Shown here: positions 1-64,000 of the stretch, one piece after another
Numbering within the stretch: position 1 is the stretch's first letter
Layout of the letters: each line of letters opens with the position of its first letter
NCBI GenBank assembly: GCA_004794655.1
Contig: SMMW01000046.1
Span: 8,543,501-8,607,500 of the forward strand
Reading direction: 5' to 3'
Source: Marisa cornuarietis
Lineage: Eukaryota > Mollusca > Gastropoda > Architaenioglossa > Ampullariidae
DNA: 64,000 nt
Made by a program: the position numbers and the translations under genes
The notes under the pieces: model-generated
Told to the model about the DNA's origin: nothing
The model's input: the letters and a program-made list of their open reading frames with translations, nothing else
Database searches by the model: none

Positions 1-310
1 AACCTTTGATGCGTACAAAAATCTTTATTGTCAGTGGTATTCTTTGTCTTTATTTCGGAGACGGGAAACCAATTTCTAAACTTTGAATATCAAAGTATTG
101 CACGAGGATGGTGTTTTTCAGGAACAGAGGAGACAAAAAATAACTTAAAATAATAAGAAAACAATTGTCTACAATTTGACACAAAACCAGTACAGGACTA
201 CTATCGGTGGGCATGACGGAAATGACGTGATGTCACAGCCGTTACATAATAATATATATATATAATTATTAGATGAAGCACTTGCAAACTTAATTTTCAA
301 TTTTTGTAAT

Positions 311-383
311 GACCCCGTGGCCTAATACTAAAGGCGTCTGACTTCGGACCAGAGGAGTGTCAATTCATATCTCGTCGGGATCG
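311..383 (+). pseudogene. tRNA-Arg(TCG)-like relic
   Basis: The stretch resembles the intact tRNA-Arg genes at 26292 and 27697. It keeps the 5' acceptor half, the D-arm core and the anticodon-arm sequence CTGACTTCGGACCAG. The T-arm is damaged: the TTCGAATC box reads TTCATATC with extra bases before it. A T6 run follows at about 391-396. It is part of the duplicated protease unit, with a counterpart at 13505. Confidence 0.65.
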
Positions 384-1129
384 TTAGAGCTTTTTTAATG
401 ACAATATTTCAAAAACTCACACAGTACAAGTGCGAACATGTTCCTATACAAAAACACGTTATTTTCATTTGGAATAAAGTAAGTTAAAACTGCATTTCAA
501 GCACTTTAATACAATAACCCTTTTTTTGGTTTACACATATACGAGAGCCAATCTGGAACCGTAGTTATGAAGCGAGGGTAAACCGTTCTCCATAAGCAAC
601 ATGGAGAACTCAAGGAAAAATTTCCTGCGTCTGAAGTTCAGACCCCGCAGATGTAGTTTTAGCCCTGCACCCGTATTTATAAAGCAGTGGCAAAGAGACC
701 CTGGGGTAAAGAAACATGAAGTAATGCCCGCGTGGTCTGGGTATCGTGTTGTGACCGCGAAAAGAAACTGTTTTTCTCTTTTAGGGAAGAGAATTATTCT
801 CGAGTCATAACTATGTCCCCCAGTGTAAATGACTTATTTAATGCTTTCTATACACACACTAGACACAAGAATTGTAAACGCTTATCACTGGAGTGCTCGC
901 TAACTCTCTCATCGCACCCGTGCTTGATTCCAAACAGCAGAGTACAATTAAGGTTCACATTCTTAAAACGAAAGTAAACAGCGTCAAGTGTCCGAGTGGT
1001 ATCAACGGCGATTCATTTATGTTTGGCTGTTCTAGGAAGCTTTTCCCAAATTAGTAATCAAAAATTGCACTGCAGAGACATTAAGCGTTAAAAATCATGT
1101 CTGCTAGCTTTAGAGGATTGTCCCTCATA

Positions 1130-1131
<2 letters not shown>

Positions 1132-1214
<83 letters not shown>

Positions 1215-1238
1215 GGGCTATGTGTGTGTGTGTGTGTG
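1132..1238 (+). repeat. (TG)n microsatellite
   Basis: An almost perfect TG run of about 80 bp is followed by TTTTGGGCTA and a second, shorter TG run. The TTTTGGGCTAGTGAGTA text after it is shared with copy B near 14356. Confidence 0.95.
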
Positions 1239-2061
1239 TTTTGGGCTAGTGAGTATAGTTCTTAGTTCAAGTTCTGATAGTGCGAACAAAATTATTTTCT
1301 AAGAGCTGGGTAATGCTAAGAGCAATGTACTCGTTTCTAAACTCTGGTCGAATGCCTTCCTGTCGATCTCGAGATACAAACATCACCGGGCACAAAAATT
1401 CCAAAAATTGTGTCACACACATACGCCTATTGAAAATATGCTCCAAACTCCCCCCACTGACTAACTCCTCGACAATGTAAACGTATCCATGTACAATGCT
1501 GACGACTGTTGTTGACCTTGACCCAGACATGGCGATGTCTGTTCGCGTTCATCTCGAGAACAGAAGTTGGAATCCTGCCCTAATTTTGGAGAACTACCTT
1601 TTTGCACTGAGCTTTACCCACTCATTATAAATAAATATGCTTCCCACGAAACCTTCAAACCCGATGGATTCCGATTTCCACTTGTAAAAGTCACTTATGT
1701 GGGAAATTGGGCAAGGGCAACAACTGCCTTGTCAAAAATATGATGAACAAAGTGAAACCAGCTGGCGGTTAATATGTTACATGGGCAGGGAAATGGTAAG
1801 TTGTTGACAAATTCATCGGTTACAAAAATTGCTGGGTGTGCAAGAGTTTTGCCTGGTTAGGCGAGTCGTTTTCTGCCGGTCACAACTACAATAACCAATT
1901 ATGTTGTTTGCGAGAATCAGAAATCGCATACGTCAGTCTCTTCATTACTATTATTCTGATAAGCCAGCGAAAATTACCATAAACAACGAGGTTGAGAGAT
2001 CGCATCTCTCAACATCACTGGTAGTTGTTGTAAATAAGGGCGTTTAGTGATATGCTGGCAT

Positions 2062-2073
2062 ACTATATATATT
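2062..2073 (+). promoter_or_regulatory. TATA-like core promoter of protease gene 1
   Basis: TACTATATATAT lies about 55-65 bases before the start codon. It is followed by TTGAGCTGTAATGAGT, which is conserved in copy B (TCTGAGCTGTAAGGAAGT after 15106). Conservation between paralogues and spacing support a core promoter. The transcription start is inferred near 2090-2100. Confidence 0.5.
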
Positions 2074-2126
2074 TGAGCTGTAATGAGTCACTCAGCTCGT
2101 TCTGACTGATGGTGACCATGTGCATC

Positions 2127-5100
2127 ATGAGGGGACAAGTGTTCTGCTTCACAACTTTCGTCAAGTTAGTCTTTCTTGGTAAGGTGATATACAAATTGAT
2201 TTATCCCTACACATATGTGCATGTATATTTGTGTTTTGATTTTTATATTTCTAATATGACTGGTTGTAAGAAATATTTTACATATTCAAGTGAACTTGAA
2301 CTTACCTTATGCCAAACATTATTTCTGTAGTTCTCGTCACCCGCGGGGTGAGGGCTGCTCGGCGTGTTGACGCCAATGTCCATCTTCAAAACGCTCTGTA
2401 TAAGCGGCAGCTTCAGATGGCGGATATGACGTCAGAGGTTTCCCCGCGGCATCGCAGAGCAACAGTCCCGCTTCCCATGCCGGAACTTGACGAGGTGATG
2501 TCCTTAGGTCCCAACTCAGCCCTGGAGGTCACGAGGTCAGCAACCACAGTCCAGGGCACAAAACTGCTGCGTCTGCAAGAAACCTTCAAAGGTAGAAGAT
2601 AGTTTTAAATATGGCCTAGTGTAAATCTTAAAATTCTTAAAATAATTATCCATTTATTGTGATGCTTTTTTAGAACGATTTTTATTTACATATTGTTCTG
2701 TTGCCAGATTTCTTACCTTTTTATTTATCTTAACCTCTATTTGACGTCTGGATAACCTTTGCATAAAAAGAATAGCATATCTACTAACAAGATGCGGTTT
2801 AATTATTTTCACTTTCAAACGTACTTTCGCTCAAAATGTTGCAAAGAAATCGTTTACCGTAAATTTCGGTCTATTGAACGCACCTATTTATAAGCCACAC
2901 CCACTAATTTTTTTTTATCTTAATTTTTTTTCACAAATAAGCTGCACTGGTTTATAAGCCACAACTGTATACAACATGAAAGCTGCATCGTTTGAATTTC
3001 GTCTCGTTTTCGGCATGATGAGGGTGTGTGCTTCAGCAACTGTTCTGAATGCTTCATTTGTATGCAGCTTTGATTGAAAAATGTGAACAGTTAACACTGT
3101 AACAACCCTAACAGTTAATACTTTAAATTAATCGGAATCTGAAAAATCCGCAAAATTCCGCAAACAAGCTGCATCGCTGTTTAAGCCGCAGGGTTTAAAG
3201 CTGAGGACATTAGTCGTGGTTCATAGTCCGAAACTTAGGGTACTTACACACCTGTCTAGAACGAAGCCCTAAAACGGTTCATAAAGGCCGCCATGCCTGG
3301 TGTAGGTCACGTCGTGTGCACTCAGCCTTATTAAAGTGGTAGAAGGAAAATGAAGCCTTATAAGTTTTACACTCAAGGAAATAATACCACTGACTGGAGT
3401 TTTAGACATATATCCACACTCCTTTTTAGCAACTAAAATAAGTGACTAGGGTGTTCTGTGAAATGAAGTCAGGTCACGTGACTGAAGAAGACTGTTGTAG
3501 ACTGGCGGCGGCTGATGACATCATCGGTTCCTACTGAGGGGAAGATCTGCAGCCGTGATGTGAATAGCTTCCTTTAACCCTCTTTGAAACCACTGGGCCT
3601 CGCGGTCCAAGTTGGTGACGTCATGCGGGGGTAGAGACGTGCCCGCCATTTTGAAATTGCTCCTCCACCTGCGAGGACTCCCTTCCATGTTAGAGCAGTC
3701 ATCAGTAAAAGGACATTATGGATACGGTGATCGCACCACAATAGCAACCTAGACTAAAGTGACGAATATCTGGGTGAAGTATACTTATAATTATGGATTA
3801 GAATAAATGTTGTTGCTGAGCCAACGATCTCTGTGTGGCGGATACAAAAGAACGTCAAAGATGTTACATAACGAACGAACCTCCTTCTGCGTCTTTGTAT
3901 CTGATTCGGTCGTACCGGAAACACAATTTGTGCAGATTCTCCTGCACACTGTCTTATCAACTGTCTTATCGGCTAAAGATTGCAATGTGTCGACTCTTAT
4001 ATAAATGTTTTATTATGCGCTTTTCGAGACAATAAAGGAGATGGATCCAGACAAAATACAGATGCATTTGAACAATGATATTGGAAGTCCTAGTATATAA
4101 ATTATATAAACTCTAGCTATAAGAAATTGAGGTTTTAATATCATATCCTTCACTGAAGCCATTCGGTCCCGCTGTAAGAAATATGAAAATTAGATCAGAA
4201 AAACTTTATTCTGATTTGCACGGAACCAAACTTTTACTGTGTCGCAAACTGCAACCCTTGACTAAACCACGAGCAAGTTATTATAACCTTTGGGCAATTT
4301 CACCAAAGTTTCTTTTCTGTGCTGATTGGTGGTGATTTCACGCTTCTGTAGATATTCTTTCAGAGCTGCAACATGAAGATTTTCACAACTTTCGCTGCTA
4401 AATTCGATCAGTGGGCTATAAAATGCCATGTTGTTTTGCCCTCGCTAGGAAAACGCAACTCCCCAAAGGCCAAGAACGATAAACCGCGGAACAAGGTCTA
4501 TTCTATGTTATCATGACCTATTGAATAGATCCGTAACGTATGTAAAAGTTATTTAGAGAAAGTGGTTATGCACAACGGAAGTATACCTTAGCGAAGTCGC
4601 AGTTATTTTCTTAAGAAAGAATACAAATTTGGCCACAAGTCTCGGTATACTCGTTATAAGAACGATATTATGGAGCAAGGAACATTCCGGTACCGAGGTT
4701 CAACTTTCTATACAATTTAAAAAAAAAGAACTTAAATGGTTAACTTTTCGTAAACGATAAATCATTTCGTAACCCAACATTGTGATCAGACATGATTCAG
4801 AACTTCAATATCTATCATTCAAGCTCAACTTACCATTTGATTTGCTTTTCCCTTTGACCTTTTCCTTGTGATGTGTTTTCTCGACAGGGATACCTGTTGA
4901 CGATGCTGTCCTGACGGTGGAAACAGACAGCACAGGGCAGCACGTGCAAGATGCCAGTGGTGCTGTGTATCAGGATATAGAGGAAGACACAGACGGCACT
5001 GCAAACATCGACCCCCAGACTGCAGCAGACATATGTATCAAGTTTAACAGTCATGACACATATAGAGACAACATCCACAATGTCACGGTAAAGTGTTTAT

Positions 5101-5428
5101 AGTTATACACACAAATAGAGAAAAAAAGTTTGAAATGAGCTTTTTTTAAATTATCGTTATTGTCAACGTCATCCTTATCATCAAAGTATAAAAGCCACGA
5201 AGCCAATATCCACAAGGCAATTGTAATATGTATATAAAATCGTATTTTATATTTATTTATTTATGTGTACAATACATCTTTATTCTCTAGTTCTGTGCAA
5301 CAGATATAGAAATTTTCCTTTGTTGTGAGCTCACATATGCAAAGAACTAAACAACATGCAGTCGCAAACAGTTACTACACTCTTAACCCCCCTCATAGCA
5401 ATAGTTATCAGACACACAGACGCGCGCG

Positions 5429-5475
<47 letters not shown>

Positions 5476-8400
5476 GAGGGGCATTTGTTCTGTTCAAGAC
5501 TGATATTGCAAATGGTATGAAGAACGTGGCCAATGCAGGGTAGCATTTTGGAAATGGGGATGCAGTGGGTGAGAGGGTCTGTGATAATACTGACACCTTT
5601 TAACCTCACAGCCCTGGTGTATAGGTCACTGAGTCAATCAATCAATCCTCTTCGTGCTATTTGCACATAAGGCCTCAACCAGAGCCCGCCACTGATGTCG
5701 ATCGGCTGAAACCCACTCCAGGCGACCCCATGTCCAGCCCTTTCCTTTCATCTCCCTTTCCACTGTTCTTCTCCAGGTTTCCTTTGGGCGGCCTCGTTTT
5801 CTTCGGCCGTCTGGAGTCCATCGTAGGGCGATTCTGGAGAGGTCTGCTGTCTGCTGGCGGAGCACATGTCCAATCCATCGCCAACGCCTTCGTTGAACCT
5901 GCGTGGTGATGGACTCGGTTTCAGTTCTTTGGTGGAGTTCTTCATTGGTGATGGTTTTTGGCCAAAAGATGTTAAGTATGCGCCTGAGGCATCTGTTTTG
6001 GAAGACGTCAAGCCTGTTACCGATGTTTTTGGTCATCTTCCATGTTTCTGATCCATAAAGGAGGGTGCTGATCACATTCGACTTGAAGATTCTCAGCCTG
6101 GTCTTCTGGCTGATGTTTTTTGCCTTCCATGTGCTCCTGAGTGAGGCGAAGGCTTGGCTGGCTTTCGCCAGTCGGGCTCGAATCTCCACCTCCACATCCC
6201 CGGTGTTGGACATCTTTGACCCAAGATAGGTAAAACTGTCAACTTCCTTAATCTCTTCTCCATTTAGTTTGATGTTTTCTTGGACTCTGGCGTTCACTCT
6301 CATACTTTATGTTTTCTTCGCGCTGACCTTCAAGCCAAGGTTTCCAGCTGTTTCTGAGAAGGCATTTGTTTTCTCCTGCATGTCTTGGTGGCGGTGTGAC
6401 AACAGGGCAATGTCATCAGCAAAGTCCAAGTCTTCCAGCATTGTTGTTGCTGTCATAGTCATGGTGCATTTGATCCCTCTCCTCTCTCTATCGGTAGAAT
6501 TCTTCATGATCCAGTCCATGGCCAGGATGAAAAGGAACGGCGACAGAATGCAGCCCTGCTTCACCCCAGTGCTGACGTTGAAGGGGGCTGTAAGCTCCGT
6601 GTCACAGACCACCTGAAATCTGAAATCGCTGTACAGCATTCCAACGACCTGGACAAGTTTCGCAGGGACTCCATAATGCATCAGGATCTTCCATAAGGAC
6701 TCGCGGTGGATGCTGTCAAAAGCCTTCTCCAGGTCGATGAAGTTGATGTACAGCGGTGCGTTCCACTCATTGCTCTGCTCCAGAATCTGACGCAGAGTGA
6801 AAATGAGTTCAGAGCAGGATCGCCCAGGGCGAAATCCTGCTTGCTGAGGCCGGAGGTCTTTCTCAACGGTTGCTGTCAGTCTTGACAAAATAATCTTGCT
6901 GAAGACCTTGCTGTGATGGAAAGAAGTGTTATACCCCTCCAGTTATTACACTCCAAGATCTCCTTTCTTGGGTAACTTGAAGATGAGCCCTGTCTTCCAC
7001 GCATCGGGGATCTGTCCTGATTCCCAAACTTGCCTGAAGATTTCAGTCAACATGGGAGCTGTCACATTCACATCTGCTTTCAATATCTCTGCTGTTATTC
7101 CATCTGCCCCTGGTGCTTTGCCGCTTTTCATTGCCTTGATTGCTGCAGTCACTTCTTCCAGGCTTGGCGGGTCTGTGCAGATGTCAAGGTCTGTATCTGC
7201 TGGCTGGATGTCTGCAAGCTGAGGGGGGTCTGGCCTGTTCAGAACCGACTCAAAATGTTCCCTCCAGCGCTGTAGTTTTTCTGCCTCTCCCTGGACAACA
7301 TTTCCGTTCATGTCTTTCACTGGTATCTCATTGTTTTTGAACCTGTTGTTTAGCTGTTTATTGATTTTATACAGTGTCTTCAGGTCATTTTTTTGTGCTG
7401 CTTCTTCTGCTTCATCTGCCAGTTTCTCTATGTAGTCCCTTTTGTCGGTTTTAATCATCCTCTTAACCTCTTTGTTTATTTCTGTATATCTTTGTCTGTG
7501 TTGTTTCTTCAGACGTTCAGATCTGGTGTTGTTGATTTTCTGCTTGGTTGACTTTCTCTCTTCTATTCTTTTCCATGTCTCTTCTCTGATCCACTGTTCT
7601 TTCTTTTTTCGTTGGAAGCCCAGTATTTTCTCTCCTGTTTCCTGTAAGACTCGATTGAAGTCCTCTAAGGTCATCTCCTGTTGGTCCCCTAGTGCCTGGA
7701 ACCTGTTCTTAACTTCCACTATAAAGGCCCGTTTGGTGGCTGGGTCGTTCAGTCTGCTGGAGTCCACTCTCTGCTGACGTGCCTGTTTTCCTCGCAATCG
7801 ACGTAGCTTCAGAGAAACTGCGGCTGCCACAAGAGTGTGGTCACTGGCAACGTCTGCTCCTCTGTAGGCTCTGACATCTTGAAGTGAGCTTCTCCATCTT
7901 CGGTTGATGATTACATGGTCTATCTGGTTCTTTGTGATCCCGTCTGGTGATTTCCACGTTGCCTTGTGGATGTCTTTGTGCAGGAAGAGTGTGCCTCCAA
8001 TCAGTAGATTGTTTTCTTCACAAAAGTCTGCCAGTCTCTCTCCGTTGTCATTGATGGTTCCAATTCCATGCTTGCCCATGATATGCTCCCTGCAGGTATT
8101 GTCACTTCCCACCTTGGCATTGAGATCTCCGGTGATGAGCAACATATCATGCGCTCGGACGCTCTCCGTGGCTGCCTGGAGCTGATCGTAAAAAGCATCC
8201 TTGTCTTCTGCCTCGGAGTCTTCTGTTGGTGCATAGCAAACTAGGACTGTCAGCTTGGTGTACTTTGAATGGAATCTTGCTCTCAGAAGCCTGGGTCCAT
8301 AAGGCTTCCATTCCACCAGTGTCTTTTCAGTTTTCCTATTGAGGGGTAGTGCTACTCCTACAGAGTGTTGATTGTCTGATCTTCCTGAGAACAAGATAGT

Positions 8401-8617
8401 ATGTCCTGATGCTAGTCACTGAGTGGTCTTTGTGAAAGGCCAATGATCTTGTTGGCAATTTTTACCACCCTCATCAAGCAGTTCTTACCTTTGATCGATA
8501 AAACACCGAACAACACAGACAGGTTAAATCTGAGAGTGATTTCGATCAGGCTGCGATACACTGCTTCAAGTCTACTGATACCGAAATTCCTTTATATATA
8601 TATATAAAGAGAGAGAG

Positions 8618-8706
<89 letters not shown>

Positions 8707-9426
8707 TATGTTGATTTTTTAAATAGCCTGGTCGTCGATGTCATTATTATCAAGGAAAGAAAGATGAAAAAGCAATAATAATAATGATCATAATCATCAT
8801 CATCCGTTCACTCATTTCATCTCGTAACGTCCGCCGCACAGCCATCGTCTTTGGAAATGGTGGAACCCAGGTACTTGAAGGACTGCATCTCGTAAGTTGT
8901 TGCTGTTTATCTGGATCTCTGCATTGCTAGATTCGATGGTTTTATCGTGACATTGCTGTTCTCCGTGCTCATGTCCATTCCGTACGCACTCTCACTGGCA
9001 GCGAATTTCTGTGAGGGTCTGTAACTCGATGTTGCTTGCCTGCCATATGATCCATGTCGTCAGCACAGCGGTTGCTGAGTAGCCTTTCCCTGATCGACAC
9101 GGATGTTGGATAATACTGGAGTGTATCGTGCATGATTTTCTCCAGGTAGATTTTTCAACAGCACTGGGGACTTGCAGGTCCTCTCGGTCGGCGTCCTTGA
9201 ATGTCATGGAGGACGAGCGGGTCGGTCGTCAGCAGGTAGTTGTACGGTTCGCTGCCGAACTCAGTCTAGCGGTCTAGAACAGCTTTGCCATTCGAAAGAC
9301 ATTTTTTGCTGGCTCTTATTCGTGAGAGCTTTGAGCAAGCAGAAGGCGTTCCGGTTGTCCTCCCAGGCCACACCATCATCATCATCATCACCATCAGTAA
9401 CTTGATAATCAGCACCAGCGTAAAAA

Positions 9427-9461
<35 letters not shown>

Positions 9462-10981
9462 AGCAAGAGCAGCGCATAAAATAATTAACTCAAAAACCTA
9501 TTTTTAAAGTATGACACTGTAACATTGTCTTCATGCTGACACAATGCCCTCTCCATTTTCAGAGTGTGTCCAAAATATTCTTGAGCGCTGAGAACCGTGC
9601 ATACACTGGGTATCTGGTGCAGTACCTCCTCGTCGTGTACTGCGAAGAGTACCGGCCCGCGTGCGTCATCAACGCGCGTGATGGAAAAATAAACGACATT
9701 ATGGAGACCGAGGAGTCGTGCCGCCAGTGTAATGCCAAAGGCACGGGAGGTAATCACAAGACTGGAAAAGTCCACTACGGGCAGCTACAGAACTGCTTGG
9801 AAGTCACTCGGATAAACGGCACGTGCTACGCAGAAAATGAATACGTTAAGGTCATTGACAACAAAGAGTCGTGCGAATCGGGCCAAGACGGGGAAGCTGC
9901 TTCCTACAACTGTGAGGAAGCCACGGATGGGGTCAACGGGGCGTACTCGCCCATTCTGGATGCTCTGTTTCACGGTACAGTGGTAGCCAGGATGTTTGAG
10001 GACTGGTACAGCTCCACCCCGTTGAATGATAGAGTCAGAATACGGGTACATTATGGAAAAGGGATAGCCAACGCCTATTGGAATGGTGGAGAACTAAGGT
10101 TAGGTGATGGTGACGAGAAAGAATATCCTTATGTCAATCTAGATACTTTAGGACACGAGATCGGACACGGGGTCACGGAGCAGTCGTCAAAGCTTTTATA
10201 CGCTAACCAATGGGGAGGCATCAATGAGGCGTTCTCAGACATGATGGGAGAAACAAGCGAAGCTTATCTGTCGCAGGCGGACTGGGTTTCTGGTTGGGAG
10301 ATCCAAAAAGGTGAACGACCTCCATCTCGCATTCTATCCAATCCCTCTGCTGATGGCAAGTCTATCTCCCATGTTGACAACTTCACCGACGATCTAGACG
10401 TTCACTATGGCAGCGGTGTGTACAACCGTGTTTTCTATCTTCTTGTCCATGAATACGAGCAGCCCATCAAAGAAATCTTCCGCGTCTTTCTGCACGCCAA
10501 CCGAATGTACTGGCATCACATGTCTGACTACAACACCGCTGCCTGTGACGTCATGAAGTCTGCCTACGATCTGGGTCAAGATGGCGCTCTCTTCCGCCGG
10601 GCTTTCAAAGAGGTTGGGATAGAGGTCTGTGACATAGAAACCCATTTTGTAGCTCTTCGGGATGACACGCCTTACAGTGACATTACGGTGTTCATCGATG
10701 CGACCCCTGCTTTCCTTTACATATTTCCAACTACAGTTGGGACCGTAACTTTAAGTCGCGTAAATGTCACCGCCACCAGCTCCATTGCAGACGTACACAT
10801 CATCCTGACCAAAGAGGGCTGGGATGCTGATGAGAAAGACCGGGAGATATTAGCCGAGGACGACAATTTCGTCCAAATGGAAGTCAAAACTGATGAAGCT
10901 TCTTTTCCATTCTACATCTGGTTGACAACACAGTCTGAGGTTCCCCTAACTGACGTCACTCTTCGGGTAGCTTCATTCTGA
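2127..10981 (+). CDS. Secreted vibriolysin-like M4 zinc metalloprotease, paralogue 1 (4 exons, 643 aa)
   Basis: Exons are 2127-2178, 2331-2591, 4888-5087 and 9563-10981, all GT-AG. The lengths sum to 644 codons including the TGA stop. Residues 1 to about 26 form a signal peptide spanning exons 1-2. Residues about 60-170 resemble the FTP/PepSY propeptide of the M4 family (LRLQETFKGIPV). Exon 4 carries the whole catalytic domain: HEIGH at 369-373 (zinc His369 and His373, catalytic Glu370), third zinc ligand Glu393 in GGINEAFSDMMGE exactly 20 residues later as in thermolysin, and DVHYGSG with the transition-state His452. The text resembles bacterial vibriolysin/pseudolysin more than thermolysin. 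About 125 residues after the catalytic domain look like a beta-rich C-terminal domain. The ATG at 2127 was chosen because paralogue 2 has the matching ATG; an upstream in-frame ATG at 2109 is not conserved. Intron 3 contains LINE sequence. It should be secreted as a zymogen; the substrate is unknown. Confidence 0.88.
3470..3700 (-). mobile_element. Penelope-like element remnant in intron 2 (copy A)
   Basis: Minus-strand translation gives AQWFQRGLKEAIHI followed later by PPPVYNSLL. These resemble the C-terminal GIY-YIG region of Penelope-like retroelements (WFxRGVKEAI, then LPPVYD). It is broken by a stop. The same relic, less degraded, lies in intron 2 of copy B at 16975-17240, so it predates the duplication. 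Confidence 0.5.
5417..5474. repeat. (CG)n(CA)n microsatellite
   Basis: An ACACACAGACGCGCGCGC tract changes into a long CA run. Reading frames that cross it give poly-Cys/Val or poly-His/Thr and are not genes. Confidence 0.93.
5480..8590 (-). mobile_element. Older LINE C-terminal fragment, split by the RTE insertion (pieces 5480-5635 and 8415-8590)
   Basis: On the minus strand, 8590 to 8415 reads LEAVYRSLIEITLRFNLSVL and later RVVKIANKIIGLSQRPLSD. This resembles the reverse-transcriptase C-terminus of Rex/L2/CR1-type LINEs. The text continues across the younger insertion at 5635 with LYTRAVRLKGVSIITDPLTH, matching the usual following residues (Asp-Pro-Thr-His type) of this family. The fragment is degenerate. 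It gives the pre-insertion sequence that validates the target-site duplication of the RTE element. Confidence 0.6.
5636..8414 (-). mobile_element. RTE-type LINE, 5'-truncated, nonsense-mutated
   Basis: A single minus-strand frame from about 8394 to 5638 encodes the end of an AP endonuclease (LLITGDLNAKVGSD, NQIDHVIINRRWRSS, GADVASDHTLV), a linker, and a reverse transcriptase (GKAPGADGITAEILK, QAGFRPGRSC, LEKAFDSIHRESLW, DLDFADDIALL, VDSFTYLGSKMS). The frame is interrupted only by two adjacent TAA codons near 6940-6948 and one TAA at 6307-6309, with no frameshift seen. The 3' end (low coordinate) finishes in short ATTG repeats, as RTE elements do. Ten-base direct repeats GTCACTGAGT at 5626-5635 and 8415-8424 flank it. 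The endonuclease N-terminus is missing, so the copy is 5'-truncated and dead. It lies in intron 3 of protease gene 1, opposite to that gene, and is absent from copy B. Confidence 0.9.
8600..8704. repeat. (TA)n(GA)n(GT)n microsatellite
   Basis: A short TA run and a GAGAGA run lead into about 84 bp of uninterrupted GT, within intron 3 of protease gene 1. Confidence 0.95.
8800..9400 (-). mobile_element. Degenerate LINE reverse-transcriptase fragment
   Basis: Minus-strand fragments in several frames read RCADDMDHMAG (a decayed FADD catalytic motif), then SAYGMDMSTENS and MQSFKYLGSTISKDDGCAADV, in the order expected of a LINE reverse transcriptase. Frameshifts and stops break it. It is a different, older insertion from the RTE element next door. 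Confidence 0.6.
9361..9461 (+). repeat. (ATC)n and (AGAC)n short tandem repeats
   Basis: CATCATCATCATCATCACC at about 9371-9389 is followed by eight or nine AGAC units at about 9427-9461, just before exon 4 of protease gene 1. Confidence 0.9.
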
Positions 10982-11526
10982 CCTCAGACACTTGAAGCAC
11001 CTGAGAAGTAGTCATACAGTATGCTAGATCCAAATGTAGCTGACTACAAATGAGGAGAGGAGAAACACGTGGATCATATATTTAACAGTTTGTGACACTT
11101 TTTACAATCAGTATAATTCTCGCGCACATTGGGCTCCATGGCGCCATAATTCTTTTTCTCTTTTGTTTTGTCATCTTGACAATATTAATTTTCAAGTAGT
11201 GTAACTTTTCAATTAACTTTGCTGTCTCAGGCAAAAATGTAATGGAACGAATGTAAAGCTTGCTTATGAACTTACCTTGCTGGAAACTTCACAGCGTAGA
11301 TAAATACTCTTTGGTAGTCTTTTGTGATAGTTTTATCTTCTTTTACAAAATATTCTTTAAACTAATTTTGCTAACTGGAATGGACTATTGGACATTACAC
11401 AGCGTATTATCGGGTAGTATTTGTGCTCATTTTAACCTTCAAAATATTGTTAAACTTGTATTTTTCCCGTAGGTTTTTTCTAATTACTTGAAATAGAACT
11501 CAGTATCAACACCTCCATTCCTGCTT

Positions 11527-11542
11527 TGTTTGTTTGTGTGTG

Positions 11543-11587
<45 letters not shown>

Positions 11588-11592
11588 GCGCG
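11527..11592. repeat. (GT)n(GCGT)n microsatellite
   Basis: A GT run passes into several GCGT units and then GCGCGCGC. It lies 3' of protease gene 1. In copy B the matching place near 20447 is a long TG run. Confidence 0.9.
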
Positions 11593-11624
11593 TTATTGCG
11601 TGCGCCAGTAGAAATGAAAGAAAT

Positions 11625-11935
11625 TAGCATACACCTCTTTACTTCTCAGTCCTCCTGGAATCTCCTTCAAACTCGGTCTCACTATTGCAAATAAATGAAT
11701 AAATAAATAACAGCACATTTCTTTCATCCCTATTTCCTTCACCACTACATTGAGCAACACCTGGAACCCTTTTCCTTCTTCCTTCCCCCCCCCCCGGTCT
11801 CCTGTCTTCTCTGTACGCTGCTGTTACCTCCCTTGTACTATTACTCAAATATTCGCTTTTATGTCTTCATTACTGACGTTTTCAAACCGCCTACTTTAGC
11901 TGGCCATGATATAGCCTTAATTGCTGGCACATCGT
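11625..11935. repeat. Dispersed repeat shared with 22480-23115, ending in a SINE-like tail
   Basis: The stretch matches 22480-22530 and 22940-23110: an ACACCTCTTTAC start, CCTTCTTCCTTCC pyrimidine-rich text, CTATTACTCAAATATTCG, CATTACTGAC and TTTTCAAACCGCC, ending in GATATAGCCTTAATTGCTG. The last motif is also the 3' region of the SINE at 25175. So this piece of flank exists twice, once after copy A and once in copy C. Confidence 0.65.
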
Positions 11936-13504
11936 CCTGACTAACAAGAGCAAATGGCGTTGAAGAGAAAGAGTGGGAAATATTAACCGAGGGTGACAAC
12001 CACGTCACAGCTGAAAATCCTGAAATCAAAAGCAAAGCAACTACCGTGCGTGCGTATGCATTTAAGTTGGAAAGAGTGTCTATGAAGCATGCGTTTATCA
12101 CACACGACAAAACATGTCTCTATAAGGTTACCCAGCGAGTCAAAAGATACTCTTACACCCCGGGCCTCCACATTCAGACGTCAGCAAGTCATCACGAGGG
12201 TCAATCTATCCAGTTTCTTCTGCAACAAACAAAACAAGAATAGAGCAGCTGGGACTTTCATGGAGAGCCTGTAGGATGGGACAGTGAACGTGGCACTAGT
12301 CGCTTCGATACCCGTGGGACATCGTATTTCCCCTGGTGACATGGAGACATGAAAATGAAGGCAGTGAGAAAGGGAGAGAGAGAAGATGGCACAGCATTCC
12401 CCAAAAAGAGCTGCCCCCGAGATAAGAGGGGTGTTTGACACCTTCTTCCCAAAAGCTACAAGGTTCCCCCGGACTACCTTGATCACAAGAAAGTGCTTTA
12501 GTAGGCATACTTCCTTACTTTACACTCGTCAGTTAATGACAAAAGCACCGGAACTGGTGTGAGTTCAGGTCAAAAGGGGACTTTCCATCCAAAACACGTT
12601 GCCTACACACACTCATCAACATAGAAACCACACAGGAATAGATTCATCTAAAGATGTTCATCACAACACATCTCTTCAACAATTCCAAACATTTTTATAT
12701 TGGTTTTCTGCAAGATATTGACTAAAATAAAAAGAATTGAGAAGGTGGGAAAAATCTGTATCATAACTATTTATGTTGCTCATTAACTCGTTAACTTTCT
12801 GATTTTTAAGTATAAGAACATTTGTAGTATACATATTTCTTTTTTATCAGTGGTATTCTTTTTCTTTAATTCGTCAACATTCTTCGAAAAAGATAAAACA
12901 ATGTTTCCACTTTGTGTGTCAAAATATTGCACGAAACTGATGCATGTTTAGCAACAGACTTGCAACAAAAAACTAAAAAGAGTTAAAAATTAAAATTAAA
13001 AAGTTACCTGTATTATTGTTAATAAACACATTTCAAATCGTCTAAGAGAAACTTCTTTACTTTTTGATAGCTGGTTAATTTCCACCATTGCATTTGTATT
13101 TTTCTACAACTGACTGCTGATAATGACTTTTTTACCATTTAAAATATAACAATATAAAAAGTTTGATATGTATTTATCGGTGTAAAAACTTATTTCTTCT
13201 TCATTTAGCTGAATATTCAGCAAAAGAACATTGTGTTCTGGTCAGTTTTCTTTTACCGAGGATTGCATCTTTTTTCTATGAATTCAGCTCATGCAGGCGA
13301 CGCTACTTTTAGAAATACAATCATTTCGTCACTTCCTGTTTTATCGACAAATCCAAGTGTGATTAAGAGAAAAACATTAATAAAATATTTATTGTACCCC
13401 TTCATCATAAAATGTCACCGGGATATGTTTTTGTGATACTTTATGCTCTATTTTCAGCGATTTTTGCTGAGCAGTCGTTTTCCCTTTCAAGGATGTTATG
13501 TATC

Positions 13505-13577
13505 GACCCTGTGGCCTAATAGTAAAGACATCTAACTTCGGATAAGAATAGTGCGTTCGAATCTCGTTAGGATCATT
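13505..13577 (+). pseudogene. tRNA-Arg-like relic (copy B)
   Basis: This is the counterpart of the relic at 311. It keeps an intact-looking TTCGAATC T-loop, but the anticodon stem reads ATCTAACTTCGGATAAG and the acceptor stem is mismatched. A T6 run follows at about 13586. Damage differs from copy A, so neither is under constraint. Confidence 0.65.
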
Positions 13578-14087
13578 ACAGATGCTTTTTTATGATAGTA
13601 TTTGAAAAACTTAAACATAGCAATTTTTTTCGCACAGTTCAGGTGCGAACATTTTCCCATACAAAAAGATCTTCATTCGGAATAAATAAGTCAAAACTGC
13701 GTTTCAAGCACTTTGATAAAACCCTTTTTTTTGGTTTACACATCTACCAGAACCAATCTGGAATCGTAGCTATGAAGCGAGGGTAAACCGTTCAACTGAA
13801 GCAACATGGGAAACTCAATTAAAACTGTCCTCCTTCCGAAGTCATAAAGTGTTGTTCAGCCACCTCAGATTTTGTTTTACCCCTGGACCCGTATTTATAA
13901 AGCAGTGGCAAAGATACCCTGGGGTAAAGAAACATGAAGTAATTTCCGCGTGGTCTGGGCATCACATTGCAACTACAAAAACAAGTTGTTGTTCCTCAAG
14001 TCTCTGCCTGGTGGAGGGGACGTATTCTCGCTTCATAGCTAAAGGCCCTAGTGTCATTGACTCTAATATCATATTTTCTATGCAGAT

Positions 14088-14106
14088 TATATATATATAT
14101 ATATAT

Positions 14107-14176
<70 letters not shown>
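14088..14176. repeat. (AT)n(TG)n microsatellite
   Basis: An AT run of about 20 bp is followed by about 68 bp of TG. It occupies the place of the TG tract at 1132 in copy A. Confidence 0.95.
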
Positions 14177-14178
<2 letters not shown>

Positions 14179-15098
14179 CATTAGGTTCAGAGCGAAATAA
14201 CGCCATAATCTAAGGTCAGACTTATCGCTTTGCGGGATACCATTTAATGGGAGATCATATCGGAGACTCATAAAAGGAAAGAATGCATATTATTCTGCAG
14301 TAATCACATCATTTCAAATGACACCCGCTGTTTTGTAGCATTAACCGACTTGACGTTTTGGGGCTAGTGAGTAGTTTTTAGTTCACATTCTGATGGTGGG
14401 AACAAAATTATTTTCTAAGAGCTAAGAAAAGCTAAGTGAAACTTAACAGTTCCTTAACTCTGCTCCAATGCCTTCCTGCCGATCTCGAGATACAAACATC
14501 ACCGGGCACAAAAATCCTAAAATTGTGTCACACACATACGCCTACTGAAGACATGATCTAAACTCTCCCACTGGCTAAGACCTCGGCAGTGTAAACGTAT
14601 TCATGTACAATGCTGACGACTGTTCTTGACCTTGACCTATACATGGTGATGTTTGCTCATCTCGAGAACAGAAGTTGGGTACTTTCCCTGAATTGGAGAA
14701 GTAACGCTGAGCTTTACCCACTCATTATAAACAAATATGCACCCCACTAAGCCTTCAACCCCGATGGAATCTGCGTCTTCCCTTCGTCCCTTAAGTGGAC
14801 AGTGGAGGAATGGCGAGAACTGCCTTCGAGAAAATTGATGATCAAAATAAAACCTGCTTAAGATTATATTGTCCTTGGGCAGGGAAATGCTATTTTGTTC
14901 AGAATGTTATCGGGTACAAAAATTAAGGGTAAGGGTAGTGCCTGGTAAGGTGAGCCTCGCATTTTATGCCGGTCAATATTACTATAATCGATGAAGCTAT
15001 TTGCGTGAATCAGAGATCGCGTACCTGTGACTTGTAACTACTAGTATTCTAATAATCCAGTTGTCAAGCGGTATGATTTAGTGACATATATATGTGAG

Positions 15099-15108
15099 GG
15101 ATATATCT
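15099..15108 (+). promoter_or_regulatory. TATA-like core promoter of protease gene 2
   Basis: GGATATATCTGAGCTGTAA aligns with the copy A core promoter at 2062-2080 and stands about 55 bases before the ATG at 15160. Confidence 0.45.
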
Positions 15109-15159
15109 GAGCTGTAAGGAAGTACTCATCTCCTGACGACTTTGGTGAACACGTACATC

Positions 15160-18100
15160 ATGAGAGGACAAGTGTTCTGCCTCACAACTGTCACACTAGT
15201 CTTTCTTGGTAAGATGAATTTACTTTCCTTTTTTCTGTGCGGATGCAGTAAATGCGTATGCAAGTTTAGTTATCGTCATACGCATGCGTATTTATGTGTA
15301 AGCATGTATGTATGTGTTTTGATTTTTGTAGTTATAGTATCACTAGCTGTAAGAAATATTATATACATACACAGGAACAAATCCTCCAATATTTGTATAA
15401 CAAGTAATTTCTCCCCAGTTGTCGCTTTTTGTACACCCGTTAAAATAACTAGGTTATATCCTATACATTATTTTTTTCCAAAGTCGTTCACTTCAGAATC
15501 TTTCAACATCGGTCAATGACCCTACGTAATGTTTTCAAGACTTGGACCAGCGGAATATGTCTGTCTTCAACAGCTCGTGTCCGGGAAGGGCGGGGTGATG
15601 GTGCAGTGCATTTCAATTATCATGCATTGTATTATTTTGTGAAAACTGTTCACTTAATCGCATCATTTACAAAATTATCTGGCACTGTTATGGCGTGAAT
15701 GTAGATAATCGTTCCGAGCAAAGTAAGCCATGGAACAGAGGTCTTTATTCTGCTACTATTTTGTCATTATATTACTATTATTTATGTCAAAGCTGTTTGA
15801 ATAATCGCATCACTTATAAAGATATCTTGGACAGTAATGAAAGCAATGAAGTTCATTGCCCGGGTTAAAATATGTGTAATTGTGTTCCCTCGTGGAGATT
15901 AGTCAGTGTTGCAAAGATTAAAAGTAAGACAATTGATGGCAATTTTACGAATCTAATTTCAGTGGAATGCTGACTTGTATATTTAAACTCTCGGCCCGAA
16001 GACTTTTGACGACAGGTCTGGTGCTGATTGCTGCGAAGAGAAATGTGGGGGTTCACAGTGACAATAGTCTTTCTTGGTGAGATGCTCTTTCATTCTGTTA
16101 GTCAGTCAGCTTAGTGCCTCTTCTGTGACTTTACCTGTCGCTGGACCTGTGAGTGCATATGTGTCTGTTACTGTGTGCATGTTTATGTGTGTTGGTATAT
16201 CTAGAGCAAGTGTGTAGTCTTGATACCGCAAATATTTCGTTTCTAGTTCTCGCCACCCATGGGGTGAGGGCTGCTCGGCGTGTTGACGCCAATGTCCATC
16301 TTCAAACCGCTCTGTATAAGCGGCAGCTTCAGATGGCGGATATGACGTCAGAGGGGTCCTCGCGGCATCGCAGAGAAGTAACCCCGCTTTCGGTGGTGGA
16401 ACTTGACGAGGTGATGTCCTTAGGTCCCAACTCAGCCCTGGAGGTCACGAGGTCAGCAACCACAGTCCAGGGCACAAAACTGCTGCGTCTGCAAGAGACC
16501 TTCAAAGGTAACTTATACTAGTTTTCAATTTAACCCTGAGTAAGTCCTATAATTCTTAAAAGAATTTACCATTGTTTTCTATGCTTTTTAAAAATTATTA
16601 TTATTTTACTTATTATTCTGTTGCTTGGGTTATTTCTTCGATTTCGACGTCTTAAAGAAAATGGCTTGTTTACTGACAAGTTGGGCTTTAAAGCCTTAAA
16701 TTATTAATCTTCCCGATCAAACTTATTTTCCCTCAAAAATTCTGGTTCCAAAAGAATTGTTTACTTACACTTCTGTCTATAACACAGTTCTAGAACGGTT
16801 TATAAATGCTGCCATGTTTTCTATATATGCGCAAAGATGTCAGAATATACTCACAGCTTTGTTAAAGTTGTAGAAGGAATACAAAGCATCAATATCATTA
16901 CACGCAAGAAAAAAATAGCACAAACTGGAGCTTTAGACATGTATCCACACTTCTTCTTAAGCAACTAAAAGCTAAGTGACTGGCATGTTCAGTAAGATTA
17001 ACTCAAGCCACGTGACTGAACATGACTGTTTAAGACGGTCCCTATTGTGTTTAATGAGGACAGGATTTACAGCCGCGATGTGAATAGCTTCCTTTACCCC
17101 TCTTTGAAACCACTGGGCCTTGCGGTCCAAGATGGTGATGTCATGCGGGGGTAGAGACATCTCCGCTGCTTTGCTAATCCTCCTCCACGTGCGAGGACTC
17201 CCTTCCATGTTAGTCATCAATAAAATGACATTTTGGAAACGGGGATCGTGCACCACAATTTTAAACTAAACTACAGTGACAAAGATCGGAGTGAAGTTCA
17301 GTATATTTAGATACTTATATACTGGACTGACAGAAAATTCATTCTCTTACAGTGACATGCAGTTTAACCTGCAGGGCTTAAACTTTATCAAAGCAGCATC
17401 TGTGTCGCTAATGGCACCACTTAGGACTAAACAAATGAATGGCCTCTTCCTCGATAACCTAAGCTTTTGTTTTATTTAGTGGTTAATTATAACCTATTTG
17501 TATGTGATGATGACCAGTTGGATAGATTTGTAACATGTGTAAAAGTTATTTAGAGAAAGTGGTTAACGCACAACGGAAGAATGCCTGAACAGAACGGTAA
17601 TTGTTTTCAAACGAAAAATATAAATTTGGCCACAAGTATCGGTGTACTCGCTGTCGGAATGACTTTCAGGAGCGAGAAATATTCCTATACCGAGGTTCAA
17701 CTTTCTCTTCAATTTAAAAGAAACAAAGTTAAATGGCAACCATGGCCTAAACAGTCAATCAGTTTTTTTTTAATTTTCAACATTTTGGTCAGATATGATT
17801 TAAAACGTTTAGATATATATATATATAAATATATCATTTACGCCCAATTTACCATTTGATTTGCTTTTCGCTTTACCTTTTTCCTTATGATTTGTTTTCT
17901 CGACAGGGATACCTGTTGACGATGCTGTCCTGACGGTGGAAACAGACAGCACAGGGCAGCACGTGCAAGATGCCAGTGGTGCTGTGTATCAGGATATAGA
18001 GGAAGACACAGACGGCACTGCGTACATCGACCGCGAGACCGCAGAAGACAACTGCATCAATTATAACAATCATAACCTCTATAGAAAGGACATCCACAAT

Positions 18101-20012
18101 ATCACGGTAATTTATATACATACACGTACGGAGAGAAGCAACAAAAAAAAAAACAACAACGAAAGAAATATTAAGTGTTTAAGAGACTTTAAGGTTCCAC
18201 TCACAATTGCGATTTAAAATTTGCATAAACATTAAACCGAGAGCTGTCTCTCGATCGAGAGAGAGTTTGAAATTCATTAAATTTTTTATTATCCTCAACA
18301 TCAAAGTAGAATATTCATAGATACTACATACACATAACGCAATTATATATAAAATAATATCGCATTATTTATAGATATATATTGAGAGAGAGAGTTATAC
18401 AATTCATTCTTTTTTTTTACTATTACTGTCGTCGATATTTTCATCATCAAAGAAAAAAGAAAATTCAATTATGACCATAATCATCGGTTCCTTGATAATT
18501 ATCAGCATGCAAAAGAAGACAGAGAGAATTAAGAACAATGTATAAAATGCTCTTAACCCTTTTTAAGTAGGACAACACGCTTTCAATTTTCAGAGTGTGT
18601 CCAAAATATTCTTGAACGATGAGAACCGTGCATACCTTGGATATCTGGTGCAGTACCTTGTCCTCGTGTACTGCGACGAGCACCGGCCCACGTGCATCGT
18701 CAACGCGCGTGATGGACAAATCATCGACAGTAGTGAGGCCGAGGAGTCGTGCCGCCAATTTAATGCCAAAGGCACGGGAGGGAATCGCAAGACCGGAAAA
18801 GTCCACTACGGGCAGCTACAGAACTGCTTGGAAGTCACTCGGATAAACGGCACGTGCTACGCAGAAAATAAATACGTTAAGGTCATTAACAACAACGGGT
18901 CTTGCGAATTGGGGAAAGACGGTGAAGCTGCTTCCTACAACTGTGAGGAAGCCACGGATGGGTTCAACGGGGCGTACTCGCCCATTCTGGATGCTCTGTT
19001 TCACGGTACAGTGGTAGCCAGGATGTTTGAGGACTGGTACAACTCCACCCCGTTGAATGATAGAGTCAGAATACGGGCACATTATGGACAAGACATAGCC
19101 AACGCCTTTTGGAATGGTGGAGGCGTATTGTTAGGTGACGGTGATCAGAAGGAGTATCCTCTTGTAAGTCTGGATATTTTAGGACACGAGATCGGACACG
19201 GTGTCACGGAGCAGTCGTCAGGGCTTATATACGCTAACCAATGGGGAGCCATCAATGAGGCGTTCTCAGACATGATGGGAGAAGCAAGCGAAGCTTATCG
19301 GTCGCAGGCGGACTGGGTTATGGGCTGGGAACTCACAAAAGATGCAAGACCTGGCATTCGCTTCTATGCCAATCCCTCTTCTGATGGCAATTCTATCTCC
19401 CATGTTGACAACTTCACCAACGATCTAGACGTTCACTATGGCAGCGGTGTGTACAACCGTGTTTTCTATCTTCTTGTCCACGATTACGAGCTGCCCATCA
19501 AAGAAATCTTCCGCGTCTTTCTGCACGCCAACCAAATGTACTGGCATCACATGTCTGACTACAACACCGCTGCCTGTGACGTCATGAAGTCTGCCTACGA
19601 TCTGGGTCAAGATGGCGCTCTCTTCCGCCAGGCTTTCAAAGAGGTTGGGATAGAGGTCTGTGACATAGAAACCCATGTTGTAGGTCTTCGGAACGATGCG
19701 ACTTACAGTGACATTACGGTGTCCGTCGATGTGACCCCTGCTTACTTGTACGTATTCCCTCAAGAAACTGCGTCGTTGAACTACAACAGCGTAAATATCA
19801 CCGCCGAAAGCTCTATTGCAGACGTGCACATTATCCTGACCAAAGAGGGCTGGGATGTTGATTGGAACGACCAGGAAATATTAGCCGAGGACGACAATTT
19901 CGTCCAAATAAAATTTGAAACTGATGAAGCTACCTTTCCGTTCTACATCTGGTTAACAACACAGTCTGAGGTTCCTTTAACTGACGTCACGCTTTGGGCA
20001 TCTGCATTCTGA
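15160..20012 (+). CDS. Secreted vibriolysin-like M4 zinc metalloprotease, paralogue 2 (4 exons, 642 aa)
   Basis: Exons are 15160-15208, 16247-16507, 17907-18106 and 18594-20012, with the same phases as paralogue 1 and 643 codons including the stop. The signal peptide spans exons 1-2. The propeptide keeps LRLQETFKGIPV. Catalytic residues are all present: HEIGH at 368-372, Glu392 in GAINEAFSDMMGE, and His451 in DVHYGSG. Differences from paralogue 1 cluster before the active site (HYGQDIANAFWNGG), after it (MGWELTKDARPG) and in the C-terminal domain (YVFPQETASLNYNS). No stop or frameshift is seen, so both copies look functional and may differ in substrate preference. An alternative first exon is proposed at 16043-16076. 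Immediate neighbours are the upstream paralogue and the gene-less copy C. Confidence 0.88.
16043..16076 (+). CDS. Candidate alternative first exon of protease gene 2
   Basis: ATG TGG GGG TTC ACA GTG ACA ATA GTC TTT CTT G is followed by GTGAGA, a usable donor. It ends in the same phase 1 and the same VFL residues as the main exon 1 (15160-15208), and would splice to exon 2 at 16247 to give a shorter signal peptide. A TATA-like stretch (GTATATTTAAAC) is about 65 bases upstream, near 15976-15987. It looks like a partial duplication of exon 1. Whether it is transcribed is not known. Confidence 0.45.
16975..17240 (-). mobile_element. Penelope-like element remnant in intron 2 (copy B)
   Basis: The minus strand reads HDITILDRKAQWFQRGVKEA and then NPVLI, close to the C-terminal GIY-YIG part of Penelope-like elements. 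The open frame here covers about 94 codons, longer than in copy A at 3470-3700. It is a relic shared by both protease copies. Confidence 0.5.
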
Positions 20013-20445
20013 CCTCAGTCACTATAAGCACCTGGAAAATAGTCATTCAGTATACTAGATCCAAATGTACCTGTTCACAGACAAGAAACACAGTGAGGAT
20101 ATATTTAACAGCCTATGTGAAACTTTTGATAACCAGTATAACTCTCTCGCACATTTGACTCATGATGTCGTCATTCTCGCTTTATTTGTTCTCTTTTAAT
20201 TGTCATCTTGGCATTATTAGTTTTTAAGTACAGTAAATTCTCAGTTAACTTCGCTGTTTGAGTCAAAACATGTAATGGCATAAATGTAGAGCTTGCTTAT
20301 AAACTTACCTTGCTGGAATCTACTATACTCTCGGATAGTGTTTTGTGCTCATTTTTCCCTCCATTTACAATATATCCGTAAAATGTTATTTCCATTCTAT
20401 CAATTAACCATTAAATAGAGCTCAGTACCAACAGCTCCAGTCTGA

Positions 20446-20446
<1 letters not shown>

Positions 20447-20529
<83 letters not shown>
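20447..20529. repeat. (TG)n microsatellite
   Basis: About 83 bp of uninterrupted TG lie some 435 bases 3' of protease gene 2. Confidence 0.95.
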
Positions 20530-20531
<2 letters not shown>

Positions 20532-20791
20532 AGCGTATGCATGCATTTAGATGGGTAAGCGTGGGTGTGTATGAAGCATGTCTTTATCGTAAACAAGACA
20601 AAATCCTTATTCTACTTGAGAAAATAAATTCTCGTTATTCTTCTCTCTCCCTCCCCACCTCTGACGATGGTTGTTGCTGTTGATTTTATCCTTGAAATGG
20701 GCCGAGCTCTGTTCAATAAAGTCACAGTGTTCTCTTCCTCTCTAACTCTTGCACCTAGAGTTTCTTAACAGCTGGCGCCCATCTTAAAGGT

Positions 20792-20904
<113 letters not shown>

Positions 20905-21469
20905 TCCATTTGTAATGCGCAGGTATCCATTCGGAAGAATGCTCATTGCGCAGCAAAAACAAAATAAATTAAAAAATAAATAAATAAATAAATAAAGTAA
21001 ATAAATAGATAAACACCAGGAAAGTAAAAAAAAAGACACAAGTGTTTCTTGGTTGTTTAAGTTTAAGGTCAACTGGCTCGCAACATTATTTCTTTATGAT
21101 CGGGTTAAGCTCGTTTTAAAATAATAATTCGCAAAATATGAGTACATAATGATCCTTAATTTTAAAGATATAAGCATTCAAACATCGGCATTCTCACCTG
21201 CAACTAGGAAGATTACTCTCCTATACTGAAGAGTTCTCTCACGTGATCGAAGTATTTGTAACAAATTTGTAACAGAATTTGCATGTCTTCGAGTGAAATA
21301 AAGAAACATCACTCAGGTTGTCGTCTTCAAGAAACGATTTTGTTCGCCCCAAAATATGAAACAGCTGAATTTGGAATACAGCCCTACAGATTGGAACTTT
21401 ATTTAGAAGCTTCGAATGAAGTTAAAAAATAATTAAATGGTCCAAACTGAATTCATTCAACAGACTTGT

Positions 21470-22900
21470 AAGTCAATCAGATCAAAATTTAATGCGCAAC
21501 AATAGTTACAACTGACTGTTGATAAGGATTTTTTTACAATTAAAAATATTATGATAGTTTGAAACATGTTTGTTGATGTAACAACTTATATCTCCCTCAT
21601 TTAGCTGCGTGTAAAATTTTCTATTTACTTACTGATACTCGCACGTGTTCCCGTTTAAGCTCCTTATAAGTTTCTCACCCTCAATTCTTTTTTTTTCCTT
21701 TTTTTTTTAGCTGTTTCGATCATGCACATCAATGGTGCCCTCACACTGTCAGTTGTTTTGAGCATTATGCTAGATAAAGATACGACTGATGATGTGTTTG
21801 TGACTGTCACACGATGTTACTTGCAGACCAGATCCGGTGTAGAAACCGTCGATGTTGCACATCTGGTGCTTGATCTACCAGCAGTCGTAGTTGGTTTTAA
21901 CATCTCGTGCTTTTGTACAGTAAGCACTGCTGTAGGAATAAGATTTCTTCGGTTTACTGAAAGTCCAAGACTTGTACTGTATAAGTGACTGGATAACAAC
22001 CTATTTTGAAATGTTTTGAGCAAATTCATGAGTAGGGTGTGGAACCAAGTTCGCATGGCACGTTTGAACAAAGTGAATCCACTGGCGTTTGCTGCCATCA
22101 TCTTTAGGATTTCCTTCATGAGTACAAACTAACTCCCTCTGAGTGTCGAAGAGAACATTCAGAAACAGCACAATGTGTCCTGGTCAGTTTTCTTTTACCG
22201 AGGATTGCATCTTTTCTCTTCGACTTATGCTAGTGCATACGGGGCTATCTTCTCGACAAATCCAGTTGTGCTTAAGAGAAAAATATTAACATAAAATCTT
22301 TCATGCCTCTTTGTCATAAAATACCACCGGAACATGTTTTTTTGATACTTTGTGCTTTATTTCCAGCGATTTTCGCTGAGCACTCCTGTTGTCCTTTAAG
22401 TAAACAGTTATTGCAGAGGATAATGTAATGACGGGCAAGTCATTCATTTTACCCCAAAGTGTGCCAGCAGCAAACATGGAAGAAATGAACACACCTCTTT
22501 ACCTCTCAATCGCCTTTTCTTCCGAAACCTCTAGGAACTGTTGTTATGAAGCGAGAATAAGTCTCTGCCCAGGGGCAACATGGGAAACCTGAGGACAAGC
22601 GTCTTGTTTCCGAAGTTATCAAGCGGTGTCTACACTCACCAAGTGTTCTTTTACCCCAGGTACCGTAGTTTTAAAGCTGTGGCTAAGATTTCCTAGTGTA
22701 AGAAAACATGGTGGTGACCGCGGAATCTACACATCGCTTTATAACTTCGGAAACAAGACACTTGTCCTTGAGTTTCTCATTCTGCCCTGGGGAAGCGACT
22801 TACTCTCGCTTCATACTTAGATCAGTCTGCTTTCCTTCGGAGTTAGTTCAGACTTGTTCTCGCTATTTCAACTACACAACAACAAAAAAGAGCAAATTTC

Positions 22901-22939
<39 letters not shown>

Positions 22940-23120
22940 CCCTTGTAACGCCTGGGACCCCCTTCCTTCTTTCCTCCCTCCCCCGCCGGTCTCCCGCCCC
23001 TTCGTTACTCTCCTTTACGTCCCCTTTACTATTACTCAAATATTCGTTTTTATCTACTCCATTACTGACATTTTCAAACCGCCATGATATAGCCTTAATT
23101 GCTGACACGGGGTAAAACTC
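21470..23120. repeat. Segmental duplication copy C, partial (no protease exons)
   Basis: 21480-21607 and 22150-22420 match copy B at 13080-13215 and 13215-13480, including TCAGTTTTCTTTTACCGAGG and GGATTGCATCTTTT. 22620-22715 matches 13850-13945. About 22940-23110 matches the flank after copy A. The match is interrupted by a stretch of about 540 bp (21608-22150) not present in copy B, holding an 88-codon open frame I do not recognise. No promoter or protease exon is present. Confidence 0.65.
22901..22938. repeat. (CA)n microsatellite
   Basis: A perfect CA run of 38 bp lies inside copy C. Confidence 0.93.
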
Positions 23121-23479
23121 AGTCAACCAACCATCCCTTAGCTGCATGGCGCCACAGTTTGGTCTTAAGAGGCGGGAACTGCACGACTGTCATTACAGTC
23201 GCCTGCACTTTACACTCCATCCCCTGGCCCTTCAAAGCAACCAGAACTCAGTCGGCGTCTACTCGGTAACATTATGTATCATTATGTCGGTCTCACCGGC
23301 GGCGAACGTGCCAATGGCGAGCTGTTGCTCATACTGTCATCAATTCATCCTGCTGCAGGAACGCGCAAACTCCCTTCTCCTCTTGTGAACGCCATTTCTG
23401 GGTGATGGTCGCCAGGTCAGTGACCTCCTCTACATCTCTTAGCACGGATAGTGTGCAGATATAATCCAACAACACCTTT

Positions 23480-23746
23480 ACACGGTGCTGGGGTCGAGGG
23501 CCCCCGGGAGTGTAGTGGTTAAAACACTCGCTTGTCACCACTGCAGTGAGCGGCTCAGGGTTCAGATCTCGTCTCGGGACACTCTCTGTATGTGACACCT
23601 GTTCGCAGGGCTGGGCGGCGGGGGTTTTCTCCGGGTACTCCGGTTTCCTCCCCCCTCCCTTTCCCCCCATAGTGCGAAATCACCGCAAGGTGGAAGCACT
23701 TTCCAACTAAATAAACAACAACAAACAAACAACACGGTGCTGGGGT
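23480..23746 (+). mobile_element. Full-length tRNA-derived SINE with 15-bp target-site duplication
   Basis: The element body is 23495-23731. The 5' part holds Pol III promoter boxes: TAGTGGTTAAAACACTCG (A box) and GGGTTCAGATCTC (B box). A conserved middle (GGTTTTCTCCGGGTACTCCG) follows, then AGTGCGAAATCACC, GGTGGAAGCACTTTCC and a CAA-rich tail. Fifteen-base direct repeats ACACGGTGCTGGGGT occur at 23480-23494 and 23732-23746. A 5'-truncated relative lies at 63583-63705. Confidence 0.88.
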
Positions 23747-24504
23747 ACCAGTGCAAACAGACACAGATTACTCATGTTGCCCTAACTGTATGTAAGTGTT
23801 TAATAAAGAAACATGATATGCATTTACATCCTCCAAATTTGATCCAATATATTAACAATTATTGTCCTCTACATTGTAAGTGCTGTACGAGAACTTTAGC
23901 AAATCTTATTTCTTTTTGTATATGTAAAGGTCGCTCTGTATTACTCGTTATTTAGGCAAATGCTAGAATTTTTGTCTGTCTTTTGCTATTAAGACAGTAT
24001 TTTGGAGGTTAGCAATATGTTAACAATATTTAAGCAGTAATTAAATTTGTCTGTTGCCTCATTTTAAGCGTCTTTCTCGTTTTAAAATATTACGTTAGAA
24101 GATAATTAGATGAACATACATTTAAAATATAAAAAAGTTCATAGAGACTTGGATGCACGCTCAGTCTAATATAATTGCTAACAATTCTTAGACTTACGAG
24201 GTATCATCATATTTACCAGGATCAATGTTCCTACCTGGACTTAAAGTTGCAAAATAAGGAGATGAACGCACTGGGACAAAGCGATAACTTCATCTGCTCA
24301 TCACACATCTGTCACGATACACGTGTCCTGGTGGCTACATCGCACCAGTGAGACCCTCATTAAAAAATAAAATGTTAAGAGTCCTGTGACCTTGATGTCA
24401 GCAGCGTTGGGGATTTTTTTTAGAGAGAGATCTTTACATAAATTTTATGAAATAATTAATGAGTTTCATATTTGTGATTGGCTGTAAGGGGCAGTCTTTT
24501 GTAG

Positions 24505-25505
24505 AATTGGGGTTTGGCCGGCCTTAGGTAATTGGAAGCCCTAGGCAAAGTGAATTTGGTGGCCCCTAATGAAATAGAAAAATAAAAAAATAAACACCGA
24601 AAAAATAAAATTACGCAGTGTATTAAAAACCTACCTGTATCTATATTTAAATCAACAAATAACTTAAATTCATATAGCGCAATTTCCGTAGCGTTCAACT
24701 AGCGTTCTGTGCGCTTCACATATTCGTGCAGATGTCATAAACCTTCAACAAAAATCAACTTCTCGTGCTTTGATGGCAGCAAAGTCTCGAATAAATTGTG
24801 AATAATCCAGAGACTGGACGATTTCTCGCTCGATAGATATCATTGCCAGACTGTTCAGGTGTTCTTGGGTCATAGTCGGTCTCAACTAGTTTTTGATAAA
24901 TTTCAACTTGGAAAAACTTTTTTCACGCGATGCAACAGTGATCGGAATTGTCAATGTTATACGTTGGGCTATACCGACATTTGGAACAAGCAGTATTCAA
25001 ACCATGATCATAAATAAAACGGAAAGCATCAAGAGAAGACGAAGCAGTATCTGCCCTCGCCACCGACAAATCGGCCCCCAGCTGGCACCTTGACCAGCCT
25101 CTACCACAATAGTAGAGACTTCGAGCTATAGATAGGCTAGTAGACATAGAGCCATAGAGCTCTGCTATATTTGATTTTTTTTGTTTAATTGGTGTTTTAC
25201 GCCGAGCCAGCAACTAAGGCTATATCACGGCAAGGCAGCCAGCCCTGTAAACAGATGCCACATGCAGAGAAAGAACAGCGTGCCCGAGACGAGAGCTGAA
25301 CCCACGACAGCCAACCTTCACTGTGTTGGTGACAGGCGCTAACCGTTGCGCCACCGGACCGCCTTGCTATGTTTGAGATTTGATCCAAGTTTCGCAATTT
25401 TTTATCTAAAAAAAATTTTTTTTTGGAGTCCTGTGCGAGGCCCCCACCAATCGGAGGCCCTAGGCGGCTGTCTAGTTTGCCTATACCTGCTCGTGCCGTT
25501 ACCTT
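24505..25505 (-). mobile_element. hAT transposon relic (ZMYM1-like transposase C-terminus)
   Basis: The minus strand around 24965-24770 reads ITVASREKSFSKLKFIKN, one stop, then LRPTMTQEHLNSLAMISIER. This is the hAT dimerisation domain near the transposase C-terminus. Both ends carry GGCCGGCCTTAGG / GGCCCTAGGCGGCTG-type text in inverted orientation, typical of this hAT group. Most of the transposase is missing. A SINE is inserted inside at 25175-25364. Exact termini and the 8-bp duplication could not be fixed. Confidence 0.7.
25163..25376 (-). mobile_element. tRNA-derived SINE (second family) inside the hAT relic
   Basis: The element body is 25175-25364. On the minus strand it begins with TGGCGCAACGGTTAGCGCC (A box), then GGTTCAGCTCTC (B box), and ends with GATATAGCCTTAGTTGCTGG, CGTAAAACACCAATTAAAC and an A-rich tail. 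Near-identical direct repeats TGCTATATTTGA (25163-25174) and TGCTATGTTTGA (25365-25376) mark the insertion. The tail motif recurs in the flanks at 11905 and 23083. Confidence 0.83.
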
Positions 25506-26291
25506 TCAACTTTCTAGGTACCCATTCCACAGCTATAGGTGGGTCAACTGGGCGAAGCACACTGCGCTTAGTATCAGCTTAGTGTCTGGGTCGAGATTAT
25601 TATTGTATAAAATGTCGTTACAGTACCTTTCTAACTATTTATTATGATTGCCCACTCTTCATTTAAACTGTAAGCATAAATACACATCGGCATCAGATTC
25701 AACCCTACAGTTATGTTCACACTTTGAAGCCACATGATCTCTCAGACTTATGTTCCGATGCTCCTGCGTAAAACATTGGCCCCATGGAACTGGGCACGTG
25801 GGTGATAATTATGACAAAACTCCCTCTATAGTTCCCACGCCACAGTTAATCTTGTTTTTTTCTGACAAACTTATTTACAGTCTTTTACTGAAGATTTATT
25901 CAGGGTAGAATGCTATAGCCGAGTTGGTTTGAGGTGGTTGGTTTGTCTGCACGCATGGAATTAAACGTCATTTACTTGTGTTACATACACAGGGGTGCGA
26001 GGTAAACAATATTTCCTTGTCGAATAGTCGCTTTGGGTGTCCACACAGCAAATCTCATAGGAAATTCATCTTCATTTATAACGCCTGCTTATCGTTTATT
26101 TTCGGAAAATGTACAAATACAGAAAGTTCGGCATTTCCTCTTAATAGTTTGCCCATTGGTATTTTTACTACATGCAGATACACAGTTCGTAAAATCCAGT
26201 GGCAAATTAGGATTGGTAGCAGCTGCTTAATTTACGGAAACCAGCTAAGTGCCTTATTGAGATAACGTTTAATGAATGATGTGGGCATGAA

Positions 26292-26364
26292 GGCCCCGTG
26301 GCCTAATGGATAAGGCGTCTGACTTCGGATCAGAAGATTGCGAGTTCGAATCTCGTCGGGGTCG
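26292..26364 (+). tRNA. tRNA-Arg, anticodon TCG
   Basis: 73 nt. The acceptor stem GGCCCCG pairs with CGGGGTC (one G-U), discriminator G. The D-arm contains TGGCCTAATGGATAAGGCG. The anticodon arm TCTGA CTTCGGA TCAGA has TCG at 34-36. The T-arm CGAG TTCGAAT CTCG is perfect. No CCA is encoded, as expected in eukaryotes. A T7 terminator begins near 26373. It decodes CGA. The identical body at 27697 is a duplicate. Confidence 0.96.
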
Positions 26365-27696
26365 TCTGCTCTATTTTTTTATCCGGATATCGGATAGCAA
26401 CTGAGGGTTTTTTTTTTTTTTTTTTTTTGCTAAACGAACACTTGCTTAGATCACGGACAGGACTACTTGCAGACGATTCTTTTAGCAGACACACAGCAAT
26501 CCACCTATACATGTCCGTGCTCAGATTCAAAAGCTACATAAAATTCTTCGTCAATTTTAAAGGACAGAACATTATTAAAAGGTTATAATCAAATAATAGT
26601 ATTGTACAGCACACAAGCCCTCATTCAAGAATGATTGCCAGTATAAACGGAGTGTGTTACAATTATGACTAAAATGAACGATTTTATGGGATAGCGATAT
26701 AAGATACGATCGAATGGGATACATGTACAATGGGATATATTATTGTGTACGCGAAACACACTAAACTGCTAGTAAAGTTTCAATCGACTCCAACCCCCCG
26801 ACCCCCAACGTACGTCCCCAGTAACGAACTCGAGAAAATCATTAATAATCGAGAGTTTGTACACATCAATGACAAAGAATAGAATTCAAATTCCAATTAT
26901 GGCATGCTTTATATATGAGTCCTGTAACAATTCCTTGTGGCTAATCCAGGTATCGTGAGTCACTGACTAATCAGCTTAACTATGACACACAACACACTAC
27001 ACTCGTTTGACACACACACACTGACACACTCGCCACTTATCTCTATACACAAGAATGCCTCTCGCGACGACGAGGGCCCTCCGATGTTCTTGACGTCTGG
27101 AAATCCGTTGAAATCACCTCGTTGATCGTTGCTGCCCTCTTCGCACGAGCACTGAGACACTCATCAGGTCGGAGTGCTACCACCGTGTCTCTTCCGTCGG
27201 CTGTCAGAGGTTAACAGCACCTAACGAGGGAACAACACTTATCTACCAGCCTCTGCCTCTGCAAACAGGTCTGGTGATGAAGCCTTGAGCATTCTACGAC
27301 AGAGTGGATCATGACGCACCTCTGACTCGGCTGTGCTGTAGTAGCCGCGGTTCCAAAGACTAATTCTTAGCGGAGAATCTGAACAGCCTTGACCAGATCT
27401 CTACTACAACCTTCTTCCTCGAGATTCCAGTCCAAAGACCCCGATTCCTCGACTGGCGTGATGTTAAATTCATGCCTTCGGCGATTATCCTCTCTCGCGA
27501 TTGGCTAAACACACCATACTCACGCTGTCTGCTATTTCTGCATTTCTTTCTAACAGTTTACCCATTGGTATTTTTACTGCATGCAGACACACAGTTAGTA
27601 AAATCCAGTGGCAAAAGAGAATTGTTAGCAACTGCTAAATTTCGGGAAACCAGCTAAGCGCGTTATTGAGATAACGTTTAGCGTCTTCAGTATGAA

Positions 27697-27769
27697 GGCC
27701 CCGTGGCCTAATGGATAAGGCGTCTGACTTCGGATCAGAAGATTGCGAGTTCGAATCTCGTCGGGGTCG
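27697..27769 (+). tRNA. tRNA-Arg, anticodon TCG (second copy)
   Basis: 73 nt, identical to the gene at 26292 over its full length, although the flanks have diverged. This argues that both are under selection or recently homogenised. A T5 terminator starts near 27788. Confidence 0.96.
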
Positions 27770-27969
27770 ATGCACATTGGTTTGCATTTTTATTCGCATA
27801 GCAACTGACTTTTTCTGATGAGTTTGTTTTGTTTTTGCCATGGGAAAAACTCGCTCAGATTTAAAAGATAACTAAAATTCTTCGTCAATTTGAAAAGACT
27901 GAATATTTTCAAAAAGTTATAATCATATAATAAAGTACACAAGCCCTCATTCAAACAAAAAGGTCAAAA

Positions 27970-29411
27970 TTATGAAGTCACGTACCGTTTTCTCGGTTCT
28001 CTCATTGGGTTCATATTTCTATTACATTTTCTAGATGTAGTTTATCTCACTGTGACAAGCGGGAGGAACTTGTTCTCTTTCTTTCTTGCTCCTGTGGCCA
28101 CGCCCGTCCGAGCTCAATCCCCTCCTAGGCGTTCAAACTGATTGTACGGGACTAGCTTCGTGACTGATTGCAGGATAACTCCTAGCCGTCCCTATGGTTT
28201 TGCGGGTTGTCGAACTTTAAATTAATGTGCATAATTATGGTTGTTGTATGCAAGGCCAGCAGTACAGCAGAGATGCAGTAACTGACAGTGGCTGTTATCA
28301 GCAGTCTTACGATTATCTTCCAAATATCAGTGTCAACGCTCCAAAATGTTTCTGAAAAAATTGCAGTTCAATAAATCTTTAAAGAACAGCCCGAGCAATA
28401 CGATTTTTATAGGACTGCATTTAATTCGTTACAAGAAAAGCAAGGAAACAAAAGATTTTCCAGATCTGAGAGAATAATTCTGTTGGCGAGATTCAAACCG
28501 TAGAGCATCGTAATTATCATATTCTGTGAAAAGGTCATGAAGTTTTACGTGACGTCTCTAAATGAGGTTTTCTGCCAGAGCAGCGCGGCCTTGGATGCGG
28601 TCTTCAGTAACAGATTTCAGTCAATCCCCATGTCATTGTTTCAACCAAAGAAAATAGTTTTTTAATTACACCGCAAATTTTGTCACTAATGACCGCGGTA
28701 TAATCTAATCACTTGTCATCACCCTTAAGATACTTGTCACGTTTGACTCAGGTGTGGCTTTAAAGATTTATGAAGCTTCCCCCTCCCCCCCATATAAGCA
28801 AGAATATTCACTCGGAAATTCGGGATCGTCTTAATTTCTTGCAAGTACGAAAGCTCTATTTCTCTGACGCAAACGCTGGGCTAAAGACCTAAAGTTGATC
28901 GAGTCGAAAGCAAGATGAATACAATTCAACACATCTAAAGAAGATAAACATCTAACTCCCCGATGTGACTGCCGATATCTTTGCTGTACATCGATGACAT
29001 GAGTAAAAAGTAGTCCGTCCAAAACATTGCTATATTCGTCATAAGCTCCGATGTGCTCGTGGGTCATGGGTCATGGGTCGAGGGTCGAAGGTCTTGTCCA
29101 AGCATTATGCTCGTAGCCTTCAATGCACCGTTAAGAGACGCAATCTTTCTCTCCATGACTCACTGGCGTGCTTTACCGTGATTAGAGTGCACCTGAGCTA
29201 ATATCACGTAGTTCGAGATTTCGACCTCTTAACTCTAAAAAGAGGAGCAAATTTTTTTTTTATCCTGGATGCACGCTTTTATTCTGGATGAAAGTTTTAT
29301 TCAAGACCTTATCAAGAAATAAACAGCAGGTGTGTCAGCAGTAAGGGAGGGCTGTGTGTAATCATCTCTCCCTCCCTCTCCAGTCAGAAAATTACGATTT
29401 TGAGAAGAAAA
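27970..29411. other. Intergenic stretch without recognised gene
   Basis: No conserved coding text, RNA or complete mobile element was recognised. A short tandem TCATGGG/TCGAGGG stretch occurs near 29062-29092. CATATAAGC near 28791 is a weak TATA-like candidate for the gene that starts at 29412, but it is 620 bases away. Confidence 0.5.
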
Positions 29412-29944
29412 ATGGGCAGATTGTTGATGCACGGCATTTTGGGAGCAGTGTTTCTGTGGACGAATTTACTGTGCAGGGCGCAGCCAGTCCCTGACATCAA
29501 GTTCAAAGTGGAGGAGCTGCACGTGACGTTGGAGGGCCTGCAGGTAAAATGGGACCACCCTTACCTGGCCCCCGGTCTCTGGAAGGAGAGCGCGGGCCTG
29601 TACCCTAGCGACGTCCGCCTCAACTTCGTCGGCAGGCCGGAGGTGGCCGAACTCCGGCAGTTGATTTCTGTGTTCGACAACAACATGTTCGCAACTGCCT
29701 GGATCACTAACACGTTGCTGGAGGCCTACCTCTACGGCTACACTCCTAGGCCCTCGGATGAGCAGTTGCAGCTGGCTATCGACGCCATCGGCCAGTTCCA
29801 CGACCACAACCGCAACTACAACAACTCCATAATGTCTTTTTGGCCTCAGGTAAAAAAAAATCGCTTGAGGGCCTTACAGATACACAGTGAACTATAGTCC
29901 TATCGATGATTATCGAGAACTTGTGGAAGCTGTTGAGCGCTATG

Positions 29945-30000
<56 letters not shown>

Positions 30001-33000
30001 AGAGAGAGAATGTGTGTGCGTGCGTGCGTGTGCGTGCGTGAATACATGCATCACCTGCTGCTTTAAGCAACTTATTACCAACCTTTTGAACCACATCTTT
30101 ACGTCAAAGGCCTACAACACCACCACTAACACCTGGGTTAGCACCCCTGCTAATCTCCTGGAATCGTACGATTTCGTCGTTCGAATGCCGTGGACTGAAA
30201 TCGATAAAATTCTGGAGAGACTCGGGTGGCAGGACGTGGAGAAATTCATCAAAGAGATCATCAAAGACAGGTAAGACATGTTCAACTCATCAATGCGTTG
30301 ATAAGGGGGAGGGGGAGTAGATAGAGGTAGGAATGGGTGTGATGATGACCGCACGGGTGACGTCACTGACTCCTCTTGCGCACCCCTGTTACGTAAGCAC
30401 ACAAAATGGCTCTCGCTATCTCCGTTTCCGGTTTCTGAATTGAGCTTCTCTCCTCACTTTCAGAGACGGATACCTGGAAGTCTTCCATATTCCCCCGGAC
30501 TTCGACGACACGTTCGTCAACCTGGGACTGGGATCTCTTCTCATGGACCTCCGCAACGACTTCCCTGATGCACTGGCCCGCTGGCAGCGCGACAATACCA
30601 ACCTGACGTCACCACTGGACGCCTTGCGTCGTTACGCTTACAGACCGTTCGGCAAGAACCCAGATCTCAGCTCTATCGACCCGCGGACCTACTACTACAT
30701 TCGGTATTTCTTAAACGATGCCCACGCTGCAGGCCAAGACGTGGCCCTGGTTCCAACTTGGGTAGGCTTTTCTGTATTAGTGTTACGTTTCTATCAGCGT
30801 TGGTAGGCTTTTCTGTAGTATTAGTGTTATGTTTCTATAAGTGGTGGGTATGTTTTTGTGTATTAATACCTGTGGGATGAATGGCGTATATTGAATCTTA
30901 TAAGACTTTACTTTAAGACACGTTTTCATCAGACTATTTTTAACAAAAAGAAATCATTTGAACTATTGGGTTTGACGGAGAAGGTGAGGAGGATACCTGG
31001 AATGAACTATTGGACTGGTCGTTCAAAGATTGCCTTGAGTTATTCCTTCTAAAGCCTGTTTCTTGTACTGATTATTTGAAATACGAATCTTTTGGCGACT
31101 ATATGCTTCATGCAAATCAATCAATGATGCTGACCTAAGTCCTAGTTCCTGTCTCGTTAAGCATTGTGACCGTCTTCATTTGAAGAAGATAACGAAAGCA
31201 CACTAAACGCGTGAACCCTTTTTAAAAAATGGCTTAAAGACTAAATCCATGTGTTTTTGTTTATGAAAGCCGCCAAAGTCCTTTTCAATGATTTATTTGA
31301 ACGCCACAAGCGTTTGAGATTCAGCACAAAGCGTTCTCGTCAGAACACACGAGCGACGCGAGCTCGCACGTGTTTTGAAACTAAACACAAACGTGTTCTA
31401 ACACATAAGCTTTGTTCTCCAACACGTCCCTTTCTGGCTAACATTTAAACAGTCTCTTTGTCGTACGCGCGTGGGACGACTCTAGGTCCAGTCGATCGAG
31501 GAGGCGCGGCAAATGCTTGACCGTGGAGTGGTGATGCCCCTGCAGGTCAACAACGTCGACGCCACGGTGGCCGCCAACACTGTTTACGGACTGACAGGCG
31601 CCATCTTGTCCGGATTGCTTCCCTCTTCGGTACTGGATGACCCTGATATAAAGGTGAGGCGGGAACGACAGTCCTGACAAGTTTCGCCCTCGATGCTTGA
31701 ACCTGGTAGAATTAATTCCTTATAACTGTGGTGATGAGCAATTTTTACAATCGCCTGTTGTAATTTATTATTAAGATTATTGTAAGATGATTGCAAGCAA
31801 TGGAAGATAATCTTTAACTCAAGAATAATCAAAGGCAGCAAAAAACTTTGCATGCGTATCGTCGATTAAATTTTAGTTTTGACAAGTGTTTCGGTTTGAC
31901 AGCAAATTTTTCTATTTGACAGCAAGTATATCAAAATACCACCACCTTCCTCACCTTCATGATGGAAAACGCGCTGTTTAGTCGACCTGACCTGGCTCTA
32001 ACGTATTATCCCTCAGTCTTCGAATTTTACTGGTTTGTCGCGAGAACTTACAACCGGATGCAAACTGCTCGCCGATCCAGACCTCTGCCTGCTGTGAGTT
32101 AAACTTAACCATCTTTCTTCATATCGTCTTATGTGATAAACGTTTCTCTTGATTTTTGGCTGGTTAACTGGCCGGTTGGGTTGCTTGTGTTACTAGCTGC
32201 ATGGTAGAATCTCCGTCACTAGTTTCAAATTTTCTTCTTAAGTGAAAAGTGACAGTAAACATGACCTGAGCTTTAGAACTGATCAGCTAAGCCTGAATAA
32301 ACCAGCTGCTGGTGACATTAAGCTAATAAGGCCTAGCATCTTGTTGTCTGCTGCAGGTGATGGAAGAGCTACTTCCAAGACTAGAGAGCGCGCTGGAAGG
32401 GCCCGTCACCAATGAAATTCTAAAAAAATCACGAGAGTTCGGCGAGGATATGATCTATTTCGACGACTTTCTAGGAGACGCTGATGTTGACGCAAACAAC
32501 GTTACTGTGGTAACAAACTGCAGCTTGTTTATTGTACAATTATTTTTGCGTGTTTTTTATAAGGAGGATTTATTATTTTTTTGCTTTTTTGTTTTTTAGG
32601 GGGTTTTGTTGGTTTTTTTTTTTAAATGGTTTTATTTTTAGCTCGTTCGTCTGCTGAGCGCTTAAGGGTGATAACACTGTTATACATTGTTGCTGGGTCA
32701 GTTGGAAGAGACAGTGATTTCAAACACCTAAGAAAACTGAGAAAACGGACACTTCGAATTCTTCTTCATATTATTGTGGCTTAAATGCGATGGTATTCTT
32801 CATTGTCGTGAGATTCTGTTGTCTCAGATAAAAGCAGAGGACCGACTGTTCACCACAGCCATGGCGGGCAATGTTCTCTTGACCACGTGGACACTCTTCA
32901 ACGACAGTGACAGGACTATAAGGTGGAAAAGCGGTAAGACAGAGATAATAATTTACGACAAAGATCTATTTTCTAAAAGTAGTCTGCGCTGTATTTAATA

Positions 33001-33653
33001 TACGGGAAATATAACTCGTTCGTGCGTGCGTAAGAGAGAGATAGCGCATGCATTCTGTATACAGTAATCATTAGGAAAGGAGATGTCAGAAGGAAGCTAC
33101 GTGTGAATGTGTTTGAGTGCATGATATTTTTTTATGATTCTTTACTCTTCGTAACGTTTGTTTCATACTGTTATTGGTGACTTGTTGTGTTTCCAGCAGC
33201 GCTCTATGGTGCGTTTTTTACATCCCTCTCAGTAGCTCTTGAATTTCTCTACAAACTTCTACCTGCAGTTTATGTTTAGTTTTCTGCTTTCTTGGTCGGC
33301 AATTTCGGTGGCTCTGATAAATCTCTGTGTTGGTTCTCGGGCCTCGTAAATGCTAAAGACGTCTCTAATGTGTTCAGAAACGCCTGGCGGTGTACAGACA
33401 GCCGTGGAAAAAATCGTCCGCTTCTTGTCCCGCTACATTCTGGAAGTGACCTACAAACCATGGAATGCTTTCTTCTCAGCCTCAGTCAAGGGCAAAACTG
33501 TGAGTACAAATGACCAATGCACCCACTTTCCCTCGGTCACTGGTCGATGCGACCGCGACTCGTAGTCGATTCGTTCACAACCCAGAGTCGATTCGGCTAC
33601 CGACCTTTGTCGATTCGACCACCAAGTAGAGCGTTTGCAATTATACATTTTTT

Positions 33654-33685
<32 letters not shown>

Positions 33686-34564
33686 GAGAAAAAATCAAGA
33701 TCAACGTGCACAGGTCAGTCAAAGACAATAAATTAAAATCAGTAAAAAAAATTAATCAGTTTTCGTTGAAGTGTTCTAGAAAAAAAGGTAAAATAGTTTG
33801 TTCTTAGGTCTTGGGGTTTTGTTTAATACATATAACTTAAAATATAAAAGTGTGAGGCTCCAAGTTCCCAGAGTGCCCTTCAAACTTTTATATTAAGAAT
33901 GAGAATTGTAAAATTAAATTTTAGAAAGACAGCATCCACACCATGTAGATACGTCTTATAAGCAAACAAAACAAGAGCTGACGGAGGGCTTCTAGTTGAA
34001 TCATTGCTGTTTCCAACACTTTAAGCTTTAAAAAAAATTATACAAATTGAAACATTCTTAAAAGATATGGCAGATTTTTTCTCACTTCTTTTTAATTCCT
34101 TTATTTTCTTAGTCATCCTTCTTTCTTTCCGTCCATTGTGTGTGAGAGCGTAAATTCATGACCTCATGAGTCCCTTGCATCCAACGACGATCAACGCTTC
34201 TTGTCCACAATTCGATTTCTGGCACAGCTTGACTCTTTCTGCTCCTCGATGGCATGCTACCCCTCTTCCCTTGCAGTCGAAGGCCTCCGACTACCCAACC
34301 AATTGCGTCGTCCTGCTCAACGGTACCCGCGATTACGTCATCGACGAGCGACTGAATGATGCTCTGGCTTACACGATGCTGGGATACGTCAGCGAATCGG
34401 AGTACGAGGTGATGGTCAACGACACCGGCAAGACACCAACTCAGTTTGTTAGCTACAACGACCCCGACGTCTTCTTCCCCTTCTGGTCTTCGCCATCCTA
34501 CACCTATGCTGTGACCATGCTTGTACTCGGGCGTTACGACAAGTTACATAATGAAGACAAATAA
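29412..34564 (+). CDS. Unrecognised secreted protein with helical toroid-like repeats (9 exons, 648 aa)
   Basis: Exons are 29412-29849, 30068-30270, 30464-30761, 31486-31653, 31923-32093, 32357-32509, 32828-32933, 33378-33499 and 34277-34564. All are GT-AG; phases close exactly to 649 codons with TAA. Residues 1 to about 23 are a signal peptide (MGRLLMHGILGAVFLWTNLL). No membrane segment follows and there is almost no cysteine in the mature chain. Several Asn-X-Ser/Thr sites fit extracellular glycosylation. A spaced motif recurs: DNNMFATAWITNTLLEAY, DDTFVNLGLGSLLMDL, DATVAANTVYGLTGAI and EDRLFTTAMAGNVLLTTW, that is an acidic residue, hydrophobic, Thr/Asn/Ala and a leucine-rich helix. This pattern is reminiscent of alpha/alpha-toroid folds (terpenoid-cyclase and thioester-domain type), but that is inference and no catalytic motif is seen. 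The exon 2 acceptor (AAG before 30068) is the least certain splice site. I do not recognise the family. Confidence 0.8.
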
Positions 34565-35139
34565 CTTGGCTACCCATGATTAACTCATTCTGCGACGCGC
34601 TGATGTCACATGATTATATATTAAAATAAGAGCATTGGGTTGGAGTCTTGTGTGTCTTTTAGAGACCTCTGGCGAGGTGTTAGTAAAGTTTCAGAGCCGG
34701 TGTTGCTTGTCACGTTTCAAAGTTCAGTCCTCTACTAAAATTGGAGAAGATTTCACATTTGTGTACTCTTTTGACGTTTGAGATTTACACGCGCCTTACA
34801 GACCTCTTACCAGTTTCGAGGAAGACGGTTGTGTCATTCGTACTAAGTAGACCAGTTTGCATGCACTCCACTGAGGTACTTCTTTTAACTTAAATCCGGA
34901 CAGAAAAATGAGCCGAAAAATTCTGTGATGATACGTTTGTCAACCATTTGAACTGGAAGTTGTGTTGTGAAAATAAGTCCCAATAATAAAATTAGAAAAT
35001 AAATGATAAGAACCAACCAAAACCTTCTACATATTTCTCTACAAAGTCATGCCTAGTGAAACTGGTTAAAAGTCTATTATGCTAGCAGTGCAACGCTAGG
35101 GTCTCGCACTTTGTCCACCTCAGAACGAATTCAAGAATT

Positions 35140-35490
35140 GGGTGCGCGGAGCTTCACCTTCAACTTCAGACTCGTTAAGACGAGACTGTTGTTGTTGTTG
35201 TTGTTCACGTCTTTCCCCTGATATGACCTTGTCTGTGGCTTGTTGTTGCTAGGCTTGAAGCGTCTCGAAAGCAAGATATAGTCAATCTGGTTATGGATCG
35301 AGTTTTCTGGAGAATTCCAGGTCACTAGCCTTTTGTGTGGGTAAAGAGTTTTGGCTAGAGTGAGTCTGTGGCTCTGTGCAAACTCCAGAAGCCTCAGACC
35401 CTTGTTATTCGTTTTGGCTAGGCCACATATGCCTACTGTCCACTGGTGATACGCGTCTGGGCCGACTTCCCAGTCCTAATCATGGCGAAG
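35140..35490 (-). mobile_element. RTE LINE endonuclease fragment
   Basis: The minus strand reads GLRLLEFAQSHRLTLAKTLY, PHKRLVTWNSPENSIHNQID and YILLSRRFK. This is the AP-endonuclease core of RTE LINEs (the craniofacial-development-protein-2-like family). A GTT repeat interrupts the end, near 35187-35204. Only about 110 codons remain. Confidence 0.75.
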
Positions 35491-35499
35491 ATCTCCTTT

Positions 35500-36345
35500 C
35501 TTTATTTTTTGGGTATTGCCTTTATGACTTGCTCGCAAGACAGTGGGACCATTTCTCCTTGGTGAGGGTAGCCCTGCGGGGGATGAAACAAGTCTTCGAG
35601 GCGTTCGAGCACGGACTGACGGACAGGGCAAGTGCTGACGGGATAGAGATCAGCACTGACAAAAGCAAAGGGATGCATGTTAAAAACATTACCGGGCCCA
35701 GCAAGGCAGAGAACTATGTGAGCGGAGTGCAGTTCGAAGGGTTTCAAAGATGGCAGCTTGCCGCGGACAGAATCACAACAGCGGCGATGGCCAAGCTTAA
35801 CACAACATGGGACAGTAAAAGTATCCGCCTTACCACCTACCAGGTACAGGCTGCACAAGTGCCTTATATTGGACCTTGCTCACCAAGACGGAAAGACGTT
35901 TCCAAGTATTGGAAACAAAATGCTTCAAGAGACTTCTCCGCATCTCCAACGCAAGACCAACGAGTTCGTTTGAAGCGCGGTAGCTATACTTGTGGAACCC
36001 TAGGAAACTGTACTGGCCACAGTCAAACGGCGCAAACTGATTTGCTTTGGCCATGTCGCCCAGCACGACACCCTCTCAAAGACAGTCCTTTAAGGATCCG
36101 TGGAGGGTCGGGGTCGCAGTCCCCGACGCCGAGAGCAGACAGCGGAAGAACGGAATAGCGAACGGGAAGGAATGGACCGATCACTCCACGCAAGAGCTGC
36201 TCACCACTTGCCCAAGACCGGCCCAAGGTGCGCATCGTGGCTGCCGCTGCGTCTTATTAGGTATTCCCGATGAGAGGCACCATGCGGGCCGCCTTGCTTC
36301 GTGAACCGGCTGGTACCGGTTATGAGATGGATGACGATGATGACG
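35500..36345 (+). mobile_element. LINE reverse-transcriptase C-terminal fragment, frameshifted
   Basis: The plus strand reads DLLARQWDHFSLVRVALRGM, then SADGIEISTDKSKGM and, in other frames, SWFGHV-like and KEWTDHSTQELLTTC text. It ends with ACCGGCTGGTACCGG and short GATGACGATGATG repeats, a usual LINE 3' end. Several frameshifts make it inactive. It faces away from the endonuclease fragment at 35140-35490, so the pair is rearranged or comes from two insertions. Confidence 0.65.
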
Positions 36346-36349
36346 ATAG

Positions 36350-39300
36350 CTGTAAGGTTTGAACTTTTTATTGCATTTGGACGCCATTCTTGGTGGGATT
36401 AAAATATGGCTTGAGTTTCTGATCGTTTACGTCCTTGACTAATCAAGAAAACCAATGTTGACATTAGACCATGTTGCTGTGTGCGGTAAAATACATTGAA
36501 TGTACTAGACATGATTACTTGTCAATGCATGAGTTGCTGTCTTCCCCTCTACAACCAAAAAAAAAAAATGATGTGTGAATTCAAGCATCTACAGTTAACT
36601 CAGTCTTCTCTCTGCTTTAGTGACAACTGGCTTTAAAAGGAAGGAAAAGGAATAAAAATATCAGTCAGTCACTCAAAGTATCTCTTTATAAAATCAGATT
36701 CCAGAATGTCAAATCTAATTACAGCTTCAAATACAAAACGAATATGATTCACCTTGATTTACCAGTGCCTTACTGCCAGAGGCAACAATAATATTAATGT
36801 TTTTTTATTTCAACACATTTTACTGAACATGAGTCTTTATTGTTGTTTTGAGTCTCAGGATGCAAAATGTAAACCTTTCATAAACCTTTAATCAGACAAG
36901 GCTGTTTTCCACCAGCTAGCTACCGAGCTGCACATTGAGCCAATAAAAACCATAACATGTGTGTGCTGTCCTTTATTAATGTAATATGCTAAAAGCAATA
37001 AAAATATTTCCACCATAGGTCTTTTTAGAGTTCTTGTAATATCAAATCAGAATTGCACATTTGAATTCATCATAATCTAGATACTGTTATAAACTAGAAA
37101 TAAGCACCCATGTGCACATGCACAGGCCCACACACACCCACACACACATTCTCTTTTCTAAATATAACACTGTGATCATTGACAAAAAATATGCCATCAA
37201 AAAACCAAATGGAATTCTTTCAAATGGTGAAAAAATAATGCAGCAGCAACTCTCTATTAAACAGTGGATTTGTTTAAAGACCCATTAGAGTGAACTCTGT
37301 TTTCTAGATGATTGGGTTTAGTTTATTACCAGGTACCTGCAATAATTCCCAAAGATGGGGGAAATAACTACCTTCCATTCAGTCTCAAACCTGTAAAGGA
37401 AGATGAAATCCCATGCATCTAATCCCAGACTAATCCTTAGTTCTCCCATGTGCTCAGAAAAAAGGGCATTTTCTCATATTTAGAGAATAAGTATCTAGTA
37501 ATAAACTAAGCCAATTCATTTAAAAATAACTTCACTCCTGTGGACTTAACATGGTTTGCGTTTTCCCATTTAAGAGAGCTGTACAAATCCAGAATTTATT
37601 GCAACAAAATATAAAATATTTACTTCTGCAGTACATCACATCGCTGTCCTGCCTTCAAAACAATGTGTATTACAGATGGCAGTGAAGCAGAATATACATT
37701 AGTATAAACAAGACCTGCCAACATCGGTAAAGTGATTGGAGGCAGTAAATGTGTTATTATCATCTTTCTGGATTAAAAAATGATAAATTATAAAAATGAT
37801 CTGATATGTTGTTTAAAGAAGTTCAAAATGTCTACTCTATCTGGGACTTTGAAGACTGACCAGAACTGACAAAGTGAATAAAGTTAGCCAGATGGATAAT
37901 GTTCATTATAATACTTCTTAATGTTCAGCTGAAATGATGATATGTCCTATTAATATTTTTTAAAACCCCAACAGAAAAATCTATATATTTTCAAATGTTA
38001 AACTCATTTTCTGAAAATATAAAAAAGGAATTATTATACATTTGTTTTTAATCTTTACAAATTTGAAACTATCGAAACAATAAAATTATTCTTTGACAAT
38101 ATAGTCATATGAACTCAACAACAATTAAACATCAGACTGAACTTGTCCACTTTTCTCTATGAGTAGCATAAAAGTTGATGGACTAAAACCCCCCAGATAT
38201 ATACTTCACACTGAGCCACACTCACTCTCATTCCAAAGTCCTGCTTAGATCCCACTGCACAGAATGATCAAATCACAAAAAGACCAATGTCTTGAGCATC
38301 GTAAGTTAAACTATTGATTTGCCAATTTGCATGCAATCAACTGAGCAAATAGATGCTTAGTGCTCTACATAGACTGCAGTTAACAATTACTAAATGGTCA
38401 CATGAATTATCACCATTAATATCTACATATACAGTATAATGACTGTGATAAATATAAGGCAGGTGTGTCATGTGTATGTCAAAACACTTGATTCCAGCAA
38501 AAAGCTTCACTCTTCTAAGATTTATATTATCACAGCCCAATTTCAACATTCTGAACATTATAACCTCCTTGTAAACTATGAACCTGCTTATGACAGACCA
38601 ACACAAGGCACAATAAAATGCATAATCATTGCTTGGTGGGAGTTGTGTTGCAGAAGTAAGACTCTAGGACTGAAAGTGTTGATGGTTTGAAATATTCAAC
38701 ATATTCTTCTCCTGGAATGATCCACATGATTGAGTCTTTTCGCTATAATATGCAAATGCAAATAAAGACAGAAAACTACCTTGACCCATCACAGTCTAGG
38801 CCCAATTTACAATCACAGAGGTCAGTAACTTAAGACAAAATATGTAAAGCTATCAAATTCTTCAAACTCAAATAATACTGTGTTAGTGTCACAGAATACT
38901 GCAAAATAATTATGAGAAATATACAAAATTTCCAAACCTCTCCACCCTGTCACATCAGCCACAATACATGTAATAAAAACTACTCCTTCAAGGTCAAGAC
39001 AGATCATGAACATGACCGAATCAAAAGGCAGACTGAATACCAGTGGAACCCATGCACCTTCATGTCAGCACAGTGCTTGCAAACTGTAGCCAGGTCACAG
39101 CCATTGACCTTGATTAACAGTATCAGTGAGAGATAGCAAACATTAGGAGGAGCAGAAGTTAGGAGCCAATGAACAGTAGAGAAGCCAAATCATAGGACTT
39201 GTGAACGGTGGTAAAAGTTACGAACCAGTGAACTGTTACATGCCGATGGAGAAGGCAAGTGTGACAAGTCACTCAGCAACAAAATGAGGTTTCCTTTCTT

Positions 39301-39838
39301 AACAAAACAATCTGTGTGAGATATAAAAGACAATGTGGTAACAAGTGGAATAAATGTTCTAGGTATATTACAGGCAATATTTCCTTAACTGAATGAACAC
39401 AATTTTCTAGGACATGCTGCCCAACAAACAAATGATCCTTATATTTCTGGAATAACATAAATTAAGATCTTTTATAATACAAGTCCCTGTCCCTCTGTTA
39501 AAATTTACAGGGACCATGCAACAACAGAACAAAATGCATGTCTTCAGCACATAAAACTGTGCTGTTCTAAAATAAACACATAACACTTTAGCCAAAAGTG
39601 TTCATGAACAAATAGAAAAAGTAGTTTTCTGTATACATTTCAATTCTTTGGTAGATCTATGGCATGCAAATGCGCACATTCTCAACTCTCACACAAGCAC
39701 ACACTCTGAGGGAAAGCCTCATTTGCTTAATCAATAATCCTTTGACTAGTCTCTATTCTATCGAAAAAAGGGGTTCACAATAACTGTACTAAGTGTTAAC
39801 TGTATATCTAAAACGTTTATTCCTTCAGTAAATGATAA
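36350..39838. other. AT-rich intergenic stretch, no gene seen
   Basis: About 3.5 kb with only short chance frames and no splice-supported coding text, RNA gene or recognisable transposon on either strand. It may include untranslated or regulatory sequence that I cannot identify. Confidence 0.55.
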
Positions 39839-41093
39839 TATTGGGTTGTGAGGGAAAAGTCATGACACATTTCTGCAACAGATGAGCTATTTCACTTTTG
39901 AAAGTACTGGTCATTTGCAACTATGTTATTGTCTGTCATTTGACAGCTGACAGGTCTAGTTTCATTCTAAAGGAAAATTTGAGCGATCTGGTTGAGTGTG
40001 GGAGAGTTTACAAGTTGAAGAGGGTAGGCCAAAGTGTGTATTTTCACCATATTTTACTGTTTTGCTTCCTTAAAGGGGTCAAGCTTGTGAAAGCTGCATG
40101 AAGTTTACGGTGACAATGCTCTACAAGAATGTCCATGCCAACAATGGTTCACGAAATGCTGCTGATTTCGACCTCAATGACACTCTTCAGTCAGTGAGGA
40201 GTACCAAGGTTGACGATATCATAATAAAGGCACTGATCGAGTCAAGCCCACACAACACGAGAGATTGCAGAAACATTGAACATTCATCATTCAAGCGTTC
40301 ACGACCATCTGAAAAAACTGGGATGCATAAGAGAGCTCGATATTTGGGTACCTCATGAACTCGAAGAAGTTCATTTGATGGTGCATATAAACATCTGTGA
40401 TATGTTTATTAAACGTGAGGAAAACGATCCTTTTTTGAGGCAACTTGTAACTGGCGATGAAAAGTGGATTGTTTACAACAATGTGATACGCAAACGGTCT
40501 TGGTCCCGGTGTGATGAGTCGCCTCAAACAACATCGAAAGAAGACATTCATCAGAGTAAGGCTATGCTCTCAGTCTCGTGGGATTTTAAAGGCGTCGTGT
40601 TTTTCGAGGACCTAGCAGTTGATAGTTTAAATCAATTCGAACGTGTACTGTTGGCCATTAAAGAGTTTGAACGAATCCATCTCCAGAAAAGTCCAGAACT
40701 CGTTAATCGTAAAGGAGTTGTGTTCCATCACGACAATGTAAGACCACACACAAGTTTGATCAGCCGTCAAAAATTATTAGAGCTTTGGATTGGATGTGTT
40801 GCCACATGCACCATTCTCGCGTGACTTTGTGCCGTCAGACTTCCACTTGTTTCGCTCTTGCATGGTATAACTTTTAGTTCAGATGAGGCTGTAAATCTGC
40901 ACTTTGTTCAGTATTTCATCCATAAAGACAGGTTCTTTGATGAACAAATAATTTTGAAGCTCGCTGAAATACGAGAAAAAGTTATCGAACAAAACTGGCA
41001 ATATATCATTGATTGATCTTTGTTCTTTATATAAATAAATGACCGTTAAAAAAAAAACAAAGAAAAATACATGACTTTTCCGACAACCCAATA
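39839..41093 (+). mobile_element. mariner transposon with intact ends, dead transposase
   Basis: The element body is 39841-41091 (1251 bp), flanked by TA at 39839-39840 and 41092-41093. The left end TTGGGTTGTGAGGGAAAAGT and the inverted right end TTGGGTTGTCGGAAAAGTCA are terminal inverted repeats. The plus strand encodes a mariner transposase in pieces: HHSSVHDHLKKLG and WVPHELEE (helix-turn-helix region and linker), VTGDEKWIVYNNV (first catalytic Asp), GVVFHHDNVRPHTSL (second Asp), and in another frame DFVPSDFHLFRS (third Asp region). The frame is shifted before about 40270 and again near 40790, so it is inactive. No host gene overlaps it. Confidence 0.95.
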
Positions 41094-42441
41094 GTACAGC
41101 AATTCTACATTGGCTATTTGTATTTAGATTGTGATACCCAGCAGATTCCCCAGATCTAAATACCTGCTGCAATAAAATGTCCTATAGTTCTTGTTCATAA
41201 AATTACAATCTTGAAAAAAAAAGAAAAATTTATACAATTCTATTTAAATTAACTAAATGTGAACATTTTAAGTCATTCTCAAAGTCAGATTTTTCCCACT
41301 TGGTCAGCTGTACGTGTTTATTGTAACCATTCCATATGTTTGATCCGGTTCCCACAAATTTCAAAAGCTACATCTGTATAAGTTTAAGAAGATCATTATT
41401 CCCATTTGTTTAAAAATATCTGTTATTCAAAGCATATAAAAAGTATATTTAAAAGCATAAAGTGTACTCATTGTTTTCTTGTAATAAAGCTACATAAACA
41501 GTTCACGTATGTGAAAGAAGACTGTGAAACAACAATTTGAAAAACAATTTCTAAAACTATTAACAACTGATATATGCACAATGATAGAATGTTTAGTAAG
41601 ACATCATTATTTTTTATAATCAAAAGATATTATGTGAGTGTTTTATTTTCCTCTGTTTACTATAAACTCTCAGTGAAATCAGTAACCAACATAGCACTTC
41701 TGTGAATTGATAAAAACTGTAAAGTTGTATTAGGCTTTCAAACTATAAAACCAAACCTTCACAAGAAGTTTAATTTTGTAAGTGGTGGGATTTTAAAAAA
41801 GTATCCAGTTACGAAAAACCTCCTGAATCCTTTGACCTCAAGTTGCCATTTTACAGCCTACATAAAAGCATGCAACACAAAGTTTATCATTGCTTGTACA
41901 ACTCGTCTTTGAAGGGACGACAAATGTTTGCCTTCAAGAAATCCACAAAGATTGGCTCAATCTTGTGTTGTTCTAAATATAATGTGGATACTTTTCTGCA
42001 CACATTAACAAGAGACTTACAATAACATCAATCTTCCCTTGAACCTGAACCTGCCAAGCAAAAATACTCAAGATTCACCCTGAATAATGCAGGACATAAT
42101 TTCACCCAGTGTACACACAATCTCATCAACATCAAAAACTGGGTATCCGGTACAATATGTAAAGTTTTCATTGTTTTTTTTTCTAGAAAGGCTTCTTTTG
42201 TACCTGAAAAATTTGGGGCTAAAATTAAACTCACACGAAGATTCATTCTGGCTTATGGACTCATGGAATGCTTACCATCAGAATGCTTTTTCAGTAATTG
42301 CTACAAATATTACAGCATCATAATATGAGCTGTTTTCATAAATCCTTTTAAGTTTTGAAAGTAGACAATATCTCCAATACTTGCAAGTTCAGCTGATTTT
42401 GCAGCAGGGACAATTTATGCAAGAAAGACACATGGACGAAT

Positions 42442-45400
42442 TTATTGTTGCTCTAAATGTGGCACTGCAGGCACACGCGACAACATGATGGCTTCGTAGT
42501 ATGAAGGAGGCGGAGCACCTGGTGCTAGAGGACGAGAAACAGGATTGGACTGCATCACACCCGACAAGCTTTGTTGAGCAGCAACATAAGGCGGTGGCTG
42601 GTCTCCGTAGTTTGCTGGCAGAGGATAAGCAGGACCCAGTGGGTTCTGGCCAGAAGAGGTCAACATGAAGACTGCATTGTTGTTCTGACAGATAGTGGAG
42701 CCTGGTACACCCAACACCTGGCCACCAACCACGGATGTCGATGCACTGGAGGGATGATTCTGGCGAGTGGCCTGATGGTAGCCACGTCGAATGTAGCAGT
42801 GACAAATGGCGCAAAGAACTATAAGAGCGATGGAACCGCAGATGCCACCGATCAGGGCTCCAGTGTTGAAAGAGCTCTTCCATGTGTCATAGCTGCTGGT
42901 GGTGGTTGTCCAAATTGCTGAAAGAAACAAATTCAGGATGCTTTGTTTGGCACTGTCCAGCAAACACAATGCATCAATGAAGGGGAATTAAGAATGTGGC
43001 ACATGCCCAGAATGCATGGTCACGCCAGTTCTCTCCTGCTAACCCCTTTTCACCATCCAAGCATCAGCTTTTGTAATTTGACAGAACTGAACAATTAGTC
43101 AACTGAGTGCCATTGTAAGTTTTAAAAAATACTCTTTGAAATGAAAATGATGGTGGTCTCTAATGCAGGGTGTAGGGTTACTGTGGAAAACAGTGCTACT
43201 GCTACCATGCCAGTGATTCTCAATGCTGGGTGTGTTTGAATGAAAAATGGACAAATATAAATGACAGCTATCAGTATAAACTTTTCAATTTTAAAATGTA
43301 AATAATTTCCACTTTTATTTTTTAAAAATAAGAAACTTATGAAGCATGTATTATTCTGAACTGTGTTCAAAAAGTCAACCAGAGTTACCACATTAAGTGC
43401 TCCTTCATGATTTATGCAGAACTCAATACATTTTCAGTAGCTAATTATCACTGTTTAGGAAATAGCCATGTACGTTCATCTGATATCAACAAATAATGCA
43501 GAATCCTACTTATGTGTGAAGAGAGGCATTCTAGGTTACTTGCACTGTAGGTTCTTGAATGTTCACCAGGAGCAGTTTAACAAAGTAAGAATCTATCATT
43601 ATTTACATCACTAGACTCACAGGCTGTGCGGGCTGTAAGTACTGCAGACTGCAGCAGAGAGTCAAAGGCAAGATGGAATCCTTGCCTGCTGAAGGAACCG
43701 TCTGTGGTGAATGTTATTGTCATGTACTGACCTGTGCTGTAGATGACTGACACACTATTATCACAAAACTCCTTAATGAGAGGCTCAGACTCTGAAGCTG
43801 CAATAAAAAAAAGTACACACTTTTTGGATATCACTTACACTAGTACATATAAATATACATCTGTTTATTAAAGTGAAAGGCCATGAAATATCTTACTTCA
43901 GACTGAACATGTTCAGTGCCTTAGGATTAAGAAGAAGCAGCTGACACAAGAGTGTAAGAATTCACAGTGAAAATGGACAAACATATACATGTAATAAGTA
44001 CCACAACAGTACATACCACCATCATAAACTTTAACACTGTCAAAGTCACACTCCTTGGTTTGCTCCATATCTACATACATAATCCGCAAGCGTACAGCAT
44101 AGCCCCAATCTGCCTGTATTCGCCACTGGCAGTTGACATTACTGAACAAAGCAACAGGAAATCATTAATGTACAACATATACATTTTCTCCTACCATATA
44201 ATTTATGCAATCATTTTGAAACAACTTTGCACCTTTAAAGTTAAATAACTCAGCTCTAGCAAAGACAGAAATTTAATTTTTGTTTCTTTCTTTTTCTTGT
44301 ATTTTTCTCATACATCCTACAATATTTACTGCTTCAACAAAATTGGAAACAAAATTTTTACTGCCACTATCTACTTTTATCTACAACAATTTTTCATACA
44401 AACACTGACACAAAAAAAACAAGGATATACCAGGATCACAAAGCAAAATCTGTTTCTCTTACTCAAGGTAATTCTGTGGATAATTGGGTGAGTATATATG
44501 CTGCATCATGTAGGGATTTGCATGAAGTTCCTCAGGTCGGTCAAATAGGCTGCACTGTCCTGACACACCTGTTTCATAATTTACACCAAAGTATCAAAAC
44601 TTGAAATCTATCAGAAACCATGAGCTGCATTTGGTAATGTAAAGTAAGGTAAAGTATCTTTTCTTCTTCCTTTTATTTTATTTCTACACCCATATTTGTG
44701 CCAGATTGCCATTATTAGATTTTACATCTGTGCATCCGTGGTGTTGATTTCAGACTCTTTCAGATTCTTCTTTTTCAATGGGCTCAGAATGTTTTAATTT
44801 TGAGCTGATAAAGCAAGTTTCATGCACAGAAAAGGCAAGTCAGATATGGTGCTTAGTTGGTGTGAAGCAGCCATGATGCATGTGCTCACAAAGCCCTGAG
44901 CATCCAGCAGTTCCTAGCCGAAAAGAACATCACCTTGCTTCATCATGTGACTTTTTTCCCCAAGGGGATCATCAAGGGAACCCATTTTTAAGGTGTAGAG
45001 GCTATCAAGCGGGCCATAACAATGGACCTGAGGGGCATCCCAGAAGAATCCTTATAGCAGTGCATAGAAGCATGGCAGAAAAGGATGGAAAAGTGTATTA
45101 GACTCAAAGGAGATTACTCTGAAAGGGAAACCATGAAGTTTGTTGCGAATTACCTGTCAACTCTTCCAACAAAATACCAACCCTGAGAAAAGACAGGACA
45201 AGAAACCCAGACAGCTAACATTTAATATGCACCAGATTTCAATAGGTTTAAGAACCTTTAGATAATATTCTAAAATTTATGGATCATTTTATGACTTTGA
45301 TGAGTAATGCTTATTAACCAGACCCATATAAAACAGACCTGAACAGGTAATAGTAAATGGGTTATGAGGCCTAAGGACCTGCATTTTTTTTACTTCTATC

Positions 45401-47901
45401 AGCTGACCCTAGTTTACTGATGGTGAAACATAATCAGGCCAACGAACACAGTAGCAGTGCACAACTGCCAAGTGACTGAAATTTGTTCCCAGGCAGTGAA
45501 AAGGTATTGTCCAAAACATGAACAATCCAACCCAGCACTGCTACAGCACATAAATGTGATACCTTTACCCTAAGTATTCTACTTCAACATAAAACACAAA
45601 CAAGAAATTATGTGACTTTATTCTTTCCTGTAAAGCCAATAAATAAATAAAATGTGTTATTCACAATGTGGACAAACCAGTGATAAGGGTCAGCCAGGTG
45701 ACACTAATGCAAAATTGAAACATTCATCTTATTCAAAGCATTGCACTGTGGTAAACATTAAATGATAATAAAGGCAAGCAGCTAAAGATAACTTCACTGC
45801 AGAATTTGGACATTTGCATTCCTAAACACTCCAAGAAGTAAACAACAGATTCATTTCTAATGGGGTTTTTGAATGATGAAATTGTCCAAAATATTCATAA
45901 TGGGATTAACAGTAACACAGATGGTTTTCAACACACTAATACCACTGAGGCTGGATTAACATGTACTGGTATGAGTGAGCTATCTCCCAACCCAATTCAG
46001 TCATGTACACAACAGTCACTCAACGTTTCCTCACTTGCCCATCCAGTTGAAATGTTATCAGATGCAAGCTTAGGAAAAGTAACACTTGAGGTGCCACCTA
46101 ATACACAGGGCAACGAAGAAAGGGCAGGACATTTGAAACCCAAAGTCAAGCAGCAAATTGTAACATCTGTGCAGAGTCAGTGCTAAAAGGATGCGGGGCC
46201 TTGGGCTAATATAATTGCGGGGCACAACATACGTAGCAGGTCTCATCCAGACGGTGCACTTGTTGCGTGGGGCCTTGAGCAGCTGCCCCTGCTCCCCCCA
46301 CCACCACCCTGTGACATTGTGAAGGATGTTTCTAGCGAGTGTTTAGATTAAAAAATTGAGATATCTAAGAGATTTCTATTTCAGTTATCTAGTTGAAATA
46401 TTCTAGGCCTGAGTTTTATCAGACCTTCTTCCTGACCATAAAGTGCTTGTCTCCCCTGGTGTCCAAGTGGGCTAGTGGTTTTGTATTTCTAACAAGGATA
46501 GATATTATGTGTCATGTTCACCAGATTCAAGCTCAATATAGCAATATGGTTGAGTGCATGTTTCAAAAGAGCTTATGCAAACATATAATTTTATATATCC
46601 TCTATATTTTATATATCCTTCCCCAGCTGATTCTTCTTATTGGAGTGATAAATAATGGTATATGTTTGAAATTCATGACAATTACCCATTAATATTAGTT
46701 GGTGACCAATGTAATAACTCCCAGTAAGAATGTTTGTGTAGATGATGGTACTGATATTTCTTACACTTCATAATAGTGATGTCAGTCAATTTGATGATAT
46801 TCCTCCTGTGCCTGCTGATTTAACTGTTAATCATTTTGGTAATTATTTGCTACATTGTAAGGTGTTTGATTTGACCTTAAAATACTTAGAAAACATCTGA
46901 AACTATTCACCCTAAGCCATTTAGTAATCTTTTCAGAAAATAATCTATTGAGTAACAAAACTTAAATTATGTAATAATTACTCTCCATTGTTTTAGATTT
47001 GGCATTGTATGTGAAGACTAAGAAAGTGATGCAAATTTGTTTATGAAAGAACTAATAGATTTATAGGCTGTGACAAGTAGGACTGGAACAGTAAGATTAG
47101 CAGTACTGAAAAATTTTTTGGATCTGGTATATTCAAATTAAAAGTATAGTAATCTTTCAGATATTAAACACATTGTTATGTGAGCGAGGCCTTAAGTGTA
47201 GATAACAAATATGAAATGCCAAAATTATTACTATTATATGTTGAGTATTATTTCCTACAATATCCATTTTGTCTCAGCAAAAAAACTGAGTTACACTTTG
47301 CTCTAAATATGCCAAATTATACAGGCATTATAAGACTAAAATGTTGTCTAGCTACCTTTTGCATTTAAGATCATCAGGCAGCAACTGCAATTAGACGATT
47401 TAATTTGTCAGACTTTAAATGAAGCTTTTTAAAAGGAGGCACGTCCAGTGACATGCATCAAAAAATATATACATATATAGTGTATAAGGCACGCGTGTGT
47501 GCGTGCGTGTGTACACTCTTACATTCACTAGGCACACCTGGAGGTAACCTTTTTAATCCTTCCCCTTGAAACGGTCTATTTATAATAATGAAGTTGGAAG
47601 CAGCTATCAACTCCTTAGTTTATAAACATACTTTACACGCTCCCTTCTGTATCCAGTATCTGCCATCACACACTGAGCATCTACAGCATCTGTACTGCAT
47701 AATGTGAAATATCTAACAATTACATCCACGGCACCTACAGAAACGCTCGCGCGCGCACGCACGCACGCACACATATCGCACATTCGATCGCACGCACGCG
47801 CAGACAAACATCTACATCAGAAATAAGATTACGGTGCTTTACTCACAAACAACAAATGCCAGCACAGGTGCGCAGTAGACATAAATTTCAGAAACGGTCA
47901 T
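42442..47901 (-). CDS. CUB-domain single-pass membrane protein with PPxY tail (5 exons, 312 aa)
   Basis: Exons on the minus strand are 47901-47847, 44568-44463, 44141-44017, 43797-43621 and 42917-42442, all GT-AG. They sum to 313 codons with TAA. Residues 1 to about 19 are a signal peptide (MTVSEIYVYCAPVLAFVV). Residues about 22-140 form a CUB domain with four cysteines and the motifs IYSPNYPQNYL, NVNCQWRI and CDFDSVKVYDG. The last gives acidic residues of the calcium-binding CUB type. Residues about 175-196 are a membrane helix (ALIGGICGSIALIVLCAICH) followed by Arg-Arg. The cytoplasmic tail carries PPPY at 262-265 and PPSY at 291-294, binding sites for WW domains such as those of Nedd4-type ubiquitin ligases. 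Intron 1 (about 3.3 kb) holds transposon relics. I do not recognise an orthologue; a sorting adaptor or receptor role is inference. Confidence 0.85.
44860..45140 (+). mobile_element. mariner-family transposase C-terminal fragment
   Basis: The plus strand reads QQFLAEKNITLLHHVTFFPK, then after a stop VEAIKRAITMDLRGIPEESL and CIEAWQKRMEKCIRLKGDYS. This is the last third of a mariner-like transposase (SETMAR/Mos-type text). The catalytic PDLAP motif is lost. It lies in intron 1 of the CUB gene, opposite to it, and is a different mariner lineage from the element at 39841. Confidence 0.7.
45860..46320 (+). mobile_element. Possible hAT-type element end
   Basis: A 108-codon open frame (45860-46186) without recognised domain runs into GCGGGGCCTTGGG and GGGGCCTTGAGCAGCTGCCC text, followed by a C-rich stretch. 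Such text is seen at the ends of some hAT elements. The call rests only on this resemblance. Confidence 0.3.
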
Positions 47902-49735
47902 ATCGATCGTCTCACGGATACCTGGTTGTTAAGGAAAGACGACATTGCCTCATCCAGAGGTTGTTGGTGAGACGAGAAGGACCATGGCGAAGTAACTCTC
48001 ACTGTCCTAACATTCGTTGTCTTAGAGTAGCGTCCCTGTCCGGCTAAAACAGTCGATAAGCTTGTGGACGAGTCCAAAATAAAACAAACTTGGGTACCCT
48101 TCACCTGTAAAAACGATCTCTAGAGCATCGGCCTCTATCGGCATTAGTCTGCATGTGTAAATAGTCTCAACGTTCGATAGAATGGATGACATGGGTAGGT
48201 AGTTAATTTTCATTTTCAGAAGTAAACATCTATCTCAGTCTTGTCAAGCTGGTAGCCAACACAATTGCAAACAGTTTACTACTAATCAAACATGGGTTGA
48301 GTTCGTCATGTATGGATTCCTTAATTTTTGCGTCTTCATATTTATGGCGATTGTTTGTATAGTAAGGTGTGTGGCCGGAGTATTGTAAGATGTTTAGCTA
48401 GATCGTTCTGGGAGATATCGTATAATGTAGGCATTTTGACGAGGGAGGCAGGGGGGAGAGAAATGCAGGCACTTCGATTTTTCCGAATGTTTACTTGGAA
48501 CAGTTTTCTTTAACCAAACTGCGACTCGAGCTTCTCATGCGGTGTGAGGTGACGTTACAGGTAAACAAGTAGTCATCAAAACTTTTTGCTTCCATATTAT
48601 TATTTTTCAGTTGTCCTTAGTCTTTGTAGAGAAATACAAAATTTAATTTCATAGGGCAATAAGCATCTCTCTGCTTAGTATTTCATCCTTTCTCTTTTTC
48701 TTTCATGTACATATGTTCACAAAGTAAATTTATGGAGAGAGAGAGTGTGTGTGTGTATGTGTGTGTTTAAGCTGTAGTGCATTTTATTGGTAATACTTTA
48801 CTGATGATTGTTACTCTGCTATTTTGAAGAAAACTGTTCATCTTTGTAGCTTTATAGTTTCTTAAAATATCAAATTCATATGGTACAGAAAATTCAATAA
48901 ACTTTCTATACATTTTTATGACTGTTAAAATATATAATCTTTTGCAAATTTCTGATTAGAAACATGTGGTCCAAAGATATTATTTACTTAAGATGAGGGG
49001 ACTGAGTTATACATCTTCACATAAATGAATTTAGTCAACAAAAAGAAAAAAATGCTCCAACTATATCTCAGTAGATGCATATATCTTATTTCATAGTTTG
49101 TTTTAAAGATGTCCAGATAGTAGTGTTCATACTTACAGGTCATTCAGTGACAAGAGAAATCTCAGTTATCTGATAAACTTGCATAAACACATGCATATTG
49201 ACGAGGTATCGAAGCCAGTGTTTGTCTGGGTAAAGGGGATTAATAAATATCCTTGTCGGTTTTGACTTTGTTACTCACATCTTTCACATCTGTTTTTCCT
49301 ATGACATACTTAACATCAGCTTGGGTATGTGCTTGTGGATAGTTAAAGAAAAAAAATATTGAAGGTTTGTTCTGAAGTTTGGCATGTGGACTAAAACTTA
49401 ATATACATTTTGCATACTGTGACCACTGTTCAAGTTGTGATACAGAATTTTACCAGAATATTGTCTCTGTTGTGAAGATAATTATCCTGTTTATCCTGTT
49501 CATTATATGCTAGTGTTTTTTATTCATTTTCATGACCATTCATGCCATTTTCTAATATTAGTATTACATTCTTAAGTCTACCTTTTAACATTTGAAGCAA
49601 TTTAATAGCCCATTATGTTTTATCATCATTTTCAGTTTGATGTATATGTGTTTCAATAATTATTGTTCACTTGACTGTAACAGCACCCAAATGCCAGTAA
49701 TCTGTATCATTGTTATGCACAATAGCTTAGCACTG
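47902..49735. other. Intergenic region between divergent genes
   Basis: This holds the presumed promoter of the CUB gene, just above 47901. No coding exon could be supported. A GT run lies at about 48746-48766, and the stretch after 48600 is AT-rich. The unseen first exon of the ankyrin/SOCS gene may lie here. Confidence 0.4.
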
Positions 49736-51180
49736 ACCTGTGACAGAGATGGTGGGATTTTTTAATGTGACCTGTGTCATGAGATAACTCTAGGGGGTAG
49801 GTAACAATCTGCCCACTTAGTGTCTAGGGTGGTTGTTGACAAGCCTGAGGCCCTTTTGGCAAGAAAGAGGGGGGCGTGTGTCCAGTGTAGAGGCGTATGT
49901 TTTGGTATGGACGCGTGGAACAGAAGGTGCTAAGTGATTTCGGCCGCCATGCGTGACCGATGGCTGGCTAAATGTCAACAAAGTCTGAGGAGAGGGGAAA
50001 GATACCTCGGGGCAGCGCGCACCTGGTTCCCGCCAGACCATGTAATAGGACAGGGGGAAGGGAGGTTTAGCCACCTGACCGCAACCACCTGTAGGCGTGG
50101 CCAGTGGTCAGAGAGAGATCCACTGTCAATTGCTGGCTGTAATTGTAGCTGATTGGATGATGAGTGAGTGACCAATGGCATCCCTCGATGTATGTATCTG
50201 TGAGAATGTAGAGAGATAAATAGAGAGACAAGAACACACTTCACTTGCTTTTCGGCGAACGTCTGAGTGGTGGAGCAATGGGTCACCAGCCGAAGCGACT
50301 TCAGCTTTCTAACGCCAGCTACACTTCTGCCTCGGACCGGGTCTTAGCCACGAGGGCAAGACTCGGGAGGAAAGAAGTCGGGTTAGAGAACCTTGAGAGA
50401 AGGAGGCAAGTAATTGACGACGGACTGTCAAGACTGCCTGCTGTTGTCGTGGAGAATAAAGGGCTGTGTGACTGTGGGCTCGCTCTACCGGTGTGAGAGG
50501 TAGAGGCTCAACGTTGAGGTCGCTAGAAGTCGTCGGTTCTCAAGGGCTGAGACCGTCTGTGGTGGTGTTCGTTTGACGGCTGTACGAGGCATTACAGTCG
50601 TCGAAGAACCCACATGTGTACCCTCGAGTGGTACAAGGCTCGAATCTGGGTCACCGGGAGAAGCAGTTGTCGCTCTCTGACGTGGTGACAGTTCGAGGGA
50701 GGAAGACGTCAGACCATCAGACATCACTTCGAAGGGAAATCGTCAGTGTGTCGTGGCAGTCAGCTGAAGTATTGGACTCTCAACAAACCAGCTGTAACAG
50801 AGCTAAGTTGGTGCGTTTGCGAGTGTGTACGGTATTTGTAAAGAGAGGCAACAGCACTGTAACATCAGAAGTACGCTCTAGCATGGATAGTATTGGGACC
50901 CCCCTAGACGAGTCCATTTTACTCTATTGTATTTGAAATGCTTTTGTAATTAATAAATCTTTTCTTTATTGTTACATTGAAATCACACGTCGTTGAGTAT
51001 TGTGGGGGCTCGTAAGCCAAGTTGTGTAATTGAATGACCGACGTGTGATTATCGTGTGTTTTCCCCTGCAGTTAATGTTGACGTGGGTGACTAGTGTTGA
51101 GTAACTAGTGCCCACGTGCCCATTCCTCGGGGCCAGTATTCACGTTCTGGTTGAGAGACCAGGGATACTGTCACAACCTG
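49736..51180 (+). mobile_element. Solo-LTR-like insertion (1435 bp, 5-bp duplication)
   Basis: The body 49741-51175 begins TGACAGAG and ends CTGTCACA (TG...CA, inverted ends), with ACCTG at 49736-49740 and 51176-51180. It is clearly richer in G+C than the DNA on both sides. A TATA-like GAGATAAATAGAG lies near 50213-50225. Poly(A) signals AATAAA lie at about 50454 and 50952. A perfect 12-bp inverted repeat AATCACACGTCG (50981-50992) / CGACGTGTGATT (51039-51050) follows. Size, ends and duplication fit a recombined LTR retrotransposon. No gag or pol text is present, so the clade is unknown. It ends 88 bases before an exon of the next gene. Confidence 0.6.
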
Positions 51181-51268
51181 AAGTTTTTAATATTAAATAT
51201 TTCATGACATGTACAGCTTTCGAGAAAAGCAACTTCTTTGTTTTACTAGCATTTGTGTGTATGTGCAG

Positions 51269-54200
51269 ATGTTGGATTAGCAGAATTGACTGGGGCATCT
51301 GTTAGTGGCTTAACAGAACAAGACAGATATGTGCTGGCAGATCTATATGCGATGGTCATTTCTGGGTCAGATAGCAGCATTCAGATTTTGGAGCAGCATT
51401 CTTCATACCTGGAATATGACATTACTATGGGTAAGATCATTGAATTACTGGCTTTGCTGTTTCTTTCTTCAAGCCAAAAGAAGTTTTACAGAAATTAACA
51501 TCGTCACCTGAACATGCCACTATATCTTTTCTTGTTCCTTTTATTGTAGAGCACACCCTTAGCTGTAGCTGTGGGAGATTTTTCGAGCAGCACCCAACAT
51601 CCATCGATGACACAGTGAACGAGAATCTGGAACGCCTGCTGAGGCAGATTCGTACAGGCCTGTGCCGGTGCCTCCAGAATAATCCGGACCCAGACAGCAA
51701 TGATGTACGTACACAACGCAACCCACGGATTGCCAGGAAAACTCTGTTACATGGAGCAGCCGCGGCAGGCCACCTGAATATTGCACAGTTTTTGCTAGCT
51801 CACGGGTGTTCTGTCAATAAGGTGAGCAAAGGTTTTCCATCACTTTGTTTGATTAAAGTATTTTCCTGCTTATATATATGTATATATTCAACATGAAACA
51901 ATGAAAGAGAGGGAGCCATGTTTCAAAAAAAAAATCAGACAGTTTAATGGCCACCTTCATTCCTATTCCGGAAGTTGCAGTTATGCAGCTTCTTTCTACT
52001 GTGATTTTCTGTGTTCGAACTCCTGTTGGGCTTTTCCACCCTCTACATTAGTCATTCATGATGACTTTGTTAAATAGCAACAGTTTCCCTTGAAAGTTAT
52101 ACATACTGTGCCATTTTTCTTAACATTGTAAACATTCAGAATGTAGAGTCCTTGGAATCAAGAATGGTACTATGTTATTTGTAGCCCAGAGAAAAGCTCA
52201 TTTTCAGTGTAAAAAAAAAATGGAAATAAGCCATAAGCATCTAAAGATTTAGAAGAATTTTTGTGATCACTTTTCATTCTTGAGCTAATCACTCTAGTTA
52301 TATGACTTTGATTACTAAAAATATATTCTTGATATGTTACAAAAGGAGATCACCAAATCAAACTTTGCTAAGTATTTGTATTCATGTGTGTAAGATGTAA
52401 GAAAGGGTCATGTGTGCACATCCTAGAGATAATTCAGAAGCCTTAACTCAATCAAGATGGGTTGCCACTTTGGCAAAGACACTCACGTTCACACAGTCAC
52501 CTGGACATTTGCACATTCTTTTTTTTCAGTTGTAAACAGAACAACTAAATCTACCTCATCAAGCCCTGTATACATTAAATTGTATTAACAAAATATGGTA
52601 CAGCACTTAATAAAATTATACAATAGTTGTTGAAGAAAAACTCATTCTTAAAGTACATCCAGAAAGCTACTTATTTAGTCAACAACTTTAATTATCAAAT
52701 ATTCCAATAGAAAGTTTCTTTTTCTGAGTTTTATTGTTTTATTTTTAGTTCGGCACAAGGTCACTTTTTTTTTTTTTTTACAGTTCACACTTGATAATGT
52801 TCTTTTACAACACCATTAATTATAATCAGTGGAGCCTGATGTTCCACTGTTCCAAGAAAATACATATATATTCCATAAATTATCTGAAAAATCACTGATG
52901 CCTCCACGAGGGAACAGACATTAAAACAAATCGGTGCTGCCTCTTGGGGACAAGCGACCATAACTTTCCTGGCCCAGATACTCCAGGATAAAAATACTGC
53001 ACCTATGACAGTTCAGAGAAAACAACATTACTTAGACTTATTTATATAAAAATACAACAAAAAATTTAAATGTTACAAAACCCAAAGTACAAAAGAAATG
53101 TGATTTCCGCACCTTACTTGAAAGTTTTAGCCTTCACTTCTCAAAACGCAGTGGTCTCTGCACTTGCCATGTCTCCCTAGGAAGTAAAGCATGAGCCTGC
53201 GATGGTTAATTATATTTGTTTCCCCTGTTCTATTCCAAACTATCTGAAAAAAGCTATTTCTCATTCAGCAGGTGTGGCAACCACCAGCCCAGTGCTAACT
53301 AGTTAACCTTATGTCACCCTTCTGTGACACACTTCAAAAATGACTATTAGCAATCCAGATAAAAAACCTAGTATCTTTAATGGCAAATAAACAATTGTTC
53401 AGGATTAGTTTCTTACTAAATGTAAAAGATAATACTAAGAAAAAAATGTTTTACAATTTTGCAGGGTACAAATATCTACAACTATACTCCACTGTTTCTG
53501 GCTATTTGCACCAATCGGGTTGACATTGTCACAGCACTTTTGGCAGACCCCAACATCAATGTCAACATCCAGTCAAAGGCAGAGTTGGTAACTCCTCTTA
53601 TGGAGGCCATGTTTACTCAAAAGATGCACTTTGTTGATCAACTTCTTGCTGTGCCGTCACTGGATTTAAATATTCGAAACTTCAGGCAGGAAGCTGCAGT
53701 TATTATTGCTGCAAGGTAAGCAGTTTCATCAGAACCTACTAATTGAAACATTTGAACAGCACAATGGGATTTTTTTTAAAATAAAGTAGACATTTCTTTT
53801 AAAAAAATACTAAAATTATGAATCTTAGTTTAGTTATATAGTGTTTCTGATGAAGTTAACAGTATCATTCAACTCTTAATCCATTCTTGACGGAGGCCGA
53901 GATGCCGTTACAACCCTAGCTGGTAGCATGAATTTACCAATTTTTCAAAAAATTATAGAAAATTAACGAAAAGAGGTAGAACAATTAAAATTGATAATGA
54001 TAGATCAGAATGTGTACAAAAGAATCAGCTTTACCTTGTGTTTGCTTAAAAACACACTTTTATAGTATTTTCAACAGAAGGTGCCATGATAATGACGAAG
54101 TAGAAAAAGTTTAAGAAAGGTTTCACAAGCCTTAAAAATGAAAATAAAAAATAAGGGAGGAAACTACTCACACCGCTTAGAAATTGTCTACTATGATTCT

Positions 54201-56500
54201 CTCCCTTGAACTGACAGGAAGTCAAGATTATTTAGTCAACAAAGGAAAGTTCGAGAATTGAAGCACGTTGTGTCTCACTTTGACATGGATTTTTACTTCA
54301 ACAACCACAAAGGAGAAGAAAATAGTAAGTAATATTAACATCTTAATTTATATTCTAATAAAAAATATGTTTGTTTGGTACTTTATGTCGGTATATATTG
54401 TGTAAATAATTGTTTTTGTTAATTTCCGACAGCTGACCTTCAAATGTTCTAAAACGCGTACAGTCATAATCTTTCATTTGATTTTAATACTCGAAGACTA
54501 AACCTATGTATCTTAAAACTTACACCAAGTGAATGTTTTAAAAATGCTCATTAAAATGGTGTATTACTGATGGTTGTCTTTACTGTAGGTTAAGATATAT
54601 AAATTTTCAAAGCTGCCGGTCCAACTTTCTACCCTGGGTATTTGGTAGCCATTTTCAAAACAGAAAGACAGGTACCTTGGGGAAACGCAGAAAATTACTG
54701 TCAAACGTAAAAACTACGACATAAAAAGAAGATCAATCGATAGAAAAATGAAGCAACTATCGAATTCATTAATTTTTTTATCGGAAACAACGCATTTTGA
54801 AACGTACAAAAAATCGAAAAAAGCCCCTCCAGCCCCAGCTCCGGGGGTTGTCCGCGCGGGCTGGCGAATTCCCCAGCCCCTTCAAGAAAGGATTAAAATT
54901 AGTCTGTTAAAGTCAGGCAGAACAGTTTATGAAGCTGAGCCAAACATTTATGGTTCTCACCCAGCATGATATTCCTAAAATATAATTGTGGAAACACAAG
55001 CTTGCCAACTCACAAAAAAGCACCCGACACAGGAAGAAAGAGAAATAGGGACCAAATTCTTTTAATAGATATGTGGAGACAAAACAGTGTGCACAGGAAC
55101 ACCAGGATCACATGATGGTACTTCAGTCGCATGATGGTACTACATCTGATGATTTCAGAATGGGTCATGAAAAACTTCTGGAGAGAATTCTTCAAGCAGG
55201 TGCTTACCCAGATGCACAAGACAGTCGGGGTCACACAGGACTCATGTTTGCAGTCAGTTATGGTGACAAAAACATTACCAGGATGCTGCTGAAGTATGGA
55301 GCCAGCTTAAACCTGCGCAGCAACACGGGAGAAACTCCACTCCTCATGGCTGTGAGCAATGGTAAAGACAAGTCATAACAAAGCAAAATGTAGATCTTTG
55401 TCCTTTTTCACAGTCTTATATATGTTACATAAGTCTTTTTTCAAGCAGTCAGTGTATTGTTGCACTGAAGCAGAGTATTAAAAGCTTATTTATCATTGTA
55501 TTGCATCACATTCAAGGGTAGGCTTCCTGTTGTGAGAGCAGAAGACATTATTTTTGTCTCACGTGTGAAGACTTTTTTTTTCCTAGGCAACTATGCAGTC
55601 ACAGAGATACTTCTGGATGCAGGTGCCAACCCTGATGATGTTTCTGATGATGGCTTTCCAGCAATAATGCTGGCAGCATATTCAGACTACAGTAGCATAC
55701 TGCGTTTGCTCCTGGAAAGAGGGGCCAATGTGCACCAGGCCAACACACAGGACTACTCAGCTGTTCATGTGGCTGCTTGGAATGGCCTCATGAAATGTCT
55801 GCACATCCTTTTGCAGTGTGGGGCCCACCCAGATGCCCAGACTCGAGACCGCAATACTCCTCTTTCCCTGGCTGCCCATGGCAACCACCAGCTGATTGTG
55901 AACATTCTTCTGCAGAGAGGTTGCAATGTGAACAATGCAGACAAAGACTTGGACACTCCTCTTCACTATGCAGCCTTTAATGGCAATGAGGAAATTGTGG
56001 AGGAGCTGATAGAGCATGGAGCGGATCCGGACGTCCACAACCGCCTTAACGTCTCCCCACTATGGAATGCAGTCTACCGCCAGCATCATGGGGTCGTCCG
56101 AGAGCTGCTGAAGCAGAATGTTACTCTTAACGATGCCAGCGTGGGTATAGAGCAGCATGCACAAGCCATAGATGTAGTGACAGTTTTTGACACGCCTCGC
56201 ACACCCATGTGGGTAGCTACCAATGGGGGAGATCAGGAAACAGTCTCTCTTCTACTGACAGCAGGCTATGATGTCACTAGGGAGGCCTGGATTGGCTCTG
56301 GTCACTTTCCTGGGAAATCAAAGGAAGACAAAAATTTGATAAATATTCTCTCCTTCCACCACAAAACACCTATGCGTCTTCTTTCCCTCTGCCGAAACTT
56401 CTTCCGCAAGCAGGGAGGTCGACAGATTCATGACTTTGTTCGGAGACTTGAAATTCCACTGTTTCTCAGGAACTATATCACACTGACAGACATGATGTAA
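51269..56500 (+). CDS. Ankyrin-repeat SOCS-box protein (ASB-like), 5' end not found
   Basis: Visible exons are 51269-51430, 51550-51821, 53465-53715, 54218-54328, 55069-55361 and 55587-56500, totalling 666 residues plus TAA. An N-terminal region (LTEQDRYVLADLYAMVI) is followed by about ten or eleven ankyrin repeats, for example KTLLHGAAAAGHLNIAQFLL, GHTGLMFAVSYGDKNITRML and DTPLHYAAFNGNEEIVEELI. The C-terminus TPMRLLSLCRNFFRKQGGRQ followed by IHDFVRRLEIPLFLRNYI is a SOCS box: a BC-box for elongin B/C, then a Cul5-box-like IPLFL. This marks a substrate receptor of a Cullin-5 ubiquitin ligase. The start lies upstream, since the first visible exon begins in phase 1; the earliest in-frame ATG seen is 51352. 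The fourth donor is uncertain: GTAAGT at 54325 is stronger, but only GTAATA at 54329 keeps the frame into 55069. Poly(A) signals lie at 57259-57269. Confidence 0.85.
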
Positions 56501-59500
56501 GAAATTTATTTTAAATCTTTATTTGATAAACAAACTGCACTTGAGACTACAACCATAATCTAAACCGGTAAGTTACATAACTTTTTTAATCAAAGGGGAA
56601 TATTTATAAATTAAGGCATGCCTGCATGTGCTTAATCCCTGAATCTGTGATGTTGGACTGCTGTAAATTTTATGCTGAGCTGGATCAGCAACGTGATGCT
56701 TTACTGAGGATTGAGGGTGGCAGCATATGTATACTGACCGCATTTGCACATTGTTTCCATCTTTGCTGTACCTTATTGTTGAATGTGCAGAAGTATAACT
56801 CCATATGTATTTAAAGGTTTTGCATGGCCTCTCATGTGAATCAAATGAAGATCGCACACAATTTATCACAAACACTTGCACAAATTTTCTTACACACTTG
56901 TGGATCTGTCCTGAAATCTTTCCTTACTCTCCATCATTGCCTTGTCAGTCATATCTTGCTCTTGATTTTCCCTCCCCCAATTCCCCTGATGTGTTGCTCT
57001 TATTCTATCAGTAATGTCCTTGCTTGCTTGCAACTGGGCCAGAACAAAAAGTGAAAATGAAGGTTTAAGTAAAAGGCACATTTAAAGCAGATGTTGAATG
57101 GGTCACTACAAAGATGCCCAGCCTTCTTTTTCGCAGGTCAACAATTGCTTGTCTCCAGGCAATCAGCAATGTGCTCTATTGACTACCCAGTATTTTTCTT
57201 TTATAAAGACAGTCTTTTTATAAATGTCGTTATCTAAAAAATAATAATAATAATAATAATAAAATAAACAATCCCTTTTTACAACACATTATGAACTTTG
57301 TTGTTTTGAAGAATAAGCAAGCGTATTTTACAAAAACACCCACACAAAGTCATAATAGTTAAAACCAGTAAAATGAGATGTTTTTATTCAACTGATAGCA
57401 AATGATTCATCAACATAAAATCATATTACCTTAAACATTCTCATGTATCGTCATATACAAATATTCCTTCTCAACCTACTTGGTTGCCATATCAGCAGAT
57501 CCTAAAATGCTGCATGAATTCTGTAATACAAATCATACATTTAACTGTGGTTAATGTGGTTCAAACATCTGCATTTTTACCATAAACCTTGTGTTTCACT
57601 GCATCTGTTGGGGGAAGGGGAAGCAGGTAGCTGGACTCTTCTATGCACACTCACTTGTTTGGCTTATACAGAAATATGCCCTAGCAATCTGGGATGCAAA
57701 AAAATTGACATGCCTTTAAGGCACTTTCTTTCAAATGTTTACATTTAACGATTAAATTTCTGAGTAGAAGATTGTGCATGTTAGGATGCCTAGATAATCA
57801 GAAGCAGACCAAAGAACTATTGTGCAGCTAAAAACTTTCAGAAAGATGCTGATGTAATAAACATGGCACATGAAAATTTTGCATTGCACTTGCAACATGC
57901 TTGTGAAGATGACAAAGTGCTATGATGCATATCAGGATCACAGGGTAGGAGAAAATGTTAAACTTAAAAAAAAAGCCTTGGCAAAAATTGCAGAGAGTAA
58001 AATTACTTTTTTTTTTCCTTGTAAGGCTGCAAGACTACACCTTAAACCAACACAAAGTAAGAAAAATCCAGACCTAGAGATGAAGATATTAAGAACTTCA
58101 CCTCTTTTATGCTGATAGGAACTTTTGTTCTAAATGATGTAAGATGGAACAGTGCACTGCATTAAAATGTCATCATGGCAATCTTATGAGCACATTCTGT
58201 GACTCAACTTTAAGCAATCACATCACTTCTGAGATAAAAGCGGGCAGTTTTTTGTTTTTAAAAACGTCACCAAAAAAAAAAATGTTTCTCCAAGAGGCAG
58301 CAGCTCAAATAATTGTGACATATCTATTGTACGCTCAAATAATGTGATATATGGATTGTACACTCTTCAGTACACCACATTCTACCTGCATATCCTTAGA
58401 TGTGTGCCTAAACAACCCATTAGTCTTCACTGGAACTTCAGCAGTAGTGACACTTTTTTCATAGCACAAAAACACAGCTGTGAAGAACTTTTCAAATATC
58501 TGCAAATGCTTAAAGAGGGACACGGTAGTCATAGTGTGTTTTGACAAAAATTACAGCTTAGAGATTATTATTGTTCTAGAATACCTCTTCCATGCTTTAC
58601 TTAACTTCATTTACTTCAAAATAGCTTGAAAAATACTTTATTTCATTTATGTTTTTTCTACATGACTTACTTTTTTTGTTTTGTTTTTTTTTTAACATTT
58701 TAATGAGACTTGGACTTTACATCAAGAGTAAATAAGTCATGGATCCCACCATTGGAAAGTGCTGAATTTTATTTATCTAAAGAATGCAAATTTGATTATA
58801 ATAAACAATCATATTTTTAGTTTTCCTGGTTTTTCTTGCACTTCTCACTTTTCTACAACAAAAAACCTACACTTACTATTCCACTTTTCTGTTTTACCTT
58901 TTGTTACATTCCAACTTTAATAACTCCCTAATCATTAAAGAAAGAGCTAAGAAAATTTGCAAGATGTTTATAGTTCTTTAAAATCATTTAAAGACAACTA
59001 GCTAGGATAATTATGCAATATGTTATGATGTTTCGATTGTTATTTTTGAAATTTTGCTACGTAAATCGTTGGAAAAAAAATCAACAAAAAATAAGCCATA
59101 GGAAACATTTCATGCAACCACATTGCTATTTAAGTATTTCATGAAATAACAAATAGCAGCAAATAGATTTGTTTTATGTAGCATGGTTATGATGCCATTA
59201 AAGTTTAATATTGATCATTTAGTGGGCATTATTGATCATTTCCATGGCAATTAATGGTTACATTCAAATGAAGCTTTTCTGTTTCATTATTCTTAACATG
59301 CCTTAACAATATATACCCAATAGAACAGTCCCAAAGTACTGTACCAAAAAGCCACCTAGTAATGCCGTGTCCCTCCTTAAGAATTGTTGCATTCTTGTCA
59401 TATATATCAACAAGGTAAACAGGAACAAACTTCTCACAAGTCAACCAAACACAAGAAACTTGAGGAGACCTGAGAAAAAGACCATAAAAAACCTCCCCAT

Positions 59501-59756
59501 CCCATGCACATTGTGCACCAAGGAGAGGTATCAATACAACTTGTGCAGCCAATGAGAGTCAGCAATATGTTGAACTATTGACAGGAAGCATCCTCAGAAC
59601 TTGCCTTCCGAGGATGTCTCTTTTCCTCAATCCCCCATCGCCCCACCCAACCCTAAAGATAAAAGTGTCATCATCAACTAACCTCTTTACCTTTACATCC
59701 ATCAGCCACCCACCCTCACACTCATACTGCAACATTACAAAGCCACATTCTAGTCA
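56501..59756. other. 3' region between convergent genes
   Basis: Probable 3' UTR of the ankyrin/SOCS gene runs to the overlapping AATAAA signals at 57259-57269, which follow an AAT repeat. On the minus strand an AATAAA at 58768-58773 is a candidate poly(A) signal for DRAP1, implying a 3' UTR of about 1 kb. No further gene was recognised between them. Confidence 0.45.
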
Positions 59757-62700
59757 TCATGTGTCATAATCATCATCTTCTGCTGTCCGAAGACCCGCTC
59801 TCATCACTGGAACAGACATCTGTGAAAATCCTACAGCCCCAGGTGCTTGAAGGGACCAAGAAACAGGTGGAGCTCTGCCATCAGAAAGACCTTGATAGGC
59901 AACACCTCCAGCTGGATACCTGATAGTAAAAGTTGTAACAGTCCCAAGTAGCAGTCAATCAATATGGTTCACCATCAATTCAATGTTACTGCTTGCTAAA
60001 CCTTTTCAAAAGTTATAATGCATCTAGTAAGTGACCCAATGTAATCACTTTTGCACTTGACAAAGATAATCTTATTCATAATTTTCATAGTTTGTGATCA
60101 CAGTTCTTTCCCTAAACCAGAAATGTAACTGTACTTCTGAGATTTAGACAAAGGATGCATCTCTCTTGTCCATCGTACTACTAAATTCAACAGCGTTTCA
60201 ATAAACTGTGGCAAGGTACAAGAAGACAAACAGCTGTCTAAAAAAGCAACAAGAAAAATAATGGCAGAAATCAATGAAAATCTCAAGATTGTCTTATTTA
60301 CATTGTTTTCATGACAAGTTACCTGGACTTTACAATAAAAATTAAATCGTGCCAAGAATATCAATAAATTTTCAAGTGCTGCACTAAAGCAGGTTCTACA
60401 TGCTTTCAAAAAACAGGAAAAATCATCTCCCCTCTCAGATGCATGCAAGTACCATCCCAACGGTGACCGGACACTTAATCCCCAGACACTTAATCCCTAG
60501 CCACTTAATCCCCAGACACTTCATCCTCAAAAATGCCCCCAAATGGCAACACAACACTCAAAACTGCTATTTTGTGAACTTGAAATATTATAACCTTAAG
60601 AGAAATGTGTCGCGTGGTAACTCTAATGAGACGGAGCAATCGCCCATTGCACAGCGATATGAGGCAATGGATAGTTTTCTGTACCTCCGATCATTAGCGT
60701 ACCTGTCATATTGTTTAACAACACTTTCATATCATATTGTTGAAGAACATTGACTTTAATAGCTCACATGAACTTTAATGTTATAGATGTTGAAGATAAG
60801 TATTATTTTAATTGTCAAACTTATTTTGATGTTTACATGAAAATAATTATTTGAATTTGAATTAAATTTTTCCTTCACTTCATAATTTTTTTAGTTTCAT
60901 TTTGAGGATTAAGTGTCTGGGATTCCATCCCAACACCACCACAGCATGCGCGCACGCACACACTAACACACAGAGTTCAGGACGTACACTACAAAAAAGA
61001 CAAAAAATGGCACCTATCCACATGAAGCAACAAAAAAAAATGCAACTGACTTTTAGAAGAATCATTCAACTTTATGGTAAGTTTTTTGCAGTTTAAGATT
61101 TCAGATTTATAGTTCTGCAACTCTCAGCTCTCAGAATCAAATATTCTATCTGATGATGATGTCTGCTCAAAAACATGCTGCTAAACTTACACGGTCATCC
61201 CAGAGTACAGGGGGACAGGAGGTACAGAAGGTGTAGGAGGTGGCATTAGCAACATCCCTGAAGAAGTTGATGGGACACTGGAAAAATTGTTGCCACTGCA
61301 GCTGGCTTCACCCTCGCCTTCTGAATCCTCCACTGCATCATCGGTCTCTTCTGAAGCATCCTGTTAAGTAACGGACATGACTAGCAGTCAGCTATAATCT
61401 ACTGAAACTGTGAAAATGGCATGTCAATGAGTGAAGTAGTTACATTATGGTAAGAAACGACTGGCAATGGCTGCACTCTGCAGCTTCTTTCTTAAATATG
61501 TTAAAAGAGATTAAGGAAAGACTATAGTGTACTCTTAACACTGGAAATATCTGCAAAGTACAAAGCAATGAATACAAGACAAAAATACAAAATACTACAC
61601 TGAATAACAAAGAAAAAGATGATAACAACAAATTTAAAAACAGCTGAATAAATATCATGAAAAATATGAACAGCTGTTTACTAAAAAGCAGTACATCAAC
61701 AATTTTGTAGCTTAACTCCATTATCTGGCTTGAAAAAGTTAATGCTGCAAAACAGGCATGATTCTTCCTCTAACACTCCCGTACATCTGAACCTGTCCTT
61801 CTTACCGAATCTGAATCTTCTGAAGACTCCATTTTGGCTTGTTTTCGTTTTCTTTCTTTCTTCTGCACAGCTGCAGAGGGGTCTCTGGGTTTCCTGGGTC
61901 TGCAACCAAAGCAAACAAATTAATATTCTACAGCAAGGAGACAGCCAGTGCAGAACCAACAAATAAAAGATACTAATGTTTCCCGAACTTTAAAAATGTG
62001 CCTTACACTTCCCCCAAGCTAAACAAAGCTTGGAAAATACACCACATTAGTTCCTTATGCTCTGACGAAAAACACAAAGCAGCTACCAAATGCTGATACC
62101 CCTGCATCTACTGGTGTTTCTGCTGCATAAATGTGAGGCAATTTCCATTCAAAAAAAAAAAGAATAAACTAATGAAGAGTTATAATGCAAACATTATGCT
62201 ACTAATTACTGCAGAAGAATAGTTACAAAACAAATGAGATGTTCACGTTTTAAATCTGTCAGCTTTGAGTGGGTGATTTTTAAAAATACTCCACAAGACC
62301 AGCTGTCACCATATCCTGAAGCTTTTGGCTCCCATTAACTCCCCTCCTTCACTATAAATAATGAAACTAGTTGTGATTGCTGCCATGAGTTTCAAAGTCA
62401 TTGACAATGGTTATAGTAAGGCTAAAACTGATACTCTACTGTGCACAAAATTATACCAGATGAAATGGTTTTAATTCTATACAACTGTCACTGCAAATAA
62501 GCAACCGTCACTTCTTGACAAAAACACTTTTTATCAAATCACTTTTTCAAACATAAAAGGAGTAGCTGATTTATCTATTCCCGTAACACTAACAAATTCC
62601 TGTGTGAATCCCACTCTGAGAAACATGTGCATCTTAAATAATGTAATCTACCAATACTGCCACCGGTTTAACAGGTTATTAAATTGACCGAAACTTGCAA

Positions 62701-63887
62701 ATACCTTCCACGTGGTCGTTTGACTGCACTCTGATTTGATTTATCTAGATTTTCTATCACTGATGCACAGTCACCACCACCATCTTCCTCTGTCTGGTGA
62801 TCAGGGATATTGGCAACTAGCTCATGCAGAAAGTCATACTTCTTCTCAGACTGTATTGTTTGCTTACTGTGAAATATACATTCAAAGAGAAAATCAACAT
62901 CTGGTAACTGTACTTTCATTTTCAAATCAAACTTCAGAAGTTCTCAGTTGAGATCAATTATTTAGTTTTCCAAAAAATCTGTTCACAAAATCTAGAAGCA
63001 TGTTGATTCGTCTTACTGACCCACATATTTTACTAACTATATAAAAACTTGATATATGATGAAATGTTCTGTGTCTGATTTCAGAAAATTGTGATTTGAT
63101 GAAACAAATGCATCTTCAGTATCATTAAGCTTCTAAACACAAACATTAGTCATATACTTCACAAGGCAAACTTTAATAAGCACACACATTACTCACAGAT
63201 GTGATGCAGACAAAGTCCTCGCTTTCTTTGACAATGTTGTCTGACTAGCCTGTACTATTAGAGATTCTATAAACAACTCCAGTGCCCTAGCTATTATGAG
63301 TTAAGGTAAAAAAAACTAGCATCAAGAAAATGAATGATTTGTGGATAGCATTTAAAGACAGCTAAAGTTTAATTAACCCATTCTTATGGTTATTCTCCCT
63401 AGTAGTTCGTCAAACTAAGAAGTTTGTATTTTATTATATTAACGGGCTTCTGGCAACATATTCATTGCTCAACAATGTTTGGTGTAAACATGTAAACAAT
63501 AAATGCCATTGTAAGCGCAGATTTACAAATGATGCACAAAGGTACGTATATATATATGCAACGACCACCACTACAAAAATACGGGTGTAGAACACCACCA
63601 CCTCCAGCTTCCCCCTCTGCTCCCCCCTTGCCCCCCCCTCCACAGTGCGAAATCGCCTTTCGGTGGAAGCACTTTCCCTTTCAAAGACAACAACAACAAC
63701 AACAATACAAAAATACATTGCAATGAGCTCTGATAAAAGGAAGACTAAAACTTTTATGAATCTTAAAAAAAACGTGCTTCGATATTCCTTTATCAAACAC
63801 TAAATTAAGGATACAGATTATTACAGGTACTGTTGCTGCGACCTTACCAACTTCCTCATCTGTTTGCATGATCTTCTTTATGCGTGC
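59757..63887 (-). CDS. DRAP1: DRAP1, NC2-alpha subunit of the TBP-binding repressor (partial; exon 1 outside window)
   Basis: Minus-strand exons are 63887-63815, 63290-63197, 62866-62705, 61899-61806, 61360-61191 and 59919-59757. Phases close perfectly: 251 residues and TGA. The first visible residues ARIKKIMQTDEEVGKVAATV, then PVII, SRALELFIESL and ASHLKQTIQSEKKYDFLHEL, form the H2A-like histone fold of NC2-alpha. It pairs with NC2-beta (DR1), sits on TBP at the promoter and blocks TFIIA and TFIIB. After the fold come a basic stretch (KRPRGRPRKPRD, KKERKRKQAK), an acidic stretch (SSEDSDSDASEETDDAVEDS), a Pro-rich part and the acidic end EDDDYDT, matching vertebrate DRAP1 architecture. The missing N-terminal exon should encode about 14-15 residues and lies beyond 64000. 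The first visible donor (GTATCC at 63814) is weak, but it is the only one that restores the conserved Ser-Arg-Ala. The gene is convergent with the ankyrin/SOCS gene. Confidence 0.95.
60452..60934. mobile_element. Non-autonomous inverted-repeat element with 10-bp duplication
   Basis: The body 60462-60924 (463 bp) is flanked by CCATCCCAAC at 60452-60461 and 60925-60934. The left end holds four tandem units of about 15-16 bp (ACACTTAATCCCCAG and variants). The right end carries the inverse, GAGGATTAAGTGTCTGGGATT. It has no transposase. A 10-bp duplication suggests mobilisation by a Mutator-like transposase, which is inference. It lies in the intron between DRAP1 exons 61191 and 59919. Confidence 0.7.
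63572..63716 (+). mobile_element. 5'-truncated SINE with 11-bp target-site duplication
   Basis: The body 63583-63705 matches the 3' half of the SINE at 23495-23731: a C-rich stretch, AGTGCGAAATCGCC, GGTGGAAGCACTTTCC and a CAA tail. TACAAAAATAC repeats at 63572-63582 and 63706-63716. The tRNA-related head is absent. It lies in a DRAP1 intron, opposite to the gene. Confidence 0.8.
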
Positions 63888-64000
63888 CTGTAATAAATAA
63901 AACAAACAACAATGAATGCGTACTTTCTAAGAACTTATTATTTATAATAGAAGTGGAATAGAAAGTGAAGCTTTCGACAGATTGTAACGAAGGATTTCCA

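What the first reader, a model, noticed from the sequence alone, without database searches (positions are those of the whole stretch)
2127..20012. Tandem pair of animal genes for vibriolysin-like M4 proteases, possibly of bacterial origin
Both genes keep the full HExxH...E...His active site, and the text around it (HGVTEQSS, NEAFSDMMGE, SHVDNF, DVHYGSG) is of the vibriolysin type. M4 peptidases are mainly bacterial and only sporadic in animals. The genes have three introns, a eukaryotic signal exon and a TATA promoter, so they are not contamination. Horizontal acquisition followed by intron gain and duplication is a reasonable inference.
Basis: partly seen in the sequence, partly recalled or inferred. 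Interest (0 to 1): 0.75.

Follow-up and report, generated by a model that had tools for sequence, protein, structure and literature searches.

The report
Bacterial-type protease gene array in snails
A snail carries a row of apparently working genes for a secreted protein-cutting enzyme of a type otherwise typical of bacteria, a gene family that molluscs appear to have acquired before they split into snails, clams and octopuses and have since multiplied and altered.

Summary
Two uninterrupted four-exon genes (2127-10981, 15160-20012, + strand) encode FTP-M4-M4_C zymogens with zinc ligands and catalytic residues in place. They are not just a pair: the genome (window at C322:8543501-8607500) has eight such copies in tandem plus two broken remnants.

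The transfer inference is right in outline but misdated. All 40 eukaryote-named proteins among 298 listed are molluscan (24 species). They form one clade with unnamed, probably eukaryotic sequences. Transfer into this snail lineage alone is rejected (AU p=4.5e-5). Nearest other relatives are mainly proteobacterial vibriolysins; nesting within them has bootstrap support, but AU does not reject a sister position (p=0.31). One ancient acquisition before the molluscan radiation is the best reading.

New here: two paralogue lineages share no intron position; exon 2 looks homogenised across the array while exons 3-4 diverged; A and B differ at five of five recalled S1' pocket positions, nearly invariant in 22 bacterial rows, predicting different substrates.

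The parts
2127..2178 (+). Gene A exon 1 (start of signal peptide; phase-1 donor). In-frame alternative ATG at 2118
   Evidence: similar in gene B
2331..2591 (+). Gene A exon 2 (end of signal peptide, N-terminal pro-segment, start of FTP); the exon that looks homogenised across the array
4888..5087 (+). Gene A exon 3 (FTP / pro-segment)
5638..8415 (-). LINE-type retroelement remnant (endonuclease plus reverse transcriptase in separate frames) inside intron 3 of gene A
   Evidence: RVT_1 9.1e-29, Exo_endo_phos_2 1.8e-07
9563..10981 (+). Gene A exon 4: end of propeptide, whole M4 catalytic domain, C-terminal beta-sandwich domain, stop
10154..10168 (+). Gene A HEIGH zinc/catalytic motif
15160..15208 (+). 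Gene B exon 1 (start of signal peptide)
16247..16507 (+). Gene B exon 2 (the exon that looks homogenised)
17907..18106 (+). Gene B exon 3
18594..20012 (+). Gene B exon 4: M4 catalytic domain and C-terminal domain; model mean pLDDT 89.9
19185..19199 (+). Gene B HEIGH zinc/catalytic motif
19662..20009 (+). Gene B C-terminal domain, probably a divergent PPC/collagen-binding-like beta-sandwich

Best explanation
Genes A and B are the last two members of a tandem array of eight genes (exons 2-4 uninterrupted in each) for secreted zinc endopeptidases of the vibriolysin/pseudolysin branch of family M4, in a caenogastropod snail close to apple snails. Mechanism (by homology, not assayed): a signal peptide sends a zymogen out of the cell; the FTP propeptide assists folding and inhibits the catalytic domain; processing before the GTGGN segment frees a Zn enzyme (HExxH plus downstream Glu, His and Arg) that cuts peptide bonds N-terminal to a residue held in the S1' pocket; a C-terminal PPC-like beta-sandwich probably binds substrate or matrix. 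Origin (inferred): one proteobacterial vibriolysin-type gene with signal-FTP-M4-PPC layout entered an animal ancestor before the molluscan radiation, gained introns independently in different paralogue lineages, and was duplicated repeatedly. Within the array, gene conversion keeps exon 2 alike while exons 3-4 diverge. A and B form an old, separate subfamily, and A's S1' pocket has turned partly polar, so A probably has a different specificity from B.
Against: The AU test does not reject animals lying outside the sampled bacterial vibriolysins, so nesting and donor are unsettled; the constrained tree scored 6.7 log units higher than the free one. The unnamed clades are taken as eukaryotic by inference. 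Pfam does not report PepSY or PPC in A or B at E<=1, and molluscan tails do not match the unnamed-clade tails in profile comparison (E 0.096, probability 0.6%). Exon 1 was found only for A and B. For G6 against B the likeness runs about 300 bases into the upstream intron (77%), and for G5 about 10-20 bases beyond the exon; G3 and G4 were not aligned. No expression, activity or localisation data. The S1' list is recalled (of its residues only Leu197 was seen in a passage) and the test was made after looking at A and B. Molluscan enzymes vary more in general: of 110 positions near-invariant in bacteria, 9 vary more in molluscs than the most variable S1' position.
Confidence: 0.7

Rival explanations
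1. Vertical inheritance: an M4 protease of vibriolysin type was present in early eukaryotes or animals, and most lineages lost it.
For: Unnamed, probably eukaryotic clades branch outside molluscs, so the family may be older than Mollusca; the AU test allows animals outside the bacterial vibriolysins.
Against: No named eukaryote outside Mollusca among the 298 proteins listed (capped lists); no intron position shared between the two paralogue lineages compared, unlike many old animal genes; the animal rows sit with vibriolysin-type bacteria and apart from the other bacterial M4 types used as outgroup at 100/100.
Confidence: 0.15
2. Recent transfer of a bacterial vibriolysin into this snail lineage.
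For: The best named non-molluscan matches are bacterial M4 proteins, vibriolysins among them.
Against: Homologues across molluscs; forcing A and B with 10 bacterial rows costs 523 log units, AU p=4.5e-5; array members pair with Pomacea genes.
Confidence: 0.01
3. Several independent transfers from bacteria to different molluscan or other animal lineages.
For: In the first 380-row FastTree the unnamed pair P0132/P0091 fell among bacteria, away from molluscs. Cephalopod, bivalve and gastropod sequences are deeply divergent.
Against: Under the site-heterogeneous model all animal-type rows form one clade at 100/99 and 100/100, with molluscs one clade at 100/99 in both.
Confidence: 0.09
4. Exon 2 is alike across the array because its synonymous sites are under constraint, not because of gene conversion.
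For: For G1 and G2 against B the alike block stops at the splice sites.
Against: Between species exon 2 is not unusually conserved: G6 against its Pomacea orthologue P0001 is 0.80 in exon 2 and 0.87 in the catalytic domain, G5 against P0002 0.85 and 0.84; B's exon 2 is as close to P0001 and P0002 (0.84, 0.82) as that of other array members, while B's catalytic domain is far (0.70) (protein level only). Where introns can no longer pair, conversion would be confined to exons anyway.
Confidence: 0.15
5. Assembly contamination by bacterial DNA.
For: Bacterial-type protein.
Against: Introns, a LINE inside an intron, an animal-type neighbour and a 10 Mb contig; the same family on contigs of tens of Mb in many molluscs.
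Confidence: 0.003

Closest known systems
Vibriolysin (Vibrio, MCP-02) and pseudolysin/LasB, family M4
   Different: Eukaryotic gene with introns; Pfam PepSY and PPC not reported; S1' pocket diversified (bacteria L-V-V-I-L in 21 of 22 rows)
Thermolysin / bacillolysin (Gram-positive M4)
   Different: 25-28% id; the vibriolysin-type disulfide cysteines are present here (their absence from thermolysin is recalled)
Molluscan predicted proteins named 'elastase-like', 'virulence metalloprotease-like', 'neutral protease-like' or 'uncharacterized' (Babylonia, Haliotis, Octopus, Pomacea and others)
   Same: Same clade; array members G5 and G6 pair with Pomacea P0002 and P0001
   Different: The A/B subfamily has no counterpart among the four Pomacea proteins found; the names read as automatic predictions, and my ten searches listed no paper on them
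Fungalysin (M36)
   Different: 13-15% id; different family

Membership tests
Peptidase family M4 | HExxH plus downstream Glu zinc ligand, M4 and M4_C domains above cut-off | tested here: met
Peptidase family M4 | FTP propeptide (secreted zymogen) | tested here: met
   FTP 33.0 and 33.6 bits against cut-off 21; secretion itself not tested
Peptidase family M4 | Thermolysin-like fold | tested here: met
   (predicted model of B exon 4)
Peptidase family M4 | Zn-dependent endopeptidase activity | not testable with these tools
   needs recombinant enzyme
Vibriolysin/pseudolysin branch | Closer to vibriolysin/LasB than to thermolysin in sequence and fold | tested here: met
   trees
Vibriolysin/pseudolysin branch | Two disulfides (LasB C30-C58, C270-C297; pairing recalled) | tested here: met
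   four cysteines present in A and B; bonding itself not tested
Vibriolysin/pseudolysin branch | PepSY domain in propeptide | tested here: inconclusive
   not reported by Pfam at E<=1; also missing from the Pfam column of some bacterial homologues, e.g. P0066
Vibriolysin (as against pseudolysin) | C-terminal PPC domain | tested here: inconclusive
Bacterial-to-animal gene transfer | Animal clade nested in bacterial diversity | tested here: inconclusive
   97/98 and 97/97 support; AU does not reject the alternative
Bacterial-to-animal gene transfer | Integrated in the animal genome with introns | tested here: met
Recent, lineage-specific transfer | Closest relatives bacterial, not other molluscs | tested here: not met

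The most novel reading that the evidence does not exclude
A bacterial vibriolysin was captured once by an early spiralian or still older animal, survived vertically in gastropods, bivalves and cephalopods and in at least one further, unnamed eukaryotic group, acquired introns independently in its paralogue lineages, and in apple-snail relatives became a converting gene array: a pre-pro exon is homogenised while the mature enzyme diversifies, including the specificity pocket that bacteria keep almost unchanged.
Probability: 0.55. Interest if true: 0.72.

Novelty: new variant of a known kind. Interest (0 to 1): 0.6.

Why it matters
It would give a long-retained bacterial protease family in a major animal phylum, with a record of intron gain and paralogues suited to testing how substrate specificity changes. 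It also has a practical consequence: transcripts of such host genes can be mistaken for bacterial virulence genes. In a poly(A) RNA-seq study of Kellet's whelk egg capsules, contigs were called microbial by best BLASTx bit score against Swiss-Prot groups, and 'virulence metalloprotease (vibriolysin)' and 'neutral protease (aeromonolysin) (vibriolysin)' are listed with origin bacteria (PMC10913743, passages seen). That these are whelk transcripts is my inference; the contigs were not seen.

Tried and rejected
Rejected: contamination (introns, LINE, animal-type neighbour, 10 Mb contig); recent transfer; the idea that the N-terminal ARRVDA motif is an animal-only signature, since some bacterial propeptides begin similarly, e.g. 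AAERVNL; constraint as the likelier cause of exon-2 likeness. The first FastTree placed P0132/P0091 among bacteria; the later trees did not, and I give weight to those. One search built a tree but its display failed on a name clash; one search showed it. In one search P0024_Octopus_b is counted as 'bact' only because its label ends in _b, so the change counts of that table are off by that row.

Rows left out: one search dropped 20 of the 97 rows (mostly long branches: P0178, P0160, P0173, P0161, P0164, P0168, P0170, P0175, P0167, P0152, P0156, P0141, P0134, P0065, P0023, P0045, P0182, P0145, P0073, P0084); one search dropped 7 more (P0196, P0150, P0162, P0226, P0077, P0074, P0255) and added 9 (four array genes, the single-copy paralogue, P0002, P0004, and P0023 and P0045 again). 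In one search, 26 of 28 molluscan rows gave a tail.

Led nowhere: ten paper searches. Among the papers listed (20 of 123, 20 of 28, the rest in full) no title or abstract start describes M4 proteases encoded by molluscs or their transfer; the library holds open-licence papers only. Passages were looked for in PMC7826175, PMC7656900 (none found), PMC10913743, PMC9785129, PMC9299988 and PMC10755728; of the last two I also saw the outline. PMC7827031 was fetched by a wrong guess at a DOI and is irrelevant. The C-terminal domain is not placed cleanly by fold: CBD/PPC, SIDT and PliG domains are near ties.
Full report
What is there. Gene A (2127-10981) and gene B (15160-20012) each have four exons with GT-AG introns in phases 1, 1 and 0 and code for 643 and 642 residues without an internal stop. 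Both match Pfam FTP, Peptidase_M4 and Peptidase_M4_C above cut-off. They agree at 523 of 643 aligned residues; whole-gene Ks is 0.144 and Ka 0.103. Introns and flanks are alignable in blocks of 74-87% identity between 302-11361 and 13496-20383, so the A/B duplication copied the whole gene. A LINE remnant lies in intron 3 of A on the other strand.

Not a pair but an array. After nine unanswered requests the genome search replied: the window is C322:8543501-8607500 of a 534 Mb assembly in 572 contigs, and PF02868 finds eight copies without stops in a row on the + strand plus a broken one. tblastn with single exons shows exons 2, 3 and 4 in the same order in all eight, from 8485614 to 8563509, with two degenerate remnants at 8516957-8517479 and 8519367-8522261; exon 1 was found only for A and B. 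Exons 2 to 4 translate without stops in all eight. I call the six upstream genes G1-G6. A and B are the last two; nothing else in the window matched B. Elsewhere there is a single-copy paralogue on C322 at about 5.19-5.20 Mb and three more divergent, exon-split copies on C450.

Relatives. Three database searches listed 298 distinct proteins; 40 carry a eukaryotic name and all 40 are molluscan, from 24 species of gastropods, bivalves and Octopus (each list shows only the best 120). Many lie on contigs of tens of Mb. None of the listed names is a heterobranch gastropod, Crassostrea or Mytilus, but absence was not tested. They look eukaryotic because in several the sequence before the pro-segment becomes unalignable at about the same point, as at a splice site. 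That is inference.

Tree. With a site-heterogeneous model and 77 rows, molluscs are one clade (100/99), molluscs plus unnamed rows are one clade (100/99), and this lies among mainly proteobacterial vibriolysins (97/98) apart from the other M4 types used as outgroup (100/100); none of 200 bootstrap trees had the bacteria on one side. A second tree of 79 rows agrees (100/100 and 97/97). Within molluscs, bivalves are together and most gastropods are together; a Haliotis/Gigantopelta pair and the Octopus rows branch earlier, so at least two paralogues are old. Against this stands the AU test: a tree with the sampled bacteria on one side and the animals outside is not rejected (p=0.59 with 97 rows, where it scored 6.7 units higher than the free tree; p=0.31 with 77 rows). 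So the affinity to vibriolysin-type bacteria is firm, but the donor and the nesting are not. Forcing A and B together with ten bacterial rows is rejected.

Array history. G6 pairs with Pomacea P0001 (100/99), G5 with P0002 (97/90), and G1 and G2 group with P0003 and P0004 (99/95); A and B are sister to all of these (100/98), so they are an old subfamily (G3 and G4 were not in the tree).

Exon 2. Between G1-G6 and A/B (12 pairs) exon 2 has Ks 0.09-0.19, against 0.69-1.15 in exon 3 and 0.73-0.92 in the catalytic domain. For G1 and G2 against B the only alignable stretch within 1 kb either side is exon 2 itself, splice site to splice site; for G5 it runs 10-20 bases further, and for G6 about 300 bases into the upstream intron at 77%; G3 and G4 were not aligned. 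Between species exon 2 is not specially conserved: G6 against P0001 is 0.80 in exon 2 and 0.87 in the catalytic domain, G5 against P0002 0.85 and 0.84; B's exon 2 is 0.84 and 0.82 to P0001 and P0002, although its catalytic domain is only 0.70 (protein level; A was not compared there). Outside the apple snails exon 2 is less conserved than the catalytic domain, e.g. 0.36 against 0.58 for Littorina. Gene conversion, mostly confined to the exon because introns can no longer pair, explains this best.

Introns. The single-copy paralogue groups with Babylonia P0023 (100/100) and has at least 10 introns, placed by an automatic splice fit to P0023; none coincides with the array's three, the nearest being 18 residues away. 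Unnamed frames such as P0121, which groups with bivalves in the tree, run from about B residue 81 to the end without a break, and others of that kind lose their upstream match at about residue 78; the unnamed clade's frames run through the pro-enzyme. Two unnamed frames (P0017, P0018) lose similarity just at array intron 3, so that intron is probably shared with them. Independent intron gain from an intronless start fits; loss by retrocopy in some lineages is not excluded.

Specificity pocket. At five S1' wall positions (LasB L132, V137, I186, I190, L197; list recalled, numbering checked against the alignment; of these only Leu197 was seen in a passage of PMC9299988), 21 of 22 bacterial rows read L-V-V-I-L and one L-V-I-I-L; B reads L-I-M-L-I and A reads Y-T-S-I-S. 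A and B differ at 5 of 5, against 42 of 298 in the catalytic domain (hypergeometric 4.5e-5) and 12 of 110 at positions near-invariant in bacteria (6.5e-6); variability in 31 molluscan rows at these five is above that of the other near-invariant positions (Mann-Whitney p=0.002), although nine other positions vary even more. The positions were examined after seeing A and B, so the p-values are indicative. The other array genes keep mostly hydrophobic pockets, with Ser at position 186 in four of six. Over 28 array pairs the catalytic domain has median Ka/Ks 0.28, so the genes look maintained; A against B is higher (0.72 over the whole gene).

Known or new. The proteins are in databases under what read as automatic names. 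Ten full-text searches listed no paper on molluscan M4 genes or their transfer; two of the listings were capped at 20 papers, and the library holds open-licence papers only.

Noticed in passing
window 5638-8415 (-): LINE-type element (endonuclease and reverse transcriptase in separate frames) inserted in intron 3 of gene A
   Followed up: partly
window 311-383, 13505-13575, 26292-26364, 27697-27769 (+): Four tRNA-like matches, in two pairs of repeated segments; the first two lie in the duplicated A/B stretch; possibly tRNA-derived SINEs
   Followed up: no
window 51447-51893 and 55472-56497 (+): Ankyrin-repeat frames, the second with a SOCS box (ASB-like), an animal-type neighbour
   Followed up: no
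window 40240-40821 (+): Transposase_1 (mariner-type) remnant
   Followed up: no
window 29295-29897 (+): Open frame of about 200 aa with a likely signal peptide (by eye) and no Pfam match; perhaps the first exon of an unknown secreted protein
   Followed up: no
L098-L102 (C450:4091084-4131169): Three further divergent, exon-split M4 copies, one inverted, with best summed score to an Octopus protein (P0065); perhaps an old paralogue lineage in the same genome
   Followed up: partly
L104+L103 (C322 5188246-5204482): Single-copy M4 paralogue with at least 11 exons, grouping with Babylonia P0023
   Followed up: yes
PMC10913743: Whelk egg-capsule poly(A) transcriptome lists vibriolysin transcripts as bacterial; they may be host genes
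   Followed up: partly
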